Below, in pieces: positions 1 to 64,000 of a stretch of DNA of 64,000 bases (positions within the stretch are counted from its first letter, which is position 1; each line of letters opens with the position of its first letter). The notes beneath the pieces were generated by a model, which made no database searches, was not told the origin of the DNA, and saw nothing but the letters and a program-made list of their open reading frames with translations. The translations under genes were made by a program, and so were the position numbers. The stretch is from Sphaerolaimus hirsutus (lineage: Eukaryota > Nematoda > Chromadorea > Monhysterida > Sphaerolaimidae), in the NCBI GenBank assembly GCA_964036195.1, contig OZ038452.1, forward strand, positions 26,733,785 to 26,797,784, read 5' to 3'.

Positions 1-104
1 TTTTTTTTCACTTTACTCATATTTGAAAATCACTTGAAAAAGTGTCAAGTGAAAAAAACGGGCATATGTGCGTATCGGGCACGTGTGCGTATCAGTGCAC
101 CCCC
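1..104. other. window-edge non-coding sequence
   Basis: This short AT-rich edge lies before the start of the large duplication. I see no gene, RNA or repeat end that can be supported here. Confidence 0.4.
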
Positions 105-1059
105 GTTTATTTTACAGGTCTGGAAGTGCCCTCCGAACGCATACCGTATTTCATCAAACTGAAGGGTACCTCCAACAGAGATCGGCAGGTTTTCTCTTTT
201 TACATTCACGAGAATAATAAGTTTATCCACCAATTCTTACAGTTTGAAAAGAATTTAGTCTTTCGGTTGCTAACTTTGCACATTCTTGCTGTTTTTTACC
301 GCACAAAATTATTACGAGAGTGGTATATTTCTTGAATAATTTCTTTGCAAAACTATCCAAAAGTGACACAAAATTTGCTTTGAAAGTGGGATAAGTATAG
401 GTATTTACCTAATCGTAAGCCTGTATCAATGCTCTAGCCCCGATGTAATTTTGTACTAGTTGCCTAATCTACTTAAAAAGAATCTTTTTTTTATAAACTT
501 CGGGGGTGGGTGGGGGAACCAACCAGCCATGAGGTGTCGCTGCACGGGCGCAGGCTTCTATTTAGTTTGGCAACCTGCCAACCGGCTGGATACTCAGCTG
601 CGCCACGCCGCTGCACCCATGTCCGCTGTGATACGCGAGCTAATACTCGTCTGCTAGCTTCACAACGCTCCCAATATTATTGTATAGAAATACAGCATTA
701 ACGGCCGCTTTTAAGTTCGATCGAGATGTTTTTTACTGGGATAATAAAACGCGTAAAAATAATAATAATTATACCTGCGTGAGCGCGGAAATAATCATGA
801 GTCACGATTGAAAGGAAATTAGATAGGAGTGCGAGACGACGGAAAGGGCCCTAGTGAAATGAAATGGATACACACTGTGTCAACTGAATGTCAACTAAAT
901 AACACAAAAAAGTTTTTAAGGTATAACACTTAATAGAGACGATCAAAATCAAGTGTCACGAACGATATAAAATTAACTATGTTCGACCAAAAAAGAAACT
1001 TGAAATCACCAAATTACCCAAGATTTAGTCGCCATTCAGTTGACACGGATTTCGCTGTC

Positions 1060-1870
1060 AACTAATAATGCGTGCAGGCCCAGCCCAGCCCAAAGCGGGG
1101 CGGCGCGAACGGGGCGGGGCGGCGCAGCGCACTGCACACACACAGAGACGCGTCGATGCGGCGCACTGCATTCGTACTGGACGGCGACGCGTGCGAGCGG
1201 CGCGATGCAAATCAGCTAGAAAATAACGAGCCCCGGCGAGCGTCGGGCCGCCGCCTACGACCATACGCACACAACCGCACAAAAAATGGCTTTAGGGCTT
1301 TCGAAAAAATCAAACGACCGCGCGGCGCGGCCGCATTTTGGAGAGGAAAAAACACGTGGCGAGCATGTGAGTGATATTTAAGAGGCGAAGCGGCCGCGGC
1401 AAGAAGTGGCTATAGGCACAAAGGCACGACGTGCCGGTTGAATGCGCGCCGCGGGAGTGTGCAGCGGCCGCCGGGGCACATAATAATGCGGGGCGGCAGC
1501 TGCAGCCGCGTCTGCTAAACGCCAGTTGCAGGGCGACCCAGGCGACCGGAGCCGCCGCAGCCGCAGCCCGGGGCGACATTAAGAAGAAGCGCGACTGCGC
1601 GACTGCGCGACTGCACGACTGGACGACTGCACGACTCGGTTTGACCTGCGACTGCACGCAGAGAGCGCACGTGGTAGAATGGAACGAGTGCGGGCTCGTT
1701 GCGGCACGGCCACCTGCACGCCGAAGTGCAGCGTGACAAGGGCGAAGACGCGAGCGACGCGGCACACTGTATGCGAGCTGCGGCTGGTGGGCGAGAAAAG
1801 CTTAACCCCCGGCCGCCCGCCGCCGCGCTCGCACTCGGCTGAACGGTACTTTGCGACGCCTGGTGCCACT
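1060..1870. other. GC-rich, CpG-rich block with a short (GCGACTGCAC)n-like repeat
   Basis: The block is GC-rich in an otherwise AT-rich region and is repeated at about 13630-14445. Around 1587-1640 there is a short tandem array of GCGACT/GCACGACTG units, expanded differently in the second copy (14155-14215). Open frames on both strands are arginine-, alanine- and cysteine-rich, as expected of GC-rich DNA, and I do not call any of them a gene. It could be a CpG island or the remains of a repeat. Confidence 0.4.
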
Positions 1871-2040
1871 CCCAGACCCTGTAAAATGCCCTGTCAAATG
1901 TCATGCAAATTGTCAAAAGTCATGGAAAATACCCCGCAAAATGGCAAACGTGTTTGCCATTTTGCAGGGCATTTTCCATGACTTTTGGCAATTTGCATGA
2001 CATTTTACCTTTGACAGGGCATTTTACAGCGTCTGGAAGT
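1868..2040. mobile_element. foldback MITE, family 'CCAGACCCTGTAAAATG'
   Basis: The left end (CACTCCCAGACCCTGTAAA) and the reverse complement of the right end (CACTTCCAGACGCTGTAAA) match and continue inward for most of the element, so it can fold into one long hairpin. Inside are repeated words such as GTCAAATGTCATG. The second duplication copy carries it at about 14443-14622. Related members are at about 10182-10310, 12690-12885, 58457-58813 and 60926-61210. No coding capacity. Confidence 0.75.
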
Positions 2041-2558
2041 GCCCCCTGGCCGAAAGCATGCTAAAATGAACTTATTCGTTCGTATTAGTGTTGCATCGGG
2101 CATAGGCACACTACATAAATATAATTCGAGCACAATGGTCTAAAAAGTCAAGTTGAAAACTTTCAACGAACTCATAATAAGGGACGAAAAAGGAAGGACG
2201 AAATTCGCTATCTAACAGATTTTCCAACAGTGAAACTAGAAAGCCGAAACTATCGCCCTTCATTGGTATATTATTCGAGTATTTTCCGTGACACTGCACT
2301 AAAAGTAATTTGCACGGACACGTCTGTCTGGCTGCAACACATCTCGAAATGTATACACAGCTATGTATTTATTATATCTACACGTACAGACACATGTACC
2401 CAAGTGTGCCGCGTATTTGTATGTAAAGAATGCACAGCTACGTATTTTTCTGATATACATAAATTTATGCCGTAGGGTTGACAGCTAAAATATGAGTGTG
2501 CGCGATTTGTTCATTTCTATGCGCGCCCGTGCCAGCTGTGCGGCTATGCGAATGCGAT

Positions 2559-4168
2559 TAGCATTCAAAAAATAACCCGTGATTTATATTTTCAAAAATC
2601 ACAATAAATATAAATAACCCGTGATTTATATATATTTATATTTTTTTCAAATTCTGAGTGATATATTTATATATATTTTTTTAAATTCGAAAAAAAATCA
2701 CTGAGAAAATCACTCATACTAGATACATTGTGGTGCAAGTATTGCACTTCATGACTAAAACATGTAATTTGTGCAAGAGAATTTTGAATTTTGCAACAGA
2801 ATTTTCTCCTGAAAATCTCTTATCTGCTCATGTAGAGCATTATTGAGTACAAATAGCGTTTGAAGCAGGTAAAATTTGTGCCTACACACACTAGTTTTCA
2901 CCATGACTTTTTTGAAAACTGAAATGGCCAAAAATGGTGTCACCATCCAGTTTTCCACAATAGAATGCTGTAGATGTTCAGTTTTCACAAATAGTGTGGA
3001 TTTCAGTGGGGTTGTTTTGGCAAGTCACTAGTTTGCCACTGTGTTTACCTAATGTGAAAACTCAAATGATGACAAATGGTGATATCACCATCACTTAGTC
3101 TTCATTATGTGTGTGACAAAGATGTAAACAGCTAACAATGTTCAAGTAACTTTTTATGTCATCCTGCTATGAATTGGATTGTCACGTTTAGTGTACAAAG
3201 CATCTCTCTATCTTATAACATACTTTTCTGAAATAAAAGATAACATTGAATCAAAAATACAGGCGTGATGTCATCAAAAATGATCTACAGTAATTGAAAA
3301 CTCATTTCACCACTTTTGAAAGCTGGCAACACTTGGTGACATCCACCAATGTTGCCAGTTATTTAATATGGGGACAACTGTGGAAAACTGTCACCATGGT
3401 GTCACCAAAATGTCACCAAAATTTTGCCAAACATGTAGCCGTGTGCCGTGAGTTTTCACAGCTCACCACTGTTGAAAAAGTAGCTTTTTAAAACACAAGA
3501 TGATTGCATGAACTACTGCATTTCCTCTAAATACCCCCCCCTCAAAATGGACACTATGAATTTATAACCCCCCCTGGTTTAACCCCTCTCAAAATTCTCA
3601 CTCAGAAAAAAACAAACCCCCTGGGGGTATTTCGAGGAAATATGGTAAGTGAATTTGCACTAAACTTCCTCAGCATACCTGGCACTGCTGCAAGTACTAA
3701 GCACCTATTTAGTCAAACATCACTGCCACAACCAGGCACTATAGGTCACAAAAGGCACTATAGGTCAAGTGCAACATGTTTGCAGTGCAAAATGTTTTTG
3801 AAGTTGTCATTGAGGTTGTAGGTTGAATTTTTCTGTTGTGATATTTGCATGATATTTTCACTTGTCAATATTGTATGAAATGAATACTGCTTGTGAAACT
3901 ATAATAACTAGATTGTGGGATGTTAGAGTACATTTTTGTGCTTGCAAATGGTAAATTAAGCCTGCAATAGCCCACAATTTTGCTTGTAATTGAAATAAAC
4001 CACAAGTGATTTTTTGTGATTTTTTTTGAGCTTAGAGTTATTTTTTCAGTGATTTAATTATATTTTCTGAAGGCCTTGAGTGATTTATATATATTTATAT
4101 TTTTTCCAAGTTTGGGGTGATATATTTATATATATTTTCCAAACAATTGGTGATTTTTTTGAATGCTA
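2559..4168. mobile_element. hAT-like non-autonomous transposon (1,610 bp, TIR TAGCATTC)
   Basis: The element starts TAGCATTCAAAAAAT and ends with the inverse, TTTTTTTGAATGCTA. It is flanked by the exact 8-bp duplication AATGCGAT (2551-2558 and 4169-4176). The other duplication copy has the site without this element (around 15121), which supports the boundaries. An 8-bp duplication with TA-G termini fits the hAT superfamily. Subterminal regions are rich in GTGATTTATAT words. Inside are a Harbinger-type left end at about 2880 (CCTACACACACTAGTTTTC) and a C-run element ending at about 3648. No transposase reading frame is present. Confidence 0.85.
3511..3648. mobile_element. small element of the C-run/'GAGGAAATACGGTA' family
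   Basis: It has CCTCTAAATACCCCCC on the left and GGGGGTATTTCGAGGAAATA on the right in inverted orientation, with poly-C and poly-G tracts between. The same termini recur at about 7986-8525, 9314-9735, 11219-11575, 24540-24640, 26020-26071 and 50659-51090. No coding capacity. Confidence 0.55.
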
Positions 4169-5830
4169 AATGCGATGGAACTGTGGCTGACTTATCACTG
4201 CCGCCGCTGCGCTCGCATAGGACAACGGGCGTGGCGCTGCCCCTGTAGCGGTGGGCGGCGCGCCTGCCCGCGTGCTGCGCGGCACCGGCCTAGCCGCCCG
4301 GTGAATCACACTTTGCGTGACATTTGACAATTGACCCAGGCATTTTTACAGGGTCCGTGACTGCCCCCTGGGCGCCTCATCACCCACCCCCTTCTCCGGA
4401 CGCTCAGATCGATATTGAACCTTACTTAGCGGCACAATTCGGAACCTTTATCGAACTTCACAGCAGAGTTGCATTCTGTGCAAAAATGTCCGCATTTGAC
4501 AGCTGCGCCGCGCTGCGAGAATGCACGGCGCCGCGTATTCAGTTACTTCCCAGAAAAGTGCCTCGACTGCAGTTGAGCTAAGGTCGCTTCTGCAGTTGCG
4601 AGCTAAATAACGTCTGTTCGCTGGATCCTGACGCATAAAACAGTGGCCAATGTGAGGCTTATCAGGCCGTAATCAGGCGTCCATTCCCAGGGGGCAGTCT
4701 CGATGGCTGAAAAGTGTTATGTCAATTGTCAATTGTCAAGATGAAAAAAGACAATATTTTATTACCGAACTTTTAACACTTTGCATGACAATTGACATTT
4801 TGTATGACGTTTTAATTGACATTTGACACTTGACTTAACACTTTACCGGGCCCGTGACGGGACTGGCAACAGACTCTGTAAATTGCCAAATGTCGAGATG
4901 CGAAGAAAATTAAAAAATCTGACATTTTCCGGTGCATTTTCAATGCCTTTGCATAAGATATGACATTTTACAGGGCATTTTACAGTGTATGGGATTACAG
5001 CGTGACGTAAAATGCTATCGTAAAATTTACAATATAAAAATTTACATTTAAAACTAATTACATAACAGTGGATGATGATACGTTCAGGTACAAACTTCCA
5101 ACTTGTCATGAATGAAGTACTAATCAATATCTTGATCGTGTCAAGAAATCAGCGTGAACGGTTTATTTTTTTTTATTTTTTATTAATTATTATTATTATT
5201 TTGTCACAATTTTCAAGCATGTAGCTATAAACTCATTCTATGAAATATGCTTTATTAACACAATAACATTATGCAAGGGGTAATAACTTTTCCTCACTAA
5301 ACTTGCAGGGGGAATTATTCAAGGAAATAAGGGAATTACATATTATTGAGGTGCAGCAGTGTGGAGAGCATGAGTAAATCAAGGTCTTCAAGGTGACGTT
5401 TGACTTAGCTACATATTTACAGAGACGATAATGAAATTTTTCAAATTTTGTAATAGCAAACTTATAATCATTTAATATAAAATTAAATATAAAATTAATT
5501 TAATTTAATTTAATTAAAGGTAGAGCGGATCAACGTACAAGCAATTTTACTCATACATAAGGGACAGCCAAGATAAGGTCTGGTCCTTCCGCACAGGATA
5601 CAGTATATAGGAAATATATATAAATGTCAACGCAAGAATTAACAAATTATAATGTCAACAAAAACATAAAGAATTAAAATTAAAATCAGCCTCGATAACA
5701 TTTGAGTTTACTGGAATGAGCAATTTTTACTCTTCATAAACTGGTAGTCGACGAACACGTTATTCCAGTAAACTTACATGTCATTCAAAGTGGCTTATGA
5801 GTTGACCAAATCTTGAGTTCACCGGCAGTA
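4169..5830. other. non-coding duplicated DNA with TGACATTTGAC-type repeats
   Basis: The stretch holds fragments of the CCCTGTAAAATG element family (around 4325-4365, 4720-4850 and 4870-5000), AT-rich spacer and, at about 5462-5685, an AT-rich insertion missing from the other duplication copy. No supported gene. Confidence 0.5.
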
Positions 5831-7010
5831 TACTAGCGCGTGCGATGCCAATAGCTGTTCGGCGATTCGGCGTTATTTCATCGGCGCTGTGTGCGCTGCG
5901 CAGCAGGTACACACACCGGCGGCAGACGGCTAAAAAACTACCTAAAACAAAAATTGTGTCATTCGCTCGAGTGGCAACTGTTGCGGGCCGGATCTCAGCG
6001 GCGGCACAGAGCCGCGCTGCGAGTGGCGGGCGGCAGCGGCAGTCGCGTCGCGCTGCACGGCCGCGCCGCGCGGCTCAGTGCACTCCGGCGACGCGGCTAG
6101 CTAGCCGAGCCCCATTGTCGAGCCGAATGCGAAATGCCCTCGCATGAGCGCTTCGATTTCCACGCGCCCGATACTATTTGCCTACTTATATTTATGTGGG
6201 TACATTGAAAACGGCCGCCGGCCGAGAGCGACAATTTCCACGCATTTGCGGATGAAAGTCGACGCAGCGCGCGAAAATTATCCGAGCAGCGACATTAAGA
6301 AGAAAACGTGTTATTTGCGTTCAATCAAACTAGCGCCGCGTGTGGGGGCCCGGCGGCGGCGGCCGGGCAGCGTGGAGCGGCCGGGGGGGGGGGCACGCAG
6401 TGCGATGCAATGCAGCGGCGGCCGCGCGCCCGTGGCTAAAAGTAGGCGGAATGCCGTCGCGGCGGCGCTGAAACGCGCCCGCGCGCATGCGCTGCTTACA
6501 CACGGCCGCGCCGCGCGCCCAGTCTATACGTTCCATGCGTTGCCCGCACTGCACTGCTTATTTATTGAAGGCGGTGCGCCGCGCTCGGGTTGAACTGTAT
6601 ACGGGCATCCCCCCCCCCCCGCTGCGAGCGCTGGCCGCCACGCGGACCGGAGTGTACTCGATAGACTCGACACTGTGTACTCGCTCTTATTTATGTCTCA
6701 AGTTGGAAGCGTGCCAATGGGAACTAACTCATGCGATTTTTGTAAAACGATGAACAAATTCATTGTGTTGAAATCCTCAACGTAAAACTTTGTAACAGAA
6801 ACGGATTAGTTCAATCTTTAAAAAAATTGCATGAATCGAGTCAGATGGTTGGCACATTGCCAGCCAAACCACTAGTGCCAGGCGTGAAGTCGCCGGAGTA
6901 TAGTAGCGGGTCCGGCAGTCGGCGGCGGTCACGCTGCGGCTCCCTGGGGCGGCACCCGAGCGCCCCACCGCGCGCACGCGACCACTCCCCCGCGCCGCGC
7001 GGCACACTTT
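5830..7010. other. GC-rich, CpG-rich block, duplicated at about 17330-18475
   Basis: The two copies are closely similar and include G-runs and C-runs (around 6380 and 6610) of slightly different length. Open frames are arginine- and alanine-rich and differ between copies by frameshifts, so I do not call a protein. It may be a CpG-island-like regulatory region of a gene outside the window. Confidence 0.4.
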
Positions 7011-7349
7011 TAAGTAGTTCGAGAGAAAGCGGCTTCTTGTGCACTAGAATGAAAATAATAGATGATGATCCAAACTTTGAGTAATTTGGACAGGGGGACT
7101 GGCACATGCGCGATGTGTGGACGAAAAATGGGCGGAGCTGAAAAACCGGCTGGTGCGTAAACGTAGAGCGGAAGCGCGTAGCACGGCAACATATTTAACA
7201 TATTTCTAACATCAAGTTGACGTTTCATTTCATGTAGTCAGCGTAATCGTTTAATGGCACAATCCAATCGTTTAATGGTTTAATTGCATTGCGTCGCATT
7301 CCGTGAATTTGCATTTTGAATACCTATTTTTGCTGTCTTTTTGTTCAAT

Positions 7350-7456
7350 GGCTCCGCGCACACCAGATTACGGCCGATATTTCGGAAACTCAAATGTGCC
7401 TAAAACAGATTTATCAGTTCCCAAAATTTTGTCTGTAAACTAGTGTGTATAGCCAC
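7350..7456. mobile_element. Harbinger-type MITE (107 bp), copy A
   Basis: The left end GGCTCCGCGCACACCAGATT and the reverse complement of the right end GTGGCTATACACACTAGTTT form imperfect TIRs. The flanking 3-bp duplication is AAT on both sides (7347-7349 and 7457-7459). The ends resemble those of the 19.4-kb element at 27238-46650. The second copy, at 18800-18906, reads CACTAG at the site where this one has CACCAG. Confidence 0.75.
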
Positions 7457-7985
7457 AATACAATGTGATTGTAGTCGGCAATTAAAAGTGTAGACTAGGC
7501 CAAATTTCAACTCATTCTACTCTTTTAGTTCCAGGGCCCTGGTTGTATCTACATAGGTATTCGTTAGTACAACTTTTATGTCTTTGTACTCGTGTACGCA
7601 TATTTCGCTTAACTGTTTGAAAACTGAGTAAACTTGCTAGAACTATCCAGGTCCATTGATGAATGTTAAGTATTCCCAAGCCTTATATAGTGAGTATATT
7701 CTCTTTGAATATTGCTCTCCAACTATAATTTTTCTTTTTGTATGCAGTAAATGTTTGATATGTGACACAATCTTGTACTGATTAGCGTATTTACATCGCA
7801 CCTGTTACATTGTCATTTATTCTGTTCTGTTTTTTTATGTTGTACCTATGACTTGTAGAGCCAGCCGCGGTATGTGTGTTTAAAAAAAAATTCAAGGAAC
7901 ACACAGCTACAGTTGCCGCATGCATTTACGAATCCGATCACCAACGAACTAGCGGGATTCTCTCAGACCTTCGGTCGGGATTCGA

Positions 7986-8525
7986 GGTACCGTATTACCT
8001 CGAAATACCCCCAGGGGGTTTATTATTTCGCCAGCAAAATTTGAGGGGGGATAATACGAGGGGGGGTTTATTCGAGGGGGGGGTCTATTATTTCGCCAGA
8101 AATTTTCGGAAATTCCCCATACGCAGACGTAGAAAATCGAACAATTGTATAGATTTGTATGTGTTTGNNNNNNNNNNNNNNNNNNNNNNNNNNNNNNNNN
8201 NNNNNNNNNNNNNNNNNNNNNNNNNNNNNNNNNNNNNNNNNNNNNNNNNNNNNNNNNNNNNNNNNNNNNNNNNNNNNNNNNNNNNNNNNNNNNNNNNNNN
8301 NNNNNNNNNNNNNNNNNNNNNNNNNNNNNNNNNNNNNNNNNNNNNNNNNNNNNNNNNNNNNNNNNNNATACCTATAAACACATATACATCTACGTAATTG
8401 TTCGATTTTCATACGTCTGCGTATGGGGAATTTCCGAAAATTTCTGGCGAAATAATAGACCCCCCCCCCTCAAATTTTGCTGGCGAAATAATAAACCCCC
8501 TGGGGGTATTTCGAGGTAATACGGA
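7986..8525. mobile_element. palindromic C/G-run element containing an N gap
   Basis: About 175 bp on the left (from ACCGTATTACCTCGAAATAC, through the G-runs, to the CATACGCAGACG stretch) is repeated in inverted orientation on the right of the gap, ending GAGGTAATACGG. The 200 N (8168-8367) sit exactly where the hairpin tip would be. The element interrupts the end of duplication copy A, because copy B continues differently after GATTCGAGGTA. Confidence 0.75.
8168..8367. other. assembly gap (200 N)
   Basis: A run of 200 N, a conventional unknown-size gap, at the centre of a palindromic element. Confidence 0.99.
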
Positions 8526-8838
8526 AGTAACAAAATAAAAATTCTTCAAAAAGGGAGAAAAAATGTTCCACGAGAAAAAAAACATCCGTCACGTGTACGG
8601 AACTCAGCTATTTTCAATATTTTGTTTCTTTCTCAATATTTCCCTTTTTGGGAAGGTGCGTACATAAGTAATCGACATAGACATAAGAAATTTTGGACCC
8701 ATACTTTGCGGTCTGCTGAGTATAAGTATTTAATGTTCATACAAGTGTGTATGTTCTAGTACAGCTTTTCAGAGTTGCAGTAATTTTTCCATTTACGGTA
8801 GCATTTAGCAGAGGTGGGGTGTGATGTCCGAGCTGAGA

Positions 8839-9205
8839 TACCATATTTCTTCAAATAGAATGGCATACCTCCGACAGAAAGGCGCCTCCAATAGAACGGT
8901 AGGTTTTTACTTTTTCATCCACAAAAACATTAGAACGGCAGCCCCCAATTGAACGGCAGCCTCCGACTGGTACAAAGTAGATTGGACGAGTGCAAAAACA
9001 TAAAAAAATATATAAAAATTATGATGAGAACATTCAGAGCATTGAAAAATTGATATTGAATTTCAAATCGATGCTCTGATATCAGAGTTTCTTCTGTCTG
9101 ATTCTCAAGTTTGATTAATTATAAAACTGTGCTAAAATGAAAAGTGTGTGAAAAATTTGATAAAAATAGAACAGCGCTCTTCTATTAAATAGAAGAAATA
9201 CGGTA
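8839..9205. mobile_element. MITE of the 'TACCGTATTTCTTC...TTCTATTGGA' family
   Basis: It begins TACCATATTTCTTCAAATAG and ends with the inverse, CTATTAAATAGAAGAAATAC followed by GGTA. Internal words 'CTCCAATAGAACGG' are repeated. A TA at both ends is compatible with a Tc1/mariner-type target. A second member is at about 24015-24440. No coding capacity. Confidence 0.6.
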
Positions 9206-9313
9206 ACTGACCGGTAAACTTGCCCAGCCGGGTACATTCACTGCGCAAAACCCAATCTATTTTATTATCAATGTCTTATACTGTTATTGTGCTCTTTCAC
9301 AGCGGATTTCGTA

Positions 9314-9735
9314 TACCGTATTACCTCGAAATACCCCCATGGGGGTTTATTATTTCGCCAGCAAAATTTGAGGGGGGTTTATTCGAGGGGGGGGTTAATT
9401 CGAGGGGGGGTTTTATTATTTCGCCAGAAATTTTCGTGAAATTCATAGTAAGGAATAGGCCTTTTCTTACACAAAAACGGTAATAAATGTGAGAATATAG
9501 GTTTTATTGGGGCTATAGATGTACATCTGTACACAAATGAACGTAAAAGAGTAGCTGCGATGCAAATAAGTAGTAATAAATACATCATGTACATTGCATA
9601 CATGATGTACATCATTCCGGAGGGGGGGTATTTCGAGGGGGGGGGTTTATTATTTCCCCAGCCCATTTTGAGGGGGGGTTAATTCGAGGGGGGGGTTAAT
9701 TCAAGGGGGGGGGGGATAATTCGAGGTAATACGGT
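9314..9735. mobile_element. C/G-run element with AATTCGAGGGGGG repeats
   Basis: The termini CCGTATTACCTCGAAATACC and the inverse AATTCGAGGTAATACGG flank several AATTCGAGGGGGG units and an inner inverted pair, CATGATGTACATCA and its neighbours around 9585-9615. No coding capacity. Confidence 0.65.
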
Positions 9736-10285
9736 ATATTCCGGTGACGTGATATTCTGCACTCCTAGTTTTTCATGTCTCACCTTGGAAGCGTGCCAAT
9801 TATAATTAAAGCGTGGAAATTTTCGTGGAAATATGCATGAAAAAAAATACTTTTGTGAATATGTTAATGTATAACGTTTAAATGACAATGATTTTTAATT
9901 ATCTTTTTATGATAATCGCATGTGTTAATTATCGTTGGCACGCTTCCAGCGTGAACCACGCGTGCAAGGAGTAAAGTCACTGGAGTATACGCCAATGGGC
10001 CGTGGGTAGCAAAAATGCTAGAATTAAACAAACACGAAACCTCCCAGCTGGCATCAGAGGAAAACTGATTAACCGATATTGAAATCACAGTGGGAACAAT
10101 TTTGTGCCCTGCACATGCTAAACTATGCGGCAGCGGTCTAGAGAAAAATACGTTTTGAACGCGTTTAACTCAACTGGGTACAATCCCAGACCCTGCAAAA
10201 TGTCAAATGTCAAGCAAACGTTTGCCATTTTGCAGGACATTGTACAGATTTTTGACACTTTGCCTGACATTTGACATTTTCCATG
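9736..10285. other. spacer between the two duplication copies
   Basis: AT-rich sequence with a member of the CCCTGTAAAATG family at about 10182-10310 that bridges into copy B. No supported gene. Confidence 0.4.
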
Positions 10286-10991
10286 GTTTATTTTATAGGT
10301 CTGGAAGTGCCCTCCGAACGCATACCGTATTTCATCAAACTGAAGGGTACCTCCAACAGATTGGCAGGTTTTGTCTCTTTTTACATTCACGAGAATAATA
10401 ATTTTATCCACCAATTCTTACAGTTTGATAAGAATTTAGTCTTTCGGTTTCTAACTTTGCACATTCTTGCTGTTTTTTACCGCACAAAATTATTACGAGA
10501 GTGGTATTTTTCTTGAATAATTTCTTTGCAAAACTATCCAAAAGTGACACAAAATTTGCTTTGAAAGTGGGATAAGTATAGGTACCTAATCAAGCCTAGA
10601 TCGATGCTCCAGCCCCGATGTAATTTTGTACTAGTTGCCTAATCTACTTAAAAAAATCTTATTATATTTTTTATTATAAACTTCGGGGGTGGGTGGGGGA
10701 ACCAACCAGCCATGAGGCGTCGCTGCACGGGCGCAGGCTTCTATTTAGTTTGGCAACCTGCCAACCGGCTGGATACTCAGCTGCGCCACGCCGCTGCACT
10801 CATGTCCGCTGTGATACGCGAGCTAATACTCGTCTGCTAGCTTCACAACGCTCCCAATATTATTGTATAGAAATACAGCATTAACGGCCGCTTTTAAGAT
10901 CGATCGAGATGTTTTTTACTGGGATAATAAAACGCGTAAAAATAATAATAATTATACCTGCGTGAGCGCGGAAATAATCATGAGTCACAAT

Positions 10992-11765
10992 TAGCATTGA
11001 AAAAATCTCTGGGAGATTTATATTTAAAAAATCTCAGAAAATCTCAGAAAATATAAGATTTTCTGAGATTTATATTTTTTCATGATTTTCCGGAGAGATT
11101 TAATTATATTTTCTCCTGATTGAGAAAATCTCTCGAAAAAATCTCTCTATATTTGCCCATTTTCACCTTCAAAACCACTAGTTCATGTGCTTTTTACCAA
11201 TTTTCATCTATTTTTAACTACCGTATTTCCTCGTAATACCCCCCTTGAATTAACCCCCCTTCGAAATACCCCCAGGTGTTTTTGAGCTGGGGGAAAAATA
11301 CCCCCCCCCCCCTCGAAATACCCCCGTATTTGATGATGTACATCATGTATGCAATGTACATGCTGTACTCTATGCGGCCAATTTGCATCATAACTACACA
11401 TAGACTAGGATGTGTAGCAATGTACGTTTATATGTCCTAATATATGCCCTTTAGTCACGTTTATTACTAGTTATGGGTACGTAAAAACCCATTCTCTACT
11501 ACCAATGTTTACGAAGATTTCCGGCGATATAATAACCCCCCCCCCTCGAAACCCCCCCCCCTCGAAATACCTTGAAATATCTATTAAATCACACTTTAAG
11601 TTGAAAATTTTATGAGATTTTTTTGAACTGCAAGAGATTTTCTCAGAGATTTAATTATATTTTCCAAAATGACCCAAGATATTTAATTATATTTTTTTCT
11701 TGAGAGATTTTCTGAGATAATACTTAATTATATTTTCTCAAAATCGGTCGTTTTTTTCAATGCTA
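10992..11765. mobile_element. hAT-like non-autonomous transposon (774 bp, TIR TAGCATTG)
   Basis: It starts TAGCATTGAAAAAATC and ends with the inverse, TTTTTTTCAATGCTA. The exact 8-bp duplication GTCACAAT flanks it (10984-10991 and 11766-11773), and the empty site is at about 793-800 in copy A. The termini match the element at 2559-4168, so both belong to one family. Subterminal regions contain many AGATTTTCTGAGATTT words. A C-run element is nested at about 11219-11575. No transposase frame. Confidence 0.88.
11219..11575. mobile_element. C/G-run element nested in the hAT-like element
   Basis: It begins TACCGTATTTCCTCGTAATA and then runs through CCCCCC tracts and 'CTCGAAATACCCCC' words. The internal 'TTTCCGGCGATATAATAACC' resembles the inner part of the other family members. 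The right end is less clear. Confidence 0.5.
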
Positions 11766-11848
11766 GTCACAATTGAAAGGAAATTAGATAGGAGTGCGGG
11801 ACGACGGAAAGGGCCCTAGTGAAATGAAATGGATAGACACTACTAGAT

Positions 11849-12112
11849 GGCGCACCGCACACTGAAATTTTGTGTTCAGCGTTCGAACGTTTTTGCACGC
11901 TGAACTACAAACGCTGAAATCAATATCTAAAGAACACAACATTTTTGAAGCGTAAAAATTCTACTCGCATGTGAATTGCGCGAAATATTGGAAATTCCGA
12001 AATTTTTACGCTTCAAAAACATTGCGTTCTTTAGATTTTGATTTCAGCGTTTGTAGTTCAGCGTGCAAAAACGTTTGAACGCTGAAGGCAAAATTTCAGT
12101 GTGCGGTGTGCC
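11849..12112. mobile_element. foldback MITE with arms of about 115 bp
   Basis: The sequence from GGCGCACCGCACACTG to about 11962 is repeated in inverted orientation from about 11995 to CAGTGTGCGGTGTGC, with a loop of about 30 nt. It is absent from copy A at the equivalent place. No coding capacity. Confidence 0.8.
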
Positions 12113-12188
12113 GATGACATCGCCAATTTGTGTCAAATGAATGTCAACTAAATAACACAAAAAGCTTTTAAAGCATCACACTCAATAG

Positions 12189-13499
12189 TAGTGATGGAAA
12201 AGCGCCATGGCGCTGGCGCCTGGCGCTAGCGCCAAAGCAAAAAGCGCCATGGCGCTTTTGGCGCTTGGCGCCTTTTTGCTGTGGCGCCATTGGCGCTTGG
12301 CGCTGGGGTTTGGAAAAGCGCCATGGCGCTTTTGGCGCTTGGCGCTATGACGCCGTGGCGCCATTGGCGCTTGGCGCTGGTGTTTTAATAAGCGCCAAAA
12401 AAGCGCCAAGAAGTACTGAAAATTCATCATTGTTTTATGCAGAAAGATCTGTTAAGTATAATTTACATAAGTATTTATATGTGCTACTGTCAGACGTCAG
12501 TGTATTCCCAGATCAACATACCCTATTCTTGATTACTTTTTAAACAATTTCCTTCTGATTGCATGGGTATTCAACATTTGTCCCATCTAATCTGAATTAT
12601 GTAAGGCTTTATGTGACTATTCATCGGACCGGTAACACTCTTCACATAGGTTTTAGCTCAATCACTATACTGAGCTCGTTCCTTGCAGTTTTGTTTGAGC
12701 AGGGTCAAAGGACCCTGTAAAGTGTAAAGTTGAGTAATAAACATCATCCAAACTTTCATCAATACTGTTAAGTGTCATGTGAAATGTCAAAAGTTGAATC
12801 AAAAATTTTAATTTTTATTTTGATTGATATTTTACATCACATTTACTTCTTGACATTTGACACTTGATTTTACAGGGTGTGGAATCACTTTCTGAAGCCA
12901 TTCCAACAATGGCAATCCAAAACTTGAAACCTCAAAATCCTGTGTTCAAGCTGGGTCAAATCCTGTGGTCAAAAGTGACTAGCAAAACGTGAAACTGCAA
13001 TATCAAAAGAGAAAAATAGAAAGTATTTCGAAAAAAAATTAAAACGTCATTTGAAAATTTGAAAATTATTTTTTGGGAAAAACAACTGAATTCCAAAAGT
13101 AATTTTAAAAAACACCTAAAAATTTTTAGCACTTTTTACAGATGGTGTGCTATACTTAGCTTAGCCCAAACACCCAGCTGCAAAATATCAAGACAACAAG
13201 AACAATAGTGACTGCAGTTGACATGTATCTTGCGCCAAAAACAAATTACTAGCAGTGCATCAGCATGGCCGCATATATGAGAAGCAAAAAATTTTTGGCG
13301 CTGGCGCTATTGGCGCTTGGCGCCAATATCCTCTGGCGCCATTGGCGCTTGGCGCCGTGGTCTAGAAAAGCGCCATGGCGCTTTTGGCGCTTGGCGCCAT
13401 TTTGCTCTAGCGCCATTGGCGCTTGGCGCTGGGGTTCGGAAAAGCGCCATGGCGCTTTTGGCGCTTGGCGCCAAAGTCCTGGCGCTTTTTCCATCACTA
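12189..13499. mobile_element. hAT-like transposon (1,311 bp, TIR TAGTGATGGAAAA) with GGCGCC minisatellite ends
   Basis: It starts TAGTGATGGAAAAGCGCC and ends with the inverse, GGCGCTTTTTCCATCACTA's shorter form. The exact 8-bp duplication CTCAATAG flanks it (12181-12188 and 13500-13507), and the unoccupied site is present in copy A near 930. Both ends consist of tandem GCGCCATGGCGC / TTGGCGCTTGGCGC units. The middle (12420-13270) has no supported gene and includes a CCCTGTAAAGTG foldback at about 12690-12885. The same family is at 59161-61753, 57281 and 63926. Confidence 0.9.
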
Positions 13500-15136
13500 C
13501 TCAATAGAGTCAATCAAAATCAAGTGTCACGATATTAAATTAACTATGTTCGACCACATAATAAACTTGAAATCACCTAATTAACCACGATTCAGTCGCC
13601 ATTCAGTTGACACGGATTTCGCCGTCAACTAATAATGCGTGCGGGCCTAGCCCAGCCCAAAGCGTTGCGGCGCAAACGGGGCGGGGCGGCGCAGCGCACT
13701 GCACACACACAGAGACGCGTCGATGCGGCGCACTGCATTCGTACTGGACGGCGACGCGTGCGAGCGGCGCGATGCAAATCAGCTAGCAAATAACGAGCCC
13801 CGGCGAGCGGCGGGCCGCCGCCTACGACCGTACGCACAAAACCGCACAGAAAATGGCTTTACGGCTTTCGAAAAAATCAAACGACTGCGCGGCGCGGCAG
13901 AATTTTGAAGAGGAAAAAACACGTGGCGAGCATGTGAGTGATATTTAAGAGGCGAAGCGGCCGCGGCAAGAAGTGGCTATAGGCACAAAGGCACGACGTG
14001 CCGGTTGAATGCGCGCCGCGGGAGTGTGCAGCGGCCGCCGGGGCACATAATAATGCGGGGCGGCAGCTGCAGCCGCGTCTGCTAAACGCCAGTTGCAGGG
14101 CGACCCAGGCGACCGGAGCCGCCGCCGCCGCAGCCCCGGGCGACATTAAGAAGAGGCGCGACTGCGCGACTGCACGACTGGATGACTGCGCGACTGCACG
14201 ACTGCACGACTCGGTTTGACCCGCGATTGCACACGGAGAGCGCACGTGGAAGAATGGAACGAGTGCGGGCTCGTTGCGGCACGGCCACCTGCACGTCGTA
14301 GTGCAGCGTGACAAGGGCGAAGGCTCGAGCGACGCGGCACACTGTATACGAGCTGCGACTGGTGGGCGAGAAAAGCTTCAACCCCCGGCCGCCCGCCGCC
14401 GCGCTCGCACTCGGCTGAACGGTGCTTTGCGACGTCTGGTGCCACTATCAGACCCTGTAAAATGCCCTGTCAAATGTCATGCAAATTGTCAAAATTCATG
14501 GAAAATACCCTGCAAAATGGCAAACGTGTTTGCCATGTTGCAGGGAATTTTCCATGACTTTTGGCAATTTGCATGACATTTTACATTTGACAGGGCATTT
14601 TACAGCGTCTGGAAGTGCCCACTGGCCGAAAGCATGCAAAAATGAACTTATTCGTTCGTATTAGTGTTGCATCAGGCATAGGCACACTACATAAATATAA
14701 TTCTAGCACAATGGTCTAAAAAGTCAAGTTGAAAACTTTCAACGAACTCATAAGGGACGAAAAAGAAAGGACGAAATTCGCTATCTAACAGATTTTCCAA
14801 AAGTGAAACTAGAAAGCCGAAATCATCGCCCTTCATTGGTATATTATTCGAGTATTTTCCGTGACACTGCACTAAAAGTAATTTGCACGGACACGTCTGT
14901 CTGGCTGCAACACATCTCGAAATGTATACATAGCTATGTATTTATTATATCTACACGTACAGACACATGTACCCAAGTGTGCCGCGTATTTGTATGTATA
15001 GAATGCACAGCTACGTATTTTTGTGATATACATAAATTTATGCCGTAGGGTTGACAGCTAAAATATGAGTGTGCGCGATTTGTTCATTTCTATGCGCGCC
15101 CGTGCCAGCTGTGCGGCTATGCGAATGGGATGGAAC

Positions 15137-15831
15137 TAGGGATGGCCCGTGTGTTTTTTAACCGTTTTTTAAATAAAAAAACGTTTTTTTTATTTAAAAA
15201 AACAGAAGCATCGAAACCGTTTTTTTTTTAAAACTGCAGCCAAAATTTTTAGTACTAAGCACTAGGTATTTTGCAATTTTTTTGCGCGCAAGCGCGCAAT
15301 TTCACATGCCCATTACCATTGGTGGTTGTTTTCATTGGTTTTGAGGCATTTTTAGTGTGCAACCTTCCATTTGTTCATGCTATTGTGTCATAATAAGCCG
15401 TGCTATGTTAGTGTAGTATATAATATCCAGCCAATGTGCCCCCATATAGCTGTACAGTGTGATACATCACTGCCAATGTATTTGCCTGCTCTTATAACTT
15501 TATTTAAGCACTTTTCCATGCCCAACTTCACTTGAAATCATGAACATTCGACGAAAGGCAATATACGTAAGAAGTCGACATAAAACGGATATTTTTGACA
15601 TAAATCACCACTTATAATGTTATCCTATGGACCCACAGCCATTCTGTGGCTATATATAACATCACAAAGTACTGCCAGTTGTCTAATGTACCTGTATATG
15701 TTGACCCATAACCATAACTGGGAGCTTTTGTAAAAAAACCGTTTTATTTAATAAAACAACGTTTTTTATTAAAAAACCGTTGTTTTTTAAAAAAACAGGG
15801 TCGTTGAAAAAAAACGTTTTTTCCATCCCTA
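15137..15831. mobile_element. hAT-like MITE (695 bp, TIR TAGGGATGG)
   Basis: It starts TAGGGATGGCCCG and ends CCATCCCTA, with the exact 8-bp duplication GATGGAAC on both sides (15129-15136 and 15832-15839). In copy A the uninterrupted GATGGAACTGTGG is visible just right of 4168. The subterminal regions are T-run/A-run words of the type AAAAAACGTTTTTT. No coding capacity. Confidence 0.88.
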
Positions 15832-18799
15832 GATGGAACTGTGGCTGACTTATCACTGCCGCCCGCATAGGACAACCGGGCGGGCGTGGCGCTGCCCCTG
15901 TAGCGGTGGGCGGCGCGCCTGCCAGTGTGCTGCACGAAACTGGCCTAGCTGCCCGGTGAATCACACTCTGCATGACATTTGACAATTGACCCAGGCATTT
16001 TTACAGGGTCCGGGACTGCCCCCTGGGCGCCCCATCACCCATCCCCATTCTCCGGACGCTCAGATCGATATTGAACCTTACTTAGCGGCACAATTCGGAA
16101 CCTTTATCGAACTTCACAGCAGAGTTGCATTCTGTGGAAAAATGTCCGCATTTGACAGCTGCGCCGCGCTGCGAGAGTGCACGGTGCCGCATATTCAGTT
16201 ACTTCCCAGAAAAGTGCCTCGACTGCAGTTGAGCTAAGGTCGCTTCTGCAGTTGCGAGCTAAATAACGTCTGTTCGCTGGATCCTGACGCATAAAACAGT
16301 GGCCAATGTGAGGCTTATCAGGCCGTAATCAGGCGCCATTCCCAGGGGGCAGTCTCGATGGCTGAAAAGTGTTATGTCAATTGTCAATTGTCAAAATGAA
16401 AAAAGACTATTTTATTACCGAACTTTTGACACTTTGCATGACAATTGACAAATTTGTATGACGTTTTAATTGACATTTGACACTTGACTTTACAGTTTAC
16501 CGGGCACGGGACGGGACTGGCAACAGACTCTGTAAATTGCCAAATGTCGAGATGCGAAGAAAATTAAAAAATCTGCCATTTTACGGTGCATTTTCAATGC
16601 CTTTGCATAAGATATGACATTTTACAGGGCATTTTACAGGGTATGGGGTTACTGCGTGACGTAAAATGCTATCGTAAAATTTACAATCTAAAAATTTGCA
16701 TTTAAAACTAATTACATAACAGTGGATGATGATACATTCAGGTACGGACTTCCAACTTGTCATGAATGAAGTACTAATCAATATCTTGATCGTGTCAAGA
16801 AATCAGCGTGAACGGTTTACTTTTTATTTTTTATTATTAATTATTCTTATTCTTATTATTTTGTCACAATTTTCAAGCATGTAGCTAGGTATAAACTCAT
16901 TCTATGAAATATGCTTTATTAACACAATAACATTATGCAAGGGGTAATAACTTTTTCCTCACTAAACTTGCAGGGGGAATTATTCAAGAGGGGAATTGTT
17001 TTTCCCCACTCAACTTGCAGAGGGAATTATTCAAGCAAATAAGGGAAATACATATTATTTAGGTGCAGCAGTGTGGAGAGCCTGAGTAAATCAAGTTTTC
17101 AAGGTGACGTTTGACTTAGCTACATATTTACAGAGACGATAATGAAATTTTTCAAATTTTGAATAGCAAACGTATAAATCAGCCTCGATAACATTTGAGT
17201 TTACTGGAATGAGTAATTTTTACTCTTCATAAACTGGTAGTCAACGAACACGTAATTCCAGTAAACTTACATGTCATTCAAAGTGGCTTATGAGTTGACC
17301 AAATCTTGAGTTCACCGGCAGTATACTAGCGCGTGCGATGCCAATAGCTGTTTGGTGATTCGTCGGCGCAGTGTGCGCTGCGCAGCAGGTACACACACCG
17401 GCGGCAGACGGCTAAAAAACTACCTAAAACAAAAATAGTGTCATTCGCTCGAGTGGCAACTGTTGCGGGCCGGGTCTCAGCGGCGGCACAGAGCCGCGCT
17501 GCGAGTGACGGGCGGCAGCGGCAGTCGCGTCGCGCTGCACGGCCGCGCCGCGCGGCTCAGCGCACTCCGGCGACGCGGCTAGCTAGCCGAGCCCCATTGT
17601 CGAGCCGAATGCGAAATGCCCTCGCATGAGCGCTTCGATTTCCACGCGCCCGATACTATTTGCCTACTTATATTTATGTGGGTACATTGAAAACGGATTT
17701 CCACGCATTTGCGGATGAAAGTCGACGCGGCGCGCGAAAATTATCCGAGCAGCGACATTAAGAAGAAAACGTGTTATTTGCGTTCAATCAAACTAGCGCC
17801 GCGTGTGGGGGCCCGGCGGCGGCGGCCGGGCGGCGTGCAGCGGCCGGGGGGGGGGGCACGCAGTGCGATGCAATGCAGCGGCGGCCGCGCGCCCCGTGGC
17901 TAAAAGTAGGCGGAATGCCGTCGCGGCGGCGCTGAAACGCGCCCGCGCGCATGCGCTGCTTACACACGGCCGCGCCGCGCGCCCAGTCTATACGTTCCAT
18001 GCGTTGCCCGCACTGCACTGCTTATTTATTGAAGGCGGTGCGCCGCGCTCGGGTTGAACTGTATACGGGCATCCCCCCCCCCGCTGCGAGCGCTGGCCGC
18101 CACGCGGACCGGAGTGTACTCGATGGACTCGACACTGTGCACTCGGGCTTAGTTAGGTCTCAAGTTGGAAGCGTGCCAATGGGAACTAACTCATGCGATT
18201 TTTGTAAAACGATGAACAAATTCATTGTTGTGAAATCCTCAACGTATAACTTTGTAACAGAAACGGATTAGTTCAATCTTTTAAAAAATTGCATGAATCG
18301 AGTCAGATGGTTGGCACATTGCCAGCCAAACCACTAGTGCCAGGCGTGAAGTCACCGGAGTATAGTAGCTGGCCCGGCAGTCGGCGGCGGTCACGCTGCG
18401 GCTCCCTGGGGCGGCACCCGAGCGCCCCACCGCGCGCACGCGACCACTCCCCCGCGCCGCGCGGCACACTTTTAAGTAGTTCGAGAGAAAGCGGCTTCTT
18501 GTGCACTAGAATGAAAATAATAGATGATGATCCAAACTTTGAGTAATTTGGACAGGGGGACTGGCACATGCGCGATGTGTGGACGAAAAATGGACGGAGC
18601 TGAAAAACCGGCTGGTACGTAAAACGTAGAGCGGGAGCGTGTAGCACGGCTACATATTTAACATATTTCTAACATCAAGTTGACGTGTCATTTCATGTAG
18701 TCAGCGTAATCGTTTAATGGCACAATCGACATATTGCACCGCGTCGCATTCCGGGAATTTGCATTTGGAATACCTATTTTTGCTGTCTTTTTGTTCAAT

Positions 18800-18906
18800 G
18801 GCTCCGCGCACACTAGATTACGGCCGATATTTCGGAAACTCAAATGTGCCTAAAACAGATTTATCAGTTCCCAAAATTTTGTCTGTAAACTAGTGTGTAT
18901 AGCCAC
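18800..18906. mobile_element. Harbinger-type MITE (107 bp), copy B
   Basis: It is the duplicate of 7350-7456, with AAT flanks (18797-18799 and 18907-18909). Its left TIR reads GGCTCCGCGCACACTAGATT, closer to the right TIR than copy A is. Confidence 0.75.
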
Positions 18907-19040
18907 AATACAATGTGATTGTAGTCGGCAATTAAAAGTGTAGACTAGGCCACATTTCAACTCTTTCTACTCTTTTAGTTCCAGGGCCGTAGGTAAATAT
19001 ATGTTAGTACAACTTTTATGTCTTTGTACCTCGTGTACGC

Positions 19041-19112
19041 GAGAGTATAGCGATCGGTAACCGTCGTAAGCCTCGATCGGAAGGTTACCGATCGGGATTC
19101 CCTCGTGTACGC
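19041..19112. mobile_element. 72-bp hairpin insertion with a 12-bp direct repeat
   Basis: CCTCGTGTACGC occurs at 19029-19040 and again at 19101-19112, while copy A has only one near-copy of it. Between them CGATCGGTAACC (19051-19062) faces GGTTACCGATCG (19083-19094). It may be a tiny foldback element or a templated duplication. Confidence 0.5.
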
Positions 19113-19638
19113 ATATTTCGCTAAACTGTTTGAAAACTGAGTAAACTTGCTAGAACTATCCAGGTTCATTGATGAATGTTAAGTATTTCCAAGCCTTATA
19201 TAGTGAGTATATTCTCTTTGAATATTGCTCTCCAACTATAATTTTTTCGTTTTGTATGCAGTAAATGTTTGATATGCGACACAATCTTGTACTGATTAGC
19301 GTATTTACATCGCACCTGTTACATTGTCATTTATTCTGTTCTGTTTTTTATGTTGTACCCATGATTGTAGAGCCAGCCGCGGTATGTGTGTTAAAAATTT
19401 TTTCAAGGAACACACAGCTACAGTTGCCGCATGCATTTACGAATGCGATCACCAACAGACTAGCGGGATTCTCTCAGACCTTCGGTCGGGATTCGAGGTA
19501 TTCTACATTTTCACACATACTTTTGAGAAAAGGACAAAATCAATGGACATCTAGTGGAAATGGAAATCAAAGGACAGAAAGGGCTTTTGCTGCGCGTCCG
19601 TTTTAGCGGGTATTAGCCGAGTATTGCATTCCTCCATC

Positions 19639-21109
19639 AGCAAACCATAAACGCTGAAAAAAGTGTGCTTAGCATAGTTGTTAAAACGCATTTACTTTTA
19701 CTCGGTAAATACGTATACTCGAGTACAGAGTAAATACGTTTACGTATACTTTGAAAAAAGTTCGGTACTTTTAACAACTCCGGTGCTTAGCAGTTTCCTC
19801 CCATCAATTTTAGTTACAATTTGAAGCATTTAATAAATGGCCTTTAGGTTCAGGTTGAGTGAAGCTGTGTGTGACCACTCTTACAGATATTTGTATGAAA
19901 ATCATGAAATATTCCATAGCACTTTCGCCGTATACTAAAAGCCATTTCTCTAAATATTTTGTTCCGTTGCGTATCCAACTGAGGCGTCCAATTCTAAGTC
20001 CAAAATATGAAAATTTCGAGTTAGCCCCGGAAACGTCATCAGGGGCTACTTCCGCACATTTTTCATCATTTTCCATAATTTTTTTGACATCACATGCCCA
20101 CATGGCAAAGCGCCAAATTTGACATCTGGGGAAAACTGCCAAAAATTTGGGCAAGAGGTCGACAAGTTCACTTAGTTTTGGGCTAAAAGTCGACAAGTCC
20201 ATCCTCCGCATCCATTTTTAAGGGAATAAAACGCAAGAAATGTGACAAGTCCACTGTGGAAACCAATTTCTAAAAGTCGACAAGTCCATAAATTTCCCAT
20301 AAGGCAGCATCCTCGTCGCCGGGAACAAAAATGTTCTCGCGTGCAAGAAGTCGACAAGTCCATTACACTCCCCAAAACAGTTTTGCTCTGACCGAATGGA
20401 AATTTATGGACACACCATTTTTCACATATAGGTTGAGTGCAGGGGCTGAAAATTTGACACTTTTTTGTCAACATATGGAACTTATAATGGAAAGCATGAG
20501 AGAGCCAAATTGGACACGCACCACGGACCTGGAATTGAGTCTGAAACTTAAAATTCGATTTACTCAAAATCGCATTTTGTGGACTCGTCGACTTTTAGAA
20601 TTAGACGCCTCAACTGTATCAAATCGATATCCAACGTTATCCAACCGTATGAATTAGATCGATCTCGAATAGCTGAAAAATACTTCTGCAATTTCAAAGT
20701 TTTTTTTCGAAGTATTCAAAATTTAAAGTTTATTTAAATAAATCGTTCATTACTTTTTGAATTACAAATTGATTCCTAGCGATCTTTGGGAGACTACGTT
20801 AATAGATCAATTTATTTCAAAAAAAAGATTTGATGTTGTTTCAATTTTCAGCTGAACCGCTCTTCTATTGGAAGAAATACAGTAAATATCAGTCAGTGCT
20901 TTCAAATTGTTTATTTAGGGATTGATATCTCTAGGCGTTCTTGTGTAGTTGTAACTTGTCCACAGTGAAGTTGTCGTTTCACCTTCAATTTCTCATCAGC
21001 TGTAAGTCCCACTTGATGGGCGGCGCGGCAGCTGTGCAACACACGTAAATACGCGGGCAGGGCTAAATGTCCCCATAAAATAGGTCCTATAAAAAGCTGG
21101 AGGCTATAG
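19639..21109. repeat. 1.47-kb direct duplication, copy 1 (left of gap)
   Basis: From GCAAACCATAAACGCTGAAA to GCTGGAGGCTATAG the sequence is repeated at 21310-22760 with a few per cent difference and small deletions. It contains a 110-bp hAT MITE and a cluster of GTCGACAAGTCCA words. The open frames differ between copies by frameshifts, so no protein is called. Confidence 0.88.
19673..19782. mobile_element. hAT MITE (110 bp, TIR CATAGTTGTTAAAA)
   Basis: The ends CATAGTTGTTAAAAC and TTTTAACAACTCCG are flanked by the exact 8-bp duplication GTGCTTAG (19665-19672 and 19783-19790). The second duplication copy carries it at about 21344-21448. The TIR family GTTGTTAAAA recurs at about 23333-23832, 25168-25951 and 47795-48574. 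Confidence 0.75.
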
Positions 21110-21309
21110 NNNNNNNNNNNNNNNNNNNNNNNNNNNNNNNNNNNNNNNNNNNNNNNNNNNNNNNNNNNNNNNNNNNNNNNNNNNNNNNNNNNNNNNNNNN
21201 NNNNNNNNNNNNNNNNNNNNNNNNNNNNNNNNNNNNNNNNNNNNNNNNNNNNNNNNNNNNNNNNNNNNNNNNNNNNNNNNNNNNNNNNNNNNNNNNNNNN
21301 NNNNNNNNN
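21110..21309. other. assembly gap (200 N)
   Basis: A run of 200 N that separates two nearly identical 1.47-kb copies, a typical place for a false or unresolved duplication. Confidence 0.99.
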
Positions 21310-22760
21310 AGCAAACCATAAACGCTGAAAAAAGTGTGCTTAGCATAGTTGTTAAAACTTTTACTTTACTCGGTAAATACGTATACTCGAGTACAGAGTA
21401 AATACGTTTACTTATACTTTAAAAAGTTCGGTACTTTTAACAACTCTGGTGCTTAGCAGGTTCCTCCCATCAATTTTAGTTTTATTTGAAGCGTTTCATA
21501 AATGGCTTTTAGGTTCAGGTTGAGTGAAGCTGTGTGTGACCACTCTTACAGATATTTATATGAAAATTATGAAATATTCCATAGCACTTTCGCCGTATAC
21601 TAAAAGCCATTTCTCTAAATATATTGTTCCGTTGCGTATCCAACTGAGGCGTCCAATTCTAAGTCCAAAATATGAAAATTTCGAGTTAGGCCCAGAACGG
21701 CATCTGGGGCTACTTCCGCACATTTTTCATAAATTTTTTGACATCACATGCCCACATGGCAAAGCGCCAAATTTGACATCTTTGGGGAAAAATGCAAAAA
21801 ATTTGGGCAAGAGGTCGACAAGTCCACTTTGTTTTGGGCTAAAAGTCGACAAGTCCATCCTCCGCATCCTTTTTTTAAGGAAATAAAACGCAAGAAATGT
21901 GACAAGTCCACTGTGGAAACCAATTTCTAAAAGTCGACAAGTCCATAAATTTCCCCTAAGGCAGCATCCTCGTCGCCGGGAACAAAAATGTTCTCGCGTG
22001 CAAAAAGTCGATTACCCTCCCCAAAACAGTTTTGCTCTGACCGAATAGAAATTTATGGACGCACCATTTTTCACATATAGGTTGAGTGCAGGGACTAAAA
22101 ATTTGACACTTTATTGTCAACATATGGAACTTAATGGAAAGCATGAGAGAGCCAAATTGGACACGCACCACGGGCCTGGAATTGGGTCTGAAGCTTAAAA
22201 TTTGATTTACTCAAAATCGCATTTTGTGGATTTGTCGACTTTTAGAATTAGACGCCTCAACTATATCCAATCGATATCCAACGTTATCCAACCGTATGAA
22301 TTAGATCGATATCGGATAGCTGAAAAATACTTCTGCAATTTCAAAGTATTTTTTCCAAAGTATTCAAAATTTAAAGTTAATTTTAATAAATCGTTCATTA
22401 CTTTTTGAATTACAAATTGATTCCTGGCGATCTTTGGGAGACTAGGTAAATAGATCAATTTATTTCAAAAAAATGATTTGGTGTTGTTTAAAATTTCAGC
22501 TGAACTGCTCTTCTATTGGAAGAAATACAGTAAATATCAGTTAGTGCTTTCAAATTGTTTATTTAGGGATTGATATAAATATCTAAGTGTTCTTGTGTAG
22601 TTGTAACTTGTCCACAGTGAAGTTGCCGTTCCACCTTCAATTTCTCATCAGCTGTAACTCCCACTTGATGGGCGGCGCGGCAGCTGTGCAACACACGTAA
22701 ATACGCGGGCAGGGCTAAATGTCCCCATAAAATAGGTCCTATAAAAAGCTGGAGGCTATA
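21310..22760. repeat. 1.47-kb direct duplication, copy 2 (right of gap)
   Basis: It corresponds to 19639-21109, including the GTCGACAAGTCCA cluster (21815-21945) and the GGCGGCGCGGCAGCTGTGCA stretch. It continues into the GC-rich sequence at 22760-23000. Confidence 0.88.
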
Positions 22761-23330
22761 GCAATGGCACGCGGCGGCCGCATCGACTATCGCGGCGGCA
22801 GGGCGGCAGGGCGGCATGGCGGCGCAGCGACAGGAGCGGAGACAATGACATGGGGTCGATCAGCGGCCGCGTCATGTGTCATCCCCGGAGACTGGCTCGT
22901 GTCTGCCCGAGCGCGCCGCCGCGGCGGCACATGCACCGCGGCAGCCGCATCCACGCGCGCAACAATGCCGCCCGGTTGTGGCTGGAACATGACGCATTGC
23001 TAGCTATTGCGTTACCATTGTTTACGGTCGATTTTACCGCCCCCCCCCAATCAAACACACTATATCATCTAGTGGGATACACGAGAAAGTTGTTAAAAAG
23101 TATTTACGTTTACATGAAAAATACATTTTACGGTTGACATTTCCTGTAGGTACTCGCTTAACATATACGTTTTGACAGTACTCGAGTACAGAAAACGTAT
23201 TTCAGACTTTTTCAAGGCATAGGAATGAAAAGGAGTAGAAAAAATATTGAAAACATTTACTCATGAGTAATAGTAAAAAATTTTTATTCACATTTTGTGT
23301 TCCCAGATGGTGAACAGCTCACCAGAGTTG
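22761..23330. other. GC-rich patch and repeat fragments, no gene seen
   Basis: 22761-23000 is GC-rich, with GGCGGCAGGGCGGCAGGGCG-like words and open frames on both strands that look compositional. From about 23088 there is a GTTGTTAAAAAG end of the hAT family. Confidence 0.4.
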
Positions 23331-23332
23331 TT

Positions 23333-23832
23333 AAAAGTACCGGACCTTTTTCAAAGTATACGTAAACGTAAAGTATTTATTTTTTACTCACCCCTTGAGT
23401 ACAGAAAACGTTAAGTAATTTTTTTTACTTTTACTCATGAGTAAACGTGAGTAAACGTACGTTTCCCTGCAGAAAACGTAAATGTGAGTACTTTTGAGAA
23501 ATGTCGCCAAAATTTTCGAGAAATGTCGCTCAAAGATAGCTACTTTCATAACTTTTTGCCTATTTTACGTGATTTCTGACTATATTTTTGGTTCTATACC
23601 CATTATCAACTAGTTTCATGTATTTTTAGCTAATTTTCTCCATTTTTTCCCTTCTATGCCTTTAAAAACCTATATAAAAGGCTATCTAAAATACGTTTTC
23701 TGTACTCGAGTACTTTCAAAAAGTATACGTAAAAGCAAGTACCAGAACTTTTTTCGGAGGAAACGTAAACGTATTTACTCTGTACTCGAGTATACGTATT
23801 TATCGAGTAAAAGTAAATACGTTTTAACAACT
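23333..23832. mobile_element. hAT-like element of the CAGAGTTGTTAAAAG family
   Basis: It begins CAGAGTTGTTAAAAGTACC and ends GTTTTAACAACTA, with internal ACGTAAACGTA and TACTCGAGTA words typical of this family in the window. I could not find a clean target duplication, so the right edge may be altered. Confidence 0.55.
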
Positions 23833-24014
23833 ACAAATTCATATGAAAAACACCCCCTTGAATGTGCCAGGTGAGGAAAAAATACCCCCCCCCCTTGAGT
23901 AACTCCTCCCTCTTAAATAACCCCGTTTTCGTGTAAATATTTGATACCATGTGTAAATATTCACAGTGCGTATTTGAATGATTTGGATGCTGATGAACAC
24001 GAATTAAGCATGAA

Positions 24015-24440
24015 TACCATATTTCTTCTGATAGAACAGCGCTGTTCTACTTTTAAATCAACTTTTTTACCCATCATTCTATTGGAGGTGCTGTTATATT
24101 GGAGGTGCCGTTCTATTGGAGGCTGCGATTCTATTTTTTCACCAATGTTTTTCACAGATCTCTCATTTCAACATAGCCTTATTTTTTATGAAGCTTTAGC
24201 AATATTTTGATATCAGAGTGTCAATTTGAAATTTAATACCTATTTGAATGCTTTGAATATTCTCACCGTTCATTTTGACTTATTTTTATGTTTTGGCACA
24301 CTCCCAACATAATTTAAACCTGTCATTCTATTGGAGGTGGTGTTCAATTGGAGGCTGCCGTTCTATTGTTTTCATGAGTGCAAAAACATGCAGAAACCTG
24401 CCGTTCTATTGGAGGTATGCCGTTCTATTAGAAGAAAGTG
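24015..24440. mobile_element. MITE of the 'ACCATATTTCTTCT...TTCTATTGGAGG' family
   Basis: The termini TACCATATTTCTTCTGATAG and TTCTATTAGAAGAAAGTG are inverted. The internal word TTCTATTGGAGGTG is repeated several times. It is the same family as 8839-9205. Confidence 0.6.
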
Positions 24441-25160
24441 CCTTGTTTTTGTTCTTGTTGAACTGTTTAATACCTGGATTACATGAGTTGATGGAATGCA
24501 TTCATGCAGTGAATGAAGCGCAAGTTCTGAGGAAAAAATGACTCCCCCCCTGAATAACATCTTCCTTGAATAACTCCCTCCAAGAATTCTGATGAAATGA
24601 GAACCCCCCTGGTGTCTTATTCGAGGATATACGGTACATTGCTGTCAATGCACATTATTCCATATGGGGGTATTTCTAAGGGGGGTAGTTTTTTCTCATT
24701 TCGCTCACACCTGGGGGAATTTAAGGGGGGGGGGGGGGGGTTAATTCAAGTGGAGTGGGGGCTATTTGTGGAAATGCGAGAGGGAAAACGTTCGCAACTC
24801 TTACACATGTTACTATACATCAAATAGCTAGTATCCTTTTCTGATGATCTTGTGTATGGGAATCTGAATCTACTAGATACAACGGACTTGAAGTGAAACC
24901 ATACCAATGGATTGTGATTAGCATTAGAATGCAATCACATTTTCGCGTAAATGGTTATCTTGGTGTTCTTTAAACTGTGCCTAAAAACTAGCTTTGATTG
25001 AGGCATCAAATTCAAAGATACCGTATTTCCTTGAAATACTCCCCGGGGGTTTATTTTTTCAGAGTGAAAATTTTGAGAGAAAAACGTGAAAAATGCAACA
25101 ATAACCACCATTTATAAGTTTTTACAGCCTTATATAAGGATGTAGATGGTATAAACGATG
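24441..25160. other. non-coding stretch with C/G-run element fragments
   Basis: Fragments with runs of C or G and 'ATTCGAGGATATACGGTA'-type ends lie at about 24540-24640, 24660-24750 and 25020-25065. Nothing coding is seen. Confidence 0.45.
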
Positions 25161-25167
25161 TTCTAAC

Positions 25168-25951
25168 CAGAGTTGCGAAAGTGTATTTACACTTACCCGA
25201 AATACCCGGGTAAATGGGTATTTATATTTACACTTACACTTACACTTTCATAAAATACCCATACACTTTTTTTACACTTTCCTGAGCAAAATACCCGGGT
25301 ACAGAAAGTGTATTTTTTCTTTCAGATGGCCCTGTTTTATGCTTTTGAGAAAGCATAAAATAGGGTCATGTACAAAAAATAACTGCACAGTGCACACATG
25401 CAGTTATGCATTGAATGTTGAAAATATGACAAATGTACAAACTAGCCTTTGATCTCCAACCTTTGATCAGTACTTATGGTATTCTACAGTTCATCATACT
25501 TATGTAAAAAAAGGACAAGATCAATGGAAATTCACCAGCTGGACACAAAGTCAACTGGCTTTTGCATTGACATTTCCATTCTTGCATTTAAACAGTATGT
25601 ATCGCACTGCTTAATCAGTAAAATATCAACACTGAAAAAGTGCCATTATTAGGGAACTTCATACCACTATCGTATTTGTTACAGTCTGAAATGTTTTATA
25701 AAATGCAGTAAAATGTGAAATAATGCATGAAAATGACAAATAAAGTGATCTAAAGGTGAAAACAGTGGTGTTTTTTAATGCTCAACAGTGAGAGCTTTCT
25801 AAAAATATTTTTTTACACTTACACTTTTTTTTACACTTTCCTAGGTATTTTTAAAATACCTTACACTTTTGGTATCCATACTCAAAATTTGGAAAGTGTA
25901 TTTACACTTACACTTACACTTTCCAAAAATACCGGTATTTTAACAACTGTG
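25168..25951. mobile_element. hAT-like non-autonomous transposon (784 bp, TIR CAGAGTTG)
   Basis: It starts CAGAGTTGCGAAAGTG and ends TTTTAACAACTGTG, whose reverse complement is CACAGTTGTTAAAA. The exact 8-bp duplication GTTCTAAC lies at 25160-25167 and 25952-25959. A CAG-N-G-like end plus 8-bp duplication is typical of hAT elements. Subterminal regions carry many TTTACACTTACACTT words. No transposase. Confidence 0.82.
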
Positions 25952-25959
25952 GTTCTAAC

Positions 25960-26703
25960 GTAGGTGTTTTGAACGTCTGTTATTTTATGCATTTCCCGGA
26001 CCACAAATTCATAGTGTCCATTTTGAGGGGGGGGGGGTATTTCGAGGGGGGTATTTCGAGGAAATACGGTAGTCCAAGGAGAAATTAACACGAACGGATC
26101 AACAAAGGAATTGTTCATTACAGGAAGACAACACCATGAGTCATGACCAAAAAGCAGCTAAGAATATCATGAGCAAGAAAATTTAGAATTCTGTAAGGTG
26201 CGATTAGGTACAGTTAAATCGTGCTGTTAAATATTATGACGTAATATTTGTTGCGGAAAAATTCTTTTGCGAAATTTTCAAATTATTGTTGTTTTCAATG
26301 TATTGTTCTTCAACGTACATTGTTTTTCAACCGTATTACAGCTAGATTGAACACGAAAATGCAATGAAAAATGATTACCTATATGGTATCTGAAAATTAT
26401 ATCAATTTTCTGTTGTTTGTCAAATTGGTGGAATTTAAAAAAATTTTTCGTTGTATTTTTACAGTCTATTTACCTAGCTGTAATAAGGTCGAACACTATA
26501 TAATATATAACAATATACCTACCTACCTATCGTGATTTCGTTTAGAAAACGACAAAAATTTGATTACTGTGCTGAAAAAGTATGTTTTTGTTGACTATGG
26601 GCGGGTGTGGGGCATCAGTGGGCGGGGTTTAATAAGTCTTTGGGTGAGTAAAAATGCCACACGTGTGCCACCGGGATGAGTTGACTGGTGTGCAAGCGTG
26701 AAC
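25960..26703. other. 3' flank of the PEBP gene; no further gene seen
   Basis: It holds a C/G-run fragment (about 26020-26071) and AT-rich DNA. It follows the PEBP stop codon on the minus strand, so the 3' UTR and poly(A) site should lie here, but I cannot place them with confidence. Confidence 0.4.
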
Positions 26704-27045
26704 TCAGCTTCGATTTTCGGTGATGTAGAAGTTGCCAGCAATCGGATCACCTGAAAGCAGAGAAATAATGGTATTTTTTGAAAGCGTCACTGGTATAATA
26801 ACTAGAGGCACAGTGAAGTGTCGTTGTGCTGACGATGCACATTCGCATGATTACACTTCACAATACTTCACAACACTTCACCGAACATCACACACATTCA
26901 CTTTCTGCTTTGGGTGAAATGGACAGGGCAAAACTAACCGAGTTTGTGTTTCTCTTGGAATGACCTGACGCAGAATTTGGCCCTTTGCTCTGGCTTGGTT
27001 GCGGCGACGCGTCTGCCAGTGTGCTCCCATAGCAGGAGGATGTAC
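26704..27045 (-). CDS. phosphatidylethanolamine-binding protein (PEBP/RKIP family), exons 4-5
   Basis: This is the C-terminal part of a five-exon gene. The full gene is complement(join(26704-26750, 26939-27045, 46917-47076, 47628-47754, 48604-48690)), 528 nt and 175 aa, within the usual length of animal PEBPs. All introns are GT-AG and the phases agree. Exon 4 gives YILLLWEHTGRR and RAKFCVRSFQEKHKLG. Exon 5 gives DPIAGNFYITENRS and the stop. These match the family's 'HRYxFLL...F...G.PVAG.FY' C-terminal pattern. PEBPs are small cytosolic proteins that bind phospholipid head groups and modulate kinases or proteases. Exon 3 lies about 19.9 kb away because a 19.4-kb transposon occupies intron 3. 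The frame is intact, so the gene may still work if that intron is spliced. Confidence 0.93.
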
Positions 27046-27418
27046 CTGCGCGCGGACAATAATGAGATGGCAAAACAATTATAAAATTTGAAAGGTTTAT
27101 TGATTTTACCATTAAAAAACAAATAGATTTTTCTAGGAAATTTGAAAATGTTTTTGAATTTTTGGTATTCTCAACTGAAAGTATGCACAAAATGCTCAAA
27201 CGATTCAAAATATCGATTTCGCATGGTTGTACTTATTGGCCCCACGCACACTAGTTTACTGGCGTTTTCAGTTTACTGGCGGTAAACTCCATTTTTTAGT
27301 TTAACGGCTAAATTCACGCATAGTAAAAGTGGGCGGAGTTTAGGCCGCCATCTTTATTTTTTTCAAGTTTGCCTGTGATGTGAATTTACGCTGTAAACAT
27401 TAATTTCTAATTTCTTTA

Positions 27419-27549
27419 TGATATGAGTCTATCTATCTTTCTGTGCACTTTATTCGAGAATCCTGAAAGCTACTTTTATGTCGAAAACACTGTTTTTATC
27501 ACAATTCAGAGGAAATCATATAATCGATTTCAATCCTCATTTCACAACA
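27419..27549 (-). repeat. 131-bp terminal direct repeat (3' LTR in the inferred orientation)
   Basis: It is identical to 29676-29806, and the 5-bp target duplication CTTTA lies just left of it. Confidence 0.8.
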
Positions 27550-27587
27550 CTCTCCGCCTAACAAACTGAAACCCAAAGAAGGAGAAG

Positions 27588-29610
27588 TCATGGCTGCGGT
27601 GGCGTCACGCAATATGCAGAATTCGGGGTCGTTTCCTCAATTTCCAATGGTTCATTCGGATCGTCCGTGTCTGGAATTTAATCAATGAAAATTATTTATA
27701 AAAGCTGAGAAGAAAACGACCTAAATAAATTTAGTATGATACAATATAAGACACCTATAATTTACAATTGTCATGAAAATTACCTACCATTCACTAATAA
27801 TGTCTCGGATCTTGTCAACCTGGTCAATTTCAAACTGTCAACTTTGTTGCCCTTTCTAATAATGTCAATTTTTGGCTTCGGTTTATCGGCCATTTCTTCA
27901 GTTTTTGAGCCTACGATAATATTCATTTTAAACTAAAAATAATAAAAAAATAGATAAAATTACAACCATGAGTTAAATAAATAGTAGAAGTCTAATTTTT
28001 TGTTTTACTGAAATAGGTATTTTAATTTAACTTAAACACATTAATTCCTAACACTTACTGGGCAAATTTTCCATTGACGTCAATTCCGATTTTTTCGAGT
28101 CTACTAGCACCTCATCTGTCATGACTGTGGTATTAAATGGCGCCATAGCATTTTCAAATTCGGATCTTTCCACCCCCTTAAATTGGGCCAAACTTTCGTG
28201 TATGCCCATCTGTTGCAACTGTTGTGCAGTGAACGTTGTCTCGCTTGTATTAGAAATACCACTCATCTGAGCATTTGCAATTCCTGGGCTTTTCAGTTTT
28301 GATGCCAATTCGCGTTGCACCAAACTTTGCACCAGTGCAGACAGTTCACTGCTGTCAGAGCCAATTTCACTGGTGTTCAACGCCATTCTTAAAAAGTGAG
28401 AATTTAATTTAGATTTTATTAATAGGGAAAGTTTTGATGTGATAATTTGGAACCAAAATTTTTAATTTGAAAAATAACTTTTTAATTGGCGTGCTGGGCG
28501 TGAATGGAACAGCCGTCCTACCAGATGGTAGTGTCACCGCACAATCTCTACCAAAAATGCCGAAATTTGGGTCGTGTTTCATTTCGTCAAATGCGTTTCC
28601 CCACTGAAATATGTGTTACAATGTTGCAAAAATATTTAAATTTGCATATTAAATATTGCAAATTTAAATATTAAAACAGCTAACTTCGTCACTGCCAATC
28701 TCAAAGTCAGACAATTTGGCTGATGACATAGATCCACCTCTGCGGTATGGGTGGTATCCTCGATTTTGTTTGTAATTTCCCCTATTCATAGACCGGCCCC
28801 GATTGAAGCCACCATGGGAACGTTTGAATTTGAATTGGTCTTTTCCACGGAAACTTCCCCGAAAACCCGAGTTTGAATTTTGCACCTGGATGTTCAGATT
28901 TTAAAATGACCTTTTTATGAAATTATTTACATAGACATTTAGGATGTAAATTGGTCATTTTGATGGAGAATTAGTCAAAAAACTTGTTTTAAAATGGTTT
29001 TACATTTTATTTTTCCATTCCATTCACGCCCAGCATTCTGTCCCCCTTCCAAATCAATCAAATTTCTACCTGTTTCCTGGGGACAAACGTTAACAGAAAC
29101 ACCAGTTTGGTCGCGCTGCGCATCGGTATTCGGTACATTATCCAGCGAAATTTCTGGCGTCTGAAGTGTTGGCGTTGTGACGTTTGAAGTGCCAACATTT
29201 GGTACCATTGACATGGTGCCCCTCGAATCATTCAAAAAAGGAATTTCATTTTCGAGCAAAGAAACGTTTTCTATTTCTGCAGCGTTTTGCTGAATCAACG
29301 TGCTAGAACGCAAAACCGGTGCTGAAGCAGCAGTCGATACTGTATTCAACATGTATCTAGTATCGCTTTCGCGCGAATGCATGCCTCTTTCAGCACGTTC
29401 TCTCTGCATATTAGCAGCCAAGAAAAACTCTCTAGTGAGTTGACTTTCACCCAAATTTGGGTCAGTTGAACGAGTGTTCATTCGAATAGGTGGAGTATTT
29501 GCCATGATGGGCACAAAAAGAGTTGTGGACGTGTGCGTTCGCTCTTGTGAGAATAGACCAGCTAAACTCAAGCTAAGCAGACTCCAGCATGAAAGCAAAA
29601 GCTTAAACAT
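27588..29610 (-). CDS. unknown spliced gene inside the TRIM-like element (RG-rich protein)
   Basis: I reconstruct complement(join(27588-27670, 27788-27910, 28059-28387, 28479-28603, 28685-28885, 28984-29505 or -29610)), about 460 or 495 aa. Introns 2-5 have GT-AG ends with matching phases. The first junction (AAACAA|GT...) is weak, and a better donor (CAGGAAACAG|GTAGAA) does not fit the phase. The start at 29505 (MANTPPIRMN) has a good context; the start at 29610 would add a signal-peptide-like leader (MFKLLLSCWSLLSLSLAGLF). The third-from-5' part is rich in RG and NRG motifs (SFRGKDQFKFKRSHGGFNRG), suggesting nucleic-acid binding. The rest is serine-, threonine- and acid-rich and probably disordered. 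There are no zinc knuckle, capsid or polymerase motifs. I do not recognise the protein. It could be a captured host gene or a highly divergent Gag-like gene. Confidence 0.55.
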
Positions 29611-29675
29611 GCAGCTTTTCAGTGAGTCTCACTCCACCCAAATGCAACAAAGAGAAGATTAGCTCGTCCACCAAG

Positions 29676-29806
29676 TGATATGAGTCTATCTATCTTTCTG
29701 TGCACTTTATTCGAGAATCCTGAAAGCTACTTTTATGTCGAAAACACTGTTTTTATCACAATTCAGAGGAAATCATATAATCGATTTCAATCCTCATTTC
29801 ACAACA
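29676..29806 (-). repeat. 131-bp terminal direct repeat (5' LTR in the inferred orientation)
   Basis: It is identical to 27419-27549 and is followed on the right by the target duplication CTTTA (29807-29811). Confidence 0.8.
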
Positions 29807-29811
29807 CTTTA

Positions 29812-30486
29812 ATTGTGGAAGAACGGAGCATTGTTTATGCAATTTTTTTGCGTCATCGTGTACAGTACGTTGTGTAGATGTTGTCAAAATTTTTAAAATA
29901 TTTTTAAGTGCAACATTGGATTTTTTATTGAATTTATCATTTTTTTGTGGAAATAAATTTTTATAAAATCACCTGTTACGTTTTTTCGTTTATTGAAACG
30001 TTCTAAATTATCAGTTTTCTTTGCGCTATCGATTGGTGTACACAGCGGACATGAAATATAAACTTTCGATTTTTTATGATTTTATTTCAATTAAACACAA
30101 ATAAATCACTAGCACGTGAACGGAAAGCCCGAATCCGGAAAAAAAAATCACACATGAAAGAGGAACATTAGCTGCACACATCACACAATTTTTCGCGGCG
30201 TGAAACGAAAGACTTTGCGAATTATGATTTAATCACAATTAAAAAAGAAAAAATCAGCCAAAAATCGAATAGTGAATGAAAATTGTCCATTCAACAACAG
30301 TGTACTACATAACAACCATTATAACCGGTTGCAATCGAAAAATGAAGTGTAGCTGTAGCAGATAGCATGAAAATGAATTTTTTGTATTTGTTACATCAGT
30401 TTACCATTCCAGTGCCACTTTAATGCTAACTGCCACTGCAACGGAAATATTTCAGTTTGATTTTTATATTCAACGTAGTTGCAAAT
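29812..30486. other. AT-rich 3' flank of the transposase gene
   Basis: No gene is seen. The region should contain the transposase 3' UTR on the minus strand. Confidence 0.4.
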
Positions 30487-32978
30487 TCAGCAGTCAGCGG
30501 GATTCACCCACGGAACACGACCGGCGTCCGTCATCATCCACTGCTTGATTGCATCCCTGATGGGGCGCGCATCTCTTTCGTCAACGTCCCTTCGGATTGG
30601 CACGTTATCGATCGTATCCATGTTGTCGTACACTGGTCGCCACTGCAGCTGTGTATGGGAATGAATTTATGTGATGTTGAATTGTAACAGTGAATATGCA
30701 AGGTAAACTTACATTTCCCTCAACAGTGTCGTTCGGGTCATCTTGTGGTTTTTCATCGCCATTTTCATCAAATTGGTTGGCAGCACTTTCCCCGCAGATA
30801 TCACGCAGCCAATTGTGCAGGTGGCAACAGGCCATAACCAGTCTTTGTACGCGTGGCGGTTCCATCGCGATACAGGTCATCAGTATGCGCCATCTGCCAG
30901 CCAAAATACCAAAGACGCATTCAACAGTGCGCCTAGCTCGGGATAAGCTGCAGTAGTTGCAGTCAAATTTAGATTTCAGTTTTACCAAAACAACGCTTCT
31001 TTCACAATATTCAAACACACCGATAGTTGAAGTGTCGCTGGCTGTCATCTGCATGCAGCGCATATGGCACCATACACCACTTGCGCAACGGGAACGCTTG
31101 ATCACCCACAAAATAACTCGGAATGGTATTTGCAGGTTGGTTGGCATCTGCACCGGGCAGCAAGCACGGTGGTGCCATAAGCATTCTGCCATGTCTGTGT
31201 AAATGTATCACTTTTATCATGTGTAAATGTATAGCACCTCATTGGAACATGTCAAAAAGGATGTAAACTCACATCAAATCCTGCCCGAAATCAGACGTGA
31301 TCAGCACAGCACCATCTGCTTGTGACCCCGGCATACCGATGTCCACGTACTGAATTTTCAAATCTGCGCTGGCGCTGATGAACAGTATAATCGACGAGAA
31401 GCCCTTGTAGCACCAGTATCTCGTTCCACCCTCTGCAAGGCGTTTTTCATTTACTTTTGTAACTGTAAACATTTCCACCTCACTGCACAGTTTCCCATCA
31501 CTGTGAATTTAGTCATTTTTCTACAGTCGCCAGACCGTCGCCAGACCGTCGCCATTTCGTCGCGCAATTTGGCCCTTTTTTAAAAAAAATCATAACTTTT
31601 TTTTGGATAACTTTTATGAGAAGCCAGGTACGTCAGAAGAAGCGCAATTTTTTTCTCTACAAGTACATCCAAAAATCATTTGCACAACATTCCCATGACC
31701 CAAATGAAGTTACTTTCAAATCCGTGGGGGTTGCGGTTAAACTCAAGCAAAAGCGACGATTTTGCGACGTTTGCGACGCAAAATGCGACGAAAAGCGACG
31801 TTTTCACAAAAAAATTTGCAACCTTGGTAAACTGGCGACTATTTCTGATTGAAGGCGACGCACGCGTCACAAGCGTCGCAAGCATCGCAAATGCGACGCT
31901 TAGTTTACCGTGACGTTGCATACGACTGACCATGTTTATGTTTACTGGAAACAACACACATGAGGGCAAAAGTAGAATGCGTAAAATGATATGTACTTAC
32001 CAGCGGGTTTGCGAATACGGATGTGTTTGCCATCCAGACTCCCCACACAGTTCGGCATCTGCCACAGTTTCCAGTATTGCTGCGCGAAATCTTTCATTTG
32101 CCCTAAATCACTCCCCATAGGTTTCAAGTGGTCCTTCAAAACTTTCACTATTCCGGTGGACACTTCGTCAATAATCGTTCTAATCGTAGCGCCGGAAATC
32201 TGTAAATGTTTTTCCAAAATACAATGAACTATAAAGCAATCTAAAAGCATGAAAAATGGTATCACCTGTGACTGGCCGGCACAATCTTCAACTTCCCGGC
32301 CGTTTGCGCATGTATACAGAAAGTAAAACAGTCGCATTTCTGTTGTCACTACAGCGATGTGTCTTCTTTCATCTCGTGTTCTCAGGTACTGTTCACCAGT
32401 TTCAGGGTCGACAGCTGTAAGCATCGCGTGCAGCTGTTTGAATTCAGTTGGCCACAGCTGTAATTAATTTGTAATCATTGTGAACGTTATCGGTAAACTG
32501 AGTTCATTCATACATATCAGTTTACTGTTCGATTGCAATGTTGTTGTAAACAATAACATGAAAATGTCACAACACAGTAAGTGATGTTATATACGTCTGT
32601 ATATTTTACGTAAATAACAGAAATTGTGAAACAACGAACCCTGCACAGTTTGTAAAACCATGCTGGATCGGTGTTCTTGCAGGCAATAACAGCTCGCCAG
32701 TAATTGCCCCTGGAGCGCGCCCTTTCTAGTAAATACGGTGTCATGTACTTTTTCCTGCCCTGATCACCCTGTTCTTGCGCGGCATTCTGCTGTTCCTGCT
32801 CTTGTTCTTCGTCGTCTTTGTCCACATCATACAAAAACAACGTGTTCCCGACTGCCAAAAAAGCGGCTAATATTTGTCTCTTCTGATTGTGCGTTAGTGG
32901 CGCAGTTCCATCCAAATTCCACTCTAGCGCTTCGTTCATTCTTTGCATTTGTCCCAAAACGGATTCATCGTGCGCCAT
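30487..32978 (-). CDS. PIF/Harbinger-type DDE transposase (seven exons, intact)
   Basis: complement(join(30487-30648, 30713-30947, 31021-31194, 31273-31462, 32001-32199, 32266-32457, 32640-32978)), 1,491 nt, 496 aa. Every intron is GT-AG and the frame closes exactly. Family hallmarks appear in order: MPNCVGSLDGKHIRIRKP (first catalytic Asp), YVDIGMPGSQADGAV (second Asp region), IPSYFVGDQAFPLRKW, LSRARRTVECVFGILAGRWR (catalytic Glu) and a C-terminal VPWVNPADC like the usual VPW ending. The N-terminal 200 residues are acidic and helical, with a Q/E-rich stretch. Such transposases cut and paste elements with 3-bp target duplications, usually together with a second DNA-binding protein. There are no stops or frameshifts, so it could be active. 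The intron between exons 3 and 4 is unusually long and full of GCGACG words. It is divergently arranged with the 31-exon gene at 33232. Confidence 0.92.
31500..31925. repeat. cluster of GCGACG/CGTCGC words in a transposase intron
   Basis: About a dozen GCGACG or CGTCGC hexamers are packed into 420 bp (for example ACCGTCGCCAGACCGTCGCC near 31530, TTTTGCGACGTTTGCGACGC near 31760 and ACGCACGCGTCACAAGCGTC near 31860). The same word family recurs next to the right end of the large element (46360-46600). It may be an inserted repeat or a set of binding sites. Confidence 0.6.
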
Positions 32979-33231
32979 TTTGAAACGTTTTTTTGGGGAC
33001 AGTTTTTGTCAATCGATATTTCAGATTTCTGGCCATATGCCAGACATTTCTGGCATGTAGCCAGAAATGAAACATGTGATTAAAAAAAGTAACCATGAAT
33101 AACATAAAATTGTATCACGACGTGTCACTTTTTTTTTGTCACAAATCCATATCTTTCACAGATAAGAAATAAAAAGCGAAAATTTTGTGGAAAAGTGAAA
33201 AATAGACCGTTCGATTGATTTCGCGTCGAAA
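32979..33231. promoter_or_regulatory. shared divergent promoter region with a nested palindrome
   Basis: The transposase (minus, ATG at 32978) and the 31-exon gene (plus, ATG at 33232) start only 253 bp apart. Within this space TGCCAGA-CATT-TCTGGCA (33038-33055) is a perfect inverted repeat. A wider pair, TTTCTGG (33026-33032) and CCAGAAA (33061-33067), encloses it. This looks like an operator, possibly for autoregulation by an element protein. I cannot place a TATA box or initiator with confidence. Confidence 0.5.
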
Positions 33232-34500
33232 ATGGTCCGAACTTTGGGCGGTATGGCGCGCGGCCGATCGCAAAACGTTTCCGCGACCGCGGAAACGACT
33301 TCGGATGGCGGCAAAGGCAAAAATGGAAACAAACGTGGACGGCCGCCAAAGCAGAAAACTGAGAGCCAGCCCCCAGAACAGGTTACTCATCCGATTTCTT
33401 TGGTTATCTTACCATTTCTTTTCATGCGTTTTCTAGTTATCATTTTTGTTTGAGTACAAGTGTGTTTTGGACATCTGCCAATTTATCTACAATTTGCAAA
33501 TGTTTACAAGCCAACGCGATATTTACAATCCAAGATAAGCCAACCAATGTTTACAAATCGTTTGCCCCACTTCAGACCGTTCCGACTGGACCGCCCGTGC
33601 GTGGCCGAGGCACAAACATGCGCACCAGAGGGCAGGCTGCGCAGAGTTCTCAGCGCGACATTTCCGAGCCGCAGCGCGTGCTTGTCCCCGACGATCACCT
33701 CGCACATTCGTTTGGCAGGGTTTTGTCGCAGGTTTGCTACTTATATTTGTACGGGTTTCTGAACTTTTTCTACACACACAGTTTATTCTTTATTTGAAAT
33801 TTGTCTAAATTCAGCTCTAATTTAGCAAACTTCTGTGCTTTTTCGTAAACTCACATTTCATTTGTTTCAACTATGCGGAATTCTCTTTCCACCGTGTCAA
33901 AAGTGTACACAATGTTCCTTTTCAGGATTTGTTCGCGAGTCAGGAGTCTCCGGCTGAGCCGGAAGTCCCCGCTGACGGTGACCATTTGGAGGAGCAGGAA
34001 AAAGCGCGCGAGGAGGAAAGAGCGCGCCAGCAGAAATTGTCGATGGAGGAGCAAAGAAGGCTGAGAAAGTTGGAAAATGACAGAATCGGGGCGAAGCGGC
34101 GCAGAGACCAGAAGAGGCTGCAATTGAAAGAGAAAAAAATGGTTTGTAATTTTTTCTTTATTTGAATACGTTCTCTTTCCGGCATTACCTCACTGTACAC
34201 TTTCGTGAAAGTTTGCGCAACGTGAACTACTGTTGCTGTTTTCACCACTTATGTAAAATGTAGATGTAAACTGATGTTGCCATGACAGTGTCTCTTTGCA
34301 CACTGTCACAGACATACTGTAGCACCTTTTACCCATTATGTAAAATGTAGATGTAAACTGATAGTTTGATCACACACACACTGTCACTTTGCAGCAGGAG
34401 CTGCAACGGCAGGCACGTGAGGCAGCCACGAACGTGTACGGTGGTCCCCTTGTGCCGTCCGCAGTGGTTGCACCGGCTGCAAGCACTACGGCTTCTGTGT

Positions 34501-34545
<45 letters not shown>

Positions 34546-37500
34546 TGCCCGCGCCCGCGCCCGCGCCCGTCGTACCGCCCGCCAAGGAATTGCCCGTGAA
34601 AACTGTCGTTGTTGGGGGTTCGCGGTCCCCGACGCCGACAGTTTGCCAAGACACTGCCACAGCCGAGAAAGCGAAGCCCCCGACGCCGACAGTTGGCCAA
34701 GACGCTGCAACAGCCGAGAAGCCCAAGCGAAAGTGGCCGCTCTTCATTTGTGACAAGCCGCGGTGTCATGGTATTTACGTTAGTTTACTTTCAGTAAGAA
34801 TTATTTCAGTGTTCTTGAGACATGTTTTAGACGTTTCTGAATGTGTTGCAGGATGGGGAAGCGCGCGCGGCGATGGAGGCCGGCCTACCAAGTCCGCCGG
34901 ACAGCCCCGGGAAGATTGCGGAAAAGAAGCGCTTGAGGGAGGAGCACAACAGGACGTGCGAGTACAGAACTGCCCCTCTGAATGAAGTAAGTTTACTTCT
35001 TTACTTTCATCCTTTTTGCACTTTGTTTTCATTAAATGTAAATTTTAAGTATGCGGAAGTTTCAATATAAGAATGTTCAGTTTGGTAAATTCTTCAATAG
35101 ATGTACTCTTACGTATTTCAGTATGGCGATCCGATCGTGCCAGAAGAGCGCACTGACCGGCAACCGAAAAGCAGTGGCGTGCAGAAGGTGAAGGGCACAA
35201 TCACCGCCGAAGTTAGTTCAGTACGATTGTTTTTTGGTGAAATATGGAGACATATACTAATCAAAAAAGTAGGGAAATGGGCTCATATTTATATTTTTGT
35301 TATACCAAAAATCGGTCATGTAAAATGACTTTTTCCCATAATTCCGTTTCTAAGTTTTGGCAAACTCTGCGTATATGTGTGAAATCAAAAAGTGTCTGAC
35401 AGGGTTCCATATATAGTTTTGTTCAACCAAAATGTTTCATGTGAGATCCATTTTTCACATGTTTCTCTTTTGAAAATTTTTCACCTTCTGCATATTCCGT
35501 TGGAATCGAAAGTGTCTAAGTGGCTTCCATATTTATATTTGTGTATAACCAAAATCTTTCATGTGAAATAAAATTTCACCATGTTTCTGTTTTGAAAATT
35601 TTGCACATTCTGCAGGTATGTTTGGAATCAAAAAATGTCTAAGTGGGTTCCATATTTAAATTTTTGTTGTACCAAAATCTTTCTGTAAAATCACTTTTTC
35701 CCATGTTTCTGTTTTCAAAATTGTTCACCTCATGCATCAGAAGTTGGAATCAAAAATGTCTCAGTGTGTGCCATATATATATTTTTCAGCCATCAAAATT
35801 CTCACTGTTTCACTGGCTGACAATTTTAATTGGTTCTTAGAAAGGTGTAGATTGATGGAATCGAAAATGTCTCTGTCTGTTCCATATATATATTTTTCAG
35901 CCATCAAATTTCTCACTGTTTCACTGGCTGACAATTTTAATTGGTTCTTAGAAAGGTGTATATTCTTGGAATCAAAAATGTCTCAGTGTGTGCCATATAT
36001 ATATTTTTCAGCCATCAAAATGCCCACTTTTTCACTGTCTTAAAATTTTAATTGTTTCTTAAAAAGTGAGAATTACATTGGCTGAATCGAAACTGGCTTA
36101 AACTGCTCTGATTTTATAATTTTGTATTTACAAAATTATACATGGCTAAGTTTTTTTTGCAAAACATTTTCTCAAAATGTTTCTCCTATTTCGCAGACCC
36201 TGCAAGAAATCCGGAACAAGTTGTTCGTGCCCACGTGCACTACCCCGTTGCCGGACATGTACAAAGACGGTACTCTTTTCTAACTGTCAGTTTAACATGG
36301 AAACGAAACATTCATTGTAACGTGCTCTTTTCTGCAGATGTTTTGGACAAGGGCCAGGGCTGGGTTCACTCGGGTCCCGGTGACGACGGTTGGATTCGGC
36401 ACACGACGAGGACACCGGGCCCGTTTGCACCCTTTCCAATTTACCACCGCACAAATTCGCTTCCGCGTCGCCTGATGGATATCGTTAGCCCGACACTGTT
36501 TAACATTTTACTGTTAACTTTTTTCGAATAACTTTCTGAATGGCAGGTAGGCCGTTCGACAGTGTAAGTTTAACTGTAAGTGGCACTTACCATTTAAAGT
36601 TTTTTGTAGCTTCTAGGACTATTAACTGTGCACTTTCCCGGTGTTGGTGAAAGGAAGGTGGATTCTGATTTCAACTAATTATTAAGCATGTACATCCCTG
36701 AAGTACATGCACCATCTATACTTTTTTCCCTCATTTTCGGTGTCATTCTTTGGTGTTAGTTAGCTTCCCTGTAATCCAGCTTCTGTTGTACTAATGGTCA
36801 TGCACACACTACTTTACCGCAACATTTTTGTAAACTGATACCTCAACTTATAACGCATTTGCGTTTCATACAGTGATGTCTCTGGCAACTGCAGTCAATG
36901 AATAAACCATTTCAGTGAACTGAAATGCGTTCAAAGCTGCTTTATCAGTTTACCTACATGTGGCAGTAAACTAGCGTGTGCATGCGCTACTTTACAGCTT
37001 TTTCTAATGCAAATTTCTTTCAACATTTCTCATTTTTTCAGGCTGCAGACTTTCGTGCTCCGTGGTGGGCAGATAACCAGAACCCACCCAATAACGCCGA
37101 GCCCGCCCGGACCGCACCGCCGGGCAAACCCGCTGACACAGCCCCGCCCACAGCGTCCGACGTGAAGCGAAATTTGAATTTTGACAATAGTAAAGTGAGT
37201 TTGTAGTTCTGTTGCGCTTTCTGAGACATTTATTACAAGAACGGTTCACTTTTAAGCAGTACTTTCTGAACGTCACAGTTCTCTGTATAAAAGGGGGGAA
37301 TCAGTTGGTTCAGTGTTTCACATGTAGCGATTGACAGGATGGGTACGCTGCAGGTCACGCGGAACGAGCTCTGTCACCATGCGCTCATAAGCCTTCTCTT
37401 TCTTTTCGAGCAACTTAGTGTGTTCCAACAGAACCTCCGTAGCTTTACTGGCCATATGCATCTTGCCCGTAAACTGGTTCACTGTGTTCACCAGTTTCTG

Positions 37501-40500
37501 CACTTGCGTGTTCACGTGTACGATGTTGTTCTCGGTGGTTTTCGTGAAGTTGATGAGCTCATCCATCTGCATTTTGAAAGAAATGGAAAAAAACCGTATT
37601 TCTTGAAGAATAACACGTGATCAACTTTGACAAATTTTTGTCAACATGGTTAGTTTTTACCGCACTGTAAACTAACAGCTTGAAATGCTGTCATTCTGGG
37701 GCCTGCATCCTCCTCACTCCTGTCAATACTCATGCCTTCCGCTGTGGACACTGAAGTTCCGCTTTGCACTTGTGTTGTTTGATTGGGTGTAGACGCACCG
37801 GGTACCGGAAAACGAAAACTGTGCTTGTGTACACACTGTTACATTTTCTCATACACAAACCTTATCACATAAGAACTGTTTGCTGCACCTGCAATCACAA
37901 AAAGCATTTAGCAGTGTGAAAAGTGAAACCCGCTAATGTCATGTTTCAGGGAAAATGATCATGGCATGCATTTTTAGTGTTTGGTGGCAGTCTCAAGCAC
38001 AATGTTGTTGCGTAAATCCTTGTCCAAAACTGGAAAGGGGTAGGCTGAAGTGTTCGTTGTGGCGGGAAACTGGAACATGCCATGTGAGAAAGTGCGACTG
38101 AAATCGGACTGCGACTGTTGCGCAGCGTAAGGCCCGCTGGATTGCTGCCCTTGCTGCGACATTACGCTCTTGTTCCCAACTGCCAGTGAATTAAGTTGTT
38201 CAGTTAGGCTAGGCATACTGCTTTTATTCTGTTGTATGACACGTTAGACGTGTGCGCACTTCCGACTTAATTTTTTTTCAGACTGCCCACCCGCCATCGG
38301 AGTATGATCTGACGCTGACTGAGAAGGTGACGTTTGACTTTTGGACATTTAAATTTTGGACATTTAAATTTTGGACATTTTTTGCTTGAACCCACATCAT
38401 TCATGTTTCAAGCACGCACTGTACACATGAATGTCATGCCAAAAATACCTGTGTGCAGTTGACAGGTTGAGTTACCTTCATTATTTGAAACACGCGGTTT
38501 TTAACAACCGTGTGTCATTCTCACGTTGAAATGTTTTGGACATTTTTGGCTTGAACCCAAATCTTTCATGTTTCAAGCACACACTGTAGACACCTTGCAC
38601 GATTTCTTCCATACAGCAAAACACTATAAATCTGGAAATATTCGTGTATTTACATGAAAATATTACAGCGAAAATTTATTTGAAACGCACTGTAGTTAAA
38701 CAGTGTGTCATTGTCAGTAGGATTCAAAGGGGATTGAGTTTTCGGGATCGGGATCGGGATTGGGATCGGGATGGGCATGGGAATCGGCATACGGATGGGG
38801 ATCGGGATCGGGATGGGAATCACGTTCCTCACAGTAAACGTGATTTGCTTGAACCCGCTTCTTTCATGTTTCAAGCACACATTTATATACACACATTCCA
38901 CTATTTCTACAGTACAAATGGAGATTCTTGCGATTCGTGTGTAGGCCCACACGTGCAAGCTTTCCCAATATTTTGAACACACTGTGTTAAAAACAGTGTG
39001 TTATTTTCAATACGGTTCAAAGGGAATTTACTTATCGGGATGGGGATCGGGATCGGGATGGGGATTGGGATCGGGATGGGGATTGGGATGGGGATGGGGA
39101 TTGGGATAGGGACTTGAACCCAAATCTTTCATGTTTCAAGCACACACTGTAGACACCTTGCACAATTTCTTCCATACAGCAAAACAAATTGTGCAAATAT
39201 TCGTGTATTTACATGAAAATATTACAGCGAAAATTTATTTGAAACACACTGTACTTAAACAGTGTGTCATTGTCAGTAGGATTCAAAGGGGATTGAGTTT
39301 TCGGGATCGGGATCGGGATTGGGATCGGGATGGGGATTGGGATCGGGATGGGAATCACGTTCCTCACAGTAAACGTGATTTGCTTGAACCCGCTTCTTTC
39401 ATGTTTCAAGCACACATTATATACACACATTCCACTATTTCTACAATACAAATGGAGATTCAAGCGAGTTGTGTGTAGGCCCACACTGCAAGCTTCCCGT
39501 TATTTGGAACACACTGTGTTAAAAACAGTGTGTTATTTTCAAAACGGTTCAAAGGGAATTTACTTATCGGGATGGGGATCGGGATGGGGATCGGGATGGG
39601 GATTGTGATTGGGATCGGCATACGAATGGGGATCGGGATCGGGATCGGCATACGAATGGGGATCGGAATAGGGACTTGAACCCACATCTATCATGTTTCA
39701 AGCAGTAACTATATACACACGTTGCACTATTTCTATATTCAAAACTCTCTAGCAAACCAAGCGTTGCTATGGGTTGCCAGAACATCAATGCATCCTCTAT
39801 TTGGAACACACTGTGTTTAAAAACAGTGTGTTATTTTCAGTACGGTTAAAACGGAATTTACTTAGAAGGGATCGGGATGGGGATGGGGATCGGGATGGGG
39901 ATCGGGAATGCCAAACCCCAGACTTTCACGGGATATGGGTTCTCACAGTAAACATGATTTGCTTGAACCCACACATTTCATCTTTCAAGCAGTAACTATA
40001 TAGACACATTCCACGATTTGTACCGTTCTAAAATCCACCAGCGAGTCTTGCTGTATACATGAATTTGAAACACACTGTGTTTTAAAACACTGTGTAATTG
40101 TCACTGCAAAACACTACTTTGAAATATCTCTCAGGCAAAGCTCGAGTACGAGCGACACGTGGCGCTGAAGAGCAAGGCGTCCAAAAGCAAAAGGAGCCTG
40201 CACGAAGAACGCGTGAAAAAAGAAAATGTGCGCGCCAAGGTGAAGTGGGACGACTGGGAGGTTAATTTAACTTGGGTACACACGCTGAACTGCAAACTGT
40301 GTGCTGGAAACATCATAAATCGGCTTTGAATGCATGTCAGTTCACCAAAATAATGTATATGTCAAACGCAATGACTGGGGCATAACTCATTCAAGTAAAC
40401 TGCAATCCGTTCCACACACATTTATGAATGCCTACAAGCACAAAGTTTGCAGTTTACCATGTGCATGCGCAGATGTAGTAAACTTCATTTTAAGTTCTCT

Positions 40501-43500
40501 TTACATGAAACAGTAAACTTAGCGTTGTAAACTGCAGAACGATGATGACGACTTCATCACGCCGCGGTACAGTCAGACCGCCAAGTCGCCACCGAGCGCA
40601 GTGGACGTGGAAATGGAAAGGCGGAGGAAGGAAAACGCCAAGAGACTGGAGGAGCAAACGAGGGCGCTGGCTGCACAGGTCGCTAAAGTGGTACGTTTAA
40701 ATGACCGTTTTTGGCATTTTCAAAAGAAGAGTTTGCATTTACAGTAGCACTTTCTTGTATACAGCAAGTGCCAGTCATCCGCCGCAACAACAGCAGCGTG
40801 CGCCGCTCTCGCGTGAATGCCACAAAGCAACTGAAACAGCTTCAGGATGGCCAAGTGGACGAGGACGATCCACAGAAGGACAAGGACTGGGTGGAGGACT
40901 TCACCCAGGAGGATGATGACCAAGAGGTAGCTTACGATTCGGACCCCTTCGGTTTGGATAGTTCCGGATCGTGCATAATTGTGACTTTCCCATACATTTT
41001 CAGTTACGTGACAATCTCACATACCTCCGTAACTCAGGAAATGAATCCGTTGGGGCCGCGCGGCCGCGGGCCCAACGACGGGTCGCAAACGCCATCCGAT
41101 GACGATGAGCAGTCGCTGGCGGTGGCCCAGTCAAAGACTGAAAAGCGCCCGAGCAAGCTGAAAGTGGCCGGGAAAAAACCAAAAAAACCGGTGACAGTCA
41201 CACACCATCTGCAAGTAAATGTAAACTGTTGCTTGCCTTGCAATTCGTACAATATCATGATAAAACGGTTAGCCGGAAGGCTACCTGTATTTAACAGGAT
41301 ATTTACAAACGTGCATGGCTGGAAACAGTATACTGGACAGTTAAGACGGTGTGTGAGTGACCTCAGATTACCGGCGATGTGAGCCGCGTCGGCGTCGGAG
41401 GCCGGCCGAGCGTGCTGATTCCGGCCGAGAAATCGGAAGAATTCTGGGAGAAGTTCCACGAGCTGTTCCAGAAATACCCGCTGTTTGTTTCTGTTTGTAT
41501 TTTTTTATCACACAAGTAAATGGACGTTGTGAACACGTACATTACTCACAGGTGCTGGAGCATGAAGGAGTGCACCAAGTACGACCTGCATCACCCGGAA
41601 AGGCAAACAAACGTTAGTTGCAGTTTACCGCTTACTTTCATTTGAGAGTTAAAGATTCCTTTCTGTAACCATTCTTTCATTTCTTTTTTCAGCGGTCCGA
41701 TCACCCGGCGGTGAACAGGTCGTGGAACAACTTCACGAGGGAGAGCTACTTCGAGCCCCCGTACGACAACTACCCCGACAACAAGATGTGGTTGACCCGC
41801 GAGGTGGCGAACGAGTCCGCCAAAACAAACCAGGATGCTCTGGTGGCCCGCCGCGGCATGTTGCAGTCGATGTGGGACACGAAAAAGCGGCAGTTCAAGG
41901 TTAACCATGTTTTAGACTTCTCAGTTTACAGTTCACGAGTACTGCTGTGTCAAATTTCTGTATGCCGTTTTACGGCAAGTGCGGGAAATGTATCTGTTTC
42001 CCTTTTCTGGCAAGTGCAAAACATTTCGCAGTATTTGTTTTTGTGCAAGTGCAAATAGCTTTCAGTTTCCGTTTTTCAGCAAGTGAAAACAATCTTTTAC
42101 TTTCAGTTTTAAGTAAGCAACTTTGTTTTACACCGTACACGTAACACTGTTTCACTGTCCTTTCAGAGAGCGTTGACCCAAGCGCGCATACTTTACGGCG
42201 GCCGTCTGAGCGGCGTGTCAAACAAGGACCTTGGGGCGCACTACTACAAGAAGATCATGGCGCTCAATTTCGCGACTCTGAAGCACATGGACTACTATGC
42301 AGACAAGTCCGGTGAGTTTACCCTTTCCGGGCCATGTAGATGTAAACTTCGCATTTGCATTACGCAAAAATGGTACAACTACTCAGTGTTTCCCGACATC
42401 GTGGAACGCCTGCGCAGTCAGGGCCGCACCGCAGAAGAAAAAGCCGCCATTCCGAAAGTTCAGCCAGGAGAACTGCCCGAGGTTGATTCAGATAAGCCTT
42501 GCGTCAGTGAATTATCACAGTTTGGGGAACAGTAATAACCTTTTCAACATGTTTATTCAGATCAGCCGGCGCGAGCTGGGGCACTACGCGTGGAAAATCG
42601 AGTTGGACAAGGTGCGAACCGACTTGAAGGCGGACATCGTTTTTACCCTGGTGCACCAAATGCGGCAATCGGAGGCCCAGGCTATGCAACTGGCGGAAGA
42701 AATGATCCAGTTCTCCACCATGCCCATGATTGTGTTCAAAGACGGAAAGGCCAGTAGATGTTGGTTTACTGAAATGTATCATTTAATGTTGTTTTTATGT
42801 TTGTACGTTTGTAGCAGTGGTTGTGCACTTTACAGTGACTGATTGGCGCCGGGCAATGCAAGTTTACTGGCACAACGTGTGCCAGGGAAACTTCTACCTG
42901 ATGCTCGGCAAATTGGTGAAAACCACGTTCACGCCGGAGAAATTTGAGCCACAAAGTATGGCGGTGCAACTCGTGGATTACCGAGTGAAACAGGCTGCGA
43001 GTGCCGTTCCCCCCGCGCCAGGGATGGTGCAAACGGTCAATAGCCCACCGCCGGAGGATTTTCACGAGGCGCCCGACATGGCGCAGGACAACGCGCCCAT
43101 CATGGCGCAGGACAACGCGCCCATCATGGCGCAGGACAACAACCAGGTGCGAGTTGCATGAATGTAACAGGAAAATTGTAAGGAGTGAAGAAAAATGTAC
43201 TTTGTGTTAACGTTAAAGTGTAATAGTAAATTGTTGTTGTTAAGTGTTACGTTTTGACCATTTTAGTTTTATTTCCCGTTTTTAATATACACTTTTTTAC
43301 ATTGCCGTAACCACCGCCAGACATGCCGCGTGCACGAGCCGCTGACGAACCCCCAGTTTCACAGCGTGCTGCAACAGTGCGCGCCCATTATCGACAAGAT
43401 GGACGTTGCAGTGATCCGTGCAATGCGCCAAAACATGGAAAGTATGCTGTCGCAGTGCACCCAATCGGTAAACTATTCTTTATTGTCATGTATTCAGTCA

Positions 43501-45720
43501 ATTCTACCATATCTTTCAAATGTGCTAATTTGCAGAGCACAAGCGTGAATGCGGACAGCGTGAAGCGCAGCAAACTGCCCTGCATTTGCTCGTTCATCAA
43601 CAACATACGGTTCATCGGCGTGGTGCAGCAGGAAATCGGCGTCATCAACACGCTGCTGAAGGCCGATCTGAACAAGTTCTGTGACATGATCCAGGACTTC
43701 ATCATGAACCAGGTTATTTGATTGATAAACATTTTGTGGATGGAGTGTGTGTGTTTTCGGGACTGTTGCCTTGAACGTATCTCAACGTCACCACTTAAAA
43801 GTAGGAAAAAGTAATTTACTTGAAACGTTTCGTAAATGATGTTAACTTTTCGTAGGAATCCGCCCATACTGGAACGACCAGTTTGCCGATTGTTGCGGCT
43901 CCGCCTGCCAATCCGTCTGGCAGTGCGCTGCTCGAACGCCGCCGCCGCAGGACCAGCGGGCTCATTGTGTCGCCCCTCGCCGCGCCGCAAAAGAACGCGG
44001 AAATGGACTACAACGTCACGCCGGTACAGGTGAGTATAATGGTGGTGTTTCATGATGTACGTAAACAGCATGTAACTAACAACCCTGTACTAACTACTAA
44101 TGTTACTTACATCAGAAAACAAAGCCGGCCAACTTTGCGTTTCCGCAGCAGGAGGCGAAAGTTGCTGAACCGGACCAAGATGACAGTCTGGTACAATACC
44201 TGGCTGAAATTGTGAGGATTGCACTCTTTCTTTTGTGTCAACAAACTACTTAAGATGCATCTTTTGGTAAATTGAAAATGTGTAATTTAAAAGATTTACT
44301 TCTTGTTACTTTTGATGAAATCCAATTTACACATTCTTATACATATTTCGGTAAATCAGTGTGCACAGTGGTACTTATTTGTAGTAGTGCATTTCTTTAT
44401 GATTATGATAAAGTGACATATCGTACTTACAGCCGACACAACAACTGGACCAACTTGCCGGGTCTATGAAAAAAGCCAAGAAATCCGTGCCGACGGAAAA
44501 GGGCAAATTGCCCACCGTGCAGAAATTGCCCACTCCGCAACAGAACCTGCAAGCACCGAGTTTGCCGTACACGTCACCGGTGAATGTGAACACAGCGACG
44601 ACCATCGCCGCACACTTGATGCAAAGGCAGGCTTCCGAGGTTGCCCTGGCTGCCAAGCTTCAGGCGACCCGGTTTGAGGTGAAGCACTTGCAGCAAGCCC
44701 TGCAAAACATTAACGTTAGTAAGACATTTCATTACTTCTTCATGTGCAATACCATATGCAAATTGAAATTTCTCATGTATATTTGCAGTCGTGCCACCAG
44801 GTGGATGCCACTGAAGACGGCATCACGTACTCGTTTGTGGCATCGCAGGCGCCACAGCGGCAGCATCAACAGCTGCAGTATGCCGAGGTGACTGACAGTT
44901 TCTGTTTTTTTTCCTACTTATAATTCAGTGTTAAGAAGCAAGTAAATTCTATCTGCTTTTTTACAGCCCGCTGAAATGGACTGCGAGAACGACGATGGCG
45001 TCGTGCTGCCGCAAAGTGCCCAGAAACGCACTGGCCAGCCTGTACCGGACACAGAATGTGCTGCGAAGCGTAACCGCCTGACAGTAAGTTTCTGTCTGCA
45101 GTGCTTCTGTTGTACAACTTTGTTGCCATTATAAAATGATAATATAAACTCAGAATCAGACTGCTGCCAGTTCCCCGGCCAGCGCGCGCAAAAGTGCAAA
45201 GAAGAACGAGCAAGCGGCTGCCGGGACCGAAACGGTTAGGATAGAAAATTGCTTCGATATTTTGCTTCGTACTGTAATCTATGTTTACAGTATGAAAATG
45301 TGCAGACAAGCGAACCGCCGCCGACCAGTGAACAGCGCCGTACCGTGCCACAGCCGATCTGCCAATCGCGCGCCGGTACGACGCCGCGCAATTGCCCTTT
45401 GGATGAGGAGGGCTACGCAAAACGGCTGGCGGTACGTCTTGGGTTCAATTGTGGTTTTCAGTGTTGTACATGTTTCTATGTGCAGTGTCTACTAGACTTT
45501 AGTATTTCTACAGTAATTGATATGTACAGTTCCCCAGTGTGCATATATATATATATCTGGGAAACAGTTGGAAACTTTTCTATAAGTTTACCATTACAGA
45601 TGTTCATAGATGTAAACTGTTTACTTCTTTTTAACAAATAGAACGGTATACTAAAATTGCACACATTCTCAGGCGATCAATGAAGACTATTATGAGGAAC
45701 TGGAGGATTTTGATGATTGA
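33232..45720 (+). CDS. 31-exon gene of unknown function carried by the Harbinger-like element
   Basis: join(33232-33381, 33576-33731, 33926-34141, 34395-34793, 34852-34986, 35122-35211, 36197-36269, 36338-36483, 37042-37194, 38282-38326, 40135-40260, 40538-40690, 40765-40926, 41038-41214, 41367-41482, 41552-41612, 41693-41899, 42167-42311, 42387-42481, 42561-42753, 42818-43146, 43321-43467, 43536-43712, 43856-44029, 44116-44211, 44433-44714, 44789-44887, 44967-45083, 45154-45234, 45291-45431, 45673-45720); 4,689 nt, 1,562 aa. All introns are GT-AG and phases agree; most are phase 0. Visible features: an AT-hook KRGRPPK in exon 1; a charged coiled-coil-like exon 3; a proline-alanine run and a twice-repeated PTPTV-QD-ATAEK in exon 4; globular-looking exons 15-21 (RSWNNFTRESYFEPPYDNYP, LGHYAWKIELDKVRTDLKAD, VTDWRRAMQVYWHNVCQGNF); three MAQDNAPI-type repeats in exon 21; a basic KRNRL near the end. 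I do not recognise the family. It may replace the usual Harbinger DNA-binding partner. The donor of exon 15 and the extent of exon 6 are the least certain points. Confidence 0.75.
35255..36065. repeat. tandem repeat, about seven units of 110-125 bp, in intron 6
   Basis: The unit contains 'GAATCAAAAATGTCT', 'TTCCATATTTATATTTTTG' and 'ACCAAAATCTTTCATGT', recurring near 35260, 35390, 35503, 35626, 35749, 35858 and 35968. The last three units are closest to each other and share CCATATATATATTTTTCAGC. Because each carries TTTTCAG it also offers repeated acceptor-like sites. Confidence 0.75.
36796..36987. mobile_element. Harbinger-type MITE in intron 8 of the 31-exon gene
   Basis: The left end (GGTCATGCACACACTACTTT) and the reverse complement of the right end (GCGCATGCACACGCTAGTTT) match. 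Further inside both carry GTAAACTGATA. It is about 190 bp and non-coding. The outer bases and target duplication are not clear. Confidence 0.6.
37318..38216 (-). CDS. candidate small antisense gene nested in intron 9 of the 31-exon gene
   Basis: Three minus-strand coding-like segments lie here. The first (38216 down to about 37980) starts MPSLTEQLNSLAVGNKSVMS and is glutamine- and serine-rich. The second (about 37818-37677) reads VPGASTPNQTTQVQSGTSVS and ends at a GT donor in phase 0. The third (37566-37318) starts after a CAG acceptor in phase 0 and encodes a helical, coiled-coil-like stretch (MDELINFTKTTENNIVHVNT onward) to a stop. The first splice junction is unresolved, so the full protein (about 200 aa) is not defined. 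Function unknown. Composition and splice signals argue against chance. Confidence 0.45.
38550..39930. repeat. 565-bp tandem unit with (GGGATC/GGGATG)n hexamer arrays, intron 10
   Basis: A unit beginning TGAACCCAAATCTTTCATG at 38550 is repeated at 39115 and partly at about 39674 and 39960. Each unit ends in an array of GGGATC, GGGATG or GGGATT hexamers (38740-38820, 39035-39110, 39300-39350, 39570-39670, 39868-39905). The units also hold short inverted pairs such as AACACACTGTGTTAAAAACA with CAGTGTGTTATTTTC. Such G-rich hexamers could fold into G-quadruplexes. Confidence 0.8.
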
Positions 45721-46350
45721 AATGTTGTTTTTTTGGTAATGTGAAAGGGGCGTGTGCCTCTGTGCATGTTTACCCCATGTGCATGTCAGCGGTATTCTAC
45801 ATGTTGACTTTCCACGAGGCTCCAGGGGATTGGGTAGACTCCTCTGGAGCGATTGATAGTTCTTAAAAATAAAACACATGGACTAGTCGTTTCAAAGGTG
45901 AAAATATATAAAAAGTTATGGAAATTGTCGAATTTGAGTTAAAATTATGGTCCACATGCACACTGGGTTTACATGCACAGAAGGCTTCAGACATGTGAAA
46001 GTGCTGAAAGTAGTGAATACGTTTTAATGCAGTTTCTTATCATTTTACGTTTTCATACAGTTCCTTTTTTTGTAACATTTCAATCATTCGCAAATTATCA
46101 CATTTCAAAGTGAAAACGTTATGTACTTTTTTAGTTTCTTCCATATACAATTGTCAAATTTCGCATTCTGAGATAGGTAAACAAGTTTTAAATTTTGCTC
46201 AAAAGTGTAACTCTTGTCAACAGCAATATAGTCTTGTTTTTGTTTTTTCTTACTTTTTGTTACAGCAAGAAGGAGAATGATTTCTTTTTACAGTTTTAGA
46301 TTTAAATTGAAAATTGGCGAGTACAAAGTTTGGATTTTTTTTTGTCGCAC
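45721..46350. other. 3' region of the 31-exon gene
   Basis: AT-rich sequence following the stop at 45720. An AATAAA at about 45868 is a possible poly(A) signal. No further exon is seen. Confidence 0.4.
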
Positions 46351-46359
46351 TTCCTTGCT

Positions 46360-46650
46360 GTACGAGGCTGTACGACGCGTCGCGAGTCGCATACGACGCG
46401 TCGCGCGACGAAAGCGACGCGTCGCATAATCGTCACTTCCAGTTTACCCAGCTGTGTCACATTCGTGTGTAATCGTGCGACGCGTCACACTTTTGTGACT
46501 TGCCGAAACCACTAACCCCAGAAAGTGAAACACCAACGTAAACTAAAGTACACACGTCGATCAAAAATGTAAACCGACGCGCGACGCGTCGCGTTTCAGT
46601 TTACATTTTTGATCGACGTGCCGTGTTGGTAAACTAGCGTGTACAGCCAC
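46360..46650. repeat. right subterminal region of the large element with GCGACGCGTCGC palindromes
   Basis: Palindromic GCGACGCGTCGC-type words occur at about 46373-46425, 46475 and 46575-46590. An inverted pair (GTCGATCAAAAATGTAAAC at about 46556 and GTTTACATTTTTGATCGAC at about 46601) flanks the last of them. The TIR follows immediately. These are good candidates for transposase-binding sites. Confidence 0.65.
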
Positions 46651-46916
46651 ATTGTAGTATTTGTAGTGGCAGAACATAAATGTGCACACAAAACATAAAT
46701 ACCTTTGTACCTATTCAAAATTCATTTTAAAAAATTCACAAAAAAAATGTAGTGGAAAAACTTCTCAAAAAGCTTTGAAAATTCGAAAAATGCTTTTGTA
46801 AAAAAATTCAAAATTCAAAAAGTAATCGTTGAAAAAGAAGCACTTGAAACTTTAAACACAGAAGATTTCTTTTCCAGAAAATTTGCCATCGTCACACACA
46901 GGTCAAACAAGAGCAC

Positions 46917-48690
46917 CTGTGCTTGCCAGTCCTGGGCTGGGGGCCGGGGGAGCCGTAGGGCATGACCACCTGGCCGCCGATGACGCCGTCGTGCAGGTTC
47001 GACGCGGGGATGTTCGCCACCAGCCAGTGCAGCCACTCGGCCACGCACGGGTTCTTCCTGCTCAGGTTGTCCGGGTCTGCGTCGGGGAAAGGCCATTTCG
47101 ATTGTCTTCGTTGAATTTCACGTAGCCAACACCCCCCCCCCCCACAGCACCCTACCCGCCAAGAGTATCCAAACAATATTATGCACATTCAATATTTCGA
47201 AATAATGGCAATATGCATCATGCACAGTCCCGAGTTCCCCACTATTTTGCACGGCAGTGTATTACGACTTTCGGTTTGTAAATAGGTATACTCGACGGAC
47301 AGCACACCCAGTATGAAAAGCTACCATAATTTAATGAATAAAATCTTGTGATAAATTTCGTAATTAATTATTCCATAGTAAAAACGTAATATTATCATAA
47401 AAAACTGTATAATTTTTGGTTGATTATTCAGATGGGTTATGGTAGGTTTTCATACTAAGTGTGATGTCCGCCGCGCGCACCGATTCTTTGTAACGATACT
47501 TCCGTCTCCGTCTACTTCCGACTCTTTAGAAAGATACTTGAAATATTTTGTCGAATATTTCGGGCGGGTATTTCGAGGAAATACGGCAGTTGCAAATATT
47601 GAGGTACACCTGAGTAGTGTAACGAACCTAGCATTACCAGGGTGTACATTCCTTCAGGATCTGCATCCTTAAAGTAGCATCTGGGGCCGAACTTCACATC
47701 CTTCGGATATAGTTTCTCGTCGCCGGGCGACAAATCGTAGCATTCGTACTTGACCTGCGATTTAGCGGCGCGCCGTTCTCATGCGGGGATTTTGCAGAGA
47801 TGTTAAAGGTACCGAAGTTTTTTTCAGAGTAAGGTACACGTAAATACATATATAATACTTTCGAAAGAGAACCCGTACTCACCTGGAAGCGTACTTTTGA
47901 AAAGTACACGTGTACAGAAAATGTACTTTTTGTCACTCTAACATCGCAATTTTTTGTTGCTAAAATAAGAAAATATTGAAGAAATCATATCATTTTTCTA
48001 AAAAAAATACTAAATAATCACTAAAAAGGTACATCTATTATGTCTTACAGTGTAAAAATCACTCTCACGTGTGAAGAAGTACTAACTTTTACATTTTCCA
48101 TGAAAAAGTACCCACGTTTATATATTCTATGAAGAAAAGTACTCACTTTTACATTTTCCCAGGGAAAAAGTATTTACTAGATTTTACATTTTCCTGGGGA
48201 GAAAGTAATTTACTCACATGTACTCATGAGTATGAGTAAAAAAGTAATTTACATTTCCTGTATTTGGGTGAGTAAAAAAAGTATTTTATTTACATATAAC
48301 ATATAGTTTGAAAAAAGTATTGAACATATAACATAGTTTAAAAAAATTCAGTATTTATAACAACTCTGCTTCAAATTGGCCTATTGCCAACTGAATTGGC
48401 CTTATATGATCTTGTATTTATACCCATTTTTGACTATTTTTCTTTATTTTAGCTCATCTTCACCCTTTTCTCCCCTCCAAGTACCTGAGTACTTTCAAAA
48501 AGTATACATAAGAGCCAGTACAGGTACAGCGTATGTATCGAGTAAAAGTAACTACCTACGTTTTAACAACTATGGATTTTTGTGGCGATGAAAGGAAAAA
48601 CACCTGTAGCTTGTGCAGCGGTGGGTTTGGTATAATCTGGGGAACGATTTCGGCTTCGGTAAACTTGGCTGCCAGTTCTGCATCAGCCAT
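46917..48690 (-). CDS. phosphatidylethanolamine-binding protein (PEBP/RKIP family), exons 1-3
   Basis: Exon 1 (48604-48690) starts MADAELAAKFTEAEIVPQII. Exon 2 (47628-47754) gives VKYECYDLSPGDEKLYPKDV and ends YTLVML. Exon 3 (46917-47076) completes the diagnostic DPDNLSRKNPCVAEWLHWLV, with NIP, a GPQPRTGKH stretch and, with exon 4 at 27045, the 'GKHRY' junction. The ligand-site features of the family (DPD-P/S-R, EWLHW and G-HRY) are present. Intron 1 holds a hAT-like element (47795-48574) and intron 2 a Tc1-type MITE (47285-47480). Intron 3 holds the 19.4-kb Harbinger-like element. No stop or frameshift is seen in the joined 175-codon frame. The start is chosen because it gives the usual PEBP N-terminus. 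Confidence 0.93.
47285..47480. mobile_element. Tc1/mariner-type MITE in PEBP intron 2
   Basis: It is nearly identical to 49946-50142. TIRs of over 30 bp contain AGTATGAAAAGCTACCATAA and its inverse. The left end GGTATACTCGACGGACAGC follows a TA; the right outer end is altered (CGCCGCGCGCAC). Confidence 0.7.
47795..48574. mobile_element. hAT-like element in PEBP intron 1 (TIR CAGAGATGTTAAA)
   Basis: The ends CAGAGATGTTAAAGGTACC and GTTTTAACAACTATG match the CAGAGTTG family. The 8-bp flanks GGATTTTG and GGATTTTT differ at one base. Internal words such as AAAGTACTCACTTTTACATT are repeated. No transposase. Confidence 0.65.
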
Positions 48691-49417
48691 TATTAAATAG
48701 GATTTTCCCACGGCAGTATGAATATCAATTTAAGACAGTGATGTTTGGTAGGGTAAGAAATTCACGACAACATGTTGTAAGTATTTGCGTATATTTTATT
48801 TAATACCAAGTGGGGTAGATAGTGTCTTATAAATTCGGGAACGGATAGATGTTGAAAGGTTTAGAAACGTTTTAGTTGTGCACTGACGCGGCTTGTTGGG
48901 AAGGGTGTGTATAACAGATGCGGGCATATAAGCGTTCCAAAAATGGTTGATTTCAATAAAATACGATAAAATATGATCTCAGAAAATCTGTCGAAAATAT
49001 ATACCTAATTAAATCTGTGTAAAAGCGAGTAGACAATGTAAATAAATATAGGCAAATTAGATATTTTTATATTTTCTTTACAAAGAAAAAATATAAATAC
49101 CCTGTGGAAAAACCTCCTTTTAACCATCTCTATGGAGAAAATGTAAAAAATATTTTTTTCTCCAATACTTTCTTATATTTGAAAAATAGACATTTCCCTG
49201 GATTTTTGGAACGCTGTATAGTGTGTATAGAAATAGAACAGATGCGGACGCACCAGAGTCCAGAACTTCTGTTCGGCAGCACTACTGAAAGCAGAACATT
49301 TCCCTTTCCCAACAACAACAACACAGCAGCACGGCTGGACGCAGACCATAAACTAGCGGTTAGAAATCGAGAGCACAAAATCTTAAAAATAATTACACTT
49401 AATCCTCGAATAAGTAC
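48691..49417. other. 5' flank of PEBP; promoter expected, no other gene seen
   Basis: AT-rich DNA directly upstream of the PEBP start codon on the minus strand. The promoter and 5' UTR should lie in the first few hundred bases, but no firm core element can be read. Confidence 0.35.
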
Positions 49418-49583
49418 CATAGGCGGCGTAAGTGCTTGTGCGCTTGTGAATGTCACAAGCGGAATTTTCGGTGTCACAAGCAGAAATGCCCAGTTTACCT
49501 AGTAAAAAGTGTCATAAGGTCAAATTTTGGCCAATGTGATTGTGAATGTCACAAGCACAAATTGGGACCTTGCGCCGCCTATG
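49418..49583. mobile_element. 166-bp MITE (TIR CATAGGCGGCG, 8-bp target duplication)
   Basis: The ends CATAGGCGGCGTAAG and, inverted, CATAGGCGGCGCAAG are flanked by the exact duplication ATAAGTAC (49410-49417 and 49584-49591). The inside repeats GTGAATGTCACAAGC twice. It is probably hAT-like. Confidence 0.8.
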
Positions 49584-49945
49584 ATAAGTACCAAGGGAAG
49601 TCATTTTTTCTTCCGAACTTTTGAACGGGGGAGTTATTCAAGGGGAGCCTTTCGATGGAGGGGAGCAATTTTACGCGATCAGATGTTTCTTTGTGATGCA
49701 CTATTAAATTTAGGAAATTATTGAATTAATTTATCAATTGGAAAAAATTTCGCGCCCGCTTCACAAACGCGTTTTTGTTTGGTTTCATTCAAGACAGAAA
49801 AAAAACTGACTCGCGGTGATAAAATATCACTAGAAGTATCATTTTTCGGTGATTTCAGCCTATTTTATGTCGAAATTTCCCACATAAAATTGATTGAATG
49901 ACGATTGGCCAGAATTAATAAAGGTACTGATCTACCTTATTTTTA

Positions 49946-50142
49946 GGTATACTCGACGGACAGCACACCTAGTATGAAAACCTACCATAATTTTATGAAG
50001 AATTTTTTTTGATAAATTTCGCAATTAATTATTTCATAGTAAAAACGAAATATTATGATGAAAAAATGTAAAAGTTAAGGTTCATTATTCAGATGGGTTA
50101 TGGTAGGTTTTCATACTAAGTGCGATGTCCGCCGCGTATACC
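49946..50142. mobile_element. Tc1/mariner-type MITE (197 bp, TA target)
   Basis: GGTATACTCGACGGACAGC on the left and, inverted, GGTATACGCGGCGGACATC on the right extend into about 45 bp of TIR, with TA on each side (49944-49945 and 50143-50144). The second copy is in PEBP intron 2. Confidence 0.82.
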
Positions 50143-50658
50143 TATCTCCAGAAAAAGTGGACTGTTGACGTAGTCTTGGATAGTAAATATGGCCAAGGCC
50201 TTCATGGCATGTAAACCGCTTGGCATGTGGACCCGGATGGCATTAAGTTCTCCCCGCATCGCATCTACACCCGCATGGCATGTATCCAGTGCTTGGCGCC
50301 ATACTTTCATGTATTCAAGATAAAAAGAATTCATCTAGCCAAAAATTCAACAATCTCGATAAATGGATCGGATTGTGTTTAATTTGCTGATTTTCAAGTA
50401 GGTAGCTAGTTTGAAAACTCATAGAATTCGATCTGGAAGTTTGAGACTTATTTTGTGTTTCTCCCAGAATGGGTGGACAACTGTCCACACTGTGTTGGCG
50501 CCCAAGCTCACAACGTCTCATCAATTGGTTGTATGCTAGTTTTATAGGTACTGGTTTTCATGAAAGATAAGAACACCCTTGAAAAACCACCCCCACGAAT
50601 AACCTATCCGTTGAAACCCATACTGTCTGATGATAAAATTGTTGCTGTGTTTTATTTA

Positions 50659-51090
50659 CCGTATTTCCTCGAAATACCCTCTCGAAATACCTTATTCCCT
50701 CGAAATACCCCCCCCCCCTCTAAATGGCCGCTATGAACTTACAAACCCCCTCGAAATACCCCCCCCCCAAGTTAGTGTATAGAGAACTACTAATTAGAAA
50801 TTACAAAAGCTACGGGCAATGCAGAACACGTTAAAAACAATGACTGTGTTTAACAGTGTTTATACCGTCTACATTCTGATACTAGTCTACAGAGTCTTAT
50901 AAATGGCGATTTTTGTTGCATTTTTCGACGTCTGCGTACGTACGTTTCAAATGACAATTTAGTACTTGGGTTTCAAAAAATTTCTGGCGAAATAATAACC
51001 CCCCTCGAAATACCTCCCTCGCTTAACCCCCACTCAATATTCACACTCTGAAAAAAAACCTCTGGGGGTATTTCGAGGAAATGCGGTACT
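50659..51090. mobile_element. C/G-run element with 'GAGGAAATACGGTA' termini
   Basis: It begins TACCGTATTTCCTCGAAATA and ends with the inverse, TATTTCGAGGAAATGCGGTA. It includes several CTCGAAATACCCCC units and the shared inner TTTCTGGCGAAATAATAACC. Confidence 0.7.
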
Positions 51091-51344
51091 TCAGAAGCAT
51101 GGTACTGTGATGGACACCTGACAGTTTCATTGAGAATTTTCCTTACCTCCAATGTTTTTCTCAATTTACGCGATTTCTAGACCAATTAGGTAATCAGTTT
51201 ATGTGCCTGCGCACACAAGTATTCAACCGAAATTTCGAAGACTCATAAATCAGCTTTGAACGCATTTGAGTTTTCTAGAATGAGTAACAATGGCCCTACA
51301 CACACTAGTTTTCACCGTGACACGTGTGAAAACTGAAATGGCGA

Positions 51345-51950
51345 TGTTATGCCATCATATTGTAGGCATTTGTTTTTCCTATTTACATTCATTGTCTTAC
51401 TGTAGTGTTTTTGAATGCAACATGTAAGTGTTTGCCTGCGAGTAGATCCCCCCCATGCGCCGCTCTATACTTTCCATGCGCCCTAGGTATTTGTGTATGC
51501 ACTATGTACTCGCGCCGCGGAACGGTTGTGTCGCGGCGGTTTTTAGGTGTTCCGTTTTTCGTGTCTATGTATTCATGTATGCATTGGGTACTTGGCGCCG
51601 CGTAGTAGACTGTTTGGCGCCATTCCATTGTGACATTTTTGTGTAGGTGCCCCCCCTATCTTATGCATATCCAGCCGATATTTTCAATCGACTGGCAGTC
51701 AATGTTTTCGCTATTTCCGCGTGAATATTTTCTCTTTTTTCCCGACCTATTTTTATTAAGTATTCCACCCAATTTCTACTATCATTATGAACCGATTTAG
51801 CTAAATAAACAGCACCGGTTCTGAAATTGGACCCTGGAATTCATTTTGGCACTTGCTCGCACACTTTCAAACAGTGTAATTAGGGCCGCCGTCTAATAAA
51901 CCAACCCCCACCAAGCAATCTTCAATGACCGCAAGTACGCGGCCATTACA
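51345..51950 (+). repeat. 5' LTR (606 bp)
   Basis: It begins TG and ends CA, and is preceded by the target duplication GCGA. It contains GGCGCC-rich and CGCGCCGCGGAACGG sequence in the middle. The promoter should lie here, but I do not assign a TATA box. Confidence 0.92.
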
Positions 51951-51968
51951 TGGTGACTGTACTGGGAG
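51951..51968 (+). other. primer-binding-site position
   Basis: TGGTGACTGTACTGGGAG starts at the first base after the 5' LTR. The TGG matches the universal CCA end of tRNAs. The rest does not resemble a tRNA that I recognise, so the primer is not identified. Confidence 0.5.
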
Positions 51969-52744
51969 CTATTAATTTAGCTCCCATAAATCGACCCCGG
52001 GCCTCCAGTTCGCCCGTCTGTGCGGAAAAAATTCCGCCACGTTTTCGTGCCGCGGAACTTTAGCGACACGCGTCGCTCCCGCCCGGCCGGCCGCTTATCA
52101 GCCACTGGGGCTGCGCGGCCAGCTTTGATCAGCCACTGGGGCTGATCGAAATCGTTTTTTTCGTGTCGCTTTGCCACTGGGGCTAGCGACATAGCGGCAA
52201 CGCTTCGCGCCGCTTTTCAATCCGATCAGCCACTGGGGCTGACCGGAATTCATCGATTTTCGCGTCGCTTTGCCACTGGGGCTAGCGACATAGCGGCGCA
52301 GCTTCGCGCCGCTTTATCGACTCGCTGCTGCCGACCGCTCATCAGCCACTGGGGCTGCACGGCTGGCCGACGACTTGCTTCAATCAGCCACTGGGGCTGA
52401 TCGAAATCGTTTTTTGAGTCGCTTTGCCACTGGGGCTAGCGACATAGTGGCGCAGCTTCACGCCGCTTTTTTTGACTCGATCAGCCACTGGGGCTGATCG
52501 AACCCAACTGGTTTTGCTGTCGCTGTGCCACTGGGGCCAGCGATTGTCCAGCTCGGTGCCGCGCCACACGTTTACCCAATCAGCCACTGGGGCTGACTGG
52601 GAACCGTCCGCTTTCCGCTGAGCCACTGGGGCCAGCGGATTTGGCTGCTGGGGTTGTGCAGACTTTTTCCTGCTGCATGACGCAGTCACTGTGAGGTGCT
52701 GCACCCACACACGGTCACAAGGCGCCACTGGGGTGCCATTTGTG
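51964..52744 (+). promoter_or_regulatory. leader array of RNA hairpins with an invariant CCACTGGGG tip
   Basis: CCACTGGGG occurs exactly 13 times, starting at 52102, 52133, 52174, 52230, 52273, 52346, 52388, 52427, 52485, 52528, 52584, 52623 and 52725. Each copy is flanked by complementary arms. Two stem types alternate. Type I ends in TCAG/CTGA (for example CGATCAG/CTGATCG at 52478-52500, or CCCAATCAG/CTGACTGGG with one mismatch at 52575-52601). Type II ends in CGCT/AGCG (GTCGCT/AGCGAC near 52165, 52264 and 52418; TCCGCTG/CAGCGGA at 52614-52639). Between them a third hairpin, AGCGGC/GCCGCT, recurs (52193-52214 and later). The inner CC/GG of the tip may also pair, leaving ACTGG. Ordinary hairpins precede the array, for example GGGAGCTA/TAGCTCCC at 51964-51985. 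The array ends about 190 nt before the Gag start. The likely role is protein binding, such as Gag recognition for packaging. Confidence 0.85.
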
Positions 52745-52934
52745 CAGGGTGCCGCGCAGTGTGGAATTTTGGCGCAGTGCCAATTGCTGCACGTGCTTGT
52801 ATTCACTTCTATCCTGGGTCATTTTTGGCACCTACCTGCTATTTTGCAACTCCAGTTGTGTTCAGTCACTCCTGCACTATCTTCGCACATGAATTGTGCC
52901 TGTGCAGATTTAGTGACTTCTCACATTTTCCAAC

Positions 52935-54743
52935 ATGTCGCAATATACGCGAGCGGAACTGGAGCCGGTAGTTGAATCATGGATGGACGAGCCCGTGGAC
53001 CGGCCAAAATTGTTGCGCCTACTAAATGTGCTAATGCAGTTTCGCGTTAATGATGGCGAGTGGCCCACGATTAGCGATCCACCCCGCCTAGGAACTGGGC
53101 GATTGATCCAGCATGTGTGGAAGTGCATGGACCTGTATTTCACAGATCCAGATACTGTCGTGGAATTGGTCCTCGACCTTGAAGATCAAGTACCGCCCAG
53201 AGGCATTGGGAACGACCCCATGCCGCCTCAAGGCGTTGCGGTCTCCCAACCACCTGTGGCGCTGACTGTGAACAACCTTTTGCCTGTTCTCCAGCAACTG
53301 CTATCTAGCAATCCGGCATTTGTCCAACAATTTACTTCATCATCAGTGCAGGCGCACACGGCACCAGTGCAAAACATGCCCATGGGGACGCAATCGATAC
53401 TGGCGCCTGGCACAATCAATCGCTGTCCATCGAGGACCTCTTCCGCTTCTACGGACCAGTTGGTCGATTCAACCGAAGCTAGGCTGCAGGCCATTTCATT
53501 GTTACCTGGTGGTTTGATCGGTCAAATCGCTGCCTACATTGACCAATATGTCATGGTACCGGCCGACGGTTTTCTGTCCCTCGTGGATACGCTGGGGCAA
53601 TTGTCGTCTGGCGATCACATGGGCGGTGGCCATGTGGCCAACGTAGCCAGCAAGCAAACACCGTTCAATGGGGATTCGAGCGCGCCGTCGGGGCCATTTA
53701 AATTTTGGCTTCACAATGTGGCGCTACAGGCTCTGAACGTCCCGCCGGCATACCAACACTTGTTTTGGACTAATGTGTTCCAACAGTGCCTGAAAGGTAG
53801 TGCCCAGGATCACTATGCATCTATCCGCCTGGACAAGCGTAATTCAATTCTCTACGTTCTGGACAAGTTGGCGCGTGTGCATCGTCTCGACCGCAAGGCG
53901 CATTCGGTAGCTGAGTGGTATAGAATTTCTGCTAAATCCTCTGATACGGTGTCTTCCCTGTACCGCAAGCTGTGCAGCTCGTTCCACTATATCAGCGAGC
54001 AAATCGACGATTCACAACGCGAGAAAATGATCGGGGATAAATTATTCCTTGAAGTCGAAGACATGGTGCCAACGATGTGTTGGTATCGGTGGCGCGACAA
54101 ATGGCGGGACGGTGAGATTGAGTTAGCCGATGCTGTTAGTCGCCTCGATATTGCCCGCAAGGAAAACTTGCATCGCCGTGTTGAACAGAATAAAAATCGC
54201 AATACTAATTGGAAGCCAAAGTCGTCAACGGGCAGAAATGCTGGCTGGGGCAATATTCCGTCAGCTGAAGCTGCGTCCCAAAGCGCCCCAGGCCGATCTG
54301 ATGGCCAGAAAGGTGGTTGGGATAGGCAGTCTAAATTTGACCCAACGACACATCAGGGTCCATGGTGCACCTACTTTTTGCATCGGGCACCCATGCCGCA
54401 CGAGCCGGCAAAATGTTATTTGAATCCGGCGTCACCTGCCTACCAACTAGATCGGGCTGAACGGGCCCGAGAATTTTTGGAAAAGGCTGGCAAAACCAAG
54501 CACGACGCTCGGGAAAGGATGCGCACTGAGTGTAAAAAGCTCAACCTGAAATTTGATGAGCAAATTTGCAGCGCTCCGGAATCGGATAATGAAGCTGCTA
54601 ATAATCCGGCTACAAAATTGACTAAAAATGTGTCTAATCCATCATCTGATTCCGAGCCCGAGCCCGATTTTGAGACGTGGTTCCCTAGCGGCTATGCAGC
54701 TCACAAGCAGATGGGTTGCGCCATGAACTCACCAAGCATGTGA
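52935..54743 (+). CDS. gag: Gag polyprotein of the LTR retrotransposon (602 aa)
   Basis: This is a structural protein that would form the particle around the element's RNA. Residues 240-410 resemble a Ty3-type capsid: TPFNG, then FKFWLHNVALQAL, LFWTNVFQQCLKGSAQDHY and a helical continuation. Residues 410-465 are basic and rich in N, W and G (nucleocapsid-like). A single C-x4-H-x5-H-x4-C unit follows (WCTYFLHRAPMPHEPAKC, residues 477-494), a variant of the usual zinc knuckle. A charged helix and an acidic tail end at a UGA. The start ATG at 52935 has a good context and lies about 190 nt after the hairpin array. The frame is uninterrupted. The protease frame continues in the same reading frame after the UGA. 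Confidence 0.88.
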   Translation: MSQYTRAELEPVVESWMDEPVDRPKLLRLLNVLMQFRVNDGEWPTISDPPRLGTGRLIQHVWKCMDLYFTDPDTVVELVLDLEDQVPPRGIGNDPMPPQGVAVSQPPVALTVNNLLPVLQQLLSSNPAFVQQFTSSSVQAHTAPVQNMPMGTQSILAPGTINRCPSRTSSASTDQLVDSTEARLQAISLLPGGLIGQIAAYIDQYVMVPADGFLSLVDTLGQLSSGDHMGGGHVANVASKQTPFNGDSSAPSGPFKFWLHNVALQALNVPPAYQHLFWTNVFQQCLKGSAQDHYASIRLDKRNSILYVLDKLARVHRLDRKAHSVAEWYRISAKSSDTVSSLYRKLCSSFHYISEQIDDSQREKMIGDKLFLEVEDMVPTMCWYRWRDKWRDGEIELADAVSRLDIARKENLHRRVEQNKNRNTNWKPKSSTGRNAGWGNIPSAEAASQSAPGRSDGQKGGWDRQSKFDPTTHQGPWCTYFLHRAPMPHEPAKCYLNPASPAYQLDRAERAREFLEKAGKTKHDARERMRTECKKLNLKFDEQICSAPESDNEAANNPATKLTKNVSNPSSDSEPEPDFETWFPSGYAAHKQMGCAMNSPSM

Positions 54744-55541
54744 CACGCCCGCTGTGATCGCCCGCTGGCCAAGGTGGATTTCATGGGCTGCACGCTCACA
54801 GGCACACTCGATAGTGGCTGTGAGGAGGGGATCATCATCGAGGAGCATTTGCTCGAGGATGTATGGAAACACGCACAGTGCAATGCCAGCACAGAAAAGG
54901 CAAGGTACCGGCCATACCCTGATTCAGGTTTGGGGACTGCTGGCGAGCCAATTCCGGGACATCACCTGGCACTCTACAAAATGCATTTGCTGCATACCAC
55001 ACCCGGTGGACAACAGCAATCGGCAGACATCTGGGCTGTGGTTAAACGGAAACCACACTTCCCGCGCACATCGAGCCCGCTTTTATTTGGCCACAAGGCA
55101 CTCTATGGCACACTCAAAATGAATCGCACTGCCATTTCCGAGCTTCAGCGACTTGAGGCCAATTTCGTGCCTAAAGCCATGGGCAAATCGATTCACACCT
55201 GCCAGCCCCTGACTAAAGGGGAAATGCTAACACCATCGGTGGTCACTATGCTACCACACGATTTAGCACCAACTGTGGGCCATCCAAAATCACACTTATC
55301 GAAGCCCGTTACACTATTGCGTGCCAACTGCACCAAGGTCTACGGCAGACCCCCACGGAAAAAGTCTGACACCAAATATTTTTACAACTCTGCCAAATAC
55401 ATGCCACCACATGCCGAGTTCATGTCGGTGGACGTTGCAAAATTCGATGGCCAACCGGTGGCCAACTATCGGGGCGAGCCAAGCATGCGTCGCAAGCACA
55501 AAGCCAGGCTCAGTTCCAGCGCCCGATGGAATCCAGGCTGA
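54744..55541 (+). CDS. pro: retropepsin-like aspartic protease, in frame behind the Gag stop
   Basis: It shares the Gag reading frame and is separated from it only by the UGA at 54741-54743. Its own first ATG is at 54774, giving 255 aa. Near the start GTLDSGCEEGIIIEEHL carries the D-S-G catalytic triad of retroviral-type proteases. About 90 residues on, SPLLFGHKAL fits the conserved hydrophobic-G strand of that fold. The remaining 150 residues have no reverse transcriptase, RNase H or integrase motif and I do not recognise them. Expression would need read-through of the UGA (next base C), reinitiation at 54774, or an unrelated stop-to-sense ancestor. It would act by dimerising and cutting Gag. 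Confidence 0.75.
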   Translation, partial: HARCDRPLAKVDFMGCTLTGTLDSGCEEGIIIEEHLLEDVWKHAQCNASTEKARYRPYPDSGLGTAGEPIPGHHLALYKMHLLHTTPGGQQQSADIWAVVKRKPHFPRTSSPLLFGHKALYGTLKMNRTAISELQRLEANFVPKAMGKSIHTCQPLTKGEMLTPSVVTMLPHDLAPTVGHPKSHLSKPVTLLRANCTKVYGRPPRKKSDTKYFYNSAKYMPPHAEFMSVDVAKFDGQPVANYRGEPSMRRKHKARLSSSARWNPG

Positions 55542-55795
55542 GCAGTGCTAGCATGATTTTAGGGCATAGATTTGTGCGCTGTGAAAATGCACCCTTGTTT
55601 TTATAATTATACTGCAATCTGATCCATTTGTGATTCTGGACATGTTTTTCAGTTACTGGTCATATTATATTTGGGTAACTTGAAAATTCCACTTAGTTCA
55701 ATGTGGTTGCAAGTTTTTGTAGCTTTTTATGTAAGCTTTTGTTTGACTTCCAGTTCCACTAGTGTTTCTTTTGTAGGTAGTGTAACTGTTGTCAT

Positions 55796-55804
55796 GGGAG
55801 GGGC
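55796..55804 (+). other. polypurine tract of the LTR retrotransposon
   Basis: GGGAGGGGC directly abuts the 3' LTR, as expected for the plus-strand primer. Confidence 0.85.
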
Positions 55805-56410
55805 TGTTATGCCATCATATTGTAGGCATTTGTTTTTCCTATTTACATTCATTGTCTTACTGTAGTGTTTTTGAATGCAACATGTAAGTGTTTGCCTGCG
55901 AGTAGATCCCCCCCATGCGCCGCTCTATACTTTCCATGCGCCCTAGGTATTTGTGTATGCACTATGTACTCGCGCCGCGGAACGGTTGTGTCGCTGCGGT
56001 TTTTAGGTGTTCCGTTTTTCGTGTCTATGTATTCATGTATGCATTGGGTACTTGGCGCCGCGTAGTAGACTGTTTGGCGCCATTCCATTGTGACATTTTT
56101 GTGTAGGTGCCCCCCCTATCTTATGCATATCCAGCCGATATTTTCAATCGACTGGCAGTCAATGTTTTCGCTATTTCCGCGTGAATATTTTCTCTTTTTT
56201 CCCGACCTATTTTTATTAAGTATTCCACCCAATTTCTACTATCATTATGAACCGATTTAGCTAAATAAACAGCACCGGTTCTGAAATTGGACCCTGGAAT
56301 TCATTTTGGCACTTGCTCGCACACTTTCAAACAGTGTAATTAGGGCCGCCGTCTAATAAACCAACCCCCACCAAGCAATCTTCAATGACCGCAAGTACGC
56401 GGCCATTACA
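55805..56410 (+). repeat. 3' LTR (606 bp)
   Basis: It matches the 5' LTR at all but one position that I can see, and is followed by the target duplication GCGA. Confidence 0.92.
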
Positions 56411-56679
56411 GCGACATGGCGACATTCAGCCTACTCTTATTGTATGCTATATGTGTCTGAGTTTTCAAATTTTCAAATCTTAACTTTTTTCAATTTAAAT
56501 TCAAATTTAATTTAAATAAAATCATTCAACCGTGTTCATTAATTTGCATTTTAAGAAATTTCAGTTTTCACACGAAGTCACGGTGAAAACTAGTGTGTGT
56601 AGGCACATTGGGAAAACAAATTCGAAAATTCGAAAAAGTTTTCAAATTTTCGAATTTTTCTGGACTTTTCGAATTTTTG

Positions 56680-57280
56680 GGCTATTTACACAGGTCCCGG
56701 CCGGGGACTGGGACCCGGCAAAAAATAAATTTTTACAAAAGTTGAAAATTGGTGTCTATGTGTTATTTGCATGTTAATTAGGTGAATTATCACCAAATTA
56801 GCATGCACAAAATTTTCGCAAGATGGTTACATGCTCTGATGTATTTTCTTTGGGGGAGTGTCAAATTTTTGTTCGATTTGTCTGAATTTTTGCATGCACG
56901 TACTCCTGCATGTAGTGAGTGTGCATGCAAAATTTCAGCTCAGGGCGATAAGCGGTTCTTATTTTTTTAATGCTATTATTTTTGTTAATCACTGTATTCT
57001 TCTATAGTGCATGTAATCTTGCCGGGTTCCGGTCCCCGGCAATATCGAAATGTCCCCGGTCGGGGCCAAACGACCCCGGTGAGAACATTTTTTTTTCAGT
57101 ATACAACAAATTTTGGTCCCCGACCGGGGTCGTTTGGCCCCAGTACCACACAAAAATTTAGGGCACTTTTTGATGCTTTGTGGTTATTGTCCCTGGTCGG
57201 GGCCAAACGACCCCGGTGAGAAATTTTTTTTCGGTATACAACAAATTTTGGTCCCGGACCGGGGTCGTTTGGCCCCAGTA
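56680..57280. repeat. element fragment with GGTCGGGGCCAAACGACCCC hairpins
   Basis: From GGGCTATTTACACAGGTCCC the sequence is related to both arms of the palindrome at 62420-63262. At its right, GTCGGGGCCAAACGACCCCG-type units (57053 and 57195) each face an inverse copy (57114 and 57255), giving two consecutive hairpins with loops of about 30-40 nt. No gene. Confidence 0.6.
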
Positions 57281-57508
57281 TAGTGATGTAAAAGCGCCAT
57301 GGCGCTGGCGCCTGGCGCTAGCGCCAAACCAAAAAGCGCCATGGCGCTTTTGGCGCTTGGCGCGTTTTTGCCGTGGCGCCATTGGCGCTTGGCGCCAAGA
57401 CCTTCAATAGCGCCATGGCGCTTTTGGCGCTTGGCGCTATAATTCCGTGGCGCCATTGGCGCTTTGGCGCTAACACTTTAAAAAGCGCCAGAAAAGCGCC
57501 ATACCATC
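57281..57508. mobile_element. one end of a TAGTGATGG hAT-like element
   Basis: It starts TAGTGATGTAAAAGCGCC and consists of GCGCCATGGCGC and TTGGCGCTTGGCGC units. No matching right end follows, so it is a truncated copy. Confidence 0.65.
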
Positions 57509-58456
57509 TATGTACATTTTCGACGGATGGCATCAAATATGCCATCAAAATATGAAATAATTGTTGTTTTTTGTTCAATCCAATATATTCGGATTCATCA
57601 TCTGAGATCATATTCTATTGCAGTGATTTCAATGTTGTTTTGAAGTTTGCAGTAAATAATTATGTCAATTGAATTTCATTTGTGTTTCATTACTAATCTG
57701 TACTGGACACATTACCTGTGTTCAACAGCAGTGTGCGTGCAAAATGATGATATAGGCTGATGATATCATAGATAATGTTGTTTAGTGCTGGCACATTGCC
57801 AACACTGGTGGCTTACACTAGCCAAAGTTTCATGATCACAACTTAAAGCAGCATTGAGCTAGAGCACCATGTGTACATCAGTACAAAATGACCGAAATTG
57901 TAACCCCCACAGTTCCGCAGTGGGTGGAGCTAGATGGGTGAAATTTTGGATGAAAACTCAAAACACCTTATATATTAACGTGTTACGATTTTATGACCAT
58001 AGCGAACGGCAAACACTGTCCAGGGACTTTTTACATGCTGTTGTACATTGGCCGATTTTGATGTCATTAAAGTATGTTGGGGTTTGGGGTCTGGGCTATG
58101 ACCAAAAATTATTGTTTGCTCAAATAATCCCCAAGTCCTGAGATAAGGGGGGTCTATACAAAGGTGTTCATTTTGTATGCCTAATCTGGACATTGATTTT
58201 GAAGCTTAAAAAGTTGGTCATTTATGCACTGTTTTGGATTGGTCAACACTTAAAATCACCAGGACAGCGTGCAGATTCAATTTGTGTGGTTGGATTAGTG
58301 ATGTGTAAATTTCATATGCTGATTTGATCCAGTTTGCATGCAATTTCAGAACTCAATATCTCAGCCATTTCTCAACCGATTTTAACCAATAAACACTTAA
58401 AATGATCATAATCACCTGGAGCTTCCATATTTATGTTCTGATTCTCAGCTGCCCAT
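57509..58456. other. intergenic sequence, nothing recognised
   Basis: AT-rich DNA without a supported gene or clear repeat end. Confidence 0.4.
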
Positions 58457-58813
58457 CCTAGACCCTGTAAAAGACCCTGAAAAGTGTCAAAGACCCTGTA
58501 AAATGTCATGTGTCATGTAAAATACCCTGTAAAGTGTCATGTGTATCCAAATCTTTTCTTATCATATCCAAATCTTATGTTTTTGTATCCAATACTTACC
58601 GTTTACATAAGATTTGGATACAAAAACATAAGATTTGGATACAAAAACATAAGATTTGGATACACATGGTACTTTACAGGGTCTCTTACATGACATTTGA
58701 CAACTAACTGGGTCTTTTACATGACACATGACGCTTTACAGGGTTTTACATGACACATGACATTTTACAGGGTCTTTGACACTTTACAGGGTCTTTTAAA
58801 GGGTCTGGGAGTG
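58457..58813. mobile_element. foldback MITE, CCAGACCCTGTAAA family
   Basis: It begins CCTAGACCCTGTAAAAGACC and ends with the inverse, AGGGTCTGGGAGTG. It is filled with GTCATGTGTCATGTAAAA-like words. The centre holds three tandem copies of ATAAGATTTGGATACAAAAA (58606-58670), which pair with inverse copies just left of them. Confidence 0.7.
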
Positions 58814-59160
58814 CCCCCAGCATGTGGTCTATGCCCATTTCTAGTTTACACACTATTATTATTTTGCATATGGCCTGCATAAACATTTTTTGATCTCCAA
58901 ATGATTGAGATTGTGATTTATGATGATCTGTGGTGCACAGCAATAATTACTTTGAATGGCTATGTAAGTGACAGATTATTCTTACAATTGTTTTTTACAA
59001 TGGGGTATTTATTGTGGCATAAACTGTATTTTGCAATGGGACACACTTGTAAATTGAAAAAGTTCACATTGATGCGATTGAGTAGTCAATGTTCGATTAA
59101 TCAAGTGGAGCATTTGATGTTTGCATGTGTTTTACTCTGCTCCAACATAATAGGCACATG

Positions 59161-61753
59161 TAGTGATGGAAAAGCGCCATGGCGCTTTTGGCGCCTGGCA
59201 CTAGCACCAAAGCAAAAAGCGCCATGGCGCTTTTGGCACTTGGCGCTAAAATGCTCTGGCACCATTGGCGCTTGGCGCCGGCATCTAAGAAAGCTCCATG
59301 GTGCTTTTGGTGCTTGGCGCCATTTTCTGGTGGCGCTATTGGCGCCTGGCGCCAGCATTTAAAATGGTGTGTTGACCGTAGTGGAATGGATGGATAGAGA
59401 ATACAGAGAAATAACAATTAGGAGTAATTTGTCCATATTTATTTCATGCACTGTGTAATTTATCTGCACAAACTATTTCTATTCATGCACTATATTATTT
59501 TACCACAACTAATCTTCAGTTTTCATACACTATATTATTTCTCCATGGAAAATATTTGAGTAAGAAAGTGTCTTATAAGTTATTGTAGGATTATTGAGAA
59601 TATTCAGGTTAAAAGGTCAATTATGTTATAATTAGGTTTATGGATATAAAATTAGGCTCATTCGACTCGCCATAATTTTCTGGTTATTATTATGTATATA
59701 CATTTGTATGGTTTACATGTAAAATGGAAGCATCAAACCTTGTTATAATATATTTTCTTTACTTTACTTTACATACCTTCTTTGAACGAGTGTCCTAATA
59801 GAGAAATGGTGCCCTGCATATTTGACTAGCATATACTTTACATAGCCCTTGGCATAGACATATTCAATGAACTTTGCAATACTCTATTCACATATATATT
59901 TGACATGTTTTATATATGGAATCTCATGCCAATTTCAACTATGACATTCATTTACCTCATTAAACCCCAATTTGCTCAACTATCAAATACACATTTTTAT
60001 GAAGTGATTATTATACTTAATTCATACCCTGCTCTGCTTATATTTAGGAACAGTTTACAACACTATTTACAGTTTCCAACTCTATCAAATTAGTTTCCAA
60101 ACTGTGTCAATGTTTTCTGACAAATTGGAATAGATTAGTAACTCGCCTGAGTTTGCCAACTTAGCGCCCCACAAGATAAATTGTTTCTTTCTCGCCCAAT
60201 TTGTACTCTGTATTTCTTTACCATACTTGTTTGAATGTGTACGCGTGCTGCATAAGCCAACAGTTTAGGCTAAATGTATCCTATTTGTGCATTGTATTTA
60301 GGAAATTATTGTAGCCAAGTTTTCTATACTAATTTCCGTGTTTCTGCAACTTTGGAAGCTTTTACTTCAGTCTTTTGACCCCGAGTTTGGAATAAATAAG
60401 TTCACAATAGAAACTTTGACTAGGAAGCTTGCTAACTTTGCGCTTTTGTATTTCATGCTGCATCTGATTGACAATAAAGTACCTGAAACAACTTTGAACA
60501 CCTCTTTCAACACACAACAACAAAATAAACATAATTGGCTGCCGGCAAGTGAACATTTGGCTACAAGGAAAATCCAACCACTCTCAAGACCGTCACTCAA
60601 TACGGTCTTGGAGTTACAGCATCGGTGGCAGAGGTTGCTAACTTCAGTGGCTTCATCACAAAATGGCCAAAAAAGTGCCAGCCATGATTATACAAAATTC
60701 AATAATGCAGATAAATCAACAATCTAATTCATGAATTTTCAAGAAAACGGAATTAATTTTGCTGAATTATGGTATACTCAACATAATTTCATATATAGGC
60801 GAGCAATTCCCCAGGAATGTTTTTTGTCAGATGTTTCTGAGGTGGGGGCTATTCAAGGGGGAATACACCATATATGAAATATGAAACACATCCAGGGGGC
60901 AACATGAAAAATACTGAGGGGTGGTCCCAAACCCTGTAAAGTATAATGTAAAGTGTCCACTGTCATGCAAAGTGTCAAATATAAAGTAAAGGGTCAATTG
61001 AGTATTCAAATCTTTTTTTCTGTATCCAAATAATAATTCCTGTATATGGAAAATAAGATTTGGATACAAAAGTAAGATTTTGATACACAGTTGAGACTTG
61101 ACTTTACATTTGACTTTACATCTGATACTTTTCATGACAATTGACACTTTACCTTGCATTAGACTGATTTTACATTTGACACTTTACTTAACAAAGCTTG
61201 GGACTGCCACCAGGTCTGAGTCAGCTGGGGAAATAATACCCTCTGGAAATACCCCCACCCAAAATGAGTGTAAAGAGGATGTAAATTAACTGTATTTTGT
61301 GATCTGTGTTATGCAGAACACATGTAAAAAAATGACTGAGTTACATTAGGACAAGGATTATTATGCGATCTATATTTTATATGTATTTGGACACTTATCT
61401 TTACATTATGGTTATCATCTGAGTCAGGGGTATCCAGGATTTTGTTCCTCTCAGGGGTTCGGTAGATAGCACATCACTCCTCCCAGGGATTGATAGCTGA
61501 AAATACTGTTTGGGACATTGTGCCACATAATAAAACCACATTTTGACTTTGGCGCTGGCGCCATTGGCGCTTGGCGCCATACCCTCCTGGCGCCATTGGC
61601 GCTTGGCGCCGTGATCCAGAAAAGCGCCATGGCACATTTGGCACTTGGCACTAAAACGCTCTGGCTCCATTGGTGCTTGGCGCCATGGTTAGGAAAAGCA
61701 CCATGGCGCTTTTGGCGCTTGGCGCTTAAAACCTGGCACTTTTTCCATCACTA
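59161..61753. mobile_element. hAT-like transposon (2,593 bp, TIR TAGTGATGGAAAA) with GGCGCC minisatellite ends
   Basis: TAGTGATGGAAAAGCGCC on the left, TTTTTCCATCACTA on the right, and the exact 8-bp duplication GGCACATG (59153-59160 and 61754-61761). Minisatellite units lie at 59175-59360 and 61550-61740. The middle is AT-rich. One 129-codon plus-strand frame (60338-60727) has no recognisable motif and is not called a gene. A CCCTGTAAAGTA foldback is nested at about 60926-61210. Confidence 0.9.
60926..61210. mobile_element. foldback MITE of the CCCTGTAAA family nested in the hAT-like element
   Basis: AACCCTGTAAAGTATAATG on the left and degenerate inverse words on the right (TTGACACTTTACTTAACAAA), with ATAAGATTTGGATAC inverse pairs in the middle, as in 58457-58813. 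Confidence 0.55.
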
Positions 61754-64000
61754 GGCACATGGTTTCTGCATGGTACTTTTACAAAGTGCAGAAAACTTTT
61801 AACCTACATGTTTCATTGTCAAAATTGAAACAGCTACTCAATTGAGCCCTCAATAAATTCCACTTTGAATACCCCCACCCCCACTTGAAAAACTGAACAT
61901 TGAATAACCTCCCTCAAATAACTCCTCTATAAAGTTGGCCTTGAATAATGCCCCTTGAATAAATCCATCCCTTAGATAAAATAGTTCACATTGAATAATT
62001 GCCACTTTGAATACCCAACCCCCTTCCAAAAACTGAACCTTGAATAACACCCCTTTGAATAAATCTCTCCTCATTGAGTAATTCCTTGCTTGAGTAAGAT
62101 GTGATTGAGATTGATTGGTCTTTGGTTGTTTTTTGTGTGCACGATTCCTGCGTGGTACTTGCAGACAGTGCAAAGAAGTTGTAACTTACATCTCTCTTTG
62201 CCAAAATTGATAGAGCTACTGTATTTACTCCATTGTTTCCCTCTCTAACTCCCCCCTGTTAGCTGAGTGTAGAAAAAATAAAAAATACCCACTCCCTCTA
62301 AAAAAACCCCACTCCCTGATAGAACTCGTCTCCGATTGATGTCTATGAAAACATTTATGGAAAAAAATATGTTATGTTTGTTTTCTTTTTAGTCATATAT
62401 TCTTTTGTCAGTATTATGGGGCTATTTACAGCAGCCCTTATGAGGGGACGGTCCCAGGTGGAAAATAATTGTTTTCAAAAGTCAATAATTTGTGTGTATG
62501 GCTTGTATGCATATTAATTATGTTTATCATCACAAAATTTGCATTTGCAAAATTTCTTCAAGATGGTTACATGCGCTGATGTAACATCGTTGGGAGGGTG
62601 TATAGAAATTTTTCAATTTGTCTCAATTTTTGTGTGTTTACTTTGATTTGTCTCAATGTGCTTACTTATTCATTTAGTGAGTACGCATGCCAAATTTCAG
62701 CTCAGAGCAGTTAGCGGTTCTTATTTTTTAATGCTTTTATTTTTATCAACCACTGTATTTTTGTATAGTGAATGAAATCCCACATGGGACCGGTCCCTGG
62801 TGACAACAGAAAGTTCCCCGACGCAGTCCAAACATCCCTGGTGAGAAATTTTTTTCATAAACAAATAATTTTGGTCCCTCATAAGTACCACACATTTTTG
62901 TGTGGCACTATGACCGAATGGACTGTGTAAGGGACCAAAATTATTTGTTTATGAAACAAATTTCTCACCAGGGATGTTTGGACTGCGTCTGGGACCTTTC
63001 TGTTCTCACCAGGGACCAGTCCCCAGTGGGATTTTGTTCGCTATACAAAAATACAGTGATTGACAAAAATAAAAAATTTTTAAAATAAGAACCGCTAACT
63101 GCTCTGAGCTGAAGTTTGGCATGCGTACTCAGTAAATGAAGGAGTAAACACATGCCAAAATTGAGACAAATCAAAAAAATTCTATTCACACTCCCAAAGA
63201 ATATGCGTCAGCGCGTGTAACCATCTCGACCGGTCCCTTATAAGGGCTGCTGTAAATAGCCCCATAATACTGACAAAAGAATATATGACTAAAAAGAAAA
63301 CAAACATAACATATTTTTTTCCATGAATGTTTTCATAGACATCAATCAGAGGTGAGTTTTATCAGGGAGTGGGTATTTTTAGAGGGAGCGGGTATTTTTT
63401 CTTTTTTCTACACTTAGCTAACAGGGGGAATTAGAGAGGAAAACAATGGAGTAAATACAGTAGCTCTATCAATTTTTGCAAAGAGAGATGTAAGTTACAA
63501 CTTCTTTGCACTGTCTGCAAGTACCATGCAGGAATTGTGCACAAAATAAACCAACCAAGGACTAATCAATCTCAATCACATCTTACTCAAGCAAGGAATT
63601 ACTCTATGAGGCAAGATTTATTCAAGGGGTGTTATTCAAGGCTCAGTTTTTTGAAGGGGGTGGGGGTATTCAAAGTGGGAATTATTCAATTTGAACTATT
63701 TTATCTAAGGGATAGATTTATTCAAGGGGCATTATTCAAGGCCAACTTTATAGAGGAGTTATTTGAGGGAGGTTATTCAATGTTCAGTTTTTCAGGTGGG
63801 GGTGGGGGTATTCAAAGTGGAATTTATTGAGGGCTCAATTGAGTAGCTGTTTCAATTTTGACAATGAAACATGTAGGTTAAAGTTTTCTGCACTTTGTAA
63901 AAGTACCATGCAGAAACCATGTGCCTAGTGATGGAAAAAGCGCCAGGTTTTAAGCGCCAAGCGCCAAAAGCACCATGGCGCTTTTCCTGACCATGGCGCC
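61680..64000. repeat. large palindrome (arms over 1 kb), right arm cut by the window end
   Basis: Sequence from about 61680 to 62879 reappears inverted from about 62931 to 64000. Examples are GGCTATTTACAGCAGCCC at 62420 with its inverse ending 63261, GTGCACGATTCCTGCGTGGT near 62139 with its inverse near 63541, and the hAT end at 61753 with its inverse at 63926. The right arm lacks about 110 bp present in the left. The tip contains CCACACATTTTTGTGTGG. The hAT target duplication GGCACATG is also mirrored (63918-63925), so the inversion happened after that insertion. Confidence 0.88.
63926..64000. mobile_element. inverted copy of the TAGTGATGG hAT-like element end, running off the window
   Basis: TAGTGATGGAAAAAGCGCC followed by minisatellite units mirrors 61680-61753. 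It is preceded by CATGTGCC, the inverse of the duplication GGCACATG. Confidence 0.85.

Follow-up and report, generated by a model that had tools for sequence, protein, structure and literature searches.

Thirteen hairpins with one invariant ACTGG loop in the leader of an LTR retrotransposon: a possible protein-binding RNA array

The untranslated leader of an LTR retrotransposon in the analyzed window, a 64-kb stretch of DNA, contains 13 copies of the 9-mer CCACTGGGG, all on the + strand and within 632 nt (52102-52733), each at the tip of a hairpin whose arms vary from copy to copy. The leader of an element with gag and without a polymerase thus shows the same loop many times over on differing stems, which we read most readily as a multivalent handle for a protein. 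Our tentative interpretation is that the genomic RNA of a non-autonomous LTR element carries the array as a multivalent platform for protein binding, with Gag as its likeliest reader. To our knowledge, the way in which the RNA of LTR retrotransposons, above all of non-autonomous ones, is chosen for packaging is poorly known. With a natural array of one loop on many stems, both the recognition of the loop and the contribution of avidity would become open to direct tests, and a true protein handle of this kind would give a new RNA-protein tether.

The element occupies positions 51345-56410 and has the hallmarks of an LTR retroelement. It is bounded by paired 606-bp LTRs (51345..51950 and 55805..56410, + strand) with TG...CA ends, the 5' copy running from TGTTATGCC to CATTACA, and a GCGA target-site repeat lies on the outer side of each. 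A primer-binding-site-like 18-mer starting with TGG, TGGTGACTGTACTGGGAG (51951..51968, + strand), adjoins the 5' LTR, and a purine-rich tract, ATGGGAGGGGC (55794..55804, + strand), lies directly 5' of the 3' LTR. A search for tRNAs in the 64-kb window, from which a primer for the 18-mer might have been named, gave none. The LTRs differ at only one of 606 positions; thus, the parent copy was recently mobile, and the element is a young insertion.

Two long open frames are present on the + strand of the element, and only two. The upstream one (52935..54743) encodes a gag-like protein of 602 aa, named by its position and by a C-x4-H-x5-H-x4-C motif recognized by eye. The TGA at 54741-54743 ends it, and a protease-like frame (54744..55541, + strand) runs on in the same phase, with an LDSG motif that appears retropepsin-like by eye, followed by a tail. 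In the one copy seen, this TGA would suit a stop that is regularly read through as well as a mutational one. Neither product reached the cut-off of any Pfam family, and neither had homologues at E 0.001 (7999 candidates scored for the gag-like protein and 246 for the protease-like frame). The gag-like protein matched nothing in viral contigs; among PDB sequences it gave three weak matches, all to beta-lactamases (E 0.41 or worse), and the protease-like frame gave none. A single-sequence structure prediction for a 258-aa Gag segment was set aside at a mean pLDDT of 40.7.

Autonomous LTR retrotransposons are defined by gag and pol, the latter with PR, RT, RH, and IN. On the + strand of this element we saw no open frame that would encode reverse transcriptase or integrase, and the space from 55541 to the 3' LTR is 263 bp. 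We therefore call the element non-autonomous and expect this copy to need the enzymes of a different element. The TR-GAG non-autonomous elements of plants are defined by LTRs and a gag domain and by the lack of pol (RT/IN). Our element resembles them in its LTRs and in a frame that is gag-like by position and motif, and differs in the protease-like frame that follows.

The hairpin array proper (52092..52744, + strand) lies between the 5' LTR with its primer-binding-site-like 18-mer and the gag-like frame, and consists of 13 GCC-ACTGG-GGC units on complementary arms. Both the copy number, 13 exact CCACTGGGG in about 630 nt, and the leader position had been claimed in a preliminary description of this DNA, and both are confirmed. 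In 100 shuffles of the window the 9-mer occurred 0.33 times on average and three times at most. A fourteenth exact copy lies outside the array, on the - strand at 63021; within the element, the exact tip is confined to the leader and is absent from the LTRs and ORFs. The longer form GCCACTGGGGC is exact in 12 of the 13 copies, the thirteenth ending in T. The tips were first located as exact matches, and a search of the array allowing two mismatches revealed no further, decayed copies.

The preliminary description spoke of an invariant 9-nt tip. The invariance holds, but the unpaired part is only five letters long, since the flanking CC and GG pair together; the tip is thus an ACTGG pentaloop closed by GCC/GGC. 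This three-pair base is found in 12 of the 13 copies, and the last copy has, by eye, a G-U at the third pair. Loop-loop kissing was considered and rejected, as ACTGG is, by eye, not self-complementary.

The stems fall into several classes. Five type I hairpins (52124-52150, 52221-52247, 52379-52405, 52476-52502, and 52575-52601, + strand) have an 11-pair stem around GATCAGCC/GGCTGATC. Five type II hairpins (52164-52191, 52263-52290, 52417-52444, 52518-52545, and 52613-52640, + strand) have the stem GTCGCT-TT-GCC/GGC-T-AGCGAC or its G-C-closed form. By eye, a further class (III) is represented by copies 1 and 6, which have asymmetric internal loops, and copy 13 is a separate form. A G+C-rich hairpin that lacks the tip (g) follows a type II hairpin at 52292..52313 (+ strand), and similar ones can be seen by eye downstream of 52191 and of 52444, so that tip-less hairpins follow three type II copies. 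Read by eye, the order is III, I, II, g, I, II, g, III, I, II, g, I, II', I, II', last. As the preliminary description had suggested, the two main stem types alternate within a higher-order unit: the array consists of type I plus type II dyads that are repeated in tandem and have diverged, with a super-unit of 244-255 nt. Because it is a tandem repeat, its 13 copies are paralogues and not independent.

Complementary arms, also proposed earlier, can indeed be drawn on all 13 tips. With the ACTGG loop forced, the hairpins have energies of -12.4 to -20.1 kcal/mol (mean -16.2), against a mean of -6.1 kcal/mol for shuffled flanks, 4.7% of which reach the weakest real hairpin. At random positions of the leader, some of which overlap real stems, the flanks match the pairing of the weakest real hairpin in 10.5% of cases, a rate that counts against hairpin specificity. 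The arms match their own partners: no permutation of arms among all 13 copies was as good in 100,000 trials, and within types 2 of 120 (type I) and 4 of 120 (type II) were, the real order included. Local folding leaves the entire ACTGG unpaired with a mean probability of 0.91, 0.87, and 0.78 at spans of 40, 60, and 120; for 5-mers across the leader, the corresponding values are 0.147, 0.129, and 0.110. When all 665 nt are folded freely, the copies also pair among themselves. Perfect hairpins of at least seven pairs number five in the array, versus six per 665 nt where the window is otherwise richest in them; some of these hairpin-dense stretches hold other palindromic repeats of the genome.

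The loops are conserved amid diverged surroundings. In the five aligned dyads, which cover 10 of the 13 tips, the tip columns are identical in 180 of 180 comparisons, while the other columns agree in 511 and differ in 318 of 829, with 106 gap cells. Some of the stem changes are compensated. The replacement of a U-U opposition by a G-C pair, noted earlier for type II, is seen in two of its five copies, and the reported switching of type I outer pairs is present as TA/CG and GC/AT exchanges. In total, double changes affect three type I and two type II pairs, located within the outer stem halves; one type II pair is GC in three copies, GU in one, and UA in one. The covariation score is 0.255 for type I, reached by 5 of 500 shuffles, and 0.173 for type II, reached by 46 of 500; the count of double-change pairs is matched in 33 of 500 and 94 of 500 shuffles, respectively. 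These compensating changes amount to only about five or six, all of them among paralogous repeats of one element copy.

The strand on which the structure would act is less clearly marked. Structure between the primer-binding site and gag is expected of a psi-like packaging signal, and the 665-nt array folds with a z of -8.9 on the + strand, but with -10.3 on the - strand (20 shuffles each). Summed over the 13 hairpins, the energies are -210.2 kcal/mol (+) versus -209.3 kcal/mol (-), the + strand being better in 8 of 13. The ten type I and II stems have, on the + strand, two G-U versus five A-C oppositions; one of the latter belongs to a type II stem, where it occupies the outermost column. The preliminary description had taken the covarying arms as a mark of selection on RNA structure. 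With the strands folding equally and A-C exceeding G-U, the strand-specific part of that claim is unsupported.

A strand bias is seen in the start-codon content of the leader (51951-52934, about 979 nt). It contains 2 ATG against 13.0 expected, and none of 2000 shuffles was as low, a significance that is overstated because the test counts repeated units as independent; the reverse word CAT occurs 11 times against 18.4 expected, with a fraction of 0.0055 as low. A Markov estimate gives 2 versus 12.9 for ATG, the most depleted of the 64 trinucleotides, and 11 versus 18.7 for the reverse word; by the same estimate, ATG ranks fifth in depletion in the array alone and third in the remaining leader. 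ATG is not depleted in the LTR (14 versus 11.8) and little depleted in gag (38 versus 45.6). A leader that is poor in ATG on the + strand, and less so on the reverse, fits an mRNA leader scanned by ribosomes.

We infer three things from these patterns: that the array acts as RNA, that a protein reads its loops, and that this protein is Gag. Each short hairpin would present one ACTGG pentaloop, and the protein would read the loop while tolerating many different stems, the repetition of loops providing avidity. The likeliest protein may be the element's own Gag, acting through its C-x4-H-x5-H-x4-C segment. Its docking would cause the RNA of the element to be chosen for packaging, reverse transcriptase and integrase being supplied by another element. 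Gag is the first candidate since the element keeps the gag frame open and since the array is positioned as in known packaging signals. A more doubtful extension is that the 13-fold loop array marks the RNA, that avidity and not a single complex fold selects the genome, and that the polymerase-less element thereby out-competes its helper.

Two known systems resemble parts of this scheme. The coat-protein hairpins of RNA phages use a fixed loop on a replaceable stem as a protein handle, and they are not known to form a tandem array in a leader such as we see here; the likeness implies no claim of homology. Retroviral psi signals consist of a few unlike stem-loops, whereas our array sets the same loop on 13 stems that vary. 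In MMTV and FIV, according to excerpts of the respective papers (PMC8096270, PMC10726167), psi is a structured leader upstream of gag that is read by Gag. The array shares the position 5' of gag, and its reading by Gag is putative.

Counted in favor of the platform are the invariant tips amid diverged units, the absence of decayed tips, the open loops, the pairing of each tip's own arms, the double changes, the confinement of the exact tip to the leader within the element, the recent mobility of the parent copy, and the depletion of ATG. Counted against it are the equal folding of both strands, the excess of A-C over G-U, the small number of compensations, the type II covariation score reached by 46 of 500 shuffles, the pairing between copies, the lower loop openness at span 120, the other hairpin-rich stretches, the random leader flanks that pair equally well, the depletion of CAT as well, the fifth rank of ATG in the array alone, and the lack of homologues for Gag. 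The same invariant tips, open loops, and own-arm pairing would equally suit a host RNA-binding protein, the second candidate reader after Gag, which would bind the ACTGG loops and control translation, stability, or export of the element RNA; the ATG-poor leader, implying a translated mRNA, also agrees with it. The only known loop-binder compared, Smaug/Vts1, has a recognition element that is similarly a small hairpin loop with CTGG. According to PMC4053848, CNGG is required to begin the loop at its 5' end, and in ACTGG an A precedes CTGG; this candidate was rejected. No Rfam family reached its gathering score either, and we regard a host reader as unlikely. Far less probable is the internal ribosome entry proposed in the preliminary description, or a ribosome shunt. 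A strongly folded leader of about 979 nt is what such a device might use, but depletion of ATG is what scanning selects for, which argues against internal entry as a first choice and leaves that option unsupported. Moreover, single hairpins of -12 to -20 kcal/mol are, from general knowledge, no large barrier for scanning ribosomes.

The remaining explanations place the origin of the array in DNA. It could be a mutational product without function, that is, tandem-duplicated palindromic DNA whose arms were matched by palindrome-templated correction or by strand switching of reverse transcriptase. The array is visibly a tandem repeat, other palindromic repeats of the GCGCCATGGCGC families are present in the window, and G-U is not in excess over A-C; however, such an origin leaves unexplained both the identical loops in 13 of 13 copies amid diverged units and the depletion of ATG, and we consider it less probable than a host reader. 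If the array is nevertheless a DNA-level product, it shows that palindromic arrays are able to mimic covariation. Still lower in our ranking is a DNA-level protein-binding array, an enhancer or insulator, in which the arms either arise incidentally or are there for a protein that binds dyads. Its model is the Drosophila gypsy element, whose 5' UTR has 12 Su(Hw) sites (PMC2374998). Both position and copy number recall our array, since a short motif recurs roughly twelve times in the 5' untranslated region of either element (12 in gypsy and 13 here), and the equal folding of both strands accords with a DNA-level array. On the other hand, a duplex site needs no complementary, covarying arms around an asymmetric core. 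The gypsy motifs are sites of a zinc-finger protein with short AT-rich spacers, whereas here the motif is a hairpin loop whose arms differ yet pair.

Comparison with RNA families and with the literature yielded no direct counterpart. Rfam gave zero matches over the window at gathering score; with E up to 1, the LTR plus leader had one weak match, on the - strand, to RRE (13.4 bits versus a cut-off of 104). Among the listed matches of a limited open-access literature, judged by titles and the beginnings of abstracts, nothing resembled hairpin or stem-loop arrays in LTR elements, and the listed matches to the CCACTGGGG 9-mer concerned, by title, unrelated subjects.

Spaced pairs of GCCACTGGGGC do occur in other sequences, in 20 stretches of viral contigs and 86 of prokaryote contigs. 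In 83 of these 106 loci the near spacings, counted by eye, are all multiples of three, and under a strict rule an open collagen-like Gly-X-Y frame spans the pair in 32 and does not in 73, while in one locus no pair was close enough to be scored. A Kineosporiaceae MAG is represented by eleven listed contigs (L034, L035, L037, L040, L054, L076, L077, L081, L087, L088, and L099) in which the tip copies are clustered and do not keep codon phase; in ten of the eleven they belong to another kind of repeat, of the type GGCCACTGGGGCACCC. A blastn comparison of the leader and element body with the 106 loci found no match at E 0.001; among the best 12 listed, the top one had E 0.004 (L058, 52 nt, 81%) and the next 0.055. 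The type I core is absent from the viral contigs, and the type II core occurs there in one stretch (L107). In our judgement, formed on some of the 106 loci, they are probably unrelated to the array.

The window as a whole looks eukaryotic, with LTR elements and few long ORFs, only four stop-to-stop frames being at least 220 aa in 64 kb. One ORF (30605-31204, - strand) resembles a DDE_Tnp_4 transposase (E 8.7e-08). A transposase-like ORF of the window had no relatives at E 0.001 among 14 candidates. Interspersed hairpin-rich palindromic repeats based on GCGCCATGGCGC / TTTTGGCGC occupy 12168-13499, 57281-57480, 59164-59347, and 61495-61760. The blocks 190-7551 and 10371-19001 are duplicated about 10.2-12.6 kb apart, with 91-99% identity in the pieces listed, and a long inverted repeat (61679-64000) is made of pieces of 82-240 nt with 90-97% complementarity. 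Within the element, the primer-binding-site-like 18-mer has ACTGGG (51961-51966) in common with the hairpin tips; a match of this length arises in 7535 of 200,000 shuffled 18-mers. A minor possibility raised by this overlap is that the loops might make contact with the primer tRNA as well.
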